Both the position numbers and the translations under genes were made by a program. This document shows, one piece after another, positions 1 through 64,000 of a DNA stretch of 64,000 nt. The notes beneath the pieces are model-generated. The model was not told the origin of the DNA, did not search any database, and saw nothing but the letters and a program-made list of their open reading frames with translations. Source of the DNA: Phycisphaerales bacterium (GTDB taxonomy: Bacteria; Planctomycetota; Phycisphaerae; Phycisphaerales; UBA1924); NCBI GenBank assembly GCA_028284805.1, contig JANQQZ010000132.1, forward strand, positions 1 to 64,000. The letters run 5' to 3'. Numbering within the stretch: the stretch's first letter is position 1; the number at the start of each line of letters is the position of its first letter.

Positions 1-1070
1 TCACCGGGGCTCGCACCGGATGACGCACCGCCCAGGCAGTCCATCACAATGGCGTCCATCCCGCCGGGCGGCACCGCGCTGGGCGACGACCTTGCCACAC
101 GACTCAGGTCCCAACCAGCACTCCGGGCATGATCCCAGGCGATCTGACCGACAACCAGCGTCACACCGCTCGGCTGTGTGATGCGATCGACCACGTCCTG
201 CATCGCGGCATGCGCGGCCTGGCGCGAAAACGGAGCCACTCCGCGAGGACTCTCGAGCACACGCGAAACCAGAGCGAGTCTCTTTCGGAGCTCCGCGAGT
301 TCATCATCAACGCCTGCGAATCCGCCGCCGCGCTGGTGAGACAGGTGCTGATCACAGCTGCGGAGGATTGCCGCGGCGACACCGATGTTGTCCGCGGTCT
401 TCTGACCGGGGTGGACCAATTGCTCGGCAACAGGCAGGTCGATCGTCGTGAACCTAGCCCCGGCCTCGAACAGACGAAGCCAGAGATCGTGATCCATCGC
501 GAGGTGGTTGCCCTCGTCGAGCCCCCCGACACGCTCGAACGCGGACCTGCGGATCAGGGCCTCGGGCTGCACGATGCACCGCCCAGCGAACCAGCGGCTC
601 AGCGGACGCAGGAGCGGCTCTGCGGTCTCGAGCCTCGGCGGCACGGGTGCGAACACAACCCGCCCCGATCGATCGACGAACCGGCAACGCCCCACGACGA
701 CGTCCACGTCGCTGTGCTCGCCAACCGCGAACGCACGGACCAAGGCCGCGGCGCGAGGGTCGTACACGTCGTCAGCGTTGAGCCATCCGATCCAGTCACC
801 CCGAGAGACCGCGACAGCGCGGTTGATCCCGTGGGACTGCCCGCGATCGGGGCCCGCGAGCACGCACGAGACGGGGCTTCCGGCGTCATTCTCGGCGCGG
901 CGGGCGAGGGCGAACGTCTCGTCGTCCGAGCCGCCATCAGCGATGACGTGCTCGATAGCTCCTGGCACCGCGTCCGCGAGCCGGCGGACGCTGCGCAGGC
1001 ACGAGGCGAAGTGCGCGCCCCCGTTGAGGACCGGTGTGACGACGCTGAGGATCGGTCGATCTGGAGTCAC
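1..1070 (-). CDS. Glycosyltransferase family 2 protein, partial (3' end beyond window)
   Basis: Translation from a GTG at 1070 stays open to the left edge (about 356 codons), so the C-terminus is missing. The N-terminus reads ILSVVTPVLNGGAHFASCL, followed by HVIADGGSDDET and WIGWLNADDVYD. This is the GT-A fold of family 2, with the nucleotide-sugar and metal-binding Asp residues in place. A later WxxDxDLW-like block (AMDHDLWLRLFEAG) matches the acceptor part of this family. A GTG seven codons upstream (1091) is an alternative start. The roughly 100 residues after the GT2 fold (including LVVGQIAWDH) are not recognised and may begin a second domain. It diverges from the GT4 gene at 1246. A role in assembling the surface glycan of this locus is inferred from context; donor and acceptor cannot be read. 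Confidence 0.85.
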   Translation of the reverse strand, partial: MTPDRPILSVVTPVLNGGAHFASCLRSVRRLADAVPGAIEHVIADGGSDDETFALARRAENDAGSPVSCVLAGPDRGQSHGINRAVAVSRGDWIGWLNADDVYDPRAAALVRAFAVGEHSDVDVVVGRCRFVDRSGRVVFAPVPPRLETAEPLLRPLSRWFAGRCIVQPEALIRRSAFERVGGLDEGNHLAMDHDLWLRLFEAGARFTTIDLPVAEQLVHPGQKTADNIGVAAAILRSCDQHLSHQRGGGFAGVDDELAELRKRLALVSRVLESPRGVAPFSRQAAHAAMQDVVDRITQPSGVTLVVGQIAWDHARSAGWDLSRVARSSPSAVPPGGMDAIVMDCLGGASSGASPG

Positions 1071-1103
1071 GCGCGAGGATATCAGCGTCACGGGCGGGTG
1101 TGG

Positions 1104-1132
1104 TTGTCCGATTCGCCACCCGGTCGTATCCT
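1104..1132 (+). promoter_or_regulatory. Putative sigma-70 promoter for the GT4 gene
   Basis: TTGTCC, a 17-base spacer and TATCCT lie on the plus strand in the divergent gap. This leaves a leader of roughly 105 bases before the ATG at 1246. A small perfect hairpin (CCGGGG, loop AAGC, CCCCGG) sits at 1150-1165 inside that leader. The call rests on consensus match and spacing only. Confidence 0.4.
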
Positions 1133-1245
1133 GCGGCTGTGCCAGCACCCCGGGGAAGCCCCCGGATGTGCCGTTCCCTGCTGACAGAGGTCGTTGGTGT
1201 GAATGAAGCCGAGCGGGAGCCGATGCTGAGCGAGGCGATCCGACC

Positions 1246-2619
1246 ATGGCTGTGAGCATTGCCGAGCCCAAGGTGGGCGTACCGATGCCCGAGTCCAGCA
1301 CGGCGGACGCCCACGAGTACCCGCGCGTGCTCGTGATCGCGACCGTCAGCTTCAACATGGAAGCCGGCGGCGGCGTGACCATGTCGAACCTCTTCCGAGG
1401 CTGGCCGAAGGACCGAATCGCGCAGATCTACTCCTACGGCGTCAAGAACAAGGACAAGTCGGTCTGCCGACGCTTCTACCACGTCCAGGCGATCGATCGG
1501 CAGTTCGAGTTCGCAGAGGGCAGGCCCCTCTTCGGCTCTGGCCCCGCCTCCAGAGCACTCCGGAGAGCAAAGGCGTACCGGGCCTTCAAAGTCGCAGAAC
1601 AGTTCCAGGAGGCGATCGCATTCGCGCGACAGTTCCGCCCCGATGTGGCGTACCTCAGGCCCATGGACAAGCCCAGTTCGTACTGGTGGTTCTGCCGGGA
1701 TCTCTGCCGACTGCTCGGCATCCCCTACGTCACGCACATCATGGACGATTGGCCCGCGCGGTACGCGGCGGACACGCGGTCGGGCACCGCGCCCGATGTC
1801 CCGGCGGGCCTACGGGGGGTACTGAAGTCGGCCAGGCTCCGACGCTCTCTGGGCAGCATGCTCAACGAGGCCGCCGCGAACATCGCCATCAGCCCCGAGA
1901 TGGCCGCCGCGTTCGCGGAACGCTACGCGCGTCCCTTCGAGGCGTTCCACAACACGATCGACGTCGCCCGGTGGGAGTCACTCTCCGGGGAACGTCCGGC
2001 GGGCATCGCAGGGCGTGATCGCCCGTTCCTCATCCGGTACATCGGCGCGGTCGTCCCTGACAAGGAGCTCCAGTCCTTCAAGGAGATCGCCCTTGCTGCC
2101 AAGATCCTCGCCGACGAGGGACGGAGCATCCGATTCGAGCTCCACTGCGGCCCGGCGTGGAACGAGTCCGTCGACCGGTACCTCGCCGGAGTACCGGTCG
2201 TGCGCCGCGGCGCGTTCCTGCCCCACACCGAACTCCCCCGGGCGCTCAGCGAGGCCGATCTGCTCGTGCTGCCCATGAACTTTGACGCGCGTTCGATCCG
2301 CTACGTCGGCTACTCGATGCAGACCAAAGGGCCCGAGTACATGGCCTCAGGCACGCCGATCCTGGTCTACGGCCCGCCCTCGAATCCGAACGTCCGCTAC
2401 GCCCGGGATGCGGGCTGGGCCGAGGTCATCGATCACCACGATCCGACGGGTGCCTCGATCGCATCGCGGATCAGGACCCTGATGGACGACCCGGATTCTG
2501 CGCGAAGCCTCGCTGACCAGGCACGCGTCGTCGCCCGCAAGAACCACGACGCCGCCGTGGTGCGTACCAGATTCCGCCGCGTGCTCCAGGAAGCAGCCGG
2601 CGGTCAGCCGGTGCCCTGA
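1246..2619 (+). CDS. Glycosyltransferase family 4-like protein
   Basis: This is a 457-residue protein. Its N-terminal Rossmann-like half opens with YPRVLVIATVSFN and a glycine-rich AGGGVTMSNLF. Its C-terminal half carries KGPEYMASGTPILVYGP (about residues 365-381), the usual GT4/GT-B nucleotide-sugar-binding block around a conserved Glu. The length is normal for GT4. No signal peptide or membrane helix is evident, so it probably acts at the cytoplasmic face. The ATG at 1246 follows a GAGG-containing stretch. Its end overlaps by 16 bases the end of the convergent GT2-DUF115 gene. A role in glycan chain assembly is inferred from the neighbouring ABC exporter; sugar specificity is unknown. Confidence 0.85.
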   Translation: MAVSIAEPKVGVPMPESSTADAHEYPRVLVIATVSFNMEAGGGVTMSNLFRGWPKDRIAQIYSYGVKNKDKSVCRRFYHVQAIDRQFEFAEGRPLFGSGPASRALRRAKAYRAFKVAEQFQEAIAFARQFRPDVAYLRPMDKPSSYWWFCRDLCRLLGIPYVTHIMDDWPARYAADTRSGTAPDVPAGLRGVLKSARLRRSLGSMLNEAAANIAISPEMAAAFAERYARPFEAFHNTIDVARWESLSGERPAGIAGRDRPFLIRYIGAVVPDKELQSFKEIALAAKILADEGRSIRFELHCGPAWNESVDRYLAGVPVVRRGAFLPHTELPRALSEADLLVLPMNFDARSIRYVGYSMQTKGPEYMASGTPILVYGPPSNPNVRYARDAGWAEVIDHHDPTGASIASRIRTLMDDPDSARSLADQARVVARKNHDAAVVRTRFRRVLQEAAGGQPVP

Positions 2620-4379
2620 GCCACGCCGACGAAGTCCGCAAGATCGACCCGGTCGAACAGCTCGAGATGGCCTCCCACCGTCGCGTTTGCCACGACACGC
2701 CCGTCCGCTTCGAACGCGTCCTTCGCGAGCCGGTACATGGCTTCCATGTTGTCGACATCCGCGGCGTGCCACTTCTTGCCCTTGAAGTACGTGGGATCGA
2801 AGTGGTTCTCATCGGCCTCGCGCTGATCGACGACGTCTCCCTCCGAGAACTTCGCGCTCTGGCGATAGCTGTGATCGAAACCGACGAGCGCGACGCGGCT
2901 GTACCCCAGCCCGTACGCAAGCTGCATGTGAAAGAAACTGACGGTGTGGCGCCACGAGATGTTCTCGTGGATATCCGTGCTGAACTCCGGGTACCCGACC
3001 GAGTTCACGAACAGCGTGTCCTCGTCTGCCGCGATGCAATAGCCGAGCCAGTACGGGAAGACCTTCGTGATGCCGCGGAGCAGGTTGAAGGAGGCCGCAC
3101 CCTGCTCCGCGACCAGGTTGTTGACCACGCAGAGATAGGTTGCAACGTCGAGCAGCTCGGGCTTGAGGTGGGCGTAGTTGCTCACGAACACATCCGTCTC
3201 GCGCAGCAAGCCGAGATCGGTTTGGTTCAAGCTGGGACCATTGCCGACGATCACTGCGGTATCACTCTTGCGGCATGAGGTCAGCTTCGTCAGTTGCTCG
3301 CGGGAGCGAGCGAGCTGCTCGGCGTGCCAGTCGGCGCGGAACCCCCAACGCTGCTGACCGACCGTGTAGCACACCAGCCCGGCGCCGGAGGGTGTCTCCT
3401 CGTCGACTAACTCGCAGATCTGCTCAAGGCTCAGCCCGCCCCGCTTCATGGCGGAAACCGTGTGCCGAACGCTCTGGGAATCACCCACCAGGGACGCCCG
3501 CGCTCGATGACCGCTGTTGTGCGCCGCGAGGATCCTCGTGGTCTCCCGCTGGACGGCTTCAGCCTCAACCTCGGCGTTGCCAGAGTGCTTGAGGATCCCA
3601 TCGTGCCCGGCAACCTCGAACTCAGCCCAGCGCCGGGCCCATCGCTCGTCGAGGTACCCGTAGTGCCCCGCCGCGACGCCCGCGATCTCGGCGTAGCTCT
3701 CGCCCCGCTTCCCGAGCGTCTTGTTGTCTTCGTAGTACCGAGCGCGGGCGAGCACGCGGTCCAGGAACACCCACCTCATCCCGGCGTGCACCGATCGGAT
3801 CCAGAAGTCGTAGTCCATCGCGAAGTGCAGCCCGGTGTCAGGCAAGCCGATCCGATCGACGACCGATCGGCGGATGAACGTCGCGGGTTGGAGGATGCCG
3901 ACCTCGTGCGCGAGGCGCGCGCGAAGCGACGACGGATCGCTGTTGATGTATGCGTCCCGTGTCTTTGCGCCGTTGGCATCGACGTAGATGCCCCGCCCGT
4001 AGACGATGTCCGGTGCATCCGGCTCGTTGAACCGAGCGAGCACCGTTGCGAAGACCTCGGAGTCCGCGTATGCGTCGTCCGAGTTCAGCCAAGCGATCAC
4101 GTCCCCTCGGGCACGGAGCATGCCCCGTCCGACCGCGTCGGCCTGCCCGTCGTCGGGCTCGTTGACCAGCGTGACCCCCTCGGCCTCCGAGGCGATCGCA
4201 ACGCTCCCGTCGGTGGAGCCGGGATCGAACACCAGGTGCTCCATCGGGCGGTGTGACTGCGAGCGGGCCGACGCGAGGCACTCGGGCAGGAACTCCGCCT
4301 GCTGGTAGCTGGGCGTAACGACGCTGACCGTCCACACACGTGACGCCTTGCTGCGCGATGGGAAGAGCCTGCCGAGCAT
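2604..4379 (-). CDS. Fusion of GT2 glycosyltransferase and DUF115/sialyltransferase-like domain
   Basis: The 591-residue protein has two catalytic modules. Residues about 15-240 are GT2: SVVTPSYQQAEFLPECL, FDPGSTDGS, WLNSDDAY, and the acceptor block FAMDYDFWIRSVHAGM. Residues about 370-590 begin AVIVGNGPSLNQTDL and later show LGYSRVALVGFDHSY. The GNGPSL motif followed by a strand ending in G(I/F)D is shared by DUF115 (MAF-type) proteins and GT42 sialyltransferases. Known members of those groups transfer nonulosonic acids, so transfer of a CMP-activated sugar is a reasonable inference. The start ATG at 4379 has AGGAGG about 8 bases upstream. It is the last gene of a leftward run from wzm, and the next gene upstream (4401-5225) is a free-standing copy of its second domain. 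Confidence 0.85.
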   Translation of the reverse strand: MLGRLFPSRSKASRVWTVSVVTPSYQQAEFLPECLASARSQSHRPMEHLVFDPGSTDGSVAIASEAEGVTLVNEPDDGQADAVGRGMLRARGDVIAWLNSDDAYADSEVFATVLARFNEPDAPDIVYGRGIYVDANGAKTRDAYINSDPSSLRARLAHEVGILQPATFIRRSVVDRIGLPDTGLHFAMDYDFWIRSVHAGMRWVFLDRVLARARYYEDNKTLGKRGESYAEIAGVAAGHYGYLDERWARRWAEFEVAGHDGILKHSGNAEVEAEAVQRETTRILAAHNSGHRARASLVGDSQSVRHTVSAMKRGGLSLEQICELVDEETPSGAGLVCYTVGQQRWGFRADWHAEQLARSREQLTKLTSCRKSDTAVIVGNGPSLNQTDLGLLRETDVFVSNYAHLKPELLDVATYLCVVNNLVAEQGAASFNLLRGITKVFPYWLGYCIAADEDTLFVNSVGYPEFSTDIHENISWRHTVSFFHMQLAYGLGYSRVALVGFDHSYRQSAKFSEGDVVDQREADENHFDPTYFKGKKWHAADVDNMEAMYRLAKDAFEADGRVVANATVGGHLELFDRVDLADFVGVAQGTG

Positions 4380-4400
4380 CCTGGTCGCCTCCTGCGGAGC

Positions 4401-5225
4401 TCAGAAGAGCTCGTCATACCTCACACGCCTGAACACCTCGAGCCGCCCGCCGATCGTCGCGTTGCAGATCCGTCGGCCCTCTTGCTCGAACGCCTGCCTC
4501 GCCAGACGATACGCCGTCTCGGACTGCTCCAGATCGGGCAGTTGCCACCGCGTACCGGGCCCGAAGTACTCGGGCGAGAAATGGTTCCGATCGGGTGCAT
4601 CGGACCGCACGAGCGCGTTCGGTGGGCCGGTCTCCACGAAACTGTGATCAACCCCGAGCAGGATCACCTCACGGAAACCCAGATGGAAGGCAACCTGGAG
4701 CGCGACATACGTGACGGTCCCGCCCTGCCACATGGCATCGGTCAGATCGAAGCTGAACCGGGGCTCGTGCCTCGTGCGGAGCCAGACCGCCGGCGTCGCG
4801 GCTCGAAGCCGCCTCCGGCACTCCCAAGGCAGGAACTTCAGCGTCGGGACCGACGTGATCTCATCGTGAAACTGCTCGATCACGTGCGGGTTCACGCAGC
4901 AGTAGAGCCACCGGCGCCAGTGCGCTGAGGCCGGGTGCAGATAGATCCGGTTGAGCCCGATGACCCACTCGTCTCGGAGGCGAGAGAGATCCGTCTCCGC
5001 CAGGCTCGGTCCATTGCCCAGGATGAAACACCGCTCGCCCGCGAGCCGTCCACGCATCGCGGCGAGACGGGCGATGTTTGCCCGCCCGATCAACGAGGTG
5101 TACCACTGCCTCGCCCCGGAATCCGAGGGAATCCGCGCCAGCCGTTCCGCGGAACGCCGGGCCAGGTGTGCCCAACTCGATCGCAGCTCGTCCGGAACGA
5201 GTGTCTCGGCACTCTGGTCGTTCAT
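4401..5225 (-). CDS. DUF115/sialyltransferase-like protein
   Basis: This is a protein of about 274 residues. After a helical N-terminus comes CFILGNGPSLAETDLSRL (about residues 60-77), then YVALQVAFHLGFREVILLGV and DHSFVETG. It ends with an Asn-rich segment (CNATIGGRLEVFRRV) also found, as VANATVGGHLELFDRV, at the end of the neighbouring fusion. It is therefore a paralogue of the fusion's C-terminal domain. The motif set resembles MAF/DUF115 and GT42-type enzymes, which use CMP-nonulosonates in characterised cases; activity here is inferred. ATG at 5225 overlaps the upstream stop as TGATG; a GTG directly before it (5228) is equally possible. Translational coupling to the methyltransferase gene is likely. 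Confidence 0.75.
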   Translation of the reverse strand: MNDQSAETLVPDELRSSWAHLARRSAERLARIPSDSGARQWYTSLIGRANIARLAAMRGRLAGERCFILGNGPSLAETDLSRLRDEWVIGLNRIYLHPASAHWRRWLYCCVNPHVIEQFHDEITSVPTLKFLPWECRRRLRAATPAVWLRTRHEPRFSFDLTDAMWQGGTVTYVALQVAFHLGFREVILLGVDHSFVETGPPNALVRSDAPDRNHFSPEYFGPGTRWQLPDLEQSETAYRLARQAFEQEGRRICNATIGGRLEVFRRVRYDELF

Positions 5226-7084
5226 CACGCGCGGCCGGTGTGAGCCGCCTTCTTCGGCGCGGCCTTTCTGCTCCGCCCCTTCTTCCGAACCACCGGCACA
5301 GGCGGGTCGCGATCCGTTGGGATCGATGACTCAGCGGCCTTCGGCTTGCTCTCGACCTGCTTCGAGCCTGCGGATTCATCACCCCCGGTGGTCTTCTTGC
5401 CGGCCTTCTTCTTCGCGGCCTTCGCAGGAGTCTTCTTCGAGGTCTTGGAGGCTGCCTTCTTGGCCGATGCGACGCGGAGACGCTTGAACACTGCCGTCTT
5501 TCCGATCACCGCCACCAGCTTGAAGCGGGGGTCGTCACGCACGGTCTCATCAACAAAGACGGTGACTGCGGGCCAGTCCTCGGAGCCGTAGTCATCGATC
5601 ACTAGCATCCCGCCCGGCTTCAGCATCGAGGCGTACCCGTCGAAGTCGGCCCGGATGCCCTCCGCGCTGTGGTCCCCGTCGATCACGATGAGGTGGAAGG
5701 GACCGGCAGACTCTGCGGCAGCATTGATCTTGTCATCCGTCGAGAACCCTTCCAGGATCTCCACATCGTCGCTCGGGATCCCGCACCGCATCATGTTGCG
5801 CTCGACAGATGCACGTGTTACGGGCAGACCCGTGAGCGGGTCGAGGTGGTCCTTGCCGTAATAGCCCTCGAAGGGGTCGAGGAGAACGAGCCGGACACGG
5901 TCGAACCGCGGCGCGAGCGTGTGGTGCAGATAGGCCGCGCCGACGCCGAAGAGCACTCCGATCTCGAGGATGTTGAGTTCCTTCGAGTTGACCAAACACC
6001 CGGCCAGCATCCGTCCGACCGCGTCGTCGACCGAGCCCGCAAGGCGCCCTTCGCAGAGCCCCTCGAGGACCTGAAGCTTCCGTTCGAGGTACTTGACCTC
6101 GCCTGGCATCAACTCGAACCCCATGGCCTTCGCCGACTGCACCGCTTCGCCCGAGATCAGGCGGGGGAACCGGACGTAACCATCGCCCCGCTGCCTCGCA
6201 TTGAGGTGCACAGCTTCGTCGAGACGCTTGCTGACGTCCTCGATCGCGCTCGTAGCCGCTTCCTTCGCTGCGGTCACCGAGCTCATCCGCTTGCGCTCGT
6301 GCGTGTCGTCGATTTTGGAGACCCGACCGTTGACGAGCCGGAGCTTGTCATCGATCTGCGCCTGCGCCTCCTCCAAGAGCTTCTGGACCTCGGCGATCTG
6401 CACACGCCCGGACTCGGCCTGCCCCTCGATGTTCTCGACATCGGACCGGAGGGCGTCCAGGTGCTCGGAAAGCGAAGCCAATTCGTCGAGATCGGCGCGC
6501 AAGGCCCCAAGACGCTCGGACAACTCACGCTGAGATTCGCTCAGACGCTTGTCCGCCGAGGCCGTTGCCTTGGTCTGGGCTTCGACGGCCTCCTCCTGAC
6601 GACGCGAAAGATCGCCGAGACGGGAATCGAGCCCGGCGCCGAGCGCCTCCATGGCTTCGATCCTGGGGGTGTCCTCCCGCAGTTTCTCGACCTCGCCCAG
6701 GATCTCCAGCCGATCGGTCTCGGCCTGGTCGAGCTTCGACTTCGTCGCGAGGAACGACTCACGGGTGTCGGCGTCGTACCGCTCCAGCCATCGGGCGGTG
6801 TCGTCGTACCGTTTGTTGAGTGCCTCCAGCCGCCCGGTGGTCCCGCGGATATGCACGTGAGAGACGATCAGCAGCTTGGTCAGGAAGGCAACCGCGAGCG
6901 CGATGAACGCGACTCCGAAGACGAGCAACGCTCCCGCCCCGCTCACCCATGTCCCGAGAGCCACGAACCCGACCGCGAGCACGAGGAGCGAGAGCAGCAC
7001 CACCATCGCCGTCTTTCGGCGTTTGGGCTCATACAGCAGCGAATCAAGCACGGCATCCCCCGCACGACTGACTATCCCGAACAA
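5225..7084 (-). CDS. Membrane-anchored coiled-coil protein with methyltransferase domain and Lys-rich tail
   Basis: The 619-residue protein has four parts. Residues about 25-75 form two hydrophobic helices (MVVLLSLLVLAVGFVALG and a second). Residues about 85-280 are charged heptad-rich coiled coil. Residues about 340-535 are a class I SAM methyltransferase: NILEIGVLFGVG is motif I, and HLIVIDGDHSAEG with KPGGMLVIDDY are the later strands, close to the Methyltransf_24 group. From about 538 the tail is Lys/Ala-rich and histone-H1-like (KKAASKTSKKTPAKAAKKK). It lies between wzt and the DUF115 gene. Size-gauging coiled coil plus methyltransferase beside an ABC exporter recalls WbdD, which caps O-antigen; that role is inferred. 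The start is a TTG at 7084 without a clear Shine-Dalgarno site; a downstream start is possible. Confidence 0.8.
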   Translation of the reverse strand: MFGIVSRAGDAVLDSLLYEPKRRKTAMVVLLSLLVLAVGFVALGTWVSGAGALLVFGVAFIALAVAFLTKLLIVSHVHIRGTTGRLEALNKRYDDTARWLERYDADTRESFLATKSKLDQAETDRLEILGEVEKLREDTPRIEAMEALGAGLDSRLGDLSRRQEEAVEAQTKATASADKRLSESQRELSERLGALRADLDELASLSEHLDALRSDVENIEGQAESGRVQIAEVQKLLEEAQAQIDDKLRLVNGRVSKIDDTHERKRMSSVTAAKEAATSAIEDVSKRLDEAVHLNARQRGDGYVRFPRLISGEAVQSAKAMGFELMPGEVKYLERKLQVLEGLCEGRLAGSVDDAVGRMLAGCLVNSKELNILEIGVLFGVGAAYLHHTLAPRFDRVRLVLLDPFEGYYGKDHLDPLTGLPVTRASVERNMMRCGIPSDDVEILEGFSTDDKINAAAESAGPFHLIVIDGDHSAEGIRADFDGYASMLKPGGMLVIDDYGSEDWPAVTVFVDETVRDDPRFKLVAVIGKTAVFKRLRVASAKKAASKTSKKTPAKAAKKKAGKKTTGGDESAGSKQVESKPKAAESSIPTDRDPPVPVVRKKGRSRKAAPKKAAHTGRA

Positions 7085-7099
7085 CCCACACCGGCCTGC

Positions 7100-7105
7100 A
7101 GTATA
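7100..7105 (-). promoter_or_regulatory. Possible -10 element upstream of the coiled-coil methyltransferase gene
   Basis: TATACT on the minus strand lies in the 45-base gap between wzt and the methyltransferase gene, 15 bases before the TTG. No good -35 hexamer is seen at 16-18 bases. If used, the transcript would have almost no leader, which would favour a start codon further downstream. Confidence 0.2.
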
Positions 7106-7129
7106 GAGCCGCCCCCAGGGCGATCCGCA

Positions 7130-8401
7130 TCAGGCCCACGGGGAGCGTCCCTCGTAGACCCAGGGGTACTCGCGACCGATCAGGCCGGGACGCGTCTGTG
7201 GGTACCACAGACGGCGCCGGCTGCTGCGGTCAACGATCCGGAAGCTGACTGCGCCGGGCTCGCGATCGAAGATCCGCTCGAACGGGATGCCCGCGCTCAC
7301 GGTCAAGCGGTACGGCCCAGCCTCGAGTAGCCCGCCGTCGACCTCGAACTCAGCCGAGTACGTCCCTCGACGACGGGGACCCAGGCAAGCCGGGTCGTAG
7401 TCCGCGTCCCCCGAACAAAGCACTCCCAAGCCATCGGGCGTCTCGAGCCGGCAGAACACGTTCATGTTCTCGACGTCCTCGTTGATGTCGTAGGAGACCC
7501 GCACACGGAACGACTCGGCCATCTCGATCTCTTCCGCGACCTCGCCCGTGCGGTTCAGGATCGCGGCAGCCCGGATCCGCAGCGGACGTTCCGGATCCGG
7601 GTCGAACGCCACGTAGGCATTGGTCGGGGACTCGGGCTGAACCATCTCGCGGTAGTGCTCGACGACACGCGCGGTAGCACCGATCGAGATCAGGTGACCC
7701 CGATCGAGTTCCAGGGCACGGTCGCACAGGCGTTCGACGATCTCGCGCTGGTGGCTCACGAAGAGCACGGTCCGCCCGCCCTGGATCAGTTCTTCCATGC
7801 GCGATGCCGAGCGCCGCCGGAACTCGGCATCGCCCACGCTCAGCACCTCGTCGATCAGCAGGATCTCGGGCTCCAGGGTTGTCATGACCGCGAACGCGAG
7901 GCGGATCCGCATGCCGCTGGAGTACCGCTTCACGGGCACGTCGATAAAGGGACGGATGCCGGAAAACTCGATGATCTCCTCGACCTTCCTGCGGATCTCC
8001 TTCGCGGGGATACCCAGGATCGCGCCGCTGAGCGAGATGTTCTCGCGCCCGGTCAGTTCCTGCTTGAACCCCACTCCGACCTCAAGCATCGACCCGACGC
8101 GCCCATGCAGCACGACCCTCCCCGAGGTGGGGAGCGTGAGCCGCGAGATGATCTTCAGCAGCGTGCTCTTCCCGGCCCCGTTGCGCCCGATGATCCCCAG
8201 CGCCTCGCCCGGCATGACATCGAAGCTCACATCGCGGAGCGCCCAGTGCACGTCGGCCTCATCTGGCTCGACGCGCCCTCCCCCGAGCAAGCCCCGGGCG
8301 GCCTCCAGCGCCGTGCCCAGCATCAGACGGTTGCCCTGCGTGCGTTGACGCAGCATGTACCGCTTCGACAGCTCCTGGCAGGCGATCATCGGCTCTGTCA
8401 T
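7130..8401 (-). CDS. wzt: ABC transporter ATP-binding protein with Wzt-type carbohydrate-binding domain
   Basis: This is a 423-residue nucleotide-binding subunit of a polysaccharide/teichoic-acid exporter. It has Walker A GRNGAGKST (about residues 69-77), the signature YSSGMRIRLAFA near 158, Walker B ILLIDEVLSVGD, and an H-loop in VSHQREIV. From about residue 250 comes a separate beta-rich domain (RIRAAAILNRTGEVAEE, EAGPYRLTVSAGIPF) of the Wzt C-terminal type. In known systems that domain recognises the capped end of the glycan. I chose ATG 8401, ten bases after the wzm stop. The longer open frame would run about 50 bases into wzm. It is transcribed with wzm and presumably energises export across the inner membrane. 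Confidence 0.92.
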   Translation of the reverse strand: MTEPMIACQELSKRYMLRQRTQGNRLMLGTALEAARGLLGGGRVEPDEADVHWALRDVSFDVMPGEALGIIGRNGAGKSTLLKIISRLTLPTSGRVVLHGRVGSMLEVGVGFKQELTGRENISLSGAILGIPAKEIRRKVEEIIEFSGIRPFIDVPVKRYSSGMRIRLAFAVMTTLEPEILLIDEVLSVGDAEFRRRSASRMEELIQGGRTVLFVSHQREIVERLCDRALELDRGHLISIGATARVVEHYREMVQPESPTNAYVAFDPDPERPLRIRAAAILNRTGEVAEEIEMAESFRVRVSYDINEDVENMNVFCRLETPDGLGVLCSGDADYDPACLGPRRRGTYSAEFEVDGGLLEAGPYRLTVSAGIPFERIFDREPGAVSFRIVDRSSRRRLWYPQTRPGLIGREYPWVYEGRSPWA

Positions 8402-8411
8402 CGCGCCCGCC

Positions 8412-9302
8412 TCACAGCACGTCCGTGATCGTCTGTTCGGTCCGCATGAACGAGACGAACCCAACCACGAGTATCACCACCGTGCTGAACAAGCCGGCAG
8501 CCACCATACTCGCGGACAGCGGGAAGACGCCTCCGAGCACCGCGTACCGGACTCCCTCACACACAAGCACCATTGGGTTCAGCGCGTACCACTGCTGAAA
8601 GCGCTCGGGCACGCGCGACACGCTGTACAGCACGGGTGTCGAAAAGAACCACAGGTGCAGCATGATGGGCAGGAAGTGCTGCACGTCCTTGAACTGTGCG
8701 TTGAACGAGGACAGCAGCATGCCCATACCGGTCGCCGCCGACATGCCGATCACCCCGAACACGGGCAGCCAGAGCAACTCCCAGCCCGGCACATACCGAT
8801 ACGCGAGCAGGATCCCAACGAGCACGACCATCCCAATCGCTGTATCGAGCAGGGGGCTGATGACGTTCGAGACAGGCAGCAGCAGCCTTGGAAAGTACAC
8901 CTTGGCGAGCAACGAGGAGTCCTTCACGAGCGCCTGCGCCGCCCGCCCCGCGCTCGAGTTGAAATAGTTCCACGCGAGCATCGCAGGGAACAGGAAGACC
9001 ACATAGGGATGATCCGTGCTCTGGCGGTCGAAGAAGACGTCAAACACCAGCCAGTACACGCCCAGCGAGGCCGCGGGGACGATGACCGCCCAGGCCACGC
9101 CCAGCAGGGCCTCGCGGTACCGAACGGAGATGTCTCGCCGCACGAGCATCCAGAGCAGCTCGCGCCGAGCCATGGCCTCGCTCAGCCTAGCTCGCCACCC
9201 GCGCCGGGTGGCATCGACCACGTAGCTGATCCCGGTGTCGTTGCGGTCCTCGCCCGGACTGCTCGGATCGGTCTCGGATGTATTGGCTTCGATGGAGGTC
9301 AA
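8412..9302 (-). CDS. wzm: ABC transporter permease, polysaccharide export (Wzm-type)
   Basis: This is a protein of about 296 residues of the ABC-2 permease family. RRDISVRYREALLGVAWAVI is the amphipathic lead-in typical of Wzm/TagG. About six membrane helices follow (for example AVIVPAASLGVYWLVF, AIGMVVLVGILLAYRY, MLHLWFFSTPVLYSVS). The open frame extends much further upstream, but that part is antisense to the CMP-sugar synthetase gene. A TTG at 9302 with AGAAGGA about ten bases before it gives a normal-length protein. It is the first gene of the leftward glycan-export run. The 75-base gap to the divergent gene at 9378 must hold both promoters. Confidence 0.9.
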   Translation of the reverse strand: MTSIEANTSETDPSSPGEDRNDTGISYVVDATRRGWRARLSEAMARRELLWMLVRRDISVRYREALLGVAWAVIVPAASLGVYWLVFDVFFDRQSTDHPYVVFLFPAMLAWNYFNSSAGRAAQALVKDSSLLAKVYFPRLLLPVSNVISPLLDTAIGMVVLVGILLAYRYVPGWELLWLPVFGVIGMSAATGMGMLLSSFNAQFKDVQHFLPIMLHLWFFSTPVLYSVSRVPERFQQWYALNPMVLVCEGVRYAVLGGVFPLSASMVAAGLFSTVVILVVGFVSFMRTEQTITDVL

Positions 9303-9377
9303 GCCAGTCTGTCCTTCTGCTCGCGGCCTGTGTCCGGATCCTACACTCCCGGAAAGCCCAGGCGGGACCGAGCAGCC

Positions 9378-10079
9378 ATGACCATCCCCAAGCCGGATCG
9401 CCGAGTGACCGCGATCGTACCGATGCGTCACAGCAGCGAACGCATCCCCTACAAGAACTTCGCGGATTTCAGGGGCAAGCCGCTCTTCTGCCACATCCTC
9501 GACTCGCTCTTGGGTGCCAGCGGAGTGACCACGATCGTCGTGGACACAGACAGCCCCCGCGTGATGGACGAGTGCGACAGAAGGTACCCCGATGTCATCG
9601 TCCTCGAACGCCCGGAGTCGCTCCGTGACGGCGGCATCCCCATGAACGACGTGCTGCTCCACACCGTTTCCCAGCTCGAAGGCGATCACTTCCTGCAGAC
9701 GCACAGCACGAACCCCCTGCTCAGAAGCTCGACGATCGATTCTGCGATCATCGAGTACCTCGATGGGCTCCCGGAGCACGACTCGCTCTTCGGCGTGACG
9801 CGCTGGCAGACCCGGCTCTACGACGACCAGGGGGCCCCCATCAACCACGACCCCGCCTTGCTCGCCAGGACGCAGGACCTGCCCCCGGTCTTCGAGGAAA
9901 ACTCGAACCTGTACCTCTTCAGCCGCTCGACGCTGGAGACCCACCGCAGGCGGATCGGGAGCAGCCCCCGACTCTTCGAGATCGACCGGCTCGAGGCGAC
10001 CGACATCGACGACACGGCGGGCTGGCGCCTGGCCGAAGCCATCGCCCAGGCAAAGCTGGTCGAGGAGCCAGGATCATGA
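9378..10079 (+). CDS. CMP-sugar synthetase (cytidylyltransferase, NeuA/PtmB/KdsB-like)
   Basis: The 233-residue protein starts VTAIVPMRHSSERIPYKNF, the P-x-R-x-x-S-x-R-x-P-x-K-N nucleotide-binding loop of CMP-nonulosonate and CMP-Kdo synthetases. LQTHSTNPLLRS (about residues 110-121) corresponds to the QxTSPLR acceptor motif, and IDRLEATDIDD near the end supplies acidic metal ligands. It would activate an acidic sugar with CTP, giving CMP-sugar and pyrophosphate. ATG 9378 was chosen because the longer frame is antisense to wzm and wzt. The stop overlaps the next gene as ATGA. Donor use by the DUF115 proteins in this locus is inferred. No NeuB-type synthase is present in the window. Confidence 0.88.
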   Translation: MTIPKPDRRVTAIVPMRHSSERIPYKNFADFRGKPLFCHILDSLLGASGVTTIVVDTDSPRVMDECDRRYPDVIVLERPESLRDGGIPMNDVLLHTVSQLEGDHFLQTHSTNPLLRSSTIDSAIIEYLDGLPEHDSLFGVTRWQTRLYDDQGAPINHDPALLARTQDLPPVFEENSNLYLFSRSTLETHRRRIGSSPRLFEIDRLEATDIDDTAGWRLAEAIAQAKLVEEPGS

Positions 10080-11059
10080 TCACATTCCCCGATGGCGCCT
10101 TCGAGGGCATTAGGCTGCTGCTCACAGGCCCGCGCATCCTGCGTGACATCGAACTCGTCCGGCCCGAGCTCCAGCGACTCGGCTTCCAGGTCCGGACTGC
10201 GCAGGTCCGCCAACGCCTCACCGAGAGCGAGCTCATCCCGCTGGTCGACGATATCGACGCGGCCATCTGCGGCGGCGATCAGTGGACACGCAGAGTCTTC
10301 GAGGCCGCTCCGAACCTCAGGGCGCTCTGCAAATGGGGTACGGGTGTCGATCAGATCGACTTCCAAGCTGCAGCGGACCACGGCGTGCTCGTGCGGAACG
10401 TGCCCGACGCCTTCAGCGTGCCAGTGTCCGATTCGGTGCTGTGTTTCATGCTCTGCTTTGCCCGCAAGATTCCCTGGCTGACGCACGAACTGAAGACGGG
10501 CCGATGGACGCCGCTCGATGGCCCGAGCCTTGCCGAGTGCACGCTCGGTGTGATCGGCGTCGGGAACATCGGCTCCGCCGTGCTCCGCAAGGCTTCCGCC
10601 TTCGGCATGAAACTGCTCGCGACCGACCCTCGTGATGACATCCCGCTCCAGCTCATCGACGACACCGGAGTCGACCTCGTGTCCCTCGAAGAGCTGTTGC
10701 AAGCGTCGGATTTCGTGAGCATCAACTGCGACCTGAACGACTCCAGCAAGGGGCTGATGTCCAAGGAGCAGTTCAAGCTGATGAAATCGTCGGGCGTGCT
10801 CATCAACACCGCACGCGGCGGCGTGGTCGATCAACCCGCGCTCATCCGGGCGCTGCAAGCGGGTGAGATCGCCGGCGCGGGCCTCGATGTCTTTGAAACC
10901 GAGCCCGTCCCGTCTGACAGCCCTCTGCTCGGGCTTGAGAACGTCCTGCTCTCACCCCACTTGGCGAACAGCTCCGACCGCGCTGCCCACCGTGTGCACC
11001 GCATCACGATCCGGAACATCGCCGAGCTGCTTCAGCAGGCATCGGAGCAAACGGTATGA
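10076..11059 (+). CDS. D-isomer-specific 2-hydroxyacid dehydrogenase
   Basis: This is a 327-residue NAD-dependent dehydrogenase of the phosphoglycerate/erythronate dehydrogenase type. The nucleotide-binding loop is LGVIGVGNIGSAVL (about residues 160-173). Catalytic Arg lies in NTARGGVVDQPAL, Glu in FETEPVP, and the proton-relay His in LLSPHLANSS. KWGTGVDQIDF is the usual substrate-side loop. It overlaps both neighbours by four bases (ATGA), so it is translationally coupled to the CMP-sugar synthetase and the SDR. It probably oxidises or reduces an intermediate of the activated sugar; the substrate is unknown. Confidence 0.88.
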   Translation: MITFPDGAFEGIRLLLTGPRILRDIELVRPELQRLGFQVRTAQVRQRLTESELIPLVDDIDAAICGGDQWTRRVFEAAPNLRALCKWGTGVDQIDFQAAADHGVLVRNVPDAFSVPVSDSVLCFMLCFARKIPWLTHELKTGRWTPLDGPSLAECTLGVIGVGNIGSAVLRKASAFGMKLLATDPRDDIPLQLIDDTGVDLVSLEELLQASDFVSINCDLNDSSKGLMSKEQFKLMKSSGVLINTARGGVVDQPALIRALQAGEIAGAGLDVFETEPVPSDSPLLGLENVLLSPHLANSSDRAAHRVHRITIRNIAELLQQASEQTV

Positions 11060-11814
11060 ACCAGTCGCACGAACGCCATGTTTTGGTCACGGGCTCCTCG
11101 GGGGGCATCGGCTCGGCGATCTGCCGGGTGTTCCACGAGGCGCGCTGGACCGTCTTCGGCGTCGACCGGCGCCACGAGACCTCGCCCTGGGTCGATGAGT
11201 TCATCGAGGCCGATATCTCCGAGCCTTCCGCACCCAGCGCGATCTTCGACCGCGTCCGTGAGAGGACTGATCGCCTTCACGCCCTGGTAAACAACGCTGC
11301 CCTGCAGATCTGCAAACCGGTTCTGGAGACCACCCCCGAAGAGTGGGACGCGGTGATGGCCTCGAACATCCGCTCGGTGTTTCTCTCGGTCCGCGAGGCG
11401 TTCGAGCTTCTGCGTGAGGCCAAGGGATCGGTGATCAACGTGTCGAGCGTGCACGCGATGGCGACCAGCCGAAGCATCGGCGCATACGCAGCCAGCAAGG
11501 GCGCTCTGCTGGCGTTCACCAGGTCGCTCGCGCTCGAGTTTGGGGAGTACGGCATCCGAGTCAACGCGCTCCTGCCCGGCGCGGTCGACACGCCGATGCT
11601 GCACGCGGGACTGTCCCGGGGGCATGTCGACGCCGATTCGATCGACGGACTGGTGCGGGGTCTGGGGCACAAGCATGTTCTCGGGCGTGTGGGCCAGCCC
11701 GAAGAGATCGGTCGTTCGGTACTGTTTCTCGCGGACCCCTACTCGTCGTCATTCATAACGGGTCAGTCTCTCGTCGTCGACGGCGGCGCACTGGCGCGCC
11801 TCAGCACCGAGTAG
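11056..11814 (+). CDS. SDR family oxidoreductase (PtmA-like)
   Basis: This is a 252-residue classical short-chain dehydrogenase. It has the cofactor motif VTGSSGGIGSA (TGxxxGxG), NNAA at the end of strand 4, catalytic Ser in INVSSVHAM, and YAASK with catalytic Tyr and Lys. NALLPGAVDTPML and ITGQSLVVDGG close the fold. An SDR next to a CMP-sugar synthetase is the arrangement of ptmA/ptmB in legionaminate-type pathways, so an NAD(P)-dependent step in nonulosonate synthesis or modification is plausible. It overlaps the dehydrogenase stop as ATGA. Confidence 0.88.
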   Translation: MNQSHERHVLVTGSSGGIGSAICRVFHEARWTVFGVDRRHETSPWVDEFIEADISEPSAPSAIFDRVRERTDRLHALVNNAALQICKPVLETTPEEWDAVMASNIRSVFLSVREAFELLREAKGSVINVSSVHAMATSRSIGAYAASKGALLAFTRSLALEFGEYGIRVNALLPGAVDTPMLHAGLSRGHVDADSIDGLVRGLGHKHVLGRVGQPEEIGRSVLFLADPYSSSFITGQSLVVDGGALARLSTE

Positions 11815-11897
11815 CCGGGCGCACGATGCCTGAGTTTGATGCAGCGGATCGCGGTTGACCGAGATACTGTTTGCATCCGAGCCCGGAGCATGCCAGC

Positions 11898-12713
11898 GTG
11901 ACGACACGCCCCCCCGCCATCGCAGTACTCATGCCGGTCTACAACGCCGAGGCGTTCATCGACCAGGCAGTGCGCAGCATCCGGGGGCAGAGCTTCACCG
12001 ACTTTGAACTGATCATCGTCGACGACGGCTCGAGCGACGACTCGCTCGCCATCCTGCGCGAGCATGCCCAAGAAGACCGTCGGATAACGCTGATCAGCCG
12101 CCCCAACACCGGGCTCGTCGGTGCGCTGAACGAGATGGCGGACGTCGCGCGTTCACCGCTTCTCGCGCGGATGGACGCCGACGACATCGCGCTGCCCGAC
12201 CGCTTCCAACGCCAGCTGGACTGGTTCAGCCGCCATCCGAGGACCGTTTGTCTGGGCGGGCGCGTCGAGCTGATCGCCGAATCGGGACAGCCGCTCGAGT
12301 CCCCTGATCCGGTGACGGGCAATGACCGGATCCAGCAGGAGGCGCTCGCTGGGCGGACTCCCCTCTCGCACCCCGCTGTGATGATGCGCGCCGAAGCCTT
12401 CCAGCAGGTCGGGGGCTACCGCGACGAGGCCTACCCCGCTGAGGATCTCGATCTCTTCCTCCGACTGGGGGAACTGGGCGAGCTCCACAACCTGCCCGAG
12501 ACCGTGTTGCGTTACCGCATGCACGGCGGCTCGGTCAGCGTGCAGCACAGCAAACGCCAGATCCAGAAGATGCGTCAGGCGTGCGAGGCCGCCTGGTCGC
12601 GCCGGGGCATCACGGGCCGCTTCGGTGTGAGCATCGAGGCCAAGCCTCAGGGCGACGAGAACTGCCCGATCCTGGCCAACCCGACAGCCTCGGCGCTCGC
12701 CGGGCGGGCCTGA
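11898..12713 (+). CDS. Glycosyltransferase family 2 protein
   Basis: This is a 271-residue GT2 enzyme: IAVLMPVYNAEAFIDQAV, then IIVDDGSSDDSLAIL and ARMDADDIALPDRF (the DxD metal site). The acceptor block is PAEDLDLFLRLGELGEL, followed by YRMHGGSVS. I chose GTG 11898, just before the conserved strand; a TTG nine codons upstream (11871) is possible. It is last in the rightward CMP-sugar run, with an 83-base gap after the SDR that may hold its own promoter. No membrane helix is seen. Acceptor and donor are unknown. Confidence 0.87.
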   Translation: MTTRPPAIAVLMPVYNAEAFIDQAVRSIRGQSFTDFELIIVDDGSSDDSLAILREHAQEDRRITLISRPNTGLVGALNEMADVARSPLLARMDADDIALPDRFQRQLDWFSRHPRTVCLGGRVELIAESGQPLESPDPVTGNDRIQQEALAGRTPLSHPAVMMRAEAFQQVGGYRDEAYPAEDLDLFLRLGELGELHNLPETVLRYRMHGGSVSVQHSKRQIQKMRQACEAAWSRRGITGRFGVSIEAKPQGDENCPILANPTASALAGRA

Positions 12714-12742
12714 TCGACGGGCCCACTTCCAACAAACTTCAG

Positions 12743-12816
12743 TCAGGGCGACTGGAGTTGAACCAGCGACCTCGTGCACCCAAAGCACGTGCTCTACCAA
12801 GCTGAGCTACGCCCTG
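12743..12816 (-). tRNA. tRNA-Pro (anticodon UGG)
   Basis: The minus strand folds into a 74-base cloverleaf. The 7-bp acceptor stem is CAGGGCG/CGCCCTG, the D stem GCTC/GAGC, and the anticodon stem CGTGC/GCACG with loop TTTGGGT, giving UGG. The T stem is GCTGG/CCAGT (one G-U pair) with loop TTCAACT. The discriminator is A and CCA is not encoded. It lies directly downstream of the pseudopilin operon and converges on the GT2 gene. Confidence 0.95.
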
Positions 12817-12818
12817 TC

Positions 12819-12838
12819 GCGGGCCGACGTCGGCCCGC
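12819..12838 (-). terminator. Perfect 20-base palindrome between gspK-like gene and tRNA-Pro
   Basis: GCGGGCCGACGTCGGCCCGC is fully self-complementary. It starts 17 bases after the pseudopilin operon's last stop and ends two bases before the tRNA 5' end. It can form a strong hairpin, but there is no T-run after it. It could be a terminator without a U-tract, a processing signal separating mRNA from tRNA, or a protein-binding site. Which of these is not decided by sequence. Confidence 0.35.
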
Positions 12839-12855
12839 AGCAAGTCTAGCGTCGC

Positions 12856-15800
12856 CTACTCGGGCTGGTACACCGGGTTCCGGACCTCTTCGCCGTAGGG
12901 CACCCGAAGGTACGCCAGCACGCGAGGAGGCTGGCCCCGCGAAACCACGTTCGAACGGTCCACGATCATCAGGTACCGACCCCGGAAGCTCGGGCGCATC
13001 GGTTCGCTGTCGTCCAGGTCCTCGACGTCGTCGTCCTCGAACCCGTGCACGACGATCCAGGCCGCGTAGAAGTCGCTGCTCGTGCTCACGGCGTTCGCCA
13101 GCATGTTGATCTGAACCAGCTGCTCGTCGTAGTCGTCGGGGATCTGATCCGCCACGGGGAGTTGGAACTGGGCACCCGCGTCATCCGAGAACCGGATCGG
13201 ATCACCCAGCAGCGACGGATCCAGGCTGACGATCCGCAGTTCGTTGCCGATGATGAAGTCCCGGACCGCATCGGCATCGGTAAAATCTGGCTCGCCACCC
13301 GCCGGGTCGCCGGTCGTCGGGTCGACGAAGATCTGACTGACCGTCCGCCGATCGCGGGCGGTCCAATCCATGCCGAACTGGAAGCGAGCCGCAGCGACAC
13401 CACCTCCGGGCTCCCCGCTCGACCGGACGGCCATCAGCTCGCCGATCGACCCAAAGCCCGGCGCGGTGCGCAGAGCGGGAATCGCGGGCCCGTTGCTCAG
13501 ATCGGGCACGCCGTCGCCGCTGGTGTCCACGGCGTCGCGCAGGATCTGGACGCCCCGCGTCAAGTCAGGGTTGCCCGCCTGATCCAGGGCGGCGAACGGC
13601 CCCATGTTCAAGGGCTCGTCAATATCCGAGCCCGCAAGGCCCGCCCCACGCAGCAGTCTCTTGGCCCCAGAGGCCGGCTCGCGGTAGCTCAGGATCGATG
13701 ACGCAACATCGAGCCTGCCGTAGAGCTCTGAGATCGAACCGCTCGGCAGTCCCGGGTCCGCTGAGCCCGGCAACATCACGTTGGGATAGGCGACCTGCAG
13801 CCCGTTGCCCGTCGCCTCGTTCCCGATCCGCGCCGACCACGCAGGCACGGCGTTCGTCGGCACACCATCGTTGGTGTCGGGCACGTCGCGATACACACCG
13901 GGCAGCGTCCGCAGCACGCTGGGCGCGGCCGTGTTGATGTTCACCGTGCCCGCGATGGGCGACGCGATGCCGCCGTAGGCCCGGTCGGGCAGATCCCCGC
14001 CCGCCTGGGCGATGTCGAACAGGCTGAGCGCCGCCGGGATGCCCAGCCCGCGGATGCGGTCGACAACCGGGTTGAACGGGTCGTTCGCGAACGAGCCGTC
14101 GCCGTCGTCGTCCTCGGCGTCGACGTACGGCACAAAGTCGTCCAGACGCAGGTGCCCGCGGTCGAGCACGCCCGCCAGCTGCTCGAAGACATCGGTGTTC
14201 GCGCCCGCCGGGCTCTCGAGCTCGTCCAGAGTTCCCTCGGCGACTCCGAGCGCTTCGCTCAGCGTCGTCCACTGATCGATGTACGCCTCTGCGCGAGCGA
14301 CCGGGTCGGCGATGGGTGGGTAGCCGTCGGGGCCGACAGCGGTTGTCCGCAAGGGCATGCGGTACGGACCGACAGCGATGACGTTCAGCAGATCGCCGAC
14401 ACGCAGCTGCGGGAAGCCATCGATGCTCGTGCGGAACTCACGCGAGTTGCGGCTGATCTGCAGCAGGCTTGACCCGCCATAAGTGTCAGTGCGAGAGGTA
14501 TTGGCGGTCACATCCAGATAGGCGTCGTTGGGTCCGCCCGTGAGGTACCGTGTGGCGTCGAGCACCGAGTTGAGGAACGTGGCCTGCCGCTGTGTCTTGA
14601 ATCGCCCGTTTCCTCCGTTGATCCCACCGAGTTGCTCAACAATGAAGTCATTCAGCGTCGACGCACCCTCATAGTTTCGGCTGATCGTGGTTCCGAGCGA
14701 GAAATCCGTGAAAGACGCGTCAAACCAAAGCTCTGTTGGCGTGAATGGGCCGGCATCGGCTTGCTCATTGTCCTCAACCGTCTCGATTGCATCAGGAGCA
14801 TTGGTGGCAAGCGACGCCGCCGGTAGCGCGCCGCTGGGGAGGCCGAAAACGGCGTTGTCGCCGGCTCCCGGGTTGATGCCGGACGGGACGGTGGGTGGAT
14901 CGCTTGGAATCATGCCATCCGGGCCCGGCAAGTCGTTCGCACGCCGGCCCCCGGTCGTGCCGTCAATGGCAGTCATGCTGGCATCGACCTCGAGCGATGC
15001 GTCGAAGCGCCGGAGCCTTGCCCAGAGGCCGATCGATCTCTGGGCGCCGGCGTTCATGCCCGGCCGACCCATACTGCTTTCGAACTGCTCTCCAAACGCA
15101 ACGGGCCCAACGCCATCGATGCTGAAGCCATCACCGGTAATCGCGTTCTGGACCGCATCGGGAGGTGTGTTCACCAAACCCGCATCAATGATTTCGGCTG
15201 GCTGGAGCCTGAGTCTCTGATCGAGGGCGGGGGTTTCACCTGCTTGGGTTGCTCCGGGATCGCTGAGGCGATCGGCCAACAGATCGTCACGCCGCCACTC
15301 GATGCTACTGCCAGTGGTACCCTGCTTATCGCCGAGATCCCACCACAGCAGTACGTTGGTGTTCTGCGGATTGTACTCGCCGTAGTCTGCGACATCGCCA
15401 GCCAGCAGATCATCGATAGCTGTCGGCGTCAGAGCGTTGCCGGCAAGGTCGAAACGCTCGAGCGGGAGCCGTAGGGAAGCATCATCAGGAACAATGGTCT
15501 CGATGATGTTTTGGGCCATCACAGAGGGCACCACCCCGCCGAAGGTCGGCGCGGTAAAGCCGCCGTTCCGGCCATCGGCTTCCGTAGCAACCAAGTTGAT
15601 GCGCTCCATGATGGGCAAATATGCCGCGGCACCGGTCGTCGCCAAGTTCACACCCGGATTCGTGGCAAACAAGAGCACTGTCTCACCCGGAGTCAGAATG
15701 ATCGAATCGGACGCCGAGCCGAACGTACGAGGCCTGTAGAGCGATTCGCCGAACTCAATGTAATAGTCATTCAGCGATACAGCTACGTCGAACGGGTTGA

Positions 15801-18800
15801 AGAGCTGGAACACCAACACCTGGAACAGAAAATCCTGGTTTACATCAGCGACCTCGCCGTCGATGTTGATGGTCCCGCGGACTAGATCATCGTTGTTCTG
15901 GAAGTCTCCGACCAGCGGATTGACATTGTCAGCGACCGCATATTCGCCCCACGCCTCTGTTCCTGTTGTCAGCAGATCGTTGTTCCGAAGGTCGGTCGTG
16001 TCTCCGGGAGTCCACGGACCGCCTCCGGAACCGGGCGGGACGCCGGGCGCTCGCGGCGCATCCCAGTACGCGTTGAAGTAGAACACCTCCGAAAGGAACG
16101 GCTGCGCCTCCACGCCGTAGACGATCATGGCGTCCGCCGAGGGGGCGGCGGGCGTTGCCGACGAGGTCTGCGCGAGCACGGTCTCGGTGTCGTCGATCGT
16201 CCCGTCGTTGTTGAAATCCCGGGCAAACAGCGCGTCGGCGTCGAGCTCGGCGATGTCGGTGTCGTCGATCCGTCCGTCTCCGTCCGAGTCCAGGGTCCCG
16301 TTCCCGTCCGCGTCGAGCAGGGGCGTCAGGAGCGTGAGGTCGCGGTCGGCCTCCTGCACGAGCCAGAGCAGGCCCCGCGAGGGCTCGTCGCGCCGCTGGG
16401 CGTACTCGGCGTCGTCGATCGTGCCGTCGTCGTTCGTGTCGAGCTCGTTGAAGCCGATGGCGATCGGATCGGGCACGCCGTCGCCGCCGCCGCTGCCGCC
16501 ACTGATGTCGACGAACGGAGCGTCGGCGCTGTCTCGGAAGTTAACCGCCATGTGCGCGGCGATTCGCAGGGCCATCTCGGGACCGGAGTGCCCATAGAAG
16601 AGCGTGCGGGCGTGATCGGGGACCACGAGCGTGCCGGTCGCGTTCTGCCATGCCGTGCCGCCCGCGAACTCGTTCAGGTGCGGCGCGAGCGCGCTGGCGT
16701 AGATCTCGAACCCGTTGCGGATGAGCGGGTTGCGGGCGTTGCTCTGCTCGTCGAGGTTGGCGTTGGAGCCGCCGGGCGCGGTGAGCACAGTCGGATCGCC
16801 CTCGTACCTCGGGCTGCCCAGCATGAGCTGGTCGGCGCGGTAGCGGCGTTGGGCATCGCTCAGCAGCGCGATGCCCGTGTTGTCTGTGGTGACCGAGCGG
16901 ATCGGGCGGCTGCCGCTGATGGTGGTCAGCAGCGAGCGGATGTCGAGCTGCGCTCGGGCGTGCCGGTTGAGCTCCTCGGGCGTGAGAGTGGCGCCCGTCG
17001 CGGTCGTGAGCTCGACGCCGAGTTCCGCGTCGAGCGAGCGGTCGGAGCGGAGCAGGCTGCGGGTGCGCAGGTCCTCGTCGGTATTGTCGGCAGTGAAGGC
17101 GAGCTCGAGGCCGCTGAAGACCTCGGGGTCGTTGGCGCCGTGGAACGTGAGCAGTTCGATGAGGTCGCTCACGCCGAAGGGGCTTGTGCGCGCGTTACCC
17201 CCGCCCGCGAACCCGGGCACGGTCGTGCCGAAGAGCGAGTGGTCCTCCCGGCGGCGTTCGGCGCCGACCGCCAGACCATCCCCGACCTCGTCAAGATCGG
17301 AGAGATAGGGCGTGTAGTCCCGCAAGTCGGCGGACCAGTCGGCCCCCTCGTTCTCCTCACCCGGAACACCCGTGGTGTTCGGGAAGTCAGGCTGGAAGAC
17401 CAGCGCCGGCGACCAGTCGCGGACGCTCTCGCGCAGGCGCAGGTACGCCTTGCGGGCCTGGCGCACGTGCTCGTCGTTGTCGAGGTCCTCGTAGTTGTTC
17501 CGACCTTCGCCCTCGAAGGCGTCGGCGTAGGCAAACTCGACGCCGTTGTCGGTCACGACCTGGCTGTGCATGTCGAGCGTGAGCAGGGTGAACAGGCTCA
17601 CATCGTTGGTGCCCTGCCCGGCGCGGGCGATCTGGCTGGGCGGCTCGATCCGGTCCATCGCGGTGTTCACGTTCACGAGCGCCGATAGGTCGATCACCCG
17701 CACCGCGGCGAAGTAGCGCCGGTTCGACTCGCCCAGCAGAGGCACCTCGAAGCCCGAGCTCGCGTCGACCAGCTCGAACCAACGCGAGTCGATGATACCG
17801 TCGCCATCGGCGTCGGCGTAGGAGTACTCCCAGTACCTCGGGTCGCTGGGGTCGTTGGTGTTAAACCCGTTACGTGAGAGCTCAGCGACCGTGCGGGCCA
17901 TGTTGCGCTGGTACATGGTCCAGTGCGCCGGCACGTTCCAGTTGGGGGTGACATTGCCCCCGCCATCGATCTGCGTGCCCGCATAATCGACCACGCCGGC
18001 AAAGCCGAGCACGAAATCATCGCTCACATCGACAGCGACGCCATCGACATCGAACAACGTCAGCCGCGGATCGCCTGTATCGGGATCGCGCGTGAGATCA
18101 AGCGACGGAGCACCGAAGTTGTCACGCAGATACGCGAGGTTCACGAACCGTCCGTCGGGCGCGAGGTTCGAGATCTGGACCCAGTCGAGCGCGCGGGCGT
18201 AGTACTCGATGTCGAGGTAGGCACCGCCCCCGACCAGGCCGGCGTTCTTGCTGCCCACACCGAAATCGGTCGGGCGGGTCGAGGCGAGCCAAGGGTCGGC
18301 CGCGATGCGCGGGTCCGTGGGGTACAGCCCGCCCAGGCTGCCCAGGTTGCCCGCGGAGGGGGCAGGCCACACGGTCGCGGCCGAGTGCCCGCCGCTCGGA
18401 CGGAACCGGATCAGCTCCTGCTCGAGCGCGGGCAGCGTCTGGAACCCGGGCTCGAGGCTGGGCACCGACAGCATCGAGAAGTCCGACACCGGTGCGTCGG
18501 TGGTCTCCAGGCGGTAGCGCGCGAAGTTCGCGAGGTCAGCGAGGGGCACGGCAGGGTTGAGGATCGTGAGCAGACGCTCCTCCGCCAAGTCGGGCTCGAT
18601 GTCGTGCACGTCGGCGCCGATGACCTCGGCGACGTGCAGCCCAAAGCGGTCGACGACCTCGCTCGCGTCGCGCTGCTGATTGACCGCCCGCCCGGTCGTG
18701 CGGTCGCCCTTGCCAAGCGCCGCGTACACCACGGTCAGGATCAGCACCATCGCCAGCGCGCCGAGCACGAGCAGCAGGATCGTGCCCCGCCGGCGCGCGC

Positions 18801-18846
18801 CCGAGAGCGTCTTCAGCAGCGTCTTGAATCGTCCGTATGCGAACAT
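12856..18846 (-). CDS. Very large GspK-like general secretion / pilus tip protein
   Basis: This is a protein of about 1996 residues, roughly six times a normal GspK. After a basic N-terminus comes RRRGTILLLVLGALAMVLIL, a pilin-like helix without the Glu at position 5, as in GspK/PilX. GspK-like landmarks recur: LVNVNTAMD, and late in the protein GTVNINTAAPSVLRTLPG, a helix-hairpin-helix core. At about residues 795-900 lie Ca-binding loops of dockerin/EF-hand type (DTNDDGTIDD, DADGNGTLDSDGDGRIDD, DFNNDGTIDD), and an earlier DADGDGIIDSRW. ATG 18846 was chosen because the membrane helix follows; upstream frame is antisense or intergenic. It ends the pseudopilin operon and is probably the tip component. 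GC content drops noticeably at about 14460-16000. Confidence 0.88.
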   Translation of the reverse strand: MFAYGRFKTLLKTLSGARRRGTILLLVLGALAMVLILTVVYAALGKGDRTTGRAVNQQRDASEVVDRFGLHVAEVIGADVHDIEPDLAEERLLTILNPAVPLADLANFARYRLETTDAPVSDFSMLSVPSLEPGFQTLPALEQELIRFRPSGGHSAATVWPAPSAGNLGSLGGLYPTDPRIAADPWLASTRPTDFGVGSKNAGLVGGGAYLDIEYYARALDWVQISNLAPDGRFVNLAYLRDNFGAPSLDLTRDPDTGDPRLTLFDVDGVAVDVSDDFVLGFAGVVDYAGTQIDGGGNVTPNWNVPAHWTMYQRNMARTVAELSRNGFNTNDPSDPRYWEYSYADADGDGIIDSRWFELVDASSGFEVPLLGESNRRYFAAVRVIDLSALVNVNTAMDRIEPPSQIARAGQGTNDVSLFTLLTLDMHSQVVTDNGVEFAYADAFEGEGRNNYEDLDNDEHVRQARKAYLRLRESVRDWSPALVFQPDFPNTTGVPGEENEGADWSADLRDYTPYLSDLDEVGDGLAVGAERRREDHSLFGTTVPGFAGGGNARTSPFGVSDLIELLTFHGANDPEVFSGLELAFTADNTDEDLRTRSLLRSDRSLDAELGVELTTATGATLTPEELNRHARAQLDIRSLLTTISGSRPIRSVTTDNTGIALLSDAQRRYRADQLMLGSPRYEGDPTVLTAPGGSNANLDEQSNARNPLIRNGFEIYASALAPHLNEFAGGTAWQNATGTLVVPDHARTLFYGHSGPEMALRIAAHMAVNFRDSADAPFVDISGGSGGGDGVPDPIAIGFNELDTNDDGTIDDAEYAQRRDEPSRGLLWLVQEADRDLTLLTPLLDADGNGTLDSDGDGRIDDTDIAELDADALFARDFNNDGTIDDTETVLAQTSSATPAAPSADAMIVYGVEAQPFLSEVFYFNAYWDAPRAPGVPPGSGGGPWTPGDTTDLRNNDLLTTGTEAWGEYAVADNVNPLVGDFQNNDDLVRGTINIDGEVADVNQDFLFQVLVFQLFNPFDVAVSLNDYYIEFGESLYRPRTFGSASDSIILTPGETVLLFATNPGVNLATTGAAAYLPIMERINLVATEADGRNGGFTAPTFGGVVPSVMAQNIIETIVPDDASLRLPLERFDLAGNALTPTAIDDLLAGDVADYGEYNPQNTNVLLWWDLGDKQGTTGSSIEWRRDDLLADRLSDPGATQAGETPALDQRLRLQPAEIIDAGLVNTPPDAVQNAITGDGFSIDGVGPVAFGEQFESSMGRPGMNAGAQRSIGLWARLRRFDASLEVDASMTAIDGTTGGRRANDLPGPDGMIPSDPPTVPSGINPGAGDNAVFGLPSGALPAASLATNAPDAIETVEDNEQADAGPFTPTELWFDASFTDFSLGTTISRNYEGASTLNDFIVEQLGGINGGNGRFKTQRQATFLNSVLDATRYLTGGPNDAYLDVTANTSRTDTYGGSSLLQISRNSREFRTSIDGFPQLRVGDLLNVIAVGPYRMPLRTTAVGPDGYPPIADPVARAEAYIDQWTTLSEALGVAEGTLDELESPAGANTDVFEQLAGVLDRGHLRLDDFVPYVDAEDDDGDGSFANDPFNPVVDRIRGLGIPAALSLFDIAQAGGDLPDRAYGGIASPIAGTVNINTAAPSVLRTLPGVYRDVPDTNDGVPTNAVPAWSARIGNEATGNGLQVAYPNVMLPGSADPGLPSGSISELYGRLDVASSILSYREPASGAKRLLRGAGLAGSDIDEPLNMGPFAALDQAGNPDLTRGVQILRDAVDTSGDGVPDLSNGPAIPALRTAPGFGSIGELMAVRSSGEPGGGVAAARFQFGMDWTARDRRTVSQIFVDPTTGDPAGGEPDFTDADAVRDFIIGNELRIVSLDPSLLGDPIRFSDDAGAQFQLPVADQIPDDYDEQLVQINMLANAVSTSSDFYAAWIVVHGFEDDDVEDLDDSEPMRPSFRGRYLMIVDRSNVVSRGQPPRVLAYLRVPYGEEVRNPVYQPE

Positions 18847-18914
18847 AAGTCGGCTCCGAACTGGCTCCGTCGTGGAGCGCTGTCTGCGCGGCGTCCTCGA
18901 CGCCACGCCGCGGG

Positions 18915-21053
18915 TCAGAGATCGCCGTCCCTCGGCAACTCGACCACGAACTGGAACGTGTCCTCGACCGTCTGGTCGATCGGATCGGCGAACGACATCG
19001 TGATCCTCAGCAGTCGCGGCCAGGGCCACACGTCGTCGTACACACCGTCACCATCGATGTCGTCGGGGTAGGCGTCGCCGTTCAGGTCGAAACCCGTCCG
19101 GCGCACGCCGGTCGGGTCAACGAAGTCAACCGGGGCGGCTCGCGGGTCGCCGTAGCCGAAGTAGAAGGTTGTGGGAACCTGAGCCGCTGTGCCGTTGAGA
19201 AACTGAACAATCGCCCCCTCCTCGCCAGGAGCATTTGAGCGGCGGAGGTCGATCTGGTCGCTCACCGAACCCACGAGCAGATCCGCCAGCAGATGCCGCT
19301 CGAGCAATCGTTGTTCATCAAAGTCAAGCGGATCGGCGGTAGGTGTCTCGCCCGGCTCCAGATCATCGTCCGCATCAGGACGCATGGCGTCTGGGCGAAT
19401 CGAGGCGAGGGGGATGCCCGAACCGATCGGGCGGGGCGCGCCGTACCAGACCAACTCACCGAGCAACTCGTTCGTGTTCCCGGGCGGATCCTGGATGTCT
19501 ACGAGCCGGGCATCGGTGTACCGCTCACCGAAGCTCCACTCCACGATGAACTCGGTGCACCGCGGGATGAACTGCGAGTTGGTGACCATCTGCTGGTCGG
19601 CCCGCGCCGCGGCGAGGAGCACCGAGTTGATCTCGCGGTCGGCGGCGAACGTGTCGTTCAGAGCCGGGCCAAACACGTCGGCGTTGTACCCGGGCGGCGT
19701 GTTCTCGTATCGCATCCGGCTACGCACCGGGAAGAGCGGGCTCGCGGGCTCCGTCGCGTTCGCAGCCTGTCCGTTCCCCCCGAGCCCACTCGGGAGATCG
19801 CGATAGAACGCAGTAAGGGATGGAATCTGGGTGGTCGATGGTGTTGGTGCTGCAAACGTGATCTCATTCGAGGCCGCGGGCAGCGCGTCACCCATCCAGG
19901 CGTGCTGGAGGTGCACAAGCGACTGACGGTCCTCGTTCTCGATGATGCGAGGCGGGGTCGTGCCAGCAGGCGCAGTATCAAAACGCTCGAACTCCAACGC
20001 GTAGATAAAGGCCGGGCTGGTGTAGCTTCCATCGAACTGCGGGCGGCGCCAGACGGGCCAACGCCCCTCGAAGCCGTACGCCACGTTCGGCGCCTCGATC
20101 CAGAAATCGGGAAAGTTCGTGCCCGAGCCAGACGAGGAAACCAGCCCGTTCTCACCGACAACAAGGCCCTGCACACGCCTCCGGATCTCGGGGAGTGTCT
20201 CGGTCGCAATGTCGACGATGCCCGACGGGAACGTCGGCGGGGCCTCTGCGTCGCGGATGCTGTACTCGGCGAAATCATCAAGATAGGCGTTGCTGAAATC
20301 GAACGGCTCGCCCCAGAACGCCTCGGACCGGAAGATGCTGTCCGCCGCGACCTGCTGACCGATCTGCAACTCGTTGTCGGTGAACTTGCGGAACGCATCG
20401 CCACTATCAAAGCTGCCGTCGTCGAAGGCGATCGAGGGCGCCTTGAGCAGCGTCGCGTGGCGCAGCAGGGTCCAGTCGCCCGCGTTGACGTTCGGGTTCG
20501 CCTCGCCGATGGCGGTCGGGTTGCCCGAGCGGACGCCGAGGCCGAGCTCGGTGTCCGCGTTGGGGTCGTCGAGGTAGGGGCGGAAGAAGCCGTCGGCGCC
20601 CTCGAGCTGCTTCTGCCCGTGCCCGTAGTAGATCCGGGCCTCGCGTGCCCTCGGGGCATCGGTGTTGGGTGTGAGCGCGCCACGCGCGGAGACGAAATCG
20701 CCCCGGGCGAAGAACAGAAGCTCATCGACCCGGCGGAGGCGCGCGGTCCGCGGCGCATCGGGCGAGAGCGGGATCAGCTGGTCCGCAGAGTCGGCGTTCG
20801 CCGCGCCCGCGTACTCGTTGCGGATCACGAGGAACCCGTCGCGGGTGATGTTCGACAGGTCGGCGCGGATGCGCCGCTCGATCGAGGCCGCGTACTGGTT
20901 GATCGCGCTGATCCGACGCCCGCTCTGCACGGTGTCGCCGACCGAGGCGAAGATCGCGGCCAGGCCGACCGAGATGATCGCGATCGCGACCACCGCCACC
21001 AGCGCCTCGACCAGCGTGAACGCCCGACGGGTTGTGGGAGTACGCCTCGTCAT
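18915..21053 (-). CDS. Pseudopilin, GspJ-like, with long ectodomain
   Basis: This is a 712-residue protein with a type III (prepilin) signal: RRAFTLVEALVAVVAIAIIS, with Ala instead of Gly before the cleavage site and Glu at +5. The extracytoplasmic part (about 670 residues) is far longer than a usual GspJ, and includes RRIRADLSNITRDGF just after the helix, the region where GspJ proteins keep a similar block. Near the end it has a DLNGDAYPDDIDGDGVYDD acidic Ca-binding-like loop. It sits one gene before the GspK-like protein and two bases after the GspI-like gene. Processing by a prepilin peptidase is expected, but none is in the window. Confidence 0.85.
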   Translation of the reverse strand: MTRRTPTTRRAFTLVEALVAVVAIAIISVGLAAIFASVGDTVQSGRRISAINQYAASIERRIRADLSNITRDGFLVIRNEYAGAANADSADQLIPLSPDAPRTARLRRVDELLFFARGDFVSARGALTPNTDAPRAREARIYYGHGQKQLEGADGFFRPYLDDPNADTELGLGVRSGNPTAIGEANPNVNAGDWTLLRHATLLKAPSIAFDDGSFDSGDAFRKFTDNELQIGQQVAADSIFRSEAFWGEPFDFSNAYLDDFAEYSIRDAEAPPTFPSGIVDIATETLPEIRRRVQGLVVGENGLVSSSGSGTNFPDFWIEAPNVAYGFEGRWPVWRRPQFDGSYTSPAFIYALEFERFDTAPAGTTPPRIIENEDRQSLVHLQHAWMGDALPAASNEITFAAPTPSTTQIPSLTAFYRDLPSGLGGNGQAANATEPASPLFPVRSRMRYENTPPGYNADVFGPALNDTFAADREINSVLLAAARADQQMVTNSQFIPRCTEFIVEWSFGERYTDARLVDIQDPPGNTNELLGELVWYGAPRPIGSGIPLASIRPDAMRPDADDDLEPGETPTADPLDFDEQRLLERHLLADLLVGSVSDQIDLRRSNAPGEEGAIVQFLNGTAAQVPTTFYFGYGDPRAAPVDFVDPTGVRRTGFDLNGDAYPDDIDGDGVYDDVWPWPRLLRITMSFADPIDQTVEDTFQFVVELPRDGDL

Positions 21054-21054
21054 G

Positions 21055-22269
21055 TCAGCGGGTCCTGATCACGCGGATGTCGGCCGGCACCTGCGGCGTG
21101 AAGATGATCTGGCGGAAATCGGGGCTCAGCGGGGGTGTGATCTCGATGATCGTCGACGACTCGGGGTCTTCGGAGTCCGACTCGAACACCCGCGTCACGC
21201 GGTGCACGATGCCCAGGTCGTCGACGAACTGCTGCCCGACCTGCGCGAGCGTCCTGCGGACCGAGGGCAGGCTCGCCTGCACTCCGGCGCCCGCGAGCAC
21301 GCGGGGCAGGCTGATGTCACGCGACAGATCGAGTTGCGTGCCCCCGCTGCTGGTGAAGAGCTGGCTCGTCTGGCGCCCGGGCAGCACCGGGACCGGAAGC
21401 GAGTAGACCACGCGGTTGTTGTCCAACGCCGCGCCGGGTCTGACCGAAGCGCCGTCGACGTCGAAGGCCGCGACCGGGAAGCGCCGTTCTTCGTCCTCGA
21501 GGTTGTCGCGAACGAGCATGTCGCTCTGCTCGACGAGCCTGTAGCCCCGGAGCGTGTCGCGGAGCGTCAGCCCCACCGGCACGCGGATGCCGCGATCGAT
21601 CGGACGCACCACGACGAGCATCTCGACGGGCAGCTCGCGCAAGCGTGAGAGCGGGACCTCGACGAGCGAGCGATCGTCGTCCACGGCCGTGCCGATGCCA
21701 ACGTCGACACGACGGACATAGGCATCCCAGATGTACCGGGGTGTCTCGCCCGAGGCTTCGTCTGGCAGCAACCGCTGTCCGACAGGGAACTGGATCTCGG
21801 GCAGTTCGTCATCGCCGGCGGTAGGCACCGTCAGCGCCGCGTCGTTGAACAGGAAGGGCACCACCGCGTCGGTTCCCCCGAGTGTGATCGTGCCGTCCGC
21901 GTCGACGGGCAGTGCATCCCAGAGGAAGTCAACCTCGGCGATGCCCGCCGCCTCATCCAGCGTCACCACACTCAGCGTCCGGCTGTTGGTCAGGATCTCA
22001 CGGGCCGGGAAACGACGGACGAACGGGGCGCTCTCGCCCTCCCAGTCGTGCCAGTCCAGCGTCTGGGCATCGAGCACGGAGGCGTTGACGAGCGACTCCG
22101 CCGACGCGGCGAGCGATCCCCCGAGCACGGCGTCCTGCGCGCGGCGCTGCACGTCGATGACGGCAGGGAAGACGGCGACCATCCCGAGCAGGCCGAACGC
22201 CAGCACGACGACGGCGATCAGCACCTCGAGCAGCGTGAAGCCGCGACGGTCTGTGATGTGGTGTCTCAT
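21055..22269 (-). CDS. Pseudopilin, GspI/PilV-like
   Basis: This is a 404-residue protein with prepilin signal RRGFTLLEVLIAVVVLAFGL (Gly before Phe, Glu at +5). The ALGLLGM-type continuation (LAFGLLGMVAVFPAVID) is characteristic of GspI/PilV minor pilins. The ectodomain of about 370 residues is longer than usual. Start overlaps the upstream GspH-like stop as ATGA; its stop is two bases before the GspJ-like start. It is probably a minor pseudopilin of the I-J-K tip complex. Confidence 0.85.
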   Translation of the reverse strand: MRHHITDRRGFTLLEVLIAVVVLAFGLLGMVAVFPAVIDVQRRAQDAVLGGSLAASAESLVNASVLDAQTLDWHDWEGESAPFVRRFPAREILTNSRTLSVVTLDEAAGIAEVDFLWDALPVDADGTITLGGTDAVVPFLFNDAALTVPTAGDDELPEIQFPVGQRLLPDEASGETPRYIWDAYVRRVDVGIGTAVDDDRSLVEVPLSRLRELPVEMLVVVRPIDRGIRVPVGLTLRDTLRGYRLVEQSDMLVRDNLEDEERRFPVAAFDVDGASVRPGAALDNNRVVYSLPVPVLPGRQTSQLFTSSGGTQLDLSRDISLPRVLAGAGVQASLPSVRRTLAQVGQQFVDDLGIVHRVTRVFESDSEDPESSTIIEITPPLSPDFRQIIFTPQVPADIRVIRTR

Positions 22270-23354
22270 CGTGTGATCTCCACCAGGTCGCCGAAGAACG
22301 CGTTGATCGCGAACACGCGGGCGGTCGAATCGGTCTGCGGGCGCTGGGTGCGGAGCAGCTCACGCCCCTCGATCCAGCGTGACGTGTTGCGCGCGAGGAT
22401 CCGGAGCCCGCCGTTGTAGATGCTCAGGTCGATCTCGGGCGCATCACGCTCGGGCGTGACGGGCAGGTACAGCGTGCCCGTGTCAGGGTTCAGGCCCCGT
22501 GCGCCCAGCGCACGAGCGAGATCTCGCTCCTCGTAGAGCGACAGCTCGGTCACGGGCCCCGCGAGCACCGTGTGAACAGACTCGTTGCCAAAGATCGCCA
22601 GGCGCTCTTCGGGCAGCAGGTCGACACGGGTCAGGATCTGCTTCGCCCAGAGCTGCAGATCGTCCGCCTCGTTGAGGTCTTCGACCTCGGCGACGCTGCT
22701 GTCGCTGCTCGTGCTGGGCGAGAGAACCAGGGCCCGCCGGCTCTCGCGGCTGATCGTGCCCTCGCCCGCAGTGAAGCGGACCATGAAGGTCTGGCGTGTC
22801 TCGCCCGCGTTGAGCACGTCCGCCCGGTAGAACGCGGTCTCCGGGAACACCCAGTAGCCGGGCTCGGGGGGCACGTTGCTGGGCGTCCGCGTCTCGAGCC
22901 CCTCGTACCAGTTGCTCGGGCCCGCGAACAGGCTGCCGAGCGCGAAGCCCCGCACGCCGACGCCGCTGGGCAGTTGCACGGGCTCGAAGCCAGTCAGCGG
23001 GACGAAGACATCGCGCCGCCCCGGGTTGCCCCCGGCGGAGCCCGAGCCGGTGATGCCGCCCGTGATCACGTCATCGATCGAACCGATCTCGATGCAGGTG
23101 AGCACGCGGATGCCACGCCCGGGCTCGAAGAAGAAGACCGCCGCCGCATCACCGCCCCCGACCGAGGCCGTCGCGGCGTCACGCGCGGCGTACAGCGCCT
23201 GCTGAAGCTTGCTCTCGGCGAGCGACCGCCGCGACGAAGACAGGATGCCCCGGAATGCCGGGATCGCGAGGCCCACAAGCAGCGAGGCGATCACGATGAC
23301 GACCAACAGCTCGAGGAGCGTGTACCCGCCGCGTTGTGCGCGGAGGCGGCTCAT
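22266..23354 (-). CDS. Pseudopilin, GspH-like
   Basis: This is a 362-residue protein with prepilin signal RGGYTLLELLVVIVIASLL (cleavage Gly/Tyr, Glu at +5). It is followed by SSRRSLAESKLQQALYAARD, the amphipathic helix region seen in GspH. The remaining ectodomain is not recognised in detail. It overlaps both neighbours by four bases (ATGA), so it is coupled within the operon. Assignment to H rather than another minor pilin rests on gene order (G-H-I-J-K) and helix similarity. Confidence 0.82.
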   Translation of the reverse strand: MSRLRAQRGGYTLLELLVVIVIASLLVGLAIPAFRGILSSSRRSLAESKLQQALYAARDAATASVGGGDAAAVFFFEPGRGIRVLTCIEIGSIDDVITGGITGSGSAGGNPGRRDVFVPLTGFEPVQLPSGVGVRGFALGSLFAGPSNWYEGLETRTPSNVPPEPGYWVFPETAFYRADVLNAGETRQTFMVRFTAGEGTISRESRRALVLSPSTSSDSSVAEVEDLNEADDLQLWAKQILTRVDLLPEERLAIFGNESVHTVLAGPVTELSLYEERDLARALGARGLNPDTGTLYLPVTPERDAPEIDLSIYNGGLRILARNTSRWIEGRELLRTQRPQTDSTARVFAINAFFGDLVEITR

Positions 23355-24472
23355 GATCCCACCTCCACGATGTTGTCCTCCCGGGCGAGTTGGATCGCCC
23401 GTGCCCGGTAGTCCGCATCGCTGCCCAGTCTGGACTCGGACAGATCGAGCTGCTGTGCGTATCGGCGTTGCAGCGCGGCATCGCTCGCAAGGGCGGTGTC
23501 GGTGTCCGAGCCGTCCGCGCCGCGTTCATCGCCGAACAGCTGGTTCGGGCCCGCGGCGACGATCGCGTACGTCGCCGATCGCAGTTCCACGGGAAAAACG
23601 CCTTCCTCGCCGACCAAGGCAGCCAGCACGATGGCGGGCACGTTGTAGTACCCCGCCTCGCCTTCGAGCCCGCCCGAGTCTTCGGGGTCGGAGTAATCGG
23701 CGATGTCCGCGAGCGAGTCCTCACGGAACACCTCGTCCAGCGGGCGCTCGTCCGACGCCCAGCGGTAGTAGCGGATGGCGATGCCCGCGCGGTCGCGCAG
23801 CTCGTAGCGGAACGGGATCCGGGTGCGCGTCAGAACGCCGCTGCCAGAATCGGCGGTGAATCGCTCAGACTCATCGACGAACAGCTCGACGCTGCCCCGG
23901 GTGGTGTCGAACAGAGGCTCGTACCGGCGCTGGCTTCGATCCGAGGCATCGACCGTGCCCGAGCCGGACGGATCGAGCTCGGGGTTCGTCGTGTAGGCGA
24001 GCGAGGGGGCGAACGTGCCGTCGCGACGGACCTCGTAGAAACCGAGCCCGTCGACGCCGTCGACCGGGGCATCGAGCGCACCGAGCACGTAGTACGGGAG
24101 CGAGAGCAGGCTGAAACGGTCGCGAGACGTGTCGCGCCCGCGGAGCACCTGCGCGTCCTCGAAGGAACCGAGCGAGAACACCAGCGGCACAGTGCGCCCA
24201 CGCACCGTCGCGAGCGGCGCGGACGCGTCGAGGCCTCCGTCGTCCTTCACAAGCGGGGGCACGATCCCGAACTCGTCCTTGAACTGTCCGACCGCGAGGC
24301 GCAGGCCGTTCACCGCGGCGCGGTCGGCCGCAGAGGTCGCCCCGCGCACCGCGGAGGTGTACGCCACCAGCGCGATCCCCATGATCAGGAAGATCACGCT
24401 GATCGTCGCCAGGAGCTCGACGAGCGTGAACGCCCGGCGAGCGCGCGGGATGGGAGCGCCGCGAGGGATCAC
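23351..24472 (-). CDS. Pseudopilin, GspG-like
   Basis: This is a 373-residue protein with prepilin signal RRAFTLVELLATISVIFLIM (Ala before Phe, Glu at +5). Then comes AAVNGLRLAVGQFKDEFGIV, which parallels the GspG helix where a major pseudopilin continues with A-x-x-x-L-x-x-A-L-x-x-F. It is two to three times longer than a usual GspG, so it may be a specialised subunit. It follows the GspF gene with an ATGA overlap. Confidence 0.82.
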   Translation of the reverse strand: MIPRGAPIPRARRAFTLVELLATISVIFLIMGIALVAYTSAVRGATSAADRAAVNGLRLAVGQFKDEFGIVPPLVKDDGGLDASAPLATVRGRTVPLVFSLGSFEDAQVLRGRDTSRDRFSLLSLPYYVLGALDAPVDGVDGLGFYEVRRDGTFAPSLAYTTNPELDPSGSGTVDASDRSQRRYEPLFDTTRGSVELFVDESERFTADSGSGVLTRTRIPFRYELRDRAGIAIRYYRWASDERPLDEVFREDSLADIADYSDPEDSGGLEGEAGYYNVPAIVLAALVGEEGVFPVELRSATYAIVAAGPNQLFGDERGADGSDTDTALASDAALQRRYAQQLDLSESRLGSDADYRARAIQLAREDNIVEVGS

Positions 24473-25764
24473 ACGCCACCGCCCTGCAGCGACTCGATCA
24501 TCGCCACTAGCGGGAGGAACATCGCGACGACGATCGTGCCGACCATCACACCGATGAGCACGACCATCAGGGGCTCCAGCAGGCTCACGAGCGACGCAAC
24601 CGCGACGTCGACCTCTTCGTCGTAGTTGTCGGCGATCTTCATGAGCATGACGTCCATCTCGCCTGTCTCCTCGCCCACGTCGATCATGTTCACGACGATG
24701 GGATCGCAGGTCTTGGACTCACGCAGGGGCTCCGCGAACGACTCGCCCTCGCGGATCGAGTCGTGCACCTTCTGGAGCGCCTTCTCGAACACGTAGTTGC
24801 CCGAGGTCTCCTTCGTGATGGTGACAGCCTCGAGAATCGGCACACCGGCTGAGATGAGTGTGCCCAGCGTCCGGGTGAACCGGGCGATGACCGTCTTGCG
24901 GATCAGGTTCCCGAAGACGGGCGTCCAGAGGAAGATCATGTCGGTCGCAGCGCGCCCCGGGCCCGCCTTGCGGATCAGCTTGAACAGGATCCAGACCACG
25001 ATCGGTGAGGGCAGCAGGATCAGGGCGCCCGGGATCGCCTGGTCGGGCGAGGCGGTGCCCGCGACCCACCGCGACATCTGCGTGAGCCACACGGTCAGCG
25101 CGGGCAGCGCGACGCCGAAGTCGGTAAAGATCGCCTCGAACTGCGGGATGATGAACCACATGATGCCCGTCACGATCAGCAGCGCGAAGATCACGACCGC
25201 GACCGGGTAGACCATCGCGCCCTTGATCCGGCGCTTCAGCCTCTGCGACTTCTCCATGAACTCGCTGAGTCGCTGGAGGATGATGTCGAGAACGCCGCCG
25301 ATCTCGCCCGCCGCCACCATCTTGACGTACAGGATGTCGAACGCCTTGGGGAACTTCGCCATCGCGTCCGAGAGGCTCGAGCCGCCCTCGACCTCCTCGC
25401 AGATGCCGATGAGCGTGTTCTTCAGCAGACCGGGCTTCTGCTGCGACTCGAGGATCTGCAGCGAGCGCAGCAGGGGCAAGCCCGCGTCCTGGAGCGTCGA
25501 CAGCTGACGCGTGAAGAGCGTCATGTGCTTGGCGTTGACCTTCGCCCAGGGCAGGCTGATGCTGCCGCCCGCGGCCTTCTTCTTGGGTGCCGCCTTCTCG
25601 CCGTCACCCTTCGACTTGCCCTTGACCTTCTGCTCACGGATCGACGTGGGGAAGTAGCCATCGGACTTGATCTTGGCCTGCGCCTCTTCGGCGGATGCGG
25701 CCTCGACCGTGCCCTTCTGGGTCTTTCCCTTCTCGTTCAGTGCTTCGTATGCAAACGTCGGCAT
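24469..25764 (-). CDS. gspF: Type II secretion / type IV pilus inner-membrane platform protein
   Basis: This is a 431-residue GspF/PilC. It opens MPTFAYEALNEKGKTQKGTV, typical of the family, then a Lys/Ala-rich linker and the first GspF domain (FTRQLSTLQDAGLPLLRSL). The second copy (FTRTLGTLISAGVPILEAV) starts near residue 285. Three membrane stretches are seen: VYPVAVVIFALLIVTGIM, a segment near IPGALILLPSPIVVWILF, and the C-terminal VLIGVMVGTIVVAMFLPL. It anchors the GspE/PilB and PilT ATPases to the pseudopilus base. It is 11 bases downstream of the gspE gene. Confidence 0.95.
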   Translation of the reverse strand: MPTFAYEALNEKGKTQKGTVEAASAEEAQAKIKSDGYFPTSIREQKVKGKSKGDGEKAAPKKKAAGGSISLPWAKVNAKHMTLFTRQLSTLQDAGLPLLRSLQILESQQKPGLLKNTLIGICEEVEGGSSLSDAMAKFPKAFDILYVKMVAAGEIGGVLDIILQRLSEFMEKSQRLKRRIKGAMVYPVAVVIFALLIVTGIMWFIIPQFEAIFTDFGVALPALTVWLTQMSRWVAGTASPDQAIPGALILLPSPIVVWILFKLIRKAGPGRAATDMIFLWTPVFGNLIRKTVIARFTRTLGTLISAGVPILEAVTITKETSGNYVFEKALQKVHDSIREGESFAEPLRESKTCDPIVVNMIDVGEETGEMDVMLMKIADNYDEEVDVAVASLVSLLEPLMVVLIGVMVGTIVVAMFLPLVAMIESLQGGGV

Positions 25765-25775
25765 CGGGTCCCCCG

Positions 25776-27530
25776 CTAGTCTTCGGTGATCGTCTCGCGG
25801 ACGACCTCATCGATGTTGGTCCGCCCGTCGTAGATCCCGTTCAGGCCCGCCTCGCGGAGCGTCCGCATGCCCAGCGAGCGCGCGTGGTTGCGCAGCTGCG
25901 CCGACGAGGCTTCCTTCATGATCAACTCGCGGGCCTCGTCGTCGAGCATCATGATCTCGTAGAGGCCCATCCGCCCCTTGTAGCCCGAGCCGTGACAGTG
26001 ATCGCACCCCTTGCCGCGGCTGAACTGCTTGCCCGCTACGTCTTCCGGACGCAGCTGCAACTCGAGCAATTCCTCTTCCGTCGGTGTGTAGTGCTCCCTG
26101 CACTTCGGGCAGATCGTCCGAACGAGCCGCTGCGCGACCACGCCCTCGACCGTCGCGGCGAGCAGGAACCGCTCGAGACCGAGATCGAGCAGACGCACGA
26201 TCGAGCTCGGCGCGTCGTTCGTGTGAAGCGTTGTCAGCACCAGGTGACCGGTCAGCGAGGCCTGCACAGCGATCGCCGCCGTCTCGAGGTCGCGGATCTC
26301 GCCCACGAGGATGATGTCAGGGTCCTGACGCAAGAACGACCGCAGGGCCGCCGCGAAGGTCAGCCCAACCTCCGTGTTGACCTGCACCTGGCAGAGCCCG
26401 TCGATGTCGTACTCGACCGGGTCCTCCGCAGTCAGGATCTTCGTGCTGATCTCGTTCAGCTCTGCGAGCGCGGCGTACAGGGTGGTCGTCTTGCCCGAGC
26501 CGGTCGGGCCTGTAACCGCGACGATGCCGTTGGGTCGACCCGTGAGCAGCCTGAAGTCTCCGAGATCCTTCTCATCCATGCCGAGGCGCTCGAGGTTCAG
26601 CTCGACGTTCGACCGATCGAGCAGACGCATGACCACGCTCTCGCCGTGCATGGTGGGCAGCACCGCGACGCGAAGGTCAACCGGATGCCCGCCCACGTTC
26701 AGCTCGATGCGGCCGTCCTGAGGCAGGCGACGCTCAGCGATGTCGAGGTTCGCCATGACCTTCACGCGGCTCGTGATCGCGGGCCCGAGGTGCGGCGGCG
26801 GCGGCACCATCTCGTACAGCACGCCGTCGATCCGGTACCGCATCTTGAACTCGGTCTCGAACGGCTCGAAATGGATGTCCGACGCCTTGTCCTTGATCGC
26901 CTGCAGCAGCACCAAGTTCAGGAGCTTCACGACCTTGTTGTCGCCGGCGGCCTCGGCGACCGCCTCGAGGTCGATCGACTGGTCGCTCGTGCCCATCGCC
27001 TTGAACTTGTCGTCGCCCGCCAGATCCGACATCGCGTCCGCGATCGACTCCTCTTTGGCGAAGTGCTCGGCGATCATGGCGTCGATCTGGGCCTCGTCGG
27101 CGACCACCGCCTTGACCGTCACGCCCAGCAAGAGGCGGATGTCGTCCACCGCGCGGAAATTATCGGCCGACTTCATCGCGATCGTCAGACGCTTGGCCCG
27201 TTCCTCGTACTCGATCGGAACGATCTGGAACGTCCGAACGTTCGCCGACGGGATGACCTCCTTCAGATCGTCCTCCATCTCAAAACCATCGAGATCGACG
27301 TAGCCCATCCCGGCCTGCGCCGCGAGCCCCTCGGCAACGTCCCGCTGCGAGATGTGCCCGAGCTCGACAAGCAGCTGCCCGATCGGGACCTTGCGCCCTG
27401 CCTTCTGGATCGACAGCGCCTCGTGGACATGCTCGCGCTGCACCTTCCCGAGCTTGCGCAGGATCCTCCCGAGCTTGTGCCCTTTGAAGGCCGAATAATC
27501 GCCGTGATTTGCAAGGCTCGCCGTGGCCAT
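25776..27530 (-). CDS. gspE: GspE/PilB-type secretion ATPase (with tetracysteine motif)
   Basis: This is a 584-residue hexameric motor ATPase for pseudopilus assembly. It has an N-terminal GspE/MshEN domain (LGHISQRDVAEGLAAQAG), Walker A VTGPTGSGKTTTLYAAL, the Asp box with ILTAEDPVEYDIDG, Walker B ILVGEIRDLETA and the His box LTTLHTNDAPSSIVRLLDLG. The zinc-binding pairs CPKC and CDHC lie near residues 475 and 515. GAGGAGA lies about six bases before the ATG at 27530. A 147-base gap separates it from pilT upstream and includes an AT-rich stretch with TAGATAT on the minus strand. It directly precedes gspF, so it is the likely partner of this machine. Confidence 0.95.
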   Translation of the reverse strand: MATASLANHGDYSAFKGHKLGRILRKLGKVQREHVHEALSIQKAGRKVPIGQLLVELGHISQRDVAEGLAAQAGMGYVDLDGFEMEDDLKEVIPSANVRTFQIVPIEYEERAKRLTIAMKSADNFRAVDDIRLLLGVTVKAVVADEAQIDAMIAEHFAKEESIADAMSDLAGDDKFKAMGTSDQSIDLEAVAEAAGDNKVVKLLNLVLLQAIKDKASDIHFEPFETEFKMRYRIDGVLYEMVPPPPHLGPAITSRVKVMANLDIAERRLPQDGRIELNVGGHPVDLRVAVLPTMHGESVVMRLLDRSNVELNLERLGMDEKDLGDFRLLTGRPNGIVAVTGPTGSGKTTTLYAALAELNEISTKILTAEDPVEYDIDGLCQVQVNTEVGLTFAAALRSFLRQDPDIILVGEIRDLETAAIAVQASLTGHLVLTTLHTNDAPSSIVRLLDLGLERFLLAATVEGVVAQRLVRTICPKCREHYTPTEEELLELQLRPEDVAGKQFSRGKGCDHCHGSGYKGRMGLYEIMMLDDEARELIMKEASSAQLRNHARSLGMRTLREAGLNGIYDGRTNIDEVVRETITED

Positions 27531-27677
27531 GCCTGTCTCCTCGGTGAGGCCCGAAGACCTCCACCATGTGTGTATCTTCGCACCAGACGTGGAAAGGTCT
27601 GCCGAAAAGACTGCGTTTCCAGGGGCTCCAGACGTAGCGACATCCGGATATCTACTCTTCGAACTCGCTAATTGGAC

Positions 27678-28799
27678 TCAATCGCCCGTCTTGACATCCT
27701 CTTGATCCAGCTCGGCTCGACCGATGCTTCGACCCAACTGATGGACCTTCGCTGTCAGGTCAGCCGGATTTTTGCTCTTGTCGATCATCTCCTCTGCACC
27801 GATCATGCCTCGCTCGTAGAGGCTCCAGAGGTGGTCGTCGAGGAGCTGCATGCCGAACTTCTTGCCGGTTTGAATCGCGGAATCGATTCGGAAGGTCTTG
27901 CCGTCACGAATCAGGTTGGCGATCGCGGGCGTGACGACAAGGAACTCGTATCCCGCGACCATGCCCTTGGTGTCGACTCGGCTGAGGAGGACCTGGCTCA
28001 GCACGCAGATCAACGCCGTCGAGAGCTGGACCCGGATCTGGTTCTGCTGGGTCACAGGGAAGGCGTCGACGAGACGGTCGATGGTCTTGGCCGCCCCGGT
28101 GGTGTGGAGGGTCCCGAACACAAGGTGACCGGTCTCCGCGGCCCGGACGGCTGCCTCGATGGTCTCGAGGTCACGCATTTCACCGACGAGGATCACGTCG
28201 GGGTCCTGACGGAGGGCCCGTCGGAGGGCCTCCTCGAAGCTCGGCGTGTCGGTGCCGACCTCTCGCTGGTTGACGATCGACTGTTTGTGATAGTGGTAGT
28301 ACTCGATGGGGTCTTCCATCGTGATGATGTGCCGATCCATGGTCATGTTGATGTAGTCGATCATGGTCGCTAGGGAGGTGGTCTTGCCCGAGCCGGTGGG
28401 CCCGGTCACGAGGAACATCCCGCGGGGACGGCGGATCAGGTCTCGACAGATCTCGGGCAGACCGATCTGATCGAACGTGAGCAGCTTGTTGGGGATCTGA
28501 CGCAGCACGAGCGCCAGGTCGCCTCGCTGTCGGAAGCACGACACACGAAAGCGTGCCCTGTCGCCGTACGCGAAACCGAAGTCGGTGGTGCCGAGCTCCT
28601 GGAGTTCCTGCTGCTTCTGCTCGGGCGTGATGGACTTCATGAGGCCGACCATGTCCTCTGACTCGAGAACCTTGGTCTGAAGGTCACGCAGAGTGCCGTG
28701 CAGGCGGATCGTGGGGCGCCGCCCGACCGTGAGGTGGAGGTCGTTGCCCCCCAGTTTGATCATGGTGTCGAGGAGCCGGTCGATCTGCATCGTGGACAT
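27678..28799 (-). CDS. pilT: Twitching motility ATPase PilT
   Basis: This is a 373-residue retraction ATPase. It has an N-terminal PAS-like domain (GGNDLHLTVGRRPTIRLHG), Walker A VTGPTGSGKTTSLATMI, Asp box ITMEDPIEYYH, Walker B ILVGEMRDLETIEAA and His box FGTLHTTGAAKTIDRLVDAF. The C-terminus keeps an AIRE-equivalent helix (TPAIANLIRDGKTF). Its presence argues that the machine is or was a retractable type IV pilus, not only a secretion pseudopilus. It lies between two GspE/PilB genes, 25 bases after the upstream one. Confidence 0.95.
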   Translation of the reverse strand: MSTMQIDRLLDTMIKLGGNDLHLTVGRRPTIRLHGTLRDLQTKVLESEDMVGLMKSITPEQKQQELQELGTTDFGFAYGDRARFRVSCFRQRGDLALVLRQIPNKLLTFDQIGLPEICRDLIRRPRGMFLVTGPTGSGKTTSLATMIDYINMTMDRHIITMEDPIEYYHYHKQSIVNQREVGTDTPSFEEALRRALRQDPDVILVGEMRDLETIEAAVRAAETGHLVFGTLHTTGAAKTIDRLVDAFPVTQQNQIRVQLSTALICVLSQVLLSRVDTKGMVAGYEFLVVTPAIANLIRDGKTFRIDSAIQTGKKFGMQLLDDHLWSLYERGMIGAEEMIDKSKNPADLTAKVHQLGRSIGRAELDQEDVKTGD

Positions 28800-28824
28800 G
28801 GGTCAGTCTCCTGCCGTCGGGGGA

Positions 28825-30573
28825 TCAGTCGATCACGCCCGTCATCTCTTCAACCTGCGTCACGCGGGCGATCTCATCGGGCGTGGTGGTCCCCGCGAGA
28901 ACCTTCACCTTCCCATCCTCGACGAGCGACCGCATACCGTTTTGGAGGGCCAGCCTCCGCAACTCCGAAACCGGCGCGAGCCCGAACGCCGCCTCGCGGA
29001 TCTCGGAGTTCATCTGCATCATCTCGAAGATGCCCTTGCGACCCTTGTAGCCCGTCGGAGCCTCGGCCGAAGGCACGGGCTTGTAGACCTTGCCCTCGGC
29101 CTCCTCCGGTGACAGGCCGACCAGACGCAAGTACTTGTGATCGATCTCGTGCGGCTCTGCCAGTTCCTTCGACTTCGCCAGCGTCCGGATGAGCCGCTGG
29201 GCCATCACCGCCTGGATCGAGCTCGCGACCAGGAACGGCTTGATCCCCATATCAATCAGGCGGGTGATCGCACTGGGAGCGTCGTTGGTGTGGAGCGTGG
29301 AGAAGACGAGGTGACCCGTCAGGGCCGCCTGGATGGCGATCTCGCCGACCTCCTTATCGCGGATCTCACCGACGAGGATGATGTTGGGTGCCTGACGCAG
29401 CATCGAGCGCAGGATCGAGGAGAAGGTGAACCCGATCTTCTCGCGCACCTGACACTGGTTGATGCCCTCGAAGTTGTACTCGACCGGGTCCTCGGCGGTG
29501 ATGATCTTCTTGTCCGGTCGGTTCAGGACGTTGAGCGCGGAGTAAAGCGTGGTGGTCTTGCCCGAGCCCGTCGGGCCCGTGACGAGGAAGATGCCGTTGG
29601 GACGCCGGATGATCCGGTTGAACACCTCGAGGTTGTCGGGCTCGAACCCGATGTTCTCGAGGCCGATGCGGACCGAGTCGGGTCTGAGGATACGGAGGAC
29701 GACCGATTCGCCGTGGTACGCGGGGCAGGCGGAGACACGGAAGTCGATGTCGGTCCCGTCTTCCATGTTGATCTTGATGCGTCCGTCCTGCGGGACACGA
29801 CGCTCGGCGATGTTCAGCCCCGCGGTGAGCTTCGCCCGGCTGAGCAGGGCGTTCTGCATCCTCTTGGGCAGGTTGTCGCGCTCGATGCAGACACCGTCAA
29901 TGCGGTAGCGCAGACGCACGCGATCGTGCATCGGCTCGAGGTGGATATCCGAGGCCCGCATGTTCACCGCCTCGCGCAGGATGCGGTTCCAGAGCTTCAC
30001 AATCGGCGCGTCATCACCCGCGACATCGATCGACTTGTCCATCGACTTGTCGACCGAGGCATCGATGGACTTGTCGATGGAGGCCGTAACCAGCGACTCG
30101 TCGGCGGTCACCTCGGTCGTGTCGACGATGCTCCCGCCGGCACGGAAGTGGCTCTCGATGAAGGCCCGGATCTCGTCCTTCGCGGCAAGCATCGGATCGA
30201 GCTCGACGTTCAGCCGGAACCGGAGCATGTCCAGCAGTTCGAGATTCATCGGGTCGTGCACGAGCACCTTCATCCGGCTGCCGCTCTTGCTGACGGGCAG
30301 GATGAAGTGCTTCTTGATGAGTTCCTCGGGGATCAGGTCGGGCTGGATCTCGCCCATGCCTTCCTTGCTCGACAGATCGACGAACTCGAGCCCGAACTGT
30401 TCGGCGAGCCCCTTGGCAACGTCCTTCTCCTTGCAGAAGCCCGCCTCGACCATGGCCTCACCGACTCGTTTGCCGCTGCCCTGCGCGAGCTGCAACGCCT
30501 TGTCGACCTGAGCCGAGCTGACGGCACCCTGACGGACCAGGATCTCACCGATTTTCTTGCGCGATCGTGCCAT
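28825..30573 (-). CDS. Second GspE/PilB-type ATPase (lacks tetracysteine motif)
   Basis: The 582-residue paralogue of the downstream gspE has N-terminal MshEN-like repeats (VRQGAVSSAQVDKALQLA), Walker A VTGPTGSGKTTTLYSALN, ITAEDPVEYNFEG, Walker B ILVGEIRDKEVGEIA and His box FSTLHTNDAPSAITRLIDMG. The zinc-binding cysteines are absent: the equivalent stretch reads TLAKSKELAEPHEIDHKYL. A linker of repeated K-S-(I/M)-D units lies at about residues 165-184. It is the first gene of the leftward operon and diverges from coaB. It may power extension while the other serves secretion, but the division of labour is not visible. Confidence 0.93.
   Translation of the reverse strand: MARSRKKIGEILVRQGAVSSAQVDKALQLAQGSGKRVGEAMVEAGFCKEKDVAKGLAEQFGLEFVDLSSKEGMGEIQPDLIPEELIKKHFILPVSKSGSRMKVLVHDPMNLELLDMLRFRLNVELDPMLAAKDEIRAFIESHFRAGGSIVDTTEVTADESLVTASIDKSIDASVDKSMDKSIDVAGDDAPIVKLWNRILREAVNMRASDIHLEPMHDRVRLRYRIDGVCIERDNLPKRMQNALLSRAKLTAGLNIAERRVPQDGRIKINMEDGTDIDFRVSACPAYHGESVVLRILRPDSVRIGLENIGFEPDNLEVFNRIIRRPNGIFLVTGPTGSGKTTTLYSALNVLNRPDKKIITAEDPVEYNFEGINQCQVREKIGFTFSSILRSMLRQAPNIILVGEIRDKEVGEIAIQAALTGHLVFSTLHTNDAPSAITRLIDMGIKPFLVASSIQAVMAQRLIRTLAKSKELAEPHEIDHKYLRLVGLSPEEAEGKVYKPVPSAEAPTGYKGRKGIFEMMQMNSEIREAAFGLAPVSELRRLALQNGMRSLVEDGKVKVLAGTTTPDEIARVTQVEEMTGVID
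30022..30083 (-). repeat. Short imperfect tandem repeat encoding a KS(I/M)D linker
   Basis: Within the second GspE/PilB gene the codons for Ser-Ile-Asp-Lys-type units repeat about five times (SIDKSIDASVDKSMDKSID). The DNA shows matching 12-base periodicity around gacttgtccatcg/gacttgtcgatgg. It lies between the N-terminal and ATPase parts and could vary in copy number between strains by slippage. Confidence 0.7.
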
Positions 30574-30764
30574 GTCTACGTCCGTTGTCCAGTTCCGGTA
30601 GCTTCAGCCGAGACGGTCCGCTCGGGCGGCCTCTCCGTGCGGCCGAACCAGCGAACCCCTGGCGTGCGTTTCTCCCTGGGAATGCAGCCGGCCGGGCACC
30701 GACCTTCCCTCGGCGGGAGCATACTGTAGGTGTCGCGCACCCACCGCCCGACCACGGCAACGCC

Positions 30765-31466
30765 ATGTCCATGTCTACGCACGATCCATCTGCCGCGTTC
30801 CATGACTGCCGGGTCCTGATCACCGCAGGACCGACACGCGAACCGATCGACGACGTGCGTTTCATCGGCAACCGCTCCTCCGGATCACTCGGCATCGAGC
30901 TCGCACGCGCCGCCGTCGCATCTGGGCTGGAAACACGCCTGGCACTCGGCCAATCCGTACAAAATCCGCAAATCAATGGCGTCGACCTGATCCGGTTCGA
31001 CCAGACGAGCGAGCTCCGGGCGTTGCTGCGTCAGACGATGCCCGCAACCGACATCCTCGTGATGGCTGCGGCGGTCGCCGATCACACGCCGGCGCGCCAG
31101 GTGCCAGGCAAGCAGAGCCGTTCAGGGATCGGGACCCACACCCTGGAGTTGGTGCCCACACCAGATCTGCTTGCGGAGATCGCTTCTAGCGCCAGATTAG
31201 ACCAACTGCTGGTCGGTTTCGCGCTCGAGCCCGAGGAGCGTCTCATCGACTCCGCACGCCGCAAGCTCGAAGCCAAGGGCGTCGACATGATCGTTGCCAA
31301 CCCGCTGGGAACCATGGAGAGTCTCGCCATCCGGGCCCGCGTTGTGGCGAAGTCGGAACTGGTCGAACTGATGGGACAGCCCGAGGGTGTACTGTCGAAG
31401 CCAGATTTCGCGACATGGCTCTGGCCCAGGCTGCTCGCGTGCCGCAGATACAAGGCAGAACGATGA
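30765..31466 (+). CDS. coaB: Phosphopantothenoylcysteine synthetase (CoaB domain, free-standing)
   Basis: This is a 233-residue DFP-type ligase: VLITAGPTREPIDDVRFIGN, then SSGSLGIELARAA, the start of the CoaB fold. Later come MAAAVADHTPA and DMIVANPLG. It joins cysteine to 4'-phosphopantothenate in coenzyme A synthesis. Most bacteria fuse this to CoaC decarboxylase; here the decarboxylase half is absent and would have to be elsewhere. ATG 30765 was chosen, with a second ATG six bases on. The upstream open frame lies in the intergenic region shared with the divergent ATPase gene. The stop overlaps the next gene as ATGA. Confidence 0.88.
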   Translation: MSMSTHDPSAAFHDCRVLITAGPTREPIDDVRFIGNRSSGSLGIELARAAVASGLETRLALGQSVQNPQINGVDLIRFDQTSELRALLRQTMPATDILVMAAAVADHTPARQVPGKQSRSGIGTHTLELVPTPDLLAEIASSARLDQLLVGFALEPEERLIDSARRKLEAKGVDMIVANPLGTMESLAIRARVVAKSELVELMGQPEGVLSKPDFATWLWPRLLACRRYKAER

Positions 31467-33010
31467 ACCGACGGGTGTCAACGAAACCACGCCGGAGAGC
31501 GACGGGCGGAGCCGCCGACGTGGTCTACGAGGACGACCACCTGGTCGGGGTCAACAAGCCGAGCGGGCTCACGACAACCGCGTCGAGGTCGGACACGCGC
31601 CGTTCGCTGCTCGATGTCGTCCTCGATCATGTCCGCTCCAACGCCGACGCATCGATGCGCGTACGCCCTGTGAACCATCTGGATCGTCGTGTGTCGGGGG
31701 TCGTGGTCTTCGCCAAGTCGAAGCGGATGGAGAGTGCGCTCGAGTCGCTCTTCCGACGCAACCGTGTCCGCAGGACCTATTCCGCGGTCGTCGAGGGAGC
31801 CTTCGATGACGCGCCGGGCACCACCGGAACGGTCCAGTCTCCCGACGCTCCATCACCCAAAGGGCGCCGAGACCGAAACGCACGGGACTCGGAGCCGCGG
31901 ACGCCGGCGATCACGCACTACCGAGTCGTGGGTAAGTCGAACGGGCGTTCCCTGGTCCAGCTCCGCCCCGAAACACACCGCCGCGATCAGCTGACGGATC
32001 ACATGCGTCAGATCGAACACCCGATCGTGTCCCATCCTTCGAGCCCGTCGCGTCGAGACGCCGCACCGCCAAGGCTCATGCTGCACCTCGAGCAGATCGC
32101 CTTCGAGCACCCTAGGACGGGGCGTGATGTCCGGATCGTGGCTCCCAGACCGAGCGAGTTCGATCGCATGGTCACTGATGGGTCGGCAGCGAAGGAGACG
32201 GCCCCCGACAACGCAACCTCGACGTCCTGGGAGCGAGTCGCCGAGTGGTACGGCTCATACCAGGCCGCGGGCACCAGCGACCACTTCAGCGAGGTCATCC
32301 ATCCGGGAACTCTCGAGCTCATCGGGTCCGTCGACGGGAAGCGAGTCCTGGACGTCGCCTGCGGCGAGGGCGCGTTCGCGGCCCGCCTCGCCGAGGTAGG
32401 GGCCGCAGTGACGGGGGTCGATGCCGCGGAAGCGTTGATCGCACAAGCGAACGCGCGAGCGATCCCGCGAGCCAGGTTCGTCGCAGGCGACGCGAGCCGG
32501 CTCGACGAGATCAGCCACGAGGTAGCTGGCCCGTTCGACGCCGCGGTCAGCATGATGGCGCTCATGAACATTGCTGATCTCGATGCGACATGCCGGGGGA
32601 TCTCCGCCAGGCTCGCATCGGGCGCGCCGTTCGTTGCCGTGATCCTGCACCCCGCGTTCCGAGCTCCGAAGCGATCGGCGTGGGGCTGGGACGAGCAGGC
32701 CGGGAGCGCCCCCAAGCAGTACCGCCGCGTGGACGCGTATCTCAGCGAAGCGACCGAGCGGATCACCATGAACCCGGGAGCCGTCGCTCACGGTGCCGAT
32801 CCGGTGGTGACATACACGTTCCACCGCCCGATCTCTGCCTACATCCACTCGCTGACCCGCGCCGGGTTCATGGTCAACGCGCTCACCGAGTGGGCCAGCG
32901 CCCGCACGAGCGAGCCCGGCCCGCGAGCGGCGGAAGAAAATCGCGCCCGGGCCGAGATCCCTCTGTTCTTGGGCATCCGCGCGATCCGCTCACCGCGAAC
33001 CCACACATGA
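31463..33010 (+). CDS. Fusion of RluA-type pseudouridine synthase and SAM-dependent methyltransferase
   Basis: This is a 515-residue protein. Residues about 18-230 match RluA-family synthases: [17 protein letters not shown], the catalytic loop [16 protein letters not shown] (Asp near residue 73, in place of the usual HRLDxxTSG), [10 protein letters not shown], and [20 protein letters not shown]. Residues about 250-510 are a class I methyltransferase: [18 protein letters not shown] (motif I near 295), [23 protein letters not shown]. Both parts are in one uninterrupted frame. It may isomerise a uridine and methylate the product or a nearby base, but substrate RNA is unknown. Start ATG 31463 overlaps the coaB stop, and its own stop overlaps the next start, both as ATGA. 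Confidence 0.82.
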
Positions 33011-33378
33011 TGGCACCCGTCCAGGTCAAGCAGTGCGTCGTATGCGGGCGGACCATCGAGTGGCGCAAGAAATGGGAGCGGAACTGGGGCAGCATCCGGT
33101 ACTGCTCGAACGCCTGCCGACGGCGCAAGCTCTCGCCCACCGATCAAGAGTTGGAAGCCGCGATACTCGGCCTCCTCGCGGAGCGTGCGGATGGCGGGAC
33201 GATCTGCCCGAGCGAAGCGGCACGCCGTGTAAACCCTGAGAACTGGCGAGGGCTCATGGAGCCGGCTCGCATGGCAGGGCGCCGCCTCGTCGATCGGGGC
33301 GAGGTCTTGTTCACGCAGCAGGGCCGCGTGGTCGATTCCTCGACCGCCAAGGGCCCCATTCGGATCAGGTTGCGGTAA
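33007..33378 (+). CDS. DUF2256-DUF3253 protein
   Basis: This is a 123-residue protein. The first half is a small zinc-finger-like module: [18 protein letters not shown] then [10 protein letters not shown], the DUF2256 pattern (CxxC, WRKKW, CSxxCR). The second half, [19 protein letters not shown] with PSEAARRV, matches the winged-helix-like DUF3253. Start ATG 33007 overlaps the preceding stop; ATG 33010 is an alternative. Its end overlaps by 14 bases the end of the convergent photolyase gene. DUF2256 genes commonly lie beside photolyase/cryptochrome genes, so a linked role is plausible; the biochemical function is unknown. Confidence 0.82.
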
Positions 33379-34939
33379 CGCCCAGCTTCTGTCGCAGTTT
33401 CTTGGCGCTCACCGTAATCTCGACACGGTCACCCTCGCTCACACGGTCGACATTTTTCAGCATCATCGCCATCCGGTTGTTCTGGCGGAACGTCTCGCGG
33501 TGACGGATGAGAAAGTCCCAGTAGAGCGTGTTGAAGGGACAGCCGTTCTCGCCCGTCCGCGCCGAAAGCGTGTAGCGGCATGTATCGCAGAAGTTGCTCA
33601 TGCGGCCTATGTACTTCCCACTGGCGGCGTACGGCTTGGTTCCCACGACACCGCCGTCCGCGTGCATCGCCATACCGACGACGTTGGGCGCGGTCACCCA
33701 GTCCACACCATCCGCGAACATGCCCAGGTACCAATCGGCGACCTGGCCGGGCTCGACGCCAGCGAGCATCGCGAAGTTGCCCATGACCATGAGCCGCGGG
33801 ATGTGGTGCGCGTACGCATCCTCGACGACCGACCCGACGCAGTCACGCATGCAGGCCATGTCCGTCTCGCCCGTCCAGTAGAACTCGGGCAGGGTGCCCT
33901 TGGCCCCGAGTTCATTGCGAGCCCCGTACCCCTCGCCCACGAGAAAGTAGACGCCCCGGATGAACTCCCGCCATCCGATGTGCTGCCGCACGAAGCCCTC
34001 GACGGAGTTGAGCGGTGCACGCCCCTCCTCGTACGCGGCGACCGCCCGCTCGACGCACTCGAGAGGTGAGAGCAGGTGCAGGTTGACCGCCGGGGAGAGC
34101 CGCGAGTGATAGAGCGTCCGTTGCCCGGTCCACATCGCGTCCTCGTAGGGTCCAAACCGTGCGAGCCGGTGCTCGATGAAGTCATCCAGAGCCTCGATCG
34201 CCTGCTCACGTGTCACCGCCCAGCTGAAACCCTCCATCGAGCCTGGCAGGTCTGGCATCCTGGTTTCGATCAGCTCGATCACCTCGCGCGTGATCGCGTC
34301 GGGCTCGAAGCTGATCGGGGGCGTCGGCCGGGGTGTGCTCTTGAAGCTCTCACGGTTCTCTTTGTCGTAGTTCCACTCGCCGCCGACCGGGTCCTTGCCC
34401 TCGACGAGTATGCCCAGCTTTCTCCGCTGCTCGCGGTAGAAGAACTCCATGGTGAGCTGCTTGCGGCCCTTGGCCCATGCCGCGAACTCATCGGGTGTGG
34501 TCAGGAAGTGAGTATCTTCCAAGACTTCGAGCTCAACTCCGGTCTCGCGAACGCCCGACTCGATCTCAGTACGCACACGATGATCGCCGGGCTCGACCAC
34601 GACCACACGCGCCGCTCCGAGCCGCCGGATCGCGCGTCCGAGTTCGCTCGCGAAGGTCTGGGTGTTTGCGCCGTCGTCCAGGTGGACGTAGTCGACGCGG
34701 TACCCCTGCTCACGCAACCAGACCGCGTGATGACGCATCGCGGCGAGGAACATCGCCGTCCGCTGCCTATGACTCGCGGGATTGCGGCTCTCGTGCTCGA
34801 CTTCCATCATGAGCACCGCGTCTCGCCCCAGATCGATGCGATCCAAGACAGGCGACGCGCGGTCAAGCTGGTCCCCCAGCACGACGAAGAGCGTGTCGGC
34901 ACCGGACCGCAGTGGGCGAAGATCGAAGGCTTGGGGCAT
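33365..34939 (-). CDS. FeS-type cryptochrome/photolyase (PhrB-like)
   Basis: The 524-residue protein begins with the alpha/beta domain [18 protein letters not shown] typical of the iron-sulfur bacterial cryptochrome/photolyase group. It later has [32 protein letters not shown] (the conserved His pair near the lesion site) and [20 protein letters not shown]. The four cluster cysteines can be assigned to CMRDC (one of its two), the CDTC pair and [11 protein letters not shown]. PhrB relatives repair (6-4) photoproducts using FAD, a lumazine antenna and a 4Fe-4S cluster. It faces the DUF2256-DUF3253 gene. Confidence 0.93.
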
Positions 34940-34975
34940 GCCGTCGAGTTCGGCAAGGGCCTCTCGACCGATGCG

Positions 34976-36016
34976 TCAGAGCTGACCGAGGAAACGCAGG
35001 TCGTTCTCGAACAGCAGACGGATGTCGGGGATGCCGTACTTGCCCATCGCGAGCCGCTCGATCCCGAACCCCCACGCGAAGCCCGACCACTCCTCGGGGT
35101 CGATCCCGCAGGCAGTAAGCACGTTCGGATCGACCATGCCGCACCCGCCCAGTTCGATCCACTCGGCGGGCTTATCGGGGCGGAGCTGGATCATCATGTC
35201 GAACTCAGCCGAGGGCTCGGTGAAGGGAAAGAAGCTCGGGCGCAGGCGGACCTCGGCATCCGCGCCGAAGTACGCCCTCGCGAACTGCAGCAGCGTCGTC
35301 TTCAGATCCACCATCGACACACCCCGGTCGATGTAGAGGCCCTCAAGCTGATGGAACATGAAGCTGTGCGTCGCGTCGACCGTGTCAGGCCTGTACACCC
35401 GCCCGGGCGACACAACCTTGATGGGCGGGCCGGAGCCGTCCTTGACGCACTGCTCCATGACCCGGATCTGCACGGTCGAGGTCTGGCTCCGCAACATGCG
35501 GGGGACCGCTGTTGTCGCTGGGTCATCGACGTAGAAGTTGTCGATCGGATCCCGCGCGGGGTGCTCCGGGGGGATGTTGAGCTTCACAAAGTTGTGCTCG
35601 TCGTCCTCGAGCTCGGGGCCCTCGGCAACGTCGAACCCGAGCCGAGCGCAGACCTCGACAAGCTCATCACGCACACGCGTAAGGATGTGCCGCCGTCCCC
35701 GCTGGTGCACCGCGATCGCACCGGGCTCGGTCGCATCGATCGTGAATCCCGCGGGTGAGCCGCCGCCAGCGGCAGATGCCTTCCGGGCCTCGAAGGCCTG
35801 CTCGAGGGCAACCTTCACCGCATTGGCCTGCTGTCCCGCGGCGGGCTTGTCGGCCTTGGGAACATCCTTCATGCCAGCCATCGCGGCCTTCAGCTTGCCC
35901 TTGCTTCCGAGATAGGAGATGCGCCAGGCCTCAAGGTCATCGGACGACGAAGCCGCCTCGAGGGCGCTCAGGCCGTCCTGCCGGAGCAGATCGAGTTGGT
36001 GAAGGAAGTCCGACAT
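34976..36016 (-). CDS. pheS: Phenylalanyl-tRNA synthetase alpha subunit
   Basis: This is a 346-residue class II synthetase subunit. An N-terminal coiled-coil arm includes YLGSKGKLKAAMAGM. The catalytic core has HPARDPIDNFYV, motif 2 region RVYRPDTVDATHSFMFHQLE, FFPFTEPSAEFDM, and motif 3 GFAWGFGIERLAMGKYGI. It charges tRNA-Phe together with PheT, which is not in the window. It lies 57 bases downstream of rplQ and may be read through from the ribosomal cluster. Confidence 0.97.
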   Translation of the reverse strand: MSDFLHQLDLLRQDGLSALEAASSSDDLEAWRISYLGSKGKLKAAMAGMKDVPKADKPAAGQQANAVKVALEQAFEARKASAAGGGSPAGFTIDATEPGAIAVHQRGRRHILTRVRDELVEVCARLGFDVAEGPELEDDEHNFVKLNIPPEHPARDPIDNFYVDDPATTAVPRMLRSQTSTVQIRVMEQCVKDGSGPPIKVVSPGRVYRPDTVDATHSFMFHQLEGLYIDRGVSMVDLKTTLLQFARAYFGADAEVRLRPSFFPFTEPSAEFDMMIQLRPDKPAEWIELGGCGMVDPNVLTACGIDPEEWSGFAWGFGIERLAMGKYGIPDIRLLFENDLRFLGQL

Positions 36017-36073
36017 CGTCGGCTCACTGTACCCGTGGAAGCTTGGCGCGTGCGAGCGATCCGGAAACCAGGA

Positions 36074-36778
36074 TCAGTTCTCGCCCGACTCCTCGGCACC
36101 TTCGGACTCGGCATCGCCCGTAGCCTCGGGCGGCTGAGGGTCCGCGACCGCAGCAGCAGCGCCGGGCACGGAGACCTTGTCCTTGATGGACGCGAAGTAG
36201 GCCGCACGACGATCGGCCTTGCGGCGACGCGTGCTCGGGCGACCGCTGATCTCGGGGCCGTCCTCGGCGCCGACGAACTGGATGAGCACCAGTTCGGCCG
36301 CGTCGCCCAGGCGGTGCTTGCCGAGCTTGACGATGCGGGTGTAGCCGCCCGTGCGATCGGCAAAGCGGGGCGCAACGTTCTCGAAGATGTGCCGGACCAG
36401 CCTCGGTGCCTTGCGCAGCTCGCCGTAGCGGTTCCGCTCGGTCTGCTCCGCCGGGGGCAGTTCGAAGTACTGCTCGGCGATCTCGGTCTGCGTCTCGAAG
36501 CTCTCCCGCTCTCGCTCACTGGCGTCCTTGGGCAGGTACCGCCAATCGAACGCGAGACGGTCGCGCCCGAGCATGGCGATCACGCGACGCCGGGCGTGCA
36601 GATCACCCCGCTTGGCCTTGGTGACCACCTTCTCGACGAACGGCTGCACAGCCTTCGCCTTGGGGAGCGTGGTCACGACCTGGCCGTGCTCGAACAGGCT
36701 GGCCGCGAGGTTGCGGAGCATCGCCTGGCGATGAGCAGAGGTCCGATTGAGTTTGTATCCGGCCTTGCGGTGCCGCAT
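36074..36778 (-). CDS. rplQ: 50S ribosomal protein L17, with C-terminal extension
   Basis: The N-terminus MRHRKAGYKLNRTSAHRQAM and GGYTRIVKLGKHRLGDAAE are the conserved ends of L17. The protein is 234 residues. A normal L17 is about 120-130, with an insertion here around DWRYLPKDASERERE and a tail of about 60 residues ending in Ala/Glu-rich sequence. It lies 37 bases after rpoA, the usual order. Confidence 0.96.
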   Translation of the reverse strand: MRHRKAGYKLNRTSAHRQAMLRNLAASLFEHGQVVTTLPKAKAVQPFVEKVVTKAKRGDLHARRRVIAMLGRDRLAFDWRYLPKDASERERESFETQTEIAEQYFELPPAEQTERNRYGELRKAPRLVRHIFENVAPRFADRTGGYTRIVKLGKHRLGDAAELVLIQFVGAEDGPEISGRPSTRRRKADRRAAYFASIKDKVSVPGAAAAVADPQPPEATGDAESEGAEESGEN

Positions 36779-36815
36779 GTCAGTCGCTCCAATCCGTCAG
36801 TCTCGCGTCGCCCGC

Positions 36816-37829
36816 TCAAGCGGCTCCGCCACCCACCTGGTACCCCTCGGGCAGCTGCATCCCGAGCTCGAGGCCCAGGTCCAGCAGCTTCCGCTTCACC
36901 TCGCGCAGAGACGTGCGACCGAAGGCGCGGAGCTTGAGCAGATCCGCGTCCTGGTACTGCACCAGCTGCGCCACCGTGTCGATCCGTGCCGACTCGAGGC
37001 AGTTGCTCGCCCGCACCGACAGGTCCAGGTCCGCGAGCGGCATATCCAGCTTGCGGATCAGCTCCTCGTCCACGCCCGCCGCGGCAGCCGCCTCCTCCGA
37101 CACGCGCTGCTCGCCCAGCTCGAAGTACTGCACGAACGGGTTGAGGTGCTTCCGCATGATCTTGGCGGCCTCGACGAGCGCCATCTCAGGCGTCAGCGTG
37201 CCGTTGGTCCAGATCTCAAGCTGCAGCTTGTCGTAGTTGGTCTTCTGACCGACGCGGGTCTCCTCGATCTTGTACCGCACCCGCTGCACCGGGGAATAGA
37301 TCGAATCGACCGGGATGAGACCGATCTCCTGGTCCTCGTCGTCGTCGTACTGCTCGGCAGCCGGGACGTAACCCCGTCCTTTGCCCACGCGGAGCTCCAT
37401 CTCGAAGTCCACGTCGGTCGTCAGGGTCGCGATCACGAGATCGGGGTTCATGACGGTGACCGCGGTGTCACCCTCGATCAGGTCGGCGGTGACTTCACCG
37501 GGCCCCTGGGCCGCGAGGCGGAGAGTCTTTGGCTCGTCGCCCTCAAGCTTCACGATCAGATTCTTGACGTTGAGGATGATGTCGGTGACATCTTCCATGA
37601 CACCCGGGAGCGAGGTGAACTCGTGCTCGGCGCCCTTGATCTTGACAGCAGTGACCGAGGCGCCCTCGAGCGACGAGAGCAGGATGCGTCGCAGGCTGTT
37701 GCCCACGGTTGTGCCGAAGCCTCGCTCGAAGGGCTCGACCGTGAATCGTGCAAACGTGTCGCCTGCGAACTTGGGATCGGAGGCGATTTTCGACGGGAGT
37801 TCCAGACCACGCCAACGGACTCGGAGCAT
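36816..37829 (-). CDS. rpoA: DNA-directed RNA polymerase alpha subunit
   Basis: This is a 337-residue subunit. It has the assembly domain (RFTVEPFERGFGTTVGNSLR, ILLSSLEGASVTAVKIKGAE), a flexible linker, and the C-terminal DNA-binding domain (LDLSVRASNCLESARIDTV, LLKLRAFGRTSLREVKRKL). It lies in the alpha operon between rpsK and rplQ; the usual rpsD is absent, leaving a 154-base gap upstream. Confidence 0.98.
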   Translation of the reverse strand: MLRVRWRGLELPSKIASDPKFAGDTFARFTVEPFERGFGTTVGNSLRRILLSSLEGASVTAVKIKGAEHEFTSLPGVMEDVTDIILNVKNLIVKLEGDEPKTLRLAAQGPGEVTADLIEGDTAVTVMNPDLVIATLTTDVDFEMELRVGKGRGYVPAAEQYDDDEDQEIGLIPVDSIYSPVQRVRYKIEETRVGQKTNYDKLQLEIWTNGTLTPEMALVEAAKIMRKHLNPFVQYFELGEQRVSEEAAAAAGVDEELIRKLDMPLADLDLSVRASNCLESARIDTVAQLVQYQDADLLKLRAFGRTSLREVKRKLLDLGLELGMQLPEGYQVGGGAA

Positions 37830-37872
37830 GCACGCACCTCGTACCCCGGCCGAGATCTCTGCTCAGCCCGAC

Positions 37873-37906
37873 CGATCACGGCTTGGGCACGCGCCGGGGG
37901 TGATCG
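37873..37906 (-). repeat. Inverted repeat in the rpsK-rpoA gap
   Basis: CGATCAC (37873-37879) and GTGATCG (37900-37906) are perfect 7-base arms around a GC-rich loop of 20 bases. The gap is where rpsD normally lies. No T-run follows, so termination is doubtful. It could be a regulatory mRNA structure or chance. Confidence 0.35.
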
Positions 37907-37983
37907 TGCCGCTGCCTTCTTTCGGTCGAGCACAGGGGCGGCCGCGATGCGCGTCCTCCCCTACGTCGTACAACGCGGACGGA

Positions 37984-38355
37984 TCAGACCCGCCGCTTCT
38001 TCCGGGGCCGGCAGCCGTTGTGCGGCACCGGGGTGTGATCTTCGATCGCCGAGACGCGGATGCCGCAGGACGCAACGCCGTTGATCGCGGCTTCGCGTCC
38101 GGCGCCGGTGCCCTTGATGCGCACCTCGACCTCGTGCAGGCCCATCTTGCGGACCTTCTGCCCGACGGTCTCACCCGCGCGGGTCGCCGCGAAGGGCGTC
38201 GCCTTGCGGGTGCCCTTGAAGCCGATGGTGCCCGCCGAGTCCCACGCGAGCGTCTCGCCGTTCAGATCGGTGATCGTCACGAGCGTGTTGTTGTGCGTCG
38301 CCTTGACATGCACGATGCCCTTGGAGACGTTCTTGCGGATCTTCTTCTTCGCCAT
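37984..38355 (-). CDS. rpsK: 30S ribosomal protein S11
   Basis: This is a 123-residue S11: [18 protein letters not shown], the [13 protein letters not shown] platform loop and C-terminal [12 protein letters not shown] are all conserved. It lies 49 bases after rpsM in the alpha operon. Confidence 0.98.
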
Positions 38356-38404
38356 CTGGATTCGGTCCTGTTCCCGCCCGCGGTCATCACGCGGGCGGCA
38401 TCAA

Positions 38405-38782
38405 TCAGCCCTTGATGCCCTTCTTGCCCGCGACCGTCTTCTTCCGGCCCTTCCGGGTGCGGGCGTTGCACTTGGTCCGCTGCCCTCGCGTCGGCAGACC
38501 ACGGCGGTGACGATCACCCCGGTAGCTGCGGATCTCGCGGAGCCGCTGGATGTTCTGACCGACCTGACGCCGGAGGGCACCCTCGACGATGTAGCCGGAG
38601 TCGATGATGCCGTTGACCGAGGCAACCTGCAGGTCGTCCAGCTCACGCGCCCGGATGTCGGGGTTGATCTGGGCCTCGACGAGGATCTCGGCCGCAAACT
38701 TGGGCCCCACGCCGTGGATGTACTGCAGCGCGTAGTAGATCTTCTTGTTGTCCGGGATGTCCACACCAGCGATACGCGGCAT
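38405..38782 (-). CDS. rpsM: 30S ribosomal protein S13
   Basis: This is a 125-residue S13: MPRIAGVDIPDNKKIYYAL, the GVGPKFAAEIL helix-turn segment, SYRGDRHRRGLPTRGQRTK, and a basic tail. It lies 28 bases after rpmJ. Confidence 0.98.
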   Translation of the reverse strand: MPRIAGVDIPDNKKIYYALQYIHGVGPKFAAEILVEAQINPDIRARELDDLQVASVNGIIDSGYIVEGALRRQVGQNIQRLREIRSYRGDRHRRGLPTRGQRTKCNARTRKGRKKTVAGKKGIKG

Positions 38783-38810
38783 GCCGTGCTCCTACCTCAG
38801 CTCTTCTCGC

Positions 38811-38927
38811 TCAGCCCTGAACCTGCTTGTGCTTGGGATCCGCCTTGCAGATCACCCGCACCTTGCCCCTGCGGCGGATGACCTGGCAGCTGCTGCACAT
38901 CCGCTTGACGCTGGACCGAACCTTCAT
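38811..38927 (-). CDS. rpmJ: 50S ribosomal protein L36 (zinc-binding form)
   Basis: A 38-residue frame reads [14 protein letters not shown], then [16 protein letters not shown] and TGA. The ligands Cys11, Cys14, Cys27 and His33 fit the zinc-containing (C+) type of L36. A 170-base gap separates it from infA upstream. That gap has an AT-rich pocket with TAAAGT on the minus strand (38992-38997) that might mark a promoter, without a clear -35. Confidence 0.96.
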
Positions 38928-39097
38928 CTGGAGACCCCAATCTCGCGTCTCTGAGCCCGGTCGCACGTCGACGACTTGGCCGAGTCTTCATACTTTACAG
39001 ACACCGATCACGCTTCCACCCGCGTGAGGCGCGGCCCTACGATAGGCACGCCCGAAGCCGATCGGCCACCGTGCGAACCGGAAACAAAACAGATTCC

Positions 39098-39316
39098 TTA
39101 GTGACGGTATGTGATCCTGGCCTTGCTGAGGTCGTAGGGGCTGATCTCGACGGTCACCATATCCCCGGGCAGAATCCGAATATAGTTCATCCGCATCTTG
39201 CCCGACACGTAGGCCAGCACTTCCTTGTCGTTCGGCAAGCGCACCTTGAACATCGCGTTGGGCAGCGCCTCAACAACCTCGGCTTCGAACGTGAACTTGT
39301 CGCCCTCTTTACTCAT
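39098..39316 (-). CDS. infA: Translation initiation factor IF-1
   Basis: This is a 72-residue OB-fold protein: [40 protein letters not shown], and C-terminal [23 protein letters not shown] 39316 was chosen by homology; the longer frame runs toward secY. It lies 61 bases after secY; map and adk, often present here, are missing. Confidence 0.97.
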
Positions 39317-39377
39317 GAGCCGCCACTGTAGGGGGCCCGCGTCCTCGCGTCGCGTCGCGGTGCCCGGGATGTGCGAA

Positions 39378-40778
39378 TCAACCGCGCGGCCCGCGGATCT
39401 TGGGCCCGCGGTCGCCGTCCGCGGCATTGCCGAGGAAGCCCGCGTAGTTCCGCATGAGCAGGTTCGCCTCGACCCGTTGGACAAAGTCGAGGATCACCGA
39501 CACGCAGATCAACAGCCCGGTTCCCCCGAGGAACTGGGTGACCTGGAAGTCGACGTTCAGCGCCCGGTTCACCACCATCGGGAGCACGGCGATCACCGCG
39601 AGGAACGCCGCGCCGACGTACGTGATGCGCTCCATGACGGTCTCGAGGTACTCAGCCGTCCGCGGCCCGGGCCTGAGTCCTGGGATGAACGAGCCGTGAT
39701 CCCGGAGCTGCTTGGACATCTCCTCGGGGTTGAACTGCACGGTGATCCAGAAGTAGCTGAAGAAGTACACCATGATGATGTACAGGAACACGTAGGGGAA
39801 CTCGCCGAAGTTGAACGAGCGGCTCATCCAAGAGACGAAGCCCTTCATCGCGGACTCAGAATCGACCGCACCGTCGATCGCGCCGAACAGCACCGATGGG
39901 AAGATCATCAGCGAGCTAGCGAAGATGATGGGCATGACGCCGCCGTGGTTCACGCGCAGCGGCAGGTAGCTCCGCTGCCCCCCCACGACCTTGCGGCCCC
40001 GTGTGTGCTTGGCTTGCTGGATCGGGATGCGCCGCTGGGCCACGGTCATCACCACCGAGCCCGCGACGATCACCACAAAGCCCGCGAGCAGCAAGAGCAG
40101 CCCCATGGGGCCCAGCTTGTCGGTGTCGCCAGGCTCGTAGTTGTTCACGACCCACATCACAGCGCCGGGCATGCCCGCGAGGATGCCCGCCATGATGATC
40201 ATGGAGACGCCGTTGCCGATGCCGTACTTGTCGATCTGCTCGCCAAGCCACATCAGGAACATGGTGCCGGCCGTGAGCGCCGAGACCGCCATCACCCACC
40301 AGAGCGGGTTGCCCGACCACTGGGCGTAGACGAGCCCGCCGCCCCCGCCCGCGTTGGTGATGAAGCTCAGCCAGGCGATCGCTTGCACGATGCACAGCCC
40401 GACAGTGGTGTAACGGGTCCACTCCTGGATCTTCTGGCGCCCCGTGGGGCCCTCCTGCTGGAGACGCTTGAGTGTGGGCGAGACCGATTGCAAGAGCTGG
40501 AAGATGATGGCCGCGGAGATGTAGGGCATGATGCCCAGCCCGAAGATCGTCGACTGGCTGAAGGACCCGCCCGAGAAGATGGCGACGTACTGGGCGGCGC
40601 GCGCGGCGGCCGTGCCCTGCGAGGCCTGCAACTGAAAGAAGTCCGTGAGTGCGCTCTGATCGACACCAGGCAGTGGGATCCAGTAGCCGATGCGATAGAC
40701 CGCCAGCATCCCGAGTGTGAAGAGGATCTTCGTGCGCAGCTCGCCCACGCGGAAGACGTTCAGGATGGCTTGCAGCAT
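39378..40778 (-). CDS. secY: Protein translocase subunit SecY
   Basis: This is a 466-residue, ten-helix channel protein. [20 protein letters not shown] is the cytosolic lead, then [15 protein letters not shown] and the plug region. Conserved segments include [34 protein letters not shown] and PFVNRAL-equivalent [13 protein letters not shown]. It sits after rplO, the usual spc-operon position. Confidence 0.98.
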
Positions 40779-40833
40779 GCCTCGGCTCGCTCCCTGCCGA
40801 CGCCCGGTGCGGGCGGTGCTTCAGAACTTCAGC

Positions 40834-41394
40834 TTAGCTCTTGGCTTCCGTACGACGCAGCTTCTTGGTCAGATTCTTGGGCGTGCGGTCGTCGCTGTTG
40901 CGATCGATGCCCCGGACGCGGTCGCGCCGCGTGCCCGACTCGTGCACGCTGCCCCCCGCCGCCTCGATGTGCTTCTTGGCGCCGCCTGTGACCCGGTTGA
41001 CCTTCACGTCGAGCTTGACCTTCAGACCGCCCTCGTCGACCGCGCCCAGGATCTTCACGTCCCGGCTGGCATCACGGATCAGACCTGCCGCGATGAGCGA
41101 TTCGGCCGTCACCTCGCCTCCCGACTTGAACGCGTCGTGACGGGCGATGTCGCGGAGATTGACGGTCCAGAACCTGGTCTCGAACTGCACGTTCGAGAAC
41201 CCCAGCTTGGGCATCCGCCTGAAGTAGGGCATCTGCCCGCCCTCGAACTGGAAACGGGTGCTGTGCCCGCGACGGCTGCCGGCACCCTTGTGCCCGCGTC
41301 CGGACTGCTTGCCCCAGCCCGAGCCATGCCCGCGACCGATGCGCTTGCGCTTGCGGCTCTTGCCAGCCTTCTCGGTGATCTCGTGGATCATCAT
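40834..41394 (-). CDS. rplO: 50S ribosomal protein L15
   Basis: This is a 186-residue L15: KRIGRGHGSGWGKQSGRGHK then FEGGQMPYFRRMPKLGF. It is longer than the typical 145-150 residues because of a C-terminal basic stretch. It follows rpsE directly, 48 bases after it, so no room exists for rpmD (L30). Confidence 0.97.
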   Translation of the reverse strand: MMIHEITEKAGKSRKRKRIGRGHGSGWGKQSGRGHKGAGSRRGHSTRFQFEGGQMPYFRRMPKLGFSNVQFETRFWTVNLRDIARHDAFKSGGEVTAESLIAAGLIRDASRDVKILGAVDEGGLKVKLDVKVNRVTGGAKKHIEAAGGSVHESGTRRDRVRGIDRNSDDRTPKNLTKKLRRTEAKS

Positions 41395-41442
41395 CGCTCA
41401 GTTCCCTCCGGCCGATCGTACCGGCCGATTCGTCTCACGCGC

Positions 41443-42171
41443 TCAGCCTTCGGCGGGCTTCTCGTCACCCTCAGCGGCCGGGGCGTCGCCCTCTGCCGGG
41501 GTCTCGGTGTTCTCGGTCTGGGCGTCGCCCGTCGCCTCGTCCTTCGGCTCCTCGGCCTTTGCTTCTTCAGCGGGTCGCTCGACGCGGACATCGTCGGCTG
41601 TGAGGACGCGTCCCTTGCTGCCGCCGCCGGAGCCGCTGCCCATGAACCGCTGGCCGCGGGCGACGCGTTCCTCGATGTCGGTGTCGCCCAGGTCGACGCC
41701 GCGGAGCTCCTCGATGAGGGCCTTGGTGCGGAGCTTCGACAGAGCATCGAAGACAGCCTTGATGACGTTGATCTTGTTGGTCGAGCCGTAGCACTTGGTC
41801 ATGCAGTCGGTCACGCCCACGAGCTCGAGGATCGATCGCACGCTCGAGCCCGCGATGACACCCGTACCGGGCGAGGCGGGCAGCAGGCGGACGCGGGAGG
41901 CGAGGAACCGGCCCTCGACCTCGTGCGGGATCGTGCCGCCCAGCAGCGGGACCTGGATGGTCCCTCGCCTGGCGTGCTTTTCGGCCTTCTCGATCGCGGT
42001 CGGCACCTCGGTGCTCTTGGCGTGCCCGTAGCCGATCTTGCCGCGGCGGTCGCCGACGATCACCATCGCGCCGAAGCTGAAGCGGCGCCCGCCCTTGACG
42101 GTCGCAGCCGTCCGGAAGATCCCGGCCGTATGCGACTCCATCTGGCCCGTTGTTTCCATCAACTCTGCCAT
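41443..42171 (-). CDS. rpsE: 30S ribosomal protein S5, with acidic C-terminal tail
   Basis: This is a 242-residue S5: TVKGGRRFSFGAMVIVGDRR, GTIPHEVEGRF, and GSSVRSILELVGVTDCMTKC. The core ends near residue 160. The rest is a Gly/Ser hinge and an acidic Ala/Glu/Pro-rich tail of about 60 residues not found in most S5 proteins. Confidence 0.97.
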   Translation of the reverse strand: MAELMETTGQMESHTAGIFRTAATVKGGRRFSFGAMVIVGDRRGKIGYGHAKSTEVPTAIEKAEKHARRGTIQVPLLGGTIPHEVEGRFLASRVRLLPASPGTGVIAGSSVRSILELVGVTDCMTKCYGSTNKINVIKAVFDALSKLRTKALIEELRGVDLGDTDIEERVARGQRFMGSGSGGGSKGRVLTADDVRVERPAEEAKAEEPKDEATGDAQTENTETPAEGDAPAAEGDEKPAEG

Positions 42172-42223
42172 AGCCGTCCCATCCGCGGCAACCGGCCGCG
42201 TTCGTGCCCAACCAGAATCTGGC

Positions 42224-42586
42224 TCAGAACTTCAGACCACCCTCGCGTGCACCATCGGCCAGCGACTTCACACGACCGTGGAAGCGGAACCCGCCCCGGT
42301 CGAACACGACCTCGCTCACGCCCTTGGCCTTTGCCTTCTCGGCGAGCGCCTGCCCCACCGCCTTGGCGGCCTCGGTGTTGCCCGACTTCTCCACGCTCAC
42401 ACCCTTGTCGCGCGTCGACGCGGAGGCGATGGTCACGCCCTCCATGTCGTCGATGACCTGGGCGTAGATGTGGTTCAACGAGCGGAAGACCGCGAGGCGG
42501 GGCTTGGCGGCGGTTCCGGACACCGTCTTGCGGATGCCCTTGCGTCGACGCCACTGCCGCTTGGCCTTGAGCTTGTTCCTGTTCAT
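42224..42586 (-). CDS. rplR: 50S ribosomal protein L18
   Basis: This is a 120-residue 5S rRNA-binding protein: [35 protein letters not shown], and [20 protein letters not shown] at the end. It is in the usual place between rplF and rpsE. Confidence 0.98.
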
Positions 42587-42633
42587 CGGTCCTGACCTCC
42601 GAGCGATCGCACGCCGCTCGCCTTATGCAGCCC

Positions 42634-43179
42634 TTAGCTGCCGAACTGCTTGCCCTGCTTGCGCTTGATGACCTCGTCCGAGTACCGGATGCCCTTGCCG
42701 TTGTAGGGCTCGGGCTCGCGGACCTTGCGGGCCCGGGCGGCAAACTCGCCGACCATCTGCTTGTCCGGGCCCGAGACCTTGACGGTCTGCTTGTCGGCGG
42801 TCACCGTCAGGCCCTGCGGGATCTCGACGAACGCCGGGTCGGCGTAGCCCACCTGGAGCTTGAGCTTCTGGCCCTGCACCTCGGCGCCCCAGCCCACGCC
42901 CTCGATCTGAAGGCCCTTCTCGTAGCCCTTCTCGACACCGATCAGCATGTTGTTGATCAGCGCTCGGGTCGTGCCCCAGAGGGCACGGGCCTGACGGGTC
43001 GAAGCACCCTTGATCGAGCAGACAACGGTCTTCTCGTCCTCGCCCCACCCGATCGCGATCTCGTCGCGGAAGGTGCGCGTGAGCGTGCCCTTGGGGCCCT
43101 CGGCCGTCAGGGTCTGCCCGTCGATGGAGACCTTCACACCCTTGGGGATCTCGACCGGCTTGATTCCGACTCGCGACAT
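42634..43179 (-). CDS. rplF: 50S ribosomal protein L6
   Basis: This is a 181-residue L6 with both repeat domains: MSRVGIKPVEIPKGVKVSID, LINNMLIGVEKGYEKGLQIE, and the C-terminal signature EPEPYNGKGIRYSDEVIKRK. It follows rpsH by 21 bases. Confidence 0.98.
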   Translation of the reverse strand: MSRVGIKPVEIPKGVKVSIDGQTLTAEGPKGTLTRTFRDEIAIGWGEDEKTVVCSIKGASTRQARALWGTTRALINNMLIGVEKGYEKGLQIEGVGWGAEVQGQKLKLQVGYADPAFVEIPQGLTVTADKQTVKVSGPDKQMVGEFAARARKVREPEPYNGKGIRYSDEVIKRKQGKQFGS

Positions 43180-43200
43180 CGCTTCGCTCCCGTTCCTTCC

Positions 43201-43599
43201 TTACTCGACCGTGCAGAGCAGCTCACCGCCGACCCGCTTTTCACGGCAGGCGCGATCGCTCAGGACGCCGCTCGACGTCGACACGATGGCGATGCCCAGC
43301 CCCTGCAGCGGGCGGGGTAGCTCCTCGACCTTGGCGTAGCGCCTCCGCCCGGGCTTGCTCTCACGCTGGAGCCGGTGGATGATCTGCTCGCCGCGAGGCC
43401 CGTACTTCAGCTGCACACGGATCAGGCCCTGTCGCCCGTCCTCGATCACGTCGTACCCGGTGATGTAGCCCTCGCCCTGAAGCACGTCCGCGATGCCCCG
43501 GCAGACCTTGCTGTTCAGGCAGTCCACCGTCTTGGCGCGGTTCCGGACCGCGTTGCGGATCCGGGTGATCATGTCGGCGATCGGATCGCTCATCGTCAT
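43201..43599 (-). CDS. rpsH: 30S ribosomal protein S8
   Basis: This is a 132-residue S8: SDPIADMITRIRNAV, YAKVEELPRPLQGLGIAIVS and TSSGVLSDRACREKRVGGEL. Two ATG codons (43599 and two codons later) precede the conserved SDPIADM. Confidence 0.98.
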   Translation of the reverse strand: MTMSDPIADMITRIRNAVRNRAKTVDCLNSKVCRGIADVLQGEGYITGYDVIEDGRQGLIRVQLKYGPRGEQIIHRLQRESKPGRRRYAKVEELPRPLQGLGIAIVSTSSGVLSDRACREKRVGGELLCTVE

Positions 43600-43615
43600 C
43601 GTGTCGCTCCTCGCC

Positions 43616-43801
43616 TTACCAGCTCGACTTCCGCATGCCAGGCACCTTGCCCTCGAGGGCCAGCTTCCTCAGCATGATCCGGCTCACCCGGAACTTCCGG
43701 TACACGCCCCGGGCCCGACCCGTCAGCTCGCACCGGCGCACCGTCCGCGTCGAGAACTTCGGGGTCTTCTTCGTCTTGGCGATCTGTGCCTTGCTGGCCA
43801 T
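43616..43801 (-). CDS. rpsN: 30S ribosomal protein S14, short form lacking zinc cysteines
   Basis: This is a 61-residue protein of the short S14 class: [20 protein letters not shown], then [20 protein letters not shown] and [11 protein letters not shown]. In zinc-binding short S14 the pattern is CxxC...CxxC. Here only one Cys remains (CELTG for CERCG, and SRIM for CRIC), so zinc is not expected. It is in the normal place between rplE and rpsH. Confidence 0.96.
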
Positions 43802-43847
43802 CGTCGGTCCTCAGTGGGCCGCCAGTCGGCGGCGGTTCGAATCCTGC

Positions 43848-44465
43848 TTACTTCCGCGCCGGCTCGGGCCTGCGGAACGGCATACCGAGCTGCTCGAGCA
43901 CGAACCGGCTCCGCTCGGCGTCCGAGTTCTTGAACACCACGTTGATGTGCATGCCGTGGGTGAAGTTCACCTCCGCCATGTTGATCTCCGGGAACACGCC
44001 CTGCTCGACCAGGCCGAACGAGTAGTTGCCCTGGCGATCGAACGACTTGGTCGGCAGGCCCCGGAAGTCCTTGATCCGGGGCGTCGTCAGGTGGATCAGC
44101 CGGTCCAGGAAGTGCCACATCCGGTCGCGACGCATCGTGACCATGACGGCTGACTCATAGCCCTCGCGAACCTTGAAGTTCGAAACACTCTTCTTGGCCC
44201 GGATCAGGATCGGCTTCTGCCCTGAGATCTGCGTCAACGTGTCGATCACGGTCGACCGGACATTCGCCGGGACCTTGGTGCCGTCGAGGTGGCGACCGAT
44301 GTTCACATTGATCACGATCTTCTCGAGCTTTGGCTGTGCCATGGGGTTGGCCAGGCCGAACTTCTCGGCGACCTGCTTGCGCACGCTCTCCTCGAAGAGC
44401 TTGGCGAGCCTCGGCTCGTTCGGCGGCACCACCGGTGCGTCCTTGTCTTTCTTGTTCTTCGCCAT
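43848..44465 (-). CDS. rplE: 50S ribosomal protein L5
   Basis: This is a 205-residue L5: KIVINVNIGRHLDGTKVPAN, GQKPILIRAKKSVSNFKVRE, FGLVEQGVFPEINMAEVNFT. The N-terminus carries about 20 extra charged residues. It binds 5S rRNA in the central protuberance. Confidence 0.98.
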   Translation of the reverse strand: MAKNKKDKDAPVVPPNEPRLAKLFEESVRKQVAEKFGLANPMAQPKLEKIVINVNIGRHLDGTKVPANVRSTVIDTLTQISGQKPILIRAKKSVSNFKVREGYESAVMVTMRRDRMWHFLDRLIHLTTPRIKDFRGLPTKSFDRQGNYSFGLVEQGVFPEINMAEVNFTHGMHINVVFKNSDAERSRFVLEQLGMPFRRPEPARK

Positions 44466-44504
44466 CGGTCTGCTCCGAGCCGTGTCTTGGTCAGACGATC
44501 CGTC

Positions 44505-44840
44505 TTACTTCTTCTTCGGGGGCGAAACTCGCCCCAGCACCGCGCCGTTGCGGACCGCAACGCGGTCCTTGCTGCCGTCGTCGTTGATCTGGAAGCGGAC
44601 CCGCGTCGGCTTGCCGTCGACCATCGGGCTGACGTTGGAGATGTGGATCGGGCTCTCACGCGTCACCTTCGAGCCCTGCGGGTTCACCTGGGACCGCTTG
44701 ATGTGCTTGGTGCGGAGGTTCACGCCCTCGACCCAGACACGATCCCGGGACGCGTCGACGCGCGAGACCCGACCCGTCTGGCCCTTGTTGGCCCCGGCGG
44801 TGACCATCACCTCGTCGCCCTTGCGAACGTGCATCGCCAT
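44505..44840 (-). CDS. rplX: 50S ribosomal protein L24
   Basis: This is a 111-residue KOW-domain protein: HVRKGDEVMVTAGANKGQTG, GVNLRTKHIKRSQVNPQG, SPIHISNVSPM. ATG 44840 leaves one base after the rplN stop; the longer frame would overlap rplN. A further in-frame ATG (44834) also fits. Confidence 0.97.
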   Translation of the reverse strand: MAMHVRKGDEVMVTAGANKGQTGRVSRVDASRDRVWVEGVNLRTKHIKRSQVNPQGSKVTRESPIHISNVSPMVDGKPTRVRFQINDDGSKDRVAVRNGAVLGRVSPPKKK

Positions 44841-44841
44841 G

Positions 44842-45228
44842 TCACACCACCTCCGGAGCAAGCGAAACGATCTTCATGTAGTTCCGGTCACGCAGCTCAC
44901 GGGCGACCGGCCCGAAGATGCGGGTGCCCTTCGGGTTGCCCTCGTCGGAGATCAGCACGACCGCGTTGGTATCGAACGCGACGTACGACCCGTCGCGACG
45001 CCGCGTGGGCTTCTTGGACCGGACGATGACGGCCTTCGACTTGTCGCCCGGCTTGATGTCCGCGCCGGGCAGGGCCTTCTTCACCGAGATGAGCACGCGG
45101 TCGCCCACGTACGCCGTGCGGCGCGTCTGCCCGTCCCGGCGGGTCGAGCCGCCGTACACGCGGATCACGTAGGCGATCTTCGCCCCCGAGTTGTCCGCAA
45201 CCTCGCATCGTGATTCTTGCTGCAGCAT
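44842..45228 (-). CDS. rplN: 50S ribosomal protein L14
   Basis: This is a 128-residue L14: [60 protein letters not shown]. It is in the usual order between rpsQ and rplX. Confidence 0.98.
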
Positions 45229-45265
45229 CGCTCAGCCTCTTACCTTCTTCAGGGTCACCTGTCGC

Positions 45266-45547
45266 TCAGGCGCCCGGACGCTTCTCGACGATCCGAACGA
45301 GCTCCCAGCTCTTCGTCTTGCTCTTGGGCCTGCACTCCCGGACCTCGACGCGGTCGCCGAGCTCCGACTCGTTGTTCTCGTCGTGCACCTGGAGCACGGT
45401 CCGACGCTTGACGTACTTGCCGTACTTGGGGTGCTTGGCCATGTAGGCGACCACGACCTTGCGGGTCTTGTCCGCCCGATCCGACTCGACAAAGCCGATC
45501 GTCGTCTTGGCCTTCGACTCGTTCTGCATCGTCGCTTGCTCAGTCAC
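45266..45547 (-). CDS. rpsQ: 30S ribosomal protein S17
   Basis: This is a 93-residue S17: GFVESDRADKTRKVVVAYMA, YGKYVKRRTVLQVHDENNES, LGDRVEVRECRPKSKTKSWE. The start is a GTG at 45547; an ATG six codons later is an alternative. Confidence 0.97.
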   Translation of the reverse strand: MTEQATMQNESKAKTTIGFVESDRADKTRKVVVAYMAKHPKYGKYVKRRTVLQVHDENNESELGDRVEVRECRPKSKTKSWELVRIVEKRPGA

Positions 45548-45598
45548 TCGCAGGTCCTCTCGCCGGCACCAGCCGACCCAGTTCCATCAACCGTCTCT

Positions 45599-45820
45599 TC
45601 AGGCCCCGGCCGCTTCCATCTGGCGACGCGTCTGCTCGGTCCGGAGCCTCGCAACGTTCTTACGGAGCGTCCCGAACTGGCTCGTGTCCTCGACCTTGTC
45701 GGTCACCGTCGCGCTTCGGAGGCGGTAGATCTGATCGCGCAGCTTGCGGATCGTCCCCCCGATCTCTTCGTCCGACATGTCACGGATCTTCTCGACTTCG
45801 AGAACGTCCTTCTTTGCCAT
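45599..45820 (-). CDS. rpmC: 50S ribosomal protein L29
   Basis: This is a 73-residue two-helix protein: VEKIRDMSDEEIGGTIRKLR then FGTLRKNVARLRTEQTRRQM. It lies at the tunnel exit in known ribosomes. It is between rplP and rpsQ as usual. Confidence 0.97.
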   Translation of the reverse strand: MAKKDVLEVEKIRDMSDEEIGGTIRKLRDQIYRLRSATVTDKVEDTSQFGTLRKNVARLRTEQTRRQMEAAGA

Positions 45821-45851
45821 CGCGGTGCTCCTGCCTACTTCTGCCGGCCGA

Positions 45852-46277
45852 TCAGACCGTCACCCGACGCTTCACGAACCGGCACCGCACCGGCATCTTC
45901 ATCGCAATCCGAACCATCGTGGACCGGGCGAAGCTCTCGCTGACGCCCGCCATCTCGAAGAGCATCGTGCCCTCCTTCACGCGAGCGGCCCAGTAGTCCA
46001 CGTCCGCCTTGCCCTTGCCCATGCGGGTCTCGAGCGGCTTCTTCGACACCGGCTTGTCCGGGAACACCCGGATGAACAGCTTGCCCTGACGCTTCGAGAA
46101 GTGCTGGGCCGCGATACGCCCGGCCTCGAGCTGGCGAGCCGTGATCCACGCGCTCTCGAGCGACTGGAGACCGAAGTCGCCGTACGCGACGTAGTTCCCC
46201 TTCGTCGCCTTCCGGTTCACGCGGCTCGTGCGGCGGAATTCCTTCCGGTGCCGAACTCGCTTGGGCATCATCGCCAT
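45852..46277 (-). CDS. rplP: 50S ribosomal protein L16
   Basis: This is a 141-residue L16: MMPKRVRHRKEFRRTSRVNR, YGDFGLQSLESAWITARQLE, PVSKKPLETRMGKGKADVDY. The N-terminal basic arm has about three extra residues (MAM) before the conserved MPKRV. Confidence 0.98.
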   Translation of the reverse strand: MAMMPKRVRHRKEFRRTSRVNRKATKGNYVAYGDFGLQSLESAWITARQLEAGRIAAQHFSKRQGKLFIRVFPDKPVSKKPLETRMGKGKADVDYWAARVKEGTMLFEMAGVSESFARSTMVRIAMKMPVRCRFVKRRVTV

Positions 46278-46328
46278 GACGAAACTCCAACCTTCTCGCC
46301 GCGGCCTTGGCCGCGAACGTCCATTCCC

Positions 46329-47030
46329 TTACCGTCGACCACGCGCCCGGGCCGTGCCGCCCGCGGCGTTCGAAGCCGTCTCGTCCTGCTCGGTCGAGTA
46401 CGGGCCCTTGTAGATCCACACCTTCACGCCGATCGCGCCGTACGTCGTGAAGCTCTCGGCGAAGCCGTACTCCACGTTCGCCTGCAGCGTGCTCAAGGGC
46501 AGCGAGCCGTGACGCACGTCCACCTTCCGGCTCATCTCGGCGCCACCGAGACGACCCGAGATCAGAATGCGGACACCCTGGGCACCCGCCTGCATGACGG
46601 CCTCGCCTCGCATCTTGATTGCCCGGCGGAAGCCGCGGCTCTTCTTGAGCTGCTCGGCAACGCTCTCGGCGACCAACTGCGCCGACAGGTCCGGGTTCTT
46701 GATCTCGATGATCGAGATCGCGACCTTCCGGCCCGTCATGTACTGCAGCTCCTGCGTGATCCGCTCGACCTCGGCGCCCTTTGGTCCGATGACCAGACCC
46801 GGACGGGCCGTGCGAACGATCACCTTGAGCTCCTCACGCGTCCGCTCGATCAGGATCTCGCTGACCGCTGCGTACGGTGGCTTTCGGTTCAGGCGATCGT
46901 CGAGGAACTTGCGGATCTTCTCGTCTTCGACAAGAAGCTCGCCGAACAGCGCCTTGGGCGCGTACCAGCGGCTGCGGTGGGTCTCGGTCACGCCGAGACG
47001 CAGGCCGAAGGGGTGCGTCTTCTGTCCCAT
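46329..47030 (-). CDS. rpsC: 30S ribosomal protein S3
   Basis: This is a 233-residue S3: [20 protein letters not shown], the KH motif RPGLVIGPKGAEVERI, and C-terminal YGAIGVKVWIYKGP. Its ATG overlaps the rplV stop by one base (TGATG), so the pair is translationally coupled. Confidence 0.98.
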   Translation of the reverse strand: MGQKTHPFGLRLGVTETHRSRWYAPKALFGELLVEDEKIRKFLDDRLNRKPPYAAVSEILIERTREELKVIVRTARPGLVIGPKGAEVERITQELQYMTGRKVAISIIEIKNPDLSAQLVAESVAEQLKKSRGFRRAIKMRGEAVMQAGAQGVRILISGRLGGAEMSRKVDVRHGSLPLSTLQANVEYGFAESFTTYGAIGVKVWIYKGPYSTEQDETASNAAGGTARARGRR

Positions 47031-47578
47031 CAGTTCCGCTCCTCGATCGAGATCGTGATGTGGCTCGTGCGCTTCAGGATCGGGTGAGCCCGACCGCGGT
47101 CCTTCGGGCGGAACCGCTTGATGTGCGGCCCCTCATCCACCCGGCTCTCGCTCACGATCAGCAGGCTGTCGTCGACATCCGCAAGCTCCGCCTCGGCGTA
47201 CGCCGCGGTCAGCGCCTTCTGCACGTTGGTCGCGGCCCGCTTGGTCGAGAAGGTCAGCATCTCGAGCGCCTCGCTGACGCTCTTGCCGCGGATGGCGTCC
47301 GCGACCAAGCGGGCCTTCAGCGGGCTGCCCCGGTGGTGACGCACCTGGCTGGTGAAGCGGGCGATGTCCTTCGCGGGCACGCCCAGCGCCGCAGCCATCG
47401 CGGCGATGTCCGCCGCCCGGCACCGCGGGTGGTCCCGACCGGCCATCCAGTTGCGAACCGCCTTGAGCGCCGCCTCAGGCTTCATGCCGTTCTGGGCACC
47501 GACCGCCTGAGCCAACTGCTCGGCGCCGACGCCGTTCTCGGCGGTGAGCTTCTTGAGTTTGTCGTTCTGGAGCCTCAT
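47030..47578 (-). CDS. rplV: 50S ribosomal protein L22 with N-terminal helix-turn-helix-like extension
   Basis: This is a 182-residue protein. From about residue 75 it is a full L22: [60 protein letters not shown]. The first 75 residues are extra and read like an XRE/lambda-repressor fold: [51 protein letters not shown]. Start ATG 47578 is 33 bases after rpsS. No alternative start gives a canonical L22 with a better ribosome-binding site. Confidence 0.95.
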
Positions 47579-47611
47579 GGCCTCAACCTCTTCATCAAGT
47601 CACGGCTCGCA

Positions 47612-47896
47612 TCAGCGGCCCGACTTGATGCCTTCCTTCTTGTTCGTGTGACCCCGGAACGTCCGCGTGTGGCTGAACTCACCCAGCTTGTGCCCGACCA
47701 TGTCCTCGGTGACGTACACCTCGAGGAAGGCCCTTCCGTTGTGCACCTGGAATGTGTGCCCAACGAATTCGGGCACAATCGTGCACCGGCGCGCCCAGGT
47801 CTTGATCGGCTCGCGTCGTCCGTCGGCGTCCATCTTCTCCACCTTGCGGTAGAGGCTCTCGACGACGAACGGTCCCTTTTTCAGGCTGCGTCCCAT
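47612..47896 (-). CDS. rpsS: 30S ribosomal protein S19
   Basis: This is a 94-residue S19: [57 protein letters not shown]. It is seven bases after rplB. Confidence 0.98.
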
Positions 47897-47903
47897 ACAG
47901 TCC

Positions 47904-48761
47904 TCACTTCACCTGGCCGTAACGCTTGCTCACGCGACGGCGGATGATGAGCTTCGAGCTCGGCTTGTTCTTGTCGCGCGTCCGCCCGCCCTTGGCTGGC
48001 GTGCCCTGCTTGTTGACCGGCGCTCTGCCGCCCTTCGACCGGCCCTCACCACCACCCAGCGGGTGAGCATCGTGGCTCATCGCAACACCACGCGTCTTCG
48101 GACGGCGCCCGAGGTGACGGTTGATGCCCGCCTTGCCGAGGCGGCGGTTCTGGTGATCCGTGTTGCCCACCTGACCGACCGTGGCCCGGCACTCGACCGA
48201 CACACGACGCGACTCGCCCGATGGCAGCACGAGCGTCGCGTACTTGCCTTCCTTGTTCATCAGGCGGGCCGCCGAGCCGGCCGAACGGCACATCTGCCCG
48301 CCCTTGCCAGGCTGAAGCTCGACGCAGTGCACGTTCAGACCTGTGGGGATGAACTTCAGGGGCATCGAGTTCCCGACGCTCGGCTCGATCGCCTCCGTCG
48401 AGTGGCTCATGACCTCCTGGCCATCCTTGAGACCAACCGGGGCGAGCATGTACCGCTTGACGCCGTCGCTGTACTTGATCAGCGCGATGTTGCAGGTGCG
48501 GTTCGGGTCGTACTCGATGCCGACGATGGTGCCGACGACGCCATCACGGTCGGCGCGCCGGAAGTCGATCCGCCGGTAGCGACGCTTTGCGCCGCCCCCA
48601 CGGCCCCGCACGGTGATCTTGCCCGAGTTGTTCCGCCCGCCCGACTTCTTAAGCGGGGCCAGCAGCGACTTCTCGGGCTTCTGCTTCGTGATCTCTTCAC
48701 GAGTCAGCACGCTCGCGTTGCGGCGTCCCGGACTCGTCGGCTTGTAGACTCTGATGCCCAT
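47904..48761 (-). CDS. rplB: 50S ribosomal protein L2
   Basis: This is a 285-residue L2: [39 protein letters not shown], and the peptidyl-transferase-proximal [17 protein letters not shown], where other L2 proteins have GVAMNPVDHPHGGGEGR. The catalytically discussed His is retained. Confidence 0.98.
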
Positions 48762-48794
48762 TGCTTCAGGTTCCTTCGCTTCCCGCCCTCAGGC

Positions 48795-49070
48795 TCAGAA
48801 CAACTCGATCGTTCCGCCCTCGGCGAGGGTCACGGTGGCCTTCTTCGTGCTCGCCTCGGTCGCGTAGCCGTAGCGGTAACGACGCACCTTGCCCTTGCGG
48901 ACCTGCGTCGCCACGCCCTCGACCTTCACGCCGTAGAGCTGCTCGACCGCCTGCTTGATATCCGTCTTGGTTGCGCGGCGATCGACCTCAAAGGTGTACC
49001 GCCCGACTTCCATCGCGGCGGTCGACTTCTCGGTCACGATCGGCTTCTTTACGACGTACGCGGCGTCCAT
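48795..49070 (-). CDS. rplW: 50S ribosomal protein L23
   Basis: This is a 91-residue L23: VVKKPIVTEKSTAAMEVGRY, ATKTDIKQAVEQLYGVKVEG. Its ATG overlaps the rplD stop by one base (TGATG). Confidence 0.97.
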   Translation of the reverse strand: MDAAYVVKKPIVTEKSTAAMEVGRYTFEVDRRATKTDIKQAVEQLYGVKVEGVATQVRKGKVRRYRYGYATEASTKKATVTLAEGGTIELF

Positions 49071-49861
49071 CAGCTCGCCTCCCCGCTGCTAGCGGCAGCC
49101 TCGCCGCGGACCTTCTTGCCCCGGGGCTTCGCCTCACGACGCGGCTTCCGCTCCTGGCGCCCCATGGGCTCGACCTTCGCGTCCTTGCCCGTCTGCGAGC
49201 TGGGCCCGCCCAGCCACGCCTCGAGCTCGGACTTGCCGATGATTAGGTAACGGTGGTTGAGCATCTCGAACGCGGTCATCTGACTCGTCGGGATCAGCTC
49301 CACGTCCGCGACGTTCCGGGCGCTCTTGCGGACCGCCTCAGACTTGTCCGCGTCCTCGCTCAGCACGACGAGGGCCGAGCGATCGAGCTTCAGCGAATCG
49401 AGGAACGCCACGAAGTCCTTGGTCTTCGGGGCCGACATCGTGAGATCATCGATCACACGGATCTCGCTGCCGAACTTCTCTGAGCCGAGAATCTTGGCCA
49501 GGAGCGCGTTGCGGTTGGCCTTGCGACGCATCTTGACGGGCATCGACTGGCGGTAGTCCTCGCGGGTCGCGGTCTTGGCGAACGCCCGACCACCGCCGCG
49601 GAACTGGGCGACCTTCCGCGTCGAATGACGCGCGTTGCCCGTGCCCTTCTGCTTGTACATCTTCCGGTTCGAGCCGGCGATCGCGTTGCGGCTCCGGGTG
49701 CGGGCGCTGCCCTGGCGACGGTTGGCGTGGTACATCACGTACGCCTGCTTGATCAGCGCGGCATTGATGCCCTGGTCCACCAGCGAAGCCGAAAGGGAGC
49801 CCTCATCGATCGGCATCTGCCCGACCTCGGCTCCCTGCATGTTGTACACGGGCACGTTCAT
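49070..49861 (-). CDS. rplD: 50S ribosomal protein L4, with basic C-terminal tail
   Basis: This is a 263-residue L4: MNVPVYNMQGAEVGQMPIDE, KMYKQKGTGNARHSTRKVAQ, MPVKMRRKANRNALLAKILG. ATG 49861 was chosen by homology; an open frame continues into the gap toward rplC, but its sequence is not L4-like. A tail of about 50 residues is Lys/Arg-rich (RQERKPRREAKPRGKKVRGE). Confidence 0.97.
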   Translation of the reverse strand: MNVPVYNMQGAEVGQMPIDEGSLSASLVDQGINAALIKQAYVMYHANRRQGSARTRSRNAIAGSNRKMYKQKGTGNARHSTRKVAQFRGGGRAFAKTATREDYRQSMPVKMRRKANRNALLAKILGSEKFGSEIRVIDDLTMSAPKTKDFVAFLDSLKLDRSALVVLSEDADKSEAVRKSARNVADVELIPTSQMTAFEMLNHRYLIIGKSELEAWLGGPSSQTGKDAKVEPMGRQERKPRREAKPRGKKVRGEAAASSGEAS

Positions 49862-50139
49862 CGTGTCTTCCGTCCTGACGCCTTCCTGCGCGGGGTACCG
49901 AAGCCTCCCGCTGTCCTCGCCTTGCCGGCTCGCCTCCTGTCGCCCGCCGCTCACGGCTTTGGGCCCCCTGACTCTCGCCAGAGTGGGACGTTCCGGATCT
50001 GACTCGGCCGTCTCCGGGTTCCGGGCAACGCGCCCCGAACCCAACACTTGTTCTCGCCCGCCGGTTCCCCTCGGCTCACGCCTCCGGGCCTCCCGGGCTC
50101 ACCGGCGGGGCTGTCCTTCGCCCGCCGATGCGTAATCAC
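49862..50139 (-). other. Structured 278-base gap between rplC and rplD
   Basis: Genes elsewhere in this cluster mostly lie within about 50 bases of each other, so this gap stands out. It holds strong inverted repeats. One is a hairpin at 50016-50042 with 10 of 11 pairs and a 5-base loop. Another is a pair of arms at 50056-50065 and 50101-50110 (GCCCGCCGGT with ACCGGCGGGG) enclosing further GC-rich pairing. A third is ACTCT/AGAGT around 49971-49984. No conserved coding sequence was recognised. A regulatory leader or an internal promoter is possible. Confidence 0.5.
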
Positions 50140-50826
50140 TCAACTGGCGGCAGCCGCCGCCTTGCCTCGGTACAGACGCGTCGCCGGACGCACCCGCACG
50201 ATCGCCTTGTTGTGACCAGGCACCGGCCCCTTGACCAGCATCAGGTTCTGCTCGGCATCGATCTTGACCACGTCGAGGCTGCGAACGGTCACCCGCTCCG
50301 AGCCCATGTGACCGGCCATTTTCTTGCCCTTCTTGATCCGGCCAGCTTTACCGGCGTTGTTGGCGTGGCCGCCGATCGAACCAGGCGAGCGGTGCTTCCG
50401 CTCCACGCCGTGGCTCGCGAGCTGGCCCTTGAAGCCGTGACGCTTCATGCCGCCCTGGAAGCCCTTGCCCTTGCTGGTGCCGATCACGTCGACGAACTTC
50501 ACACCCTCGAACGCGTCGGCCTTGAGCACCTGGCCCAGCTCGTAGCTCGCGTCCGAATCCTCGGTGCGGAACTCGATGTGATGGTGCTTGGGCGTTGTGC
50601 CCGCCTTGGCGTCGTGAGCCATCAGGGGGATCGTGGCGTTGCGGGGCTTCCGCTCGCCGAAACCGATCTGCACACCCGAGTAGCCGTCGGTCTCCGGGGT
50701 CTTGACCTGCGTGACAACACACGGGCCGAGCTCGATCACCGTCACGGGCAGGCTGTTGCCCGCCTCGTCGTAGACCCGGGTCATCCCGAGCTTCCGTCCC
50801 AGCAGTGTTGGTCCGCTCTGGCTCAT
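50140..50826 (-). CDS. rplC: 50S ribosomal protein L3
   Basis: This is a 228-residue L3: GRKLGMTRVYDEAGNSLPVT, VDVIGTSKGKGFQGGMKRHG, and GSIGGHANNAGKAGRIKKGK with the Gln-methylation region. ATG 50826 is preferred; a GTG three codons upstream is possible. It follows rpsJ after a 107-base gap. Confidence 0.98.
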   Translation of the reverse strand: MSQSGPTLLGRKLGMTRVYDEAGNSLPVTVIELGPCVVTQVKTPETDGYSGVQIGFGERKPRNATIPLMAHDAKAGTTPKHHHIEFRTEDSDASYELGQVLKADAFEGVKFVDVIGTSKGKGFQGGMKRHGFKGQLASHGVERKHRSPGSIGGHANNAGKAGRIKKGKKMAGHMGSERVTVRSLDVVKIDAEQNLMLVKGPVPGHNKAIVRVRPATRLYRGKAAAAAS

Positions 50827-50933
50827 CGAACTCACTCAGCCCTTCGTTTCACCTGGTCGGTCTCATTCGCCGTGCGATGCCGAGAGCAGGTCGGGACTCG
50901 CTTCTACCTACAACAAAGGCCCAGTCTCGATGA

Positions 50934-51242
50934 CTAGGCCTTGATCTTGACGAACACACCCGCGGGCACGACCAGCCGGTTCAGCGCCTCGACGGTGCGG
51001 GCGTTGGGCTCGAAGATGTCGATGATCCGCTTGTGCGTGCGGATCTCGAATTGCTCGCGACTCTTCTTGTTCACGAACGGGCTGCGCAGCACCGTGTACT
51101 TCTCGATCCGCGTCGGCAGGGGCACCGGGCCGCTGACCTTTGCGTTCGTGCGTTTGGCGTTGTCGACGATCTCTTTCGCCGACGCGTCCAACGCGATGTG
51201 GTCGTACGCCTCCATCCGGATTCGGATCTTGCCGCCGTTCAT
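50934..51242 (-). CDS. rpsJ: 30S ribosomal protein S10
   Basis: This is a 102-residue S10/Nus[64 protein letters not shown] 51242 was chosen by homology. It is the first gene of the ribosomal cluster; tuf, fusA, rpsG and rpsL are not upstream, where a divergent secreted-protein gene lies instead. Confidence 0.98.
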
Positions 51243-51261
51243 CGAGCCACACGCTCCCGTT

Positions 51262-51279
51262 CCCCTCGTCTGAGAGGGG
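51262..51279 (-). promoter_or_regulatory. Hairpin just upstream of rpsJ
   Basis: CCCCTC, loop TCAGAC, GAGGGG on the minus strand forms a perfect 6-bp stem about 20 bases before the rpsJ ATG. It may influence translation of the cluster's first gene. No T-run is present. Confidence 0.35.
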
Positions 51280-51434
51280 CATCCATCCCGACCGCGACGC
51301 GATCGGATCACAACTCAACCCATCGACCCGGCCCGGGACTCGCCCGGAACAGGGTCTACGATGACAAGACCGCCGGTTGGATCACCGACCAATCCACCAC
51401 CCGCGCCGACGACAACGCCTCGGAGCGGACTGCA

Positions 51435-51462
51435 AGCGTAGGCCCCCACCCCGATGGGTCAA
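51435..51462 (-). promoter_or_regulatory. Possible promoter of the ribosomal cluster
   Basis: TTGACC, a 16-base spacer and TACGCT lie on the minus strand, giving a leader of roughly 185 bases before rpsJ. The -35 is close to consensus, the -10 only moderate and the spacer one base short. The 279-base gap shared with the divergent gene at 51522 is the only place for the cluster's main promoter. Confidence 0.3.
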
Positions 51463-51521
51463 CGATCCAGGGCCGCCTGGTCGAAGAAAAACACAACGGA
51501 ACCTGAAGCAGGAGCGAAGCC

Positions 51522-52946
51522 GTGCGACACTGGACCCGCCTGATCCGCCCCGCCCTCGCGTGCCTGGCGCTGAGCGCTGCCCTGCCCGCCCAGGCTCAGA
51601 CCGATCAGCAGCCGATCGAGCTCTCCGCGAGTCCGTTCGAGCTCTCAAGCCTCGGGCTGCGATTCAACCTGCCCCTCAGCGCAACCGCGACCACGCGACG
51701 CATCGGCACCGAGGTCCAGGCCGATGTGATCGGGCCCGGCAACACCTACCGGGTGAGCATCACAAGCCGTGCCTCGTCCAACACCGAGCTGACCTCCGAG
51801 GCCGCTGCCGAGTCGATCCTCCTGAACCTCAAAGAGGCCTTCGGCGTGACCGACGGCGACTCCGGTGGGAGCGTGACCCTCGCCACCTTCGCCCAGGAGC
51901 TCCGGACGGTGGAAGCCGTCGGGTTCGCGGGCGGGGAGGCCCACCGCTTCTTCATCCGCCAGCCTGCAACCCGCGAGGGCGACGACACGGTCCGGGGCGT
52001 CGCGGTGATTGATCTTGGGCGGGGCCGCATGCTCGTGTGGGACGCCACCGCCCCCGCAGACGGGTTCGAGAACCTGGTTCCCTCGCTCGACGCGATGCTG
52101 GGCACGGTGCGGTTCGACGACCCGGAGCGGAGGGTCGCCGACCGAGGCATCGCCGTCGAAGCCGGGAAGAGGGTGATCGAGGCCATCGGCACCGACCGCC
52201 TCCGGGTCGTCTTCGACAACGACGCCGACCGCTGGCTCCGCCTCTACGAGCCGACCGCGGATGGCGACCGCGAGATCGGCTATCGGAGGGTCACCACCTG
52301 GGCCGGAACCCGCGACGAGGTCGACCTCTCCTCCAGCGGAGGCACAGACCGCACACAGGGCTTCCTTGTCCGTATCGAGGCCCGGACGCTCGGGGAGACC
52401 AGCCCACAGACGGGTGAGCGGATCATCTACGACTCGCGCGGCACGTACTGGGTCAGCGAGGATCTGACCGCTGAGACCTGGCAGCTCTCGATCGCGATCC
52501 GAGACGGGGGACGCACGACCACGCTCACCGAGATCGGGGCCCGCGAGGGCACCGAGGAACTCATCGTCATCGCCCAGGCGCCGAGCGGCCGTTCCGAAAC
52601 GACGAGGCACCGCCTCGAAGGCGAGGGCTATCTGCCGCAGCCGCTCGTGTTGCTGTTGCCAGAACTCCTCGCCGGGACCGAGACCGCCGGAGACTTCGGC
52701 TTCTACGCCTACCGATCCGACACCAACGCGATCGCTTACCGCTCGGACTCGCTCCGACGGGCCGACGAGGGTGAGGGCTGGGTGCTCCGCAGCCGGGTCG
52801 CGCCGGGCACGCCCGAGCTCACCAAGTTCCTGAACCAGGACGGTTCCATCCGCCGCGAGCAACTGCCGGATGGCAAGGTCTGGGACCCGATCGAGTCGAA
52901 CGAGCTGGTCAATCTGTGGAGGCGGAAGCGCCTGCCGATGCAGTAG
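51522..52946 (+). CDS. Secreted protein of unknown function
   Basis: This is a 474-residue protein. A clear signal peptide ends near residue 25 (ALACLALSAALPAQAQ). No further membrane helix is seen, so it is periplasmic or extracellular. The first 190 residues (LGLRFNLPLSATATTRRIGT, EAVGFAGGEAHRFFIRQP) look like a domain that reports a user-facing maximum or fits, as in PsbP/DUF-type lipoproteins, but I cannot name the family. The second half has WLRLYEPTADGDREIGYRRV and ETWQLSIAIRDGGRT strands. The GTG start at 51522 has AGGAG about seven bases upstream. Its 3' end overlaps the convergent permease gene by 38 bases. Confidence 0.8.
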   Translation: MRHWTRLIRPALACLALSAALPAQAQTDQQPIELSASPFELSSLGLRFNLPLSATATTRRIGTEVQADVIGPGNTYRVSITSRASSNTELTSEAAAESILLNLKEAFGVTDGDSGGSVTLATFAQELRTVEAVGFAGGEAHRFFIRQPATREGDDTVRGVAVIDLGRGRMLVWDATAPADGFENLVPSLDAMLGTVRFDDPERRVADRGIAVEAGKRVIEAIGTDRLRVVFDNDADRWLRLYEPTADGDREIGYRRVTTWAGTRDEVDLSSSGGTDRTQGFLVRIEARTLGETSPQTGERIIYDSRGTYWVSEDLTAETWQLSIAIRDGGRTTTLTEIGAREGTEELIVIAQAPSGRSETTRHRLEGEGYLPQPLVLLLPELLAGTETAGDFGFYAYRSDTNAIAYRSDSLRRADEGEGWVLRSRVAPGTPELTKFLNQDGSIRREQLPDGKVWDPIESNELVNLWRRKRLPMQ

Positions 52947-54045
52947 CGTGGCTGCAGCAGTCGTGCGAGTGCGTCGTGCCCCGACGGGTCATGATCCGGT
53001 GCAGCAATGGGCGCAGCCCGGCGTAGGTCAGCAGCGCAGCCAGGATCGCCCCGCCGATCGCCGACCCGCTCGCGTGCTGGGTCAACGGCTCGGCCGCCGG
53101 GATCCATCCGCCCTCGCTGGCGAGCCACTGCAGTCCCCAGCCGCACAGGAAGGCAACGCCCGAGATCGCACCGACGTACGCGATCAACGCCGTGCGTCCG
53201 AGGTCCTTGAGCACCCACGCCATCGCAGCCGGGTTCGTCGCCGGACCCGCAAGCAAAAAGGCCAGCGCCGCGCCGGGCCCGAGACCCTTGGCAATCAGCA
53301 CCGCGACGAGCGGAGTCGATCCGGTCGCACAGACGTAGATCACCAGCCCGAGCCCCATCGCGGCCAGGATCGCGATCGGCCCCTCGCCCATGCCATCGGA
53401 CAGCAGCGATGCGGGCAGATACGCCCCCACCACCGCCGAGAGCAGCAGACCGATGATCAACCAGCCGGCGAGATCCGCGGGCAGATCGATGAACCCGTAA
53501 CGGATCGCACGCATGAACCGCTGACCCAACGGGTTGGCGGGAGCTTCGCTCGCCGCTGCAGTGCTGGCTTCATTCGTGCTCGCACAGCCGCACCCCGAGC
53601 CGGATCCTTGCGCGATCGGCAGGGGCCGATCGTCTTTCGCGAACGCATCGACCAGCAGTCCCGCCGTGATCGCGCTCGCCGCTGCGCCGATCAGCCGAGA
53701 CACAGCCATCACCGGACCCAGCAAAGCCCAGGTCAGGCTGAACGCGGGCACGTCGATCTCTGGTGTCGCGACGGCGAACGATGTCGCGGCGCCCTTCGAG
53801 GCACCCTGCGTCCGCAGCGCCGCCGCCGCGGGGATCACGCTGCACGAACACAGCGGGAGCGGAGCACCGATCAGGGCACCCTTCACGACCGAGCCGGCGC
53901 CCTTCCGCCCCAGCTGGCCCGCGAGCCATCGCTGAGGCACGAACTCGTGCAGCACGCCCGCGACGGCGAAGCCGAGCAGCAGCCACAGACCTGCATCGCC
54001 GAGGATCGCTCCGAGTGCGTCAAGCAGCCGCGTCAGCTCTTCCAT
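52909..54045 (-). CDS. DUF318-type permease (SO_0444-like metal efflux family)
   Basis: This is a 378-residue membrane protein with about eight hydrophobic segments. PLPLCSCSVIPAAAALRTQG (Cys66 and Cys68) and the second-half counterpart FLLAGPATNPAAMAWVL are the family's paired motifs. The central loop has GSGSGCGCASTNE, and the C-terminus ends HSHDCCSHATASAG, both able to bind soft metals. Relatives are assigned to Cu/Zn or organoarsenical efflux; the actual substrate here is inferred only from the Cys/His content. It diverges from the M28 lipoprotein gene with a 74-base gap. Confidence 0.85.
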   Translation of the reverse strand: MEELTRLLDALGAILGDAGLWLLLGFAVAGVLHEFVPQRWLAGQLGRKGAGSVVKGALIGAPLPLCSCSVIPAAAALRTQGASKGAATSFAVATPEIDVPAFSLTWALLGPVMAVSRLIGAAASAITAGLLVDAFAKDDRPLPIAQGSGSGCGCASTNEASTAAASEAPANPLGQRFMRAIRYGFIDLPADLAGWLIIGLLLSAVVGAYLPASLLSDGMGEGPIAILAAMGLGLVIYVCATGSTPLVAVLIAKGLGPGAALAFLLAGPATNPAAMAWVLKDLGRTALIAYVGAISGVAFLCGWGLQWLASEGGWIPAAEPLTQHASGSAIGGAILAALLTYAGLRPLLHRIMTRRGTTHSHDCCSHATASAGASASTD

Positions 54046-54119
54046 GCCCGGCCCGTCTCCCTTCGCTTCCGATGCCTGTAGTATCTGATCGTTCGCCCCT
54101 CGACTCCCGGAGATTCCCG

Positions 54120-56207
54120 ATGCCGAACCGAATTCTGCACACCTTTGTTCGATTCTCCGTTCTCACAGGTCCGATCGCGCTGCTGGCAGCCGCGGGCTGC
54201 GGTACGAACGGTTCGTCGGCGGCCTCCGCGTCGAACGGCATGAACACCGAGCCAGGCCCGGGGGGAGCGCCCTATGCCGTGATCGATGGCCAGGCAGTCC
54301 AGGTGCCCAACATCCCGATGGGCGACCCGGCGACCATCGCGGCGATCCTCGACGAGGGCAAGAACCGGAACCAGGTCATGGATCACCTCCATCACCTGTG
54401 CGTCGAGATCGGGCCTCGCCTCACGGCATCCAGCGCACTCGAGGAGGCCAACCTCTGGAGCGCCAACCGCTTCGAGGCCTGGGGCCTGCAGAACGTCGAG
54501 AACGAAGTCTGGGAGAACGCGACGCTGCGATTCGACCGGGGCCCCTCGTGGGGCCGCGTGCTCGAAGCCGACGACGAGGGCGCGTTCACCGAGGTCCGTG
54601 AGCTCGAGTTCACCACGCTGAGCTGGGCGCCGGGCACCGATGGCCCGAGCCGGGGCCGCGTCGTGCGGATGCCGACCACGATGGAAGAGCTTGAGGCGAC
54701 CCGGGGCAGCCTCGAGGGCGCCTGGGTGCTGATCTCGCCCTACCAGGGCGGGCGCGAGGGAATCCGCGGCGTGGGCAGGGCAATGGCGGCCCGGCACGTC
54801 ATGCATGCCGAACTCCGCCAATCGATGGCCGACGGCGAGACCATGAACCTCCCCGCCCCCTCCGACTTCCCCAACGACGGCGTCTCCGGCGTCTGGACCG
54901 GCACCGCAACCGGGCCCGCCATCCCCAACGGCGAGACCGACTTCATCATGACGCTCCGCATGGCGGACGACGGCACGGTCACCGGACAGGCCGGCCTGCC
55001 CGCGATGGGCTTCACCACCACCATCCTCGACGCCTCCTACAGCGACGGCATCCTCGCCTTCGTCTGGCCCACGCCCGTCGGCGACCGCCCGATGACCTTC
55101 CCCCTCGCCGACGGCATGACCAAAATGGAAGCCCCCGATCCGGGCGGCAACGGCGTGTACGTCTTCGACGCTGTGCTCCAGCAGGAGGAGCGCGCTGACC
55201 CGGACGACATCGGGCGGTACATCGCGCAAGAGATCCTCTCCGAGGGCCCCGCGGGCTTCCTCTCCAGCTCGCGTGACGAGCGTGTCTGGACGACCTCGGT
55301 CAAGCGAGGCATGGACCTGCTCAACCTGACCCGCGCCGACGTCGGGCGGGACGTCGAGGTCAACATCCGCGATTCCGACTACCGCTGGATCAACTCCGAC
55401 CTCGCCGACGGGCAGGACGTCTTTGTCGAGTTCGACCTCAGCCACAGCTTCGCCGACGGGCCCATCCCGCTCTACAACACGATCGCCGAGATCCCGGGCA
55501 CCGAGAAACCCGACGAGGTCGTGATTGTCTGCGCCCACATCGACTCGTGGAACGGGCCGGGCAGTCAGGGCGTGCTCGACAACGGCACGGGCACGGCCGT
55601 CACGCTCGAGGCCGCCCGCATCCTGGCCGCCGTCGGAGCCCGCCCCAAGCGGACCATCCGCTTCATGCTGTGGACGGGCGAGGAACAGGGCCTGCTCGGC
55701 GCACGGGCCTACGTCGCCTCGCTCAGCGAAGAGGAACGCGCCAAGATCGTCGCGTGCCTCAACGACGACGGCGGCACCAACTACCAGGGCGGCTACCCGG
55801 CCGCCAGCGTCATGGTCCCCTACCTTGCCGCCGCGAGCGCCCCCACCAACGGGCAGTTCTTCAGCCAGATCGACCATGACGCGATGCTTGCCGACGACAA
55901 TCCCGACAACGACGCCCGCGCGGGCTGGATGGACGTGAACATCCGCGATACGGGGACATACATCAACACGCACCGCGGCTCCGATCATGCTGCGTTCAAT
56001 GAGGCAGGCATCCCGGGCTTCTACTCTGACGAGGTCGGCCGGAGCAACTACCGCTTCGGCTGGCATACACAGAACGATCGGATCGACCTCGCGATCGAGG
56101 AGTACCTGGTCCAGTCGGCGACCAACGCCGCGATCGTCGCCTACAACCTCGCGAGCGCGCCGGAGATGCTGCCCCGCGTCACGGGCCAGCAGGACCGCGA
56201 CGACTAA
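54120..56207 (+). CDS. M28 family metallopeptidase, predicted lipoprotein
   Basis: This is a 695-residue protein. The signal peptide ends in a lipobox LLAAAGC (Cys27), so it is membrane-tethered on the outside. The zinc-dependent peptidase core lies at about residues 465-680: IVCAHIDSWNGPGSQGVLDN, WTGEEQGLLGARAYV, LNDDGGTNYQGGY, HRGSDHAAFNEAGIPGF and HTQNDRIDL supply His, Asp, Glu-Glu, Asp and His ligands. At about residues 250-340 lies an inserted beta-rich module (VWTGTATGPAIPNGETDFIM, DDGTVTGQAG). ATG 54120 was chosen because the upstream frame is antisense to the permease gene. Confidence 0.9.
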   Translation: MPNRILHTFVRFSVLTGPIALLAAAGCGTNGSSAASASNGMNTEPGPGGAPYAVIDGQAVQVPNIPMGDPATIAAILDEGKNRNQVMDHLHHLCVEIGPRLTASSALEEANLWSANRFEAWGLQNVENEVWENATLRFDRGPSWGRVLEADDEGAFTEVRELEFTTLSWAPGTDGPSRGRVVRMPTTMEELEATRGSLEGAWVLISPYQGGREGIRGVGRAMAARHVMHAELRQSMADGETMNLPAPSDFPNDGVSGVWTGTATGPAIPNGETDFIMTLRMADDGTVTGQAGLPAMGFTTTILDASYSDGILAFVWPTPVGDRPMTFPLADGMTKMEAPDPGGNGVYVFDAVLQQEERADPDDIGRYIAQEILSEGPAGFLSSSRDERVWTTSVKRGMDLLNLTRADVGRDVEVNIRDSDYRWINSDLADGQDVFVEFDLSHSFADGPIPLYNTIAEIPGTEKPDEVVIVCAHIDSWNGPGSQGVLDNGTGTAVTLEAARILAAVGARPKRTIRFMLWTGEEQGLLGARAYVASLSEEERAKIVACLNDDGGTNYQGGYPAASVMVPYLAAASAPTNGQFFSQIDHDAMLADDNPDNDARAGWMDVNIRDTGTYINTHRGSDHAAFNEAGIPGFYSDEVGRSNYRFGWHTQNDRIDLAIEEYLVQSATNAAIVAYNLASAPEMLPRVTGQQDRDD

Positions 56208-56256
56208 ACGAGCCGTTCGCACCGCCCCGATTGGAGCCTTGGCACACGGAGACACG

Positions 56257-57285
56257 ATGGCGACGGAACGCCTGCTCAGCCCACAATCGAGCGATGCCGA
56301 CTCCGAACCGGGCGGCAACCCGCTCCGCCCAACCCGGCTCGCCGAGTACGTCGGGCAGCCCGAGCTCATCGAGCGCCTCTCGATCGCCATCGAGGCCAGC
56401 CGAAAACGCTCCGAGCCCATCGAGCACCTGCTGCTCCACGGTCCCCCCGGGCTGGGCAAGACTACTCTCGCACACGTTGCGGCGAATGAGATGGGCTCGA
56501 CCGTCCACGCGACCAGCGGGCCTGCGCTCGCGAGGGGCACCGACCTGGTCGCCACGCTCACGCGACTCCAGCCTCACGACGTGCTCTTCATCGATGAGAT
56601 CCACCGCCTGCCCATCGCGGTCGAGGAGTTCATCTACCCCGCGATGGAGGACTTCCGGATCGACGTCACCATCGACTCAGGCTTGCACGCCCAGACGGTG
56701 CAGATCAAGTGCCCGCCCTTCACGCTGATCGGCGCGACGACGCGCGCAGGGCTGCTCAGCTCGCCGCTCCGGTCGCGCTTCGGGCTCGCGCATCACCTGC
56801 GGTACTACAACGACGCTGACCTGCTCAGGATCCTGACTCGTTCGGCCCAGATCCTGGGGGTCACCGCTGCCGCCGAGTCGGCTCTGCACCGCATCGGCTC
56901 GCGCAGCCGGGGCACACCACGGATCGCCAACCGCCTGCTCCGGCGTGTGCGCGACTACGCAGACGTCCGCGCCGAAGGCCGCATCGATGAATCGGTCGTC
57001 GACGCCGCCCTCCAGCTCGAAGGGATCGACCGTATCGGGCTGGACGAGCTGGACCGCGCGTATCTGCGCACGATCGCGACGACGTACGAGGGCGGGCCGG
57101 TTGGTCTCGAAGCGGTCGCCGCCACCATGAACCAGGACGCGGGCACGCTCGAGGACATGATCGAGCCCTTCCTGCTCCAGAGCGGGTTCCTCGCCCGCAC
57201 GAGACGGGGGCGGAAGCTCACACAAGCCGGCGCCGATCACATCGGGGTCGAGATCGCCTCGTCCGACGACGCCGAGCTGTTCTGA
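56257..57285 (+). CDS. ruvB: Holliday junction branch migration ATPase RuvB
   Basis: This is a 342-residue AAA+ motor: PTRLAEYVGQPELIERL, Walker A HGPPGLGKTTLAH, Walker B VLFIDEIHRLP, sensor 1 TLIGATTRAGLLSSPLRSRF, and the C-terminal winged helix (EPFLLQSGFLARTRRGRKLT). It drives branch migration with RuvA in recombination repair; ruvA and ruvC are not adjacent. ATG 56257 is preceded by CACGGAGAC. The end overlaps the convergent GT87 gene by 49 bases. Confidence 0.97.
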   Translation: MATERLLSPQSSDADSEPGGNPLRPTRLAEYVGQPELIERLSIAIEASRKRSEPIEHLLLHGPPGLGKTTLAHVAANEMGSTVHATSGPALARGTDLVATLTRLQPHDVLFIDEIHRLPIAVEEFIYPAMEDFRIDVTIDSGLHAQTVQIKCPPFTLIGATTRAGLLSSPLRSRFGLAHHLRYYNDADLLRILTRSAQILGVTAAAESALHRIGSRSRGTPRIANRLLRRVRDYADVRAEGRIDESVVDAALQLEGIDRIGLDELDRAYLRTIATTYEGGPVGLEAVAATMNQDAGTLEDMIEPFLLQSGFLARTRRGRKLTQAGADHIGVEIASSDDAELF

Positions 57286-58568
57286 CGCACCCACGCCAGC
57301 CCCGACCACAGCACCGCCGCGTAGCAGAGCAGCGCGCACCACATCGCGCCGCTCACCGATCGCCAGACAGGGAGCGCGACCTCGGATGACCAGGTCTCGC
57401 CGCCGCCAGGGGGCATCGTCATACCCAGGAACGCCACCCCGACGCCCGCGAGCGGCACCCAGCGTGCCCGCCCACTGTGCACCATCGCGAGCACCATCGC
57501 CCCCTGATAGACCAGCGTAAGCAGGACCATGTGACGAACCGTGGTCTGAGGGCTCATCGCCATCGCGGCAACGACCAGCCCGAGCCACTCGAGCGTGGCG
57601 AGACGCTCACGCGTGTCCCGCGCGCGTTCGCCGAGCCAGAACCGGAAGCTGTGAAGCGCATACATGCGCCACGCGACGAGCACGAGCAGCCCGCCCAGCG
57701 CCGCCGCCAGCAGGGGCACCGCGAGGCCCGGCAATGCCAGGCGATCGATCAGCTTCGCCGCGAGCGCCGGCAGCGAGATGTTCAACTCCCACGTGAGCGA
57801 GTGGACGTTGACGCCCCCTGTGTTCGCCAGATCGGGCCCCGCGTCGACCACATGCACGAGCCGCCCCAGGCTGGTGCTCACGAACTCGGCGTTCCGCTCC
57901 CACCCGAAGACCATCGCAGGCAGGAGCAAGCCGCCGATCGCACCGCCCACGACGCCAACGCCCAGCCGCACGCGCCGGCGGACAGCCGCGAAGACCAGGA
58001 CAATCAGCGAAAGATACTTGATGTTTGACGCGAGACCGGCCAGCACCCCCGCCAACAGCGGGCGACGGTCGATCCAGTGGAGCCCGACCGCAAACGCGAG
58101 CAGCAGCAAGCTATCGGTCTGGCCCTGCTCGAGCTGCCATCGCATCTGATCGAACGCCGGCAGCAATCCACCCGCAACGACGCACACCACGGTCGGGGCA
58201 CGCGCCTGCACCCCGAAGCGGCGCAGCAACGCTCGCGCGGCGATCACGAATGCTGCGGCGATGACCGTGGTGTTGATCCCGAACCAGATGAGGTAGGCGG
58301 TGTTGCGCTCGAGCCCCGCCACCGGACGCAGGATCGCCGCCAGAAGGGGCGGGTAGATGTAGCCCTTCCGGAATGATTCGTAGGGGTCCCCGCCTTCAGC
58401 AGCAGCCACCGCGGCGTGGTAGAAGTGATCGAAATCGCGGTGGTAGGTCGGATCGCGATCGTGCTTGCGTGTCTGCGAGGTCGCCCGAAGCGTGTAGTAC
58501 CCCGCCGCGACGACAAGAAGCACGACCGAGAGCCAGACAAGCCAGCGGGGGAGCCGGGCGTCGGTCAC
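57237..58568 (-). CDS. GT87-like integral membrane glycosyltransferase
   Basis: This is a 443-residue protein with about ten to eleven hydrophobic segments. Near the N-terminus it has HRDFDHFYHAAVAAAEGGDP, the acidic motif of polyprenyl-phosphate-mannose-using GT-C enzymes (DUF2029/GT87), and then YPPLLAAIL. It would transfer a lipid-linked sugar on the outer face of the membrane. The start GTG at 58568 overlaps the upstream GT2 stop. The upstream gene is a DPM1-type enzyme that could supply its donor. Acceptor unknown. Confidence 0.8.
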   Translation of the reverse strand: MTDARLPRWLVWLSVVLLVVAAGYYTLRATSQTRKHDRDPTYHRDFDHFYHAAVAAAEGGDPYESFRKGYIYPPLLAAILRPVAGLERNTAYLIWFGINTTVIAAAFVIAARALLRRFGVQARAPTVVCVVAGGLLPAFDQMRWQLEQGQTDSLLLLAFAVGLHWIDRRPLLAGVLAGLASNIKYLSLIVLVFAAVRRRVRLGVGVVGGAIGGLLLPAMVFGWERNAEFVSTSLGRLVHVVDAGPDLANTGGVNVHSLTWELNISLPALAAKLIDRLALPGLAVPLLAAALGGLLVLVAWRMYALHSFRFWLGERARDTRERLATLEWLGLVVAAMAMSPQTTVRHMVLLTLVYQGAMVLAMVHSGRARWVPLAGVGVAFLGMTMPPGGGETWSSEVALPVWRSVSGAMWCALLCYAAVLWSGLAWVRQNSSASSDEAISTPM

Positions 58569-59401
58569 CCCTGGGCCCCGCCCGCGCGTGCCGGTGCCTC
58601 ACGCTCGCCGGGCTTGACCTCGATCTGCGCGTCAGACCTGCGGTCATCCGGGGGCTTGATCGAAGCACCGCTGTAATCGCGGAACCGGATCCGCACCGCC
58701 TGGCCCAGCATCTTGAGACCATCGATGACGGGGTTGATCTGCCCGCCATCGACGTGTCGCCATCGGATGCCGACCTCCTCGACACGCGTGCCGAGTCGCT
58801 GCGCGAGCAGCAGGTGCTCGAGATCGAACGCGAACCGGTCCTCGACCCCGTGAGCAGCGATCGCCTGGGCGACGTCGTGCCGGTAGAGCTTGAAGCCGCA
58901 CTGCGTGTCCTTGGCGAGCCGCAAGCCGAGCGTCAGCAGGGCCGTTTTGAAGATCAGCCCCGTCAGCCTTCGGAAGCCCTTGGCGTCGATCTCGGCGCCG
59001 CGAGCCGACCGTGACCCGGCCACGATGCCCGTGCCGCCGTCCGCCTGTGCCAGCAGCTTGTCGACCTCGCACACCCGGGCGGCGTTGTCCGCGTCCATCA
59101 TCAGGCGCCAGCGCCCTCGGGCCTCCGCCAATCCCGCCCGGACCGCGGCCCCCTTGCCCCGGTTGCGTGCGAGACGCACCAGCGTGACCCGTTGCACCGC
59201 CCCGTCCGCCCGTGACTTCAGATATGGGCGAACCGTCTCAACGGTGTCGTCGGGGGAGCCATCATCGACGAGCACGACCTCGGACGATTCCGTGCGAGGA
59301 CTCAGCGTCGCGAGGACATCGCGGAGCGTGGGCTCGATCCGGGCCGCCTCCCGGTACATCGGGATGATCACCGAGAGCATAATCGGCTGTGCGTCCTGCA
59401 C
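58565..59401 (-). CDS. Polyprenyl-phosphate glycosyltransferase (DPM1/ALG5-like GT2)
   Basis: This is a 278-residue GT2: MLSVIIPMYREAARIEPTLR, EVVLVDDGSPDDTVETV, RNRGKGAAVRAGLAEARGRW, LMMDADNAARVCEVDKLLAQ (DAD metal site) and QCGFKLYRHDVAQAIAAHG. The RGKGAAVRxGxxxxxG block is characteristic of dolichyl- or polyprenyl-phosphate mannose/glucose synthases. The start is GTG 59401 or the ATG seven codons later. It ends in GTGA overlap with the GT87 gene, suggesting a donor-and-user pair. No C-terminal membrane domain is seen. Confidence 0.87.
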   Translation of the reverse strand: MQDAQPIMLSVIIPMYREAARIEPTLRDVLATLSPRTESSEVVLVDDGSPDDTVETVRPYLKSRADGAVQRVTLVRLARNRGKGAAVRAGLAEARGRWRLMMDADNAARVCEVDKLLAQADGGTGIVAGSRSARGAEIDAKGFRRLTGLIFKTALLTLGLRLAKDTQCGFKLYRHDVAQAIAAHGVEDRFAFDLEHLLLAQRLGTRVEEVGIRWRHVDGGQINPVIDGLKMLGQAVRIRFRDYSGASIKPPDDRRSDAQIEVKPGEREAPARAGGAQG

Positions 59402-59422
59402 GCGCGTCCCCGATCCGTACGG

Positions 59423-60178
59423 TCAGCGCTTCGACCCGGCGCCGAGCCGGGCCGTCGCCTCCTCGTCGAGGTACAAGAAGCACCCGCAGTTCGAGCAGTT
59501 CGTCAGCACACCGCTGAGCAGCGAGTTGAGCAGTTCGACCGGGAGTGTCATCATGCAGCCAGTACAAGAGATCTCGTGGCGGCGCTTGTCGAGCACCTCG
59601 ATGCTCGCCATCGCGTCTTCGTCGCGCTCCTCGAGCAGTTTCTCGAGGGTCGCGAGCGTCTTCGCATCGACCTCGGCCGCCACGCGTGCACGCTCGGCTT
59701 CGAGCTCGGTCACGCGGTCCTTGATCTCGTCACGGCGCTGCGCGCGATCCGTCTCTGCGACATCGCGGATCTTCTCACGCTCGGTGTGCTGCTGGTGCGC
59801 GGAGTCGAGCTCGGCCTTAACCTGCTCGACCTTCTCGAGCAGCTCGAGGGCGTCCTCTTCCACGCGACCACGCTCGACCTTCTGCCCGTTGACCTCGACC
59901 AGCAGGGCCTGGTACTCCTTGTTGGTGGAGGCCGTGTTCATCTGCTGGCGGAGCTTCTCGATCCGTTCATCGAGCAGGGCCATCTCGCCCTCGCGCTCGC
60001 GGGCCGACGCCTCGAGCTGACGGAGCTGAGACTCGAGCGACTCGCGCTGGGAGCCGAGGCCGGTGAGCTGGCGTTCTTGTTCCTGAAGGAATCGTTCAGC
60101 GGTCCGCAATCGGCTCTGCAGGCCTCGGAGCTGGCGCTCGATTTTGTACACAGCCAACAGCTTCTCGATCTGGCTCAT
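59423..60178 (-). CDS. Coiled-coil protein with C4-type zinc ribbon (CT398-like)
   Basis: This is a 251-residue protein. Residues about 5-190 are a nearly continuous alpha-helical coiled coil with NTASTNKEYQALLVEVNGQK, the family's conserved turn. The C-terminus has CTGC and CSNC pairs (ISCTGCMMTLPVELLNSL, NCSNCGCFLYLDEE), a zinc ribbon. The family (PF02591) is linked by some studies to secretion and RNA polymerase partners, but no role is settled. ATG 60178 was chosen; the frame extends nine codons further to a GTG. It lies between the GT2 and cdsA genes. Confidence 0.85.
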   Translation of the reverse strand: MSQIEKLLAVYKIERQLRGLQSRLRTAERFLQEQERQLTGLGSQRESLESQLRQLEASAREREGEMALLDERIEKLRQQMNTASTNKEYQALLVEVNGQKVERGRVEEDALELLEKVEQVKAELDSAHQQHTEREKIRDVAETDRAQRRDEIKDRVTELEAERARVAAEVDAKTLATLEKLLEERDEDAMASIEVLDKRRHEISCTGCMMTLPVELLNSLLSGVLTNCSNCGCFLYLDEEATARLGAGSKR

Positions 60179-60227
60179 ATGCCGGTCGTCCTCCACGCTT
60201 GGCACTCAAGAGAATAGCACACACCGC

Positions 60228-61082
60228 TCAGGAGAGCAGCCGCAGCGACCAGAACGCGACGACGCCAACCAGCAAGGGCGAATCCAGGACATCGAGCCAG
60301 CCGCCGAAACCGGGCAGACTCCGGCTGGCGTCCTTCCGCCCCGCGTCTCGTTTGAAGAGGCTCGCGACCAGATCACCAACCTGTCCGAGCAGCCCGACCG
60401 CCCCGCCCATGAAAAACGCACCCACGTAGCTCAGATCGATCACGATCCCGGCCCGTTTCAGCATCCACAGCCCCGCTGCCGAGACCAGCGCGGCCGTCAG
60501 CACGCCCCCGACAAGCCCCTCTTGCGTCTTCCCTGGACTCAGCCAGGGTGCGAGCTTTCTGCGACCGATCGCCCGCCCCGTGAAGTAGGCTCCGATATCA
60601 CACGACTTGGTGACCAGCACCACCCAGAGGCAGACCCAGGCGGAGTGCTCCAGGCGGAGCAGGATCCAGAACCCGCCCAGAACCCCGAGATACGTGAACG
60701 AAAGCAGCACGCCCCCCGTCCCCGCGACGATGCCCTCGAACGACCGATGGCGAGCAAAATACAGCAGCGACAGGAGCATCACGGTGATCGCAGCTGCCGA
60801 GACGACAGGCCCCCCCCTCGCGCTCACCGTGGTCGCGAGCACCCCGATCAGCGACGCCGCGACACTCATCACGGTCGAGGCGAGCACGCCGTTGTCGCGC
60901 AGGATCCGGGCGAGCTCCCAGGACGCAAAGCCGAGCGCGATGCAGACCATCGGCAACAACACCGAAGCCGCGGGCAGTTGACGATCACCGAGCGTCTGAA
61001 ACGAGATCCACTCGTCCAGCCAGAACAGACCGATCACGGCAAGCACGAAGAAAGGACCGAACAGCAGGCGATCGCGGAGCAC
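60228..61082 (-). CDS. cdsA: Phosphatidate cytidylyltransferase
   Basis: This is a 284-residue membrane enzyme making CDP-diacylglycerol. About seven hydrophobic segments are seen. The conserved block SCDIGAYFTGRAIGRRKLAP then LSPGKTQEGLVGGVL is intact. The C-terminal signature reads SLFKRDAGRKDASRSLPGFG then GWLDVLDS; the usual form is PGHGGxLDRxDS, so His is Phe and Arg is Val here. It is five bases downstream of uppS, the common order in bacteria. Confidence 0.92.
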   Translation of the reverse strand: MLRDRLLFGPFFVLAVIGLFWLDEWISFQTLGDRQLPAASVLLPMVCIALGFASWELARILRDNGVLASTVMSVAASLIGVLATTVSARGGPVVSAAAITVMLLSLLYFARHRSFEGIVAGTGGVLLSFTYLGVLGGFWILLRLEHSAWVCLWVVLVTKSCDIGAYFTGRAIGRRKLAPWLSPGKTQEGLVGGVLTAALVSAAGLWMLKRAGIVIDLSYVGAFFMGGAVGLLGQVGDLVASLFKRDAGRKDASRSLPGFGGWLDVLDSPLLVGVVAFWSLRLLS

Positions 61083-61087
61083 CCGAT

Positions 61088-61902
61088 CTACTCCGCGTCC
61101 AGACCGCCGAAACGGCGGCGACGGCTGGCATACGCGCGAATCGCGTCGTGCAACGCCGACTCATCGAAATCGGGCCAGAGGGTCTCGGTCACGTGCAACT
61201 CGGCGTAGCTGATCTGCCAGAGTAGGTAGTTGCTGATCCGCATCTCACCCGCAGACCGAATGAGGAGGTCCGGGTCCGGGAGCCCGGCGGTATACAACGA
61301 CGACTCGATGTCCTGCTCGGTGATGGCATCGGGATCGATCGCCCCATCACGCACCCGGGTAGCGATGCGGCGGACCGCGTCGGTCAGTTCCTCGCGAGCG
61401 CCGTAGTTGATCGCCAGGCACAGCGTCGGACCAGTTGCCTCCGCGTTGTTCGTGACTTCGACGAGGGTGTCGAGCGCAGCGAGCACCGACCCGGGGAGCC
61501 CGTCGCGCCGCCCGATCACACGGACACGGATGCCGTGCCGGAGCAGTTCCTCACGCTCGCCCTCGCAGTACGCCTCGCAGAGCTTCATGAGCGCGTCGAT
61601 CTCGCCCTCCGGGCGTTTCCAGTTCTCCGTACTGAACGAGTAGAGCGTGACGACCTCGATCCCGCATCGCCCCGCCTCGGAAACGACGCGCCGGACCGAC
61701 AGAGCCCCGTTGCGGTGCCCGAATTCCCGCGGGAAACCGCGTTCCCGGGCCCATCGTCCGTTCCCGTCCATGATGATCGCCACATGGCGCGGGATCGAGG
61801 CGGGGTGCACGTCGGGCAAGTGCGCCAGGGGGTCCGCCTCGGGCAAGCGAGCCTTGATCCGCCGGAGCGCTTCTTGTGCCCTTGGGCAGGTCGCGAAGGC
61901 GG

Positions 61903-61906
<4 letters not shown>
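61088..61906 (-). CDS. uppS: Undecaprenyl diphosphate synthase (isoprenyl transferase)
   Basis: This is a 272-residue cis-prenyltransferase: HVAIIMDGNGRWARERGFPR (catalytic Asp and the substrate loop), VVTLYSFSTENWKRPEGEID, and RSAGEMRISNYLLWQISYAE. It makes the lipid carrier for cell envelope glycans. An N-terminal extension of about 40 residues precedes the usual start. The start GTG at 61906 overlaps the purA stop as GTGA; the true start could be further in. Confidence 0.95.
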
Positions 61907-63243
<1,337 letters not shown>

Positions 63244-63372
63244 CTGTCATTGTTCCCGCGTGGCGTCGTGCTTTCTGCAAAGGCCCGAGAACTCGCAAGC
63301 GTCGGACCCATGCTGCCTCGCTAACGCCGCGGGCCTCGACAACCGAAGATCCCCCCAGGGAGCCCCAGCACC

Positions 63373-63534
63373 ATGGCAGATACGGTCCAGATCATGTGCC
63401 CGAACCTCACCTGCAAGAAGGTGCTCGCGGTGCCCGAGACCGCCCGCGGGAAGACCGTCCGGTGCAAAAACTGCCAGACCGCCATCCGGGTGCCGGAGGC
63501 CAGCGCAGCCAAGCCCGCCAAGCGGACGGCCTGA
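63373..63534 (+). CDS. Small zinc-ribbon protein
   Basis: A 53-residue frame starts at ATG 63373 with GGGAG about ten bases upstream and reads MADTVQIMCPNLTCKKVLAV, RGKTVRCKNCQTAIRVPEAS, ending in a basic tail. The four cysteines (CPNLTC and CKNC) form a rubredoxin-like zinc ribbon similar to the MJ0042 type often found at protein N-termini in planctomycetes. Here it stands alone, facing the FHA-domain gene. Function unknown. Confidence 0.75.
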   Translation: MADTVQIMCPNLTCKKVLAVPETARGKTVRCKNCQTAIRVPEASAAKPAKRTA

Positions 63535-63555
63535 GAGAATCCACTCAACGGGTGC

Positions 63556-64000
63556 TCAGAGCTCCGGCTGTTCGTCCTCGTCATCGCCGAGATCGAAGTC
63601 GAAATCCAGCACGCTCGAGTCGTCAGACGGGTCCGTGAGCGCGTCCATCGCCAGGTCAGAATCCTCCGCGGCGCCCCCGCCCGCCAGCGCCGCGGCCGCC
63701 GCGGCGGCACCACCCGGGTAGCTCGGCTGGGCAGCGTTGTCGTCCGCGAGTTCCACCGAGCCGCGGGCATGCACGTCGGCGGGATCGAGGTCGGAGGGCA
63801 CCCCATCGATCCGGAGCGCGAAGACGGCCGGGCCGACCGATACCAGGTCGCCCGGGCTGAGCTCGGCCTCATGCACCCTCTCGCGGTTCACGAAGGTCCC
63901 GTTGCTGGATTCGAGATCCCGCACCACCACGCGACCATCCTCGCTGACGAACTCGCAGTGCTGCCTCGACACACTCCGCGCGGGCACCCGCAACTGAGCC
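63556..64000 (-). CDS. FHA domain protein, partial (5' end beyond window)
   Basis: The frame is open to the right edge, so the N-terminus is missing; 147 codons plus the stop are present. RSVSRQHCEFVSEDGRVVVR then DLESSNGTFVNRERV is the phosphothreonine-binding core of an FHA domain (SRxH, SSNGTxxN). The FHA fold ends near VGPAVFALRIDG. The remaining tail has an Ala run (AAAAAALAGG) and an acidic end (DFDFDLGDDEDEQPEL). It probably binds phosphorylated partners of Ser/Thr kinases. The stop lies 22 bases from the convergent small zinc-ribbon gene. Confidence 0.88.
   Translation of the reverse strand, partial: AQLRVPARSVSRQHCEFVSEDGRVVVRDLESSNGTFVNRERVHEAELSPGDLVSVGPAVFALRIDGVPSDLDPADVHARGSVELADDNAAQPSYPGGAAAAAAALAGGGAAEDSDLAMDALTDPSDDSSVLDFDFDLGDDEDEQPEL

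What the first reader, a model, noticed from the sequence alone, without database searches (positions are those of the whole stretch)
5225..9302. Possible WbdD-like capping and length-control module beside a Wzm-Wzt exporter
The 619-residue protein combines two membrane helices, a long coiled coil and a SAM methyltransferase, and lies next to an ABC exporter whose Wzt has a C-terminal carbohydrate-binding domain. In E. coli O8/O9a, WbdD caps the chain and its coiled coil sets length, and Wzt's C-terminal domain recognises the cap. Here the order of parts differs (N-terminal anchor, no kinase domain seen, Lys-rich tail), so this would be an independent solution to the same problem. Architecture and position are seen; the role is inferred.
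Basis: partly seen in the sequence, partly recalled or inferred. Interest (0 to 1): 0.75.

Follow-up and report, generated by a model that had tools for sequence, protein, structure and literature searches.

The report
Reversed coiled-coil glycan-capping methyltransferase beside Wzm-Wzt
A planctomycete sugar exporter sits next to a membrane-anchored rod carrying a sugar methyltransferase at its far end, which looks like a mirror-image version of the E. coli WbdD enzyme that caps growing surface sugar chains and so sets their length.

Summary
Window 5225-7084(-) encodes 619 aa: a two-helix membrane hairpin, a coiled coil (about 111-292) and a metal-type sugar O-methyltransferase (MT; Pfam Methyltransf_24), 45 nt after a wzt that has a Wzt_C domain, inside a glycan cluster. 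The architecture occurs in 7 of 163 genomes of the same family. In six it lies directly after wzt. In the seventh it is fused behind GT2/MptE-like glycosyltransferase modules in one 2748-aa protein, which links it to the polymerase.

Across 95 wzt loci, almost all from that family, the gene just after wzt carries a coiled coil in 44, against 17 of 925 control positions. In 32 of these the order is the WbdD order (MT, then coil). The window's group and one other locus have the MT after the coil. The window protein thus fills the slot of a chain terminator with reversed polarity. Its MT has the MycE-type residues (D469, H472, D498), and its best fold match is MeT1, which O-methylates the end of a mycobacterial polysaccharide.

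Best reading: a membrane-anchored coil holds a capping MT away from the polymerase. The cap is likely; length control is inferred. It is a new variant of a known kind, not a WbdD family member.

The parts
5225..7084 (-). TM-hairpin / coiled-coil / Methyltransf_24 protein, 619 aa: proposed glycan chain terminator
   Evidence: orthologs
6863..7027 (-). membrane anchor: two hydrophobic helices (residues about 20-74), positive charges on both cytoplasmic flanks
6197..6754 (-). coiled-coil region (residues 111-296)
6032..6196 (-). conserved linker between coil and MT (RxRGDGY ... YLERK ... CEGRLA)
   Evidence: alignments
5480..6031 (-). Methyltransf_24 domain (residues 352-535); LEIGVLFG SAM motif, D469 and H472 (IDGDH), D497-D498 (IDDY)
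   Evidence: MycE residues from PMC9275233
5228..5467 (-). Lys/Ala-rich disordered tail (residues 540-619)
7130..8401 (-). wzt, ABC ATPase with C-terminal Wzt_C domain (Wzt_C at 7217-7582)
8412..9302 (-). wzm, ABC2_membrane permease (start uncertain)
4401..5228 (-). MptE-like (DUF115/WaaZ-related) protein, probable glycosyltransferase
   Evidence: synteny
2604..4379 (-). GT2 fused to MptE-like domain, probable part of the polymerase
   Evidence: syntenic in L028, L029 and L100
1246..2619 (+). GT4-type glycosyltransferase
3..1382 (-). GT2 glycosyltransferase running off the contig end
9378..10079 (+). CMP-sugar synthetase (CTP_transf_3)
10076..11059 (+). D-2-hydroxyacid dehydrogenase
11056..11814 (+). 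short-chain dehydrogenase
11871..12713 (+). GT2 glycosyltransferase

Best explanation
The 619-residue protein is the chain terminator of an ABC-transporter-dependent surface glycan. A two-helix hairpin fixes its N-terminus in the inner membrane with both ends in the cytoplasm. A coiled coil of about 180-220 residues, probably oligomeric, rises from the membrane and carries a metal-dependent sugar O-methyltransferase at its far end. The polymerase (GT2/MptE-like modules encoded just downstream) works at the membrane on a lipid-linked chain. The methyltransferase can reach the non-reducing end only when the chain is long enough, methylates it, and growth stops. Wzm-Wzt then exports the chain, and in most of these genomes Wzt_C may recognise the methylated end. 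Shown: anatomy, active-site residues, fold, genomic slot, and fusion to glycosyltransferase modules in one genome. Inferred: that the acceptor is the chain end, that methylation stops growth, that coil length sets chain length, and that Wzt_C reads the cap.
For: (1) Slot: the gene just after wzt has a coiled coil in 44 of 95 wzt loci, against 17 of 925 control positions; 32 of the 44 are MT-then-coil proteins of the known terminator type. (2) All six stand-alone members lie directly after wzt. (3) In G403 the same TM-coil-MT unit forms the C-terminus of a 2748-aa protein whose N-terminal part holds two GT2 domains, MptE-like motifs and an FkbM MT: polymerase, anchor, coil, terminator, the mirror image of K. 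pneumoniae O7 and O12 (PMC11231755). (4) MT: its family neighbours in Pfam and its fold matches include many sugar O-methyltransferases; best match MeT1, which caps the 1-OH end of methylmannose polysaccharide, and D469, H472 and D498 match MycE D275, H278 and D304, invariant in all seven members. (5) Topology: positive-inside charges put the MT in the cytoplasm with SAM. (6) The coil is sequence-divergent (19% identity, window against the other five) between a conserved anchor and a 55%-identical MT, as expected for a spacer.
Against: No glycan structure or assay exists. Coil length is 172-186 in six members from only two genera and 221 in G403; the tail is about as constant apart from one long outlier, so length constancy is weak evidence. 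G403's Wzt ends at 287 aa with no Wzt_C, so cap recognition by Wzt is not a fixed part of the system. No domain for recruiting a separate polymerase was identified. The coil is modelled with low confidence from only four sequences. The MT could methylate an internal sugar.
Confidence: 0.62

Rival explanations
1. Membrane-tethered decorating enzyme: the methyltransferase O-methylates internal residues of each repeat or of a primer, and the coil only oligomerises it or scaffolds the glycosyltransferases; chain length is set elsewhere.
For: The closest MT relatives are coil-free: a stand-alone MT in G065 and one inside an MptE/GT2 fusion in G312, together with the window group in a supported clade (97/96). 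A second MT (FkbM) also travels with these clusters, so methylation need not mean a cap.
Against: A decorating enzyme needs no 180-residue rod. The gene sits in the slot where this family keeps MT-coil terminators. A separate FkbM MT is available for internal methylation.
Confidence: 0.22
2. The cluster glycosylates surface proteins (for example the giant LEPR-XLL-type proteins encoded next to it), and the MT finishes a short protein-linked oligosaccharide rather than a polymer.
For: MptE-like domains are shared with Maf protein glycosyltransferases (own knowledge). A giant surface protein follows the cluster in L028, L029 and L030.
Against: Wzm-Wzt with Wzt_C exports lipid-linked polymers in characterised systems. 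The genome also has LpxC and O-antigen-ligase-type (Wzy_C) proteins. No giant LEPR-XLL-type protein was seen beside the cluster within the window.
Confidence: 0.1
3. On origin rather than role: a rearranged descendant of the canonical MT24-coil terminators of the same family (domain permutation), not an independent origin.
For: 11 canonical terminators in the same slot use the same Pfam MT domain. The AU test does not reject one clade (p 0.073 and 0.141).
Against: In both trees the two groups are separate, and the window group joins coil-free MTs with 97/96 support.
Confidence: 0.2

Closest known systems
WbdD of E. coli O8 (MT only) and O9a/K. pneumoniae O3 (MT plus kinase)
   Same: Catalytic MT at one end of an extended coiled coil, membrane association at the other, encoded in an ABC-transporter (wzm-wzt) glycan cluster; no kinase, as in O8 (PMC3482155).
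   Different: Reversed order: N-terminal two-TM anchor, coil, C-terminal MT, in place of N-terminal MT, coil, C-terminal amphipathic helix. MT of another family (Methyltransf_24). No sequence match to WbdD in the PDB search; polymerase recruitment untested.
K. pneumoniae O12 WbbB and O7 ORF6 (terminator-coil-polymerase fusions)
   Same: The G403 homolog joins glycosyltransferase modules, coil and terminator in one chain.
   Different: Mirror image: glycosyltransferases N-terminal, then TM hairpin, coil and MT; O7 and O12 have the terminator N-terminal and glycosyltransferases C-terminal (PMC11231755).
MT-then-coil genes after wzt in the same planctomycete family (L102, L114, L180 and others)
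   Same: Same genomic slot; 11 of them use the same Pfam MT domain.
   Different: MT first and coil last, no TM hairpin, and a separate MT clade.
L121 (G025) helix-coil-Methyltransf_11
   Same: MT C-terminal to the coil, directly after wzt.
   Different: Possible amphipathic N-terminal helix (moment 0.59; 6% of shuffles reach it) instead of TM helices, and another MT family.
MeT1, methylmannose polysaccharide 1-O-methyltransferase (PDB 6g7d)
   Same: Best fold match and best single-sequence match in the PDB; caps the end of a polysaccharide.
   Different: Soluble, no coil, acts on the 1-OH (reducing) end; 21% identity.

Membership tests
WbdD | SAM methyltransferase catalytic domain | tested here: met
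   PF13578, fold match and catalytic residues, but no WbdD among the PDB sequence matches
WbdD | N-terminal catalytic domain followed by C-terminal coil and amphipathic membrane helix | tested here: not met
   order is TM hairpin, coil, MT in all seven members
WbdD | kinase domain (O9a type only; O8 type lacks it) | tested here: not met
   no Pfam or NCBIfam kinase hit
WbdD | recruits the polymerase near the membrane | not testable with these tools
   only a fusion with glycosyltransferase modules in G403
coiled-coil terminators of ABC-transporter glycans (functional class) | extended coiled coil | tested here: met
coiled-coil terminators of ABC-transporter glycans (functional class) | terminating enzyme at the end of the coil distal from the membrane and polymerase | tested here: met
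   MT at the end opposite the TM anchor; in G403 opposite the glycosyltransferases
coiled-coil terminators of ABC-transporter glycans (functional class) | encoded with wzm-wzt | tested here: met
   6 of 7 directly after wzt; 7th genome has the same wzm-wzt cluster on another contig
coiled-coil terminators of ABC-transporter glycans (functional class) | adds a non-reducing-end cap and sets chain length | not testable with these tools
   needs glycan chemistry or genetics
Wzt with cap-binding C-terminal domain | Wzt_C domain (PF14524) | tested here: met
   31.2 bits against a cut-off of 30.4 for the window; up to 58.6 in orthologs; absent in G403
Wzt with cap-binding C-terminal domain | binds the capped chain end | not testable with these tools
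   Wzt model too poor for a pocket (mean pLDDT 48)
metal-dependent sugar O-methyltransferases (MycE/MycF type) | Asp/His/Asp active site (MycE D275, H278, D304) | tested here: met
   D469, H472, D498 align and are invariant in the family

The most novel reading that the evidence does not exclude
An independently evolved, polarity-reversed and membrane-anchored class of coiled-coil glycan terminators, which in one genome is fused into a single 2748-aa polymerase-anchor-ruler-terminator whose Wzt has lost the cap-binding domain, so that length control is uncoupled from export recognition.
Probability: 0.4. Interest if true: 0.7.

Novelty: new variant of a known kind. Interest (0 to 1): 0.58.

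Why it matters
The ruler model says that what matters is the distance between polymerase and terminator, not which end of the coil is the N-terminus. The characterised terminators described in the papers read here put the enzyme N-terminal and the membrane end C-terminal. A natural mirror image in the same genomic slot tests that model. It anchors the coil by transmembrane helices, so coil-length changes should read out simply. The survey also shows that coiled-coil methyltransferase terminators are common beside wzt in a planctomycete family, a group absent from those papers.

Tried and rejected
Constant coil length as proof of a ruler: 172-186 residues in six members, but the disordered tail is about as constant apart from one outlier, so it was not used as strong evidence. 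A first neighbour count with greedy gene picking gave 33 of 91 and lost real genes to opposite-strand frames; it was replaced. The first MT tree left out G403 and G065 by de-duplication and was rebuilt. The Wzt model was too poor for a fold search. Searches of the class and phylum found no full architecture outside the window's family, so wider spread was dropped; both drew about 400 genomes from larger groups. The weak coil-domain hits to SMC/Rad50 models are coil similarity, not homology. The low-scoring MT hits in other relatives are coil-free MTs.

Full report
What is there. The finding's sequence claims hold. On the minus strand the window encodes wzm (8412 to about 9302), wzt (7130-8401), a 619-residue protein (5225-7084), an MptE-like protein (4401-5228) and a GT2-MptE fusion (2604-4379). 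The gaps are 10 nt (wzm-wzt), 45 nt (wzt-MT), a 4-nt overlap (MT-MptE) and 21 nt (MptE to the fusion). Divergently come a CMP-sugar synthetase, a D-2-hydroxyacid dehydrogenase, a short-chain dehydrogenase and a GT2 (9378-12713). The 619-residue protein has two hydrophobic helices with positive charge on both outer flanks, a coiled coil at about 111-292 (160 residues above threshold, against a mean of 38 and a maximum of 117 in shuffles), a conserved linker, a Methyltransf_24 domain and a Lys-rich disordered tail. It gave no coil in the five neighbouring proteins.

The methyltransferase. The best PDB match by sequence and by fold is MeT1 (6g7d), a 1-O-methyltransferase that blocks the end of mycobacterial methylmannose polysaccharide (PMC9883506). 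Other fold matches include sugar O-methyltransferases (MycF, MycE, SpnH) as well as catechol-type and tRNA enzymes. The alignment to MycE places D469, H472 and D498 on MycE D275, H278 and D304 (numbering of the PDB chain corrected for a 20-residue tag, my inference), residues named as the active site in PMC9275233. They are invariant in all members, as is the LEIGVLFG motif.

Distribution. Three full-length orthologs came from Phycisphaera-type MAGs, with the same gene order around the unit (in L030 the MptE and GT2-MptE genes are not directly downstream). Of 163 genomes of the window's family, seven have the architecture: the window's, five of one other genus, and G403. Class and phylum searches (about 400 sampled genomes each) found no full architecture outside the family. 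In six genomes the gene directly follows wzt. In G403 the unit is the C-terminus of a 2748-aa protein with two GT2 domains, sequence motifs resembling MptE-like domains, and an FkbM methyltransferase. The rest of the cluster (GT2, SDR, dehydrogenase, CMP-sugar synthetase, wzm, wzt) sits on another contig, and its Wzt ends at 287 aa without the C-terminal domain. This links the unit to the glycosyltransferases, and it also shows that it persists without Wzt_C.

The slot. To ask whether the position means anything, 95 wzt loci (nearly all from the same family) were examined and the frames just 3' of wzt were scored for coils. A coil of 50 or more residues was present in 44, against 17 of 925 positions after other long frames. 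Related genomes are not independent, so the count shows enrichment, not a precise probability. By Pfam, 32 of the 44 have an MT N-terminal to the coil, 11 of them Methyltransf_24; five are other types; six are the window's type; and one (L121) is helix-coil-Methyltransf_11. Proteins in which glycosyltransferases follow an MT-coil unit (L107, L135) resemble K. pneumoniae O7. So the canonical terminator architecture is the common occupant of this slot, and the window's protein occupies it with reversed polarity.

Origin. In a tree of 57 MT domains the window's group is one clade (95/94) joined with two coil-free MTs (G065, G312; 97/96), and the canonical MT24-coil enzymes form a separate clade (100/99). 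An AU test does not reject a joint clade (p 0.073, 0.141). Independent assembly is favoured, not shown.

How it most likely works. Published terminators hold the capping enzyme at the distal end of a coiled coil so that only chains long enough to reach it are capped (PMC3482155, PMC11231755). Here the anchor is a transmembrane hairpin at the N-terminus and the enzyme is at the C-terminus, so membrane, coil and enzyme keep the same spatial order although the chain direction is reversed. The G403 fusion puts the glycosyltransferase modules on the membrane side of the coil, as the model requires. Capping by O-methylation of a sugar is well supported by the fold and by the slot. That it stops growth, that coil length sets chain length, and that Wzt_C reads the cap are inferences. 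Coil length (172-186, 221 in G403) is not decisive, because the unstructured tail is nearly as constant apart from one outlier.

Verdict. A real, family-restricted, polarity-reversed variant of the coiled-coil terminator class. It probably works like WbdD of E. coli O8 but is not a WbdD family member, since domain order and MT family differ.

Noticed in passing
G403:C22, L198 9590-10453: Wzt cut to 287 aa without Wzt_C, in the otherwise syntenic cluster of the genome whose terminator is fused to the polymerase.
   Followed up: yes
L121 1401-3023: Second reversed case directly after wzt: possible amphipathic helix, long coil, then Methyltransf_11. The contig begins at wzt, so the wider context is unknown.
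   Followed up: partly
L107 9273-13847, L135 7234-11679: MT-coil-WbsX-GT4 fusions, like K. pneumoniae O7 ORF6 in layout.
   Followed up: partly
L184 6464-8200: Polysaccharide pyruvyl transferase-like domain (weak hit) followed by a coil just after wzt: possibly a pyruvyl-capping terminator.
   Followed up: no
L190 2890-6027 and L163 6565-7323: Sulfotransferases directly after wzt, possibly sulfate caps.
   Followed up: no
L028 from 16372, L029 from 16373, L030 from 11526: Large LEPR-XLL-type surface proteins (IEPLEKRVLLSA-like N-terminus) follow the glycan cluster in three genomes.
   Followed up: no
window 12856-30573: Run of pilin-like genes (N-terminal prepilin-type motifs) with type II secretion/type IV pilus ATPases and an inner-membrane platform protein next to the glycan cluster.
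   Followed up: no
L060 9282-16211 (G312): 2308-aa protein with MptE-like motifs, Methyltransf_24, GT2-like and TPR-like parts in another family of the class.
   Followed up: partly
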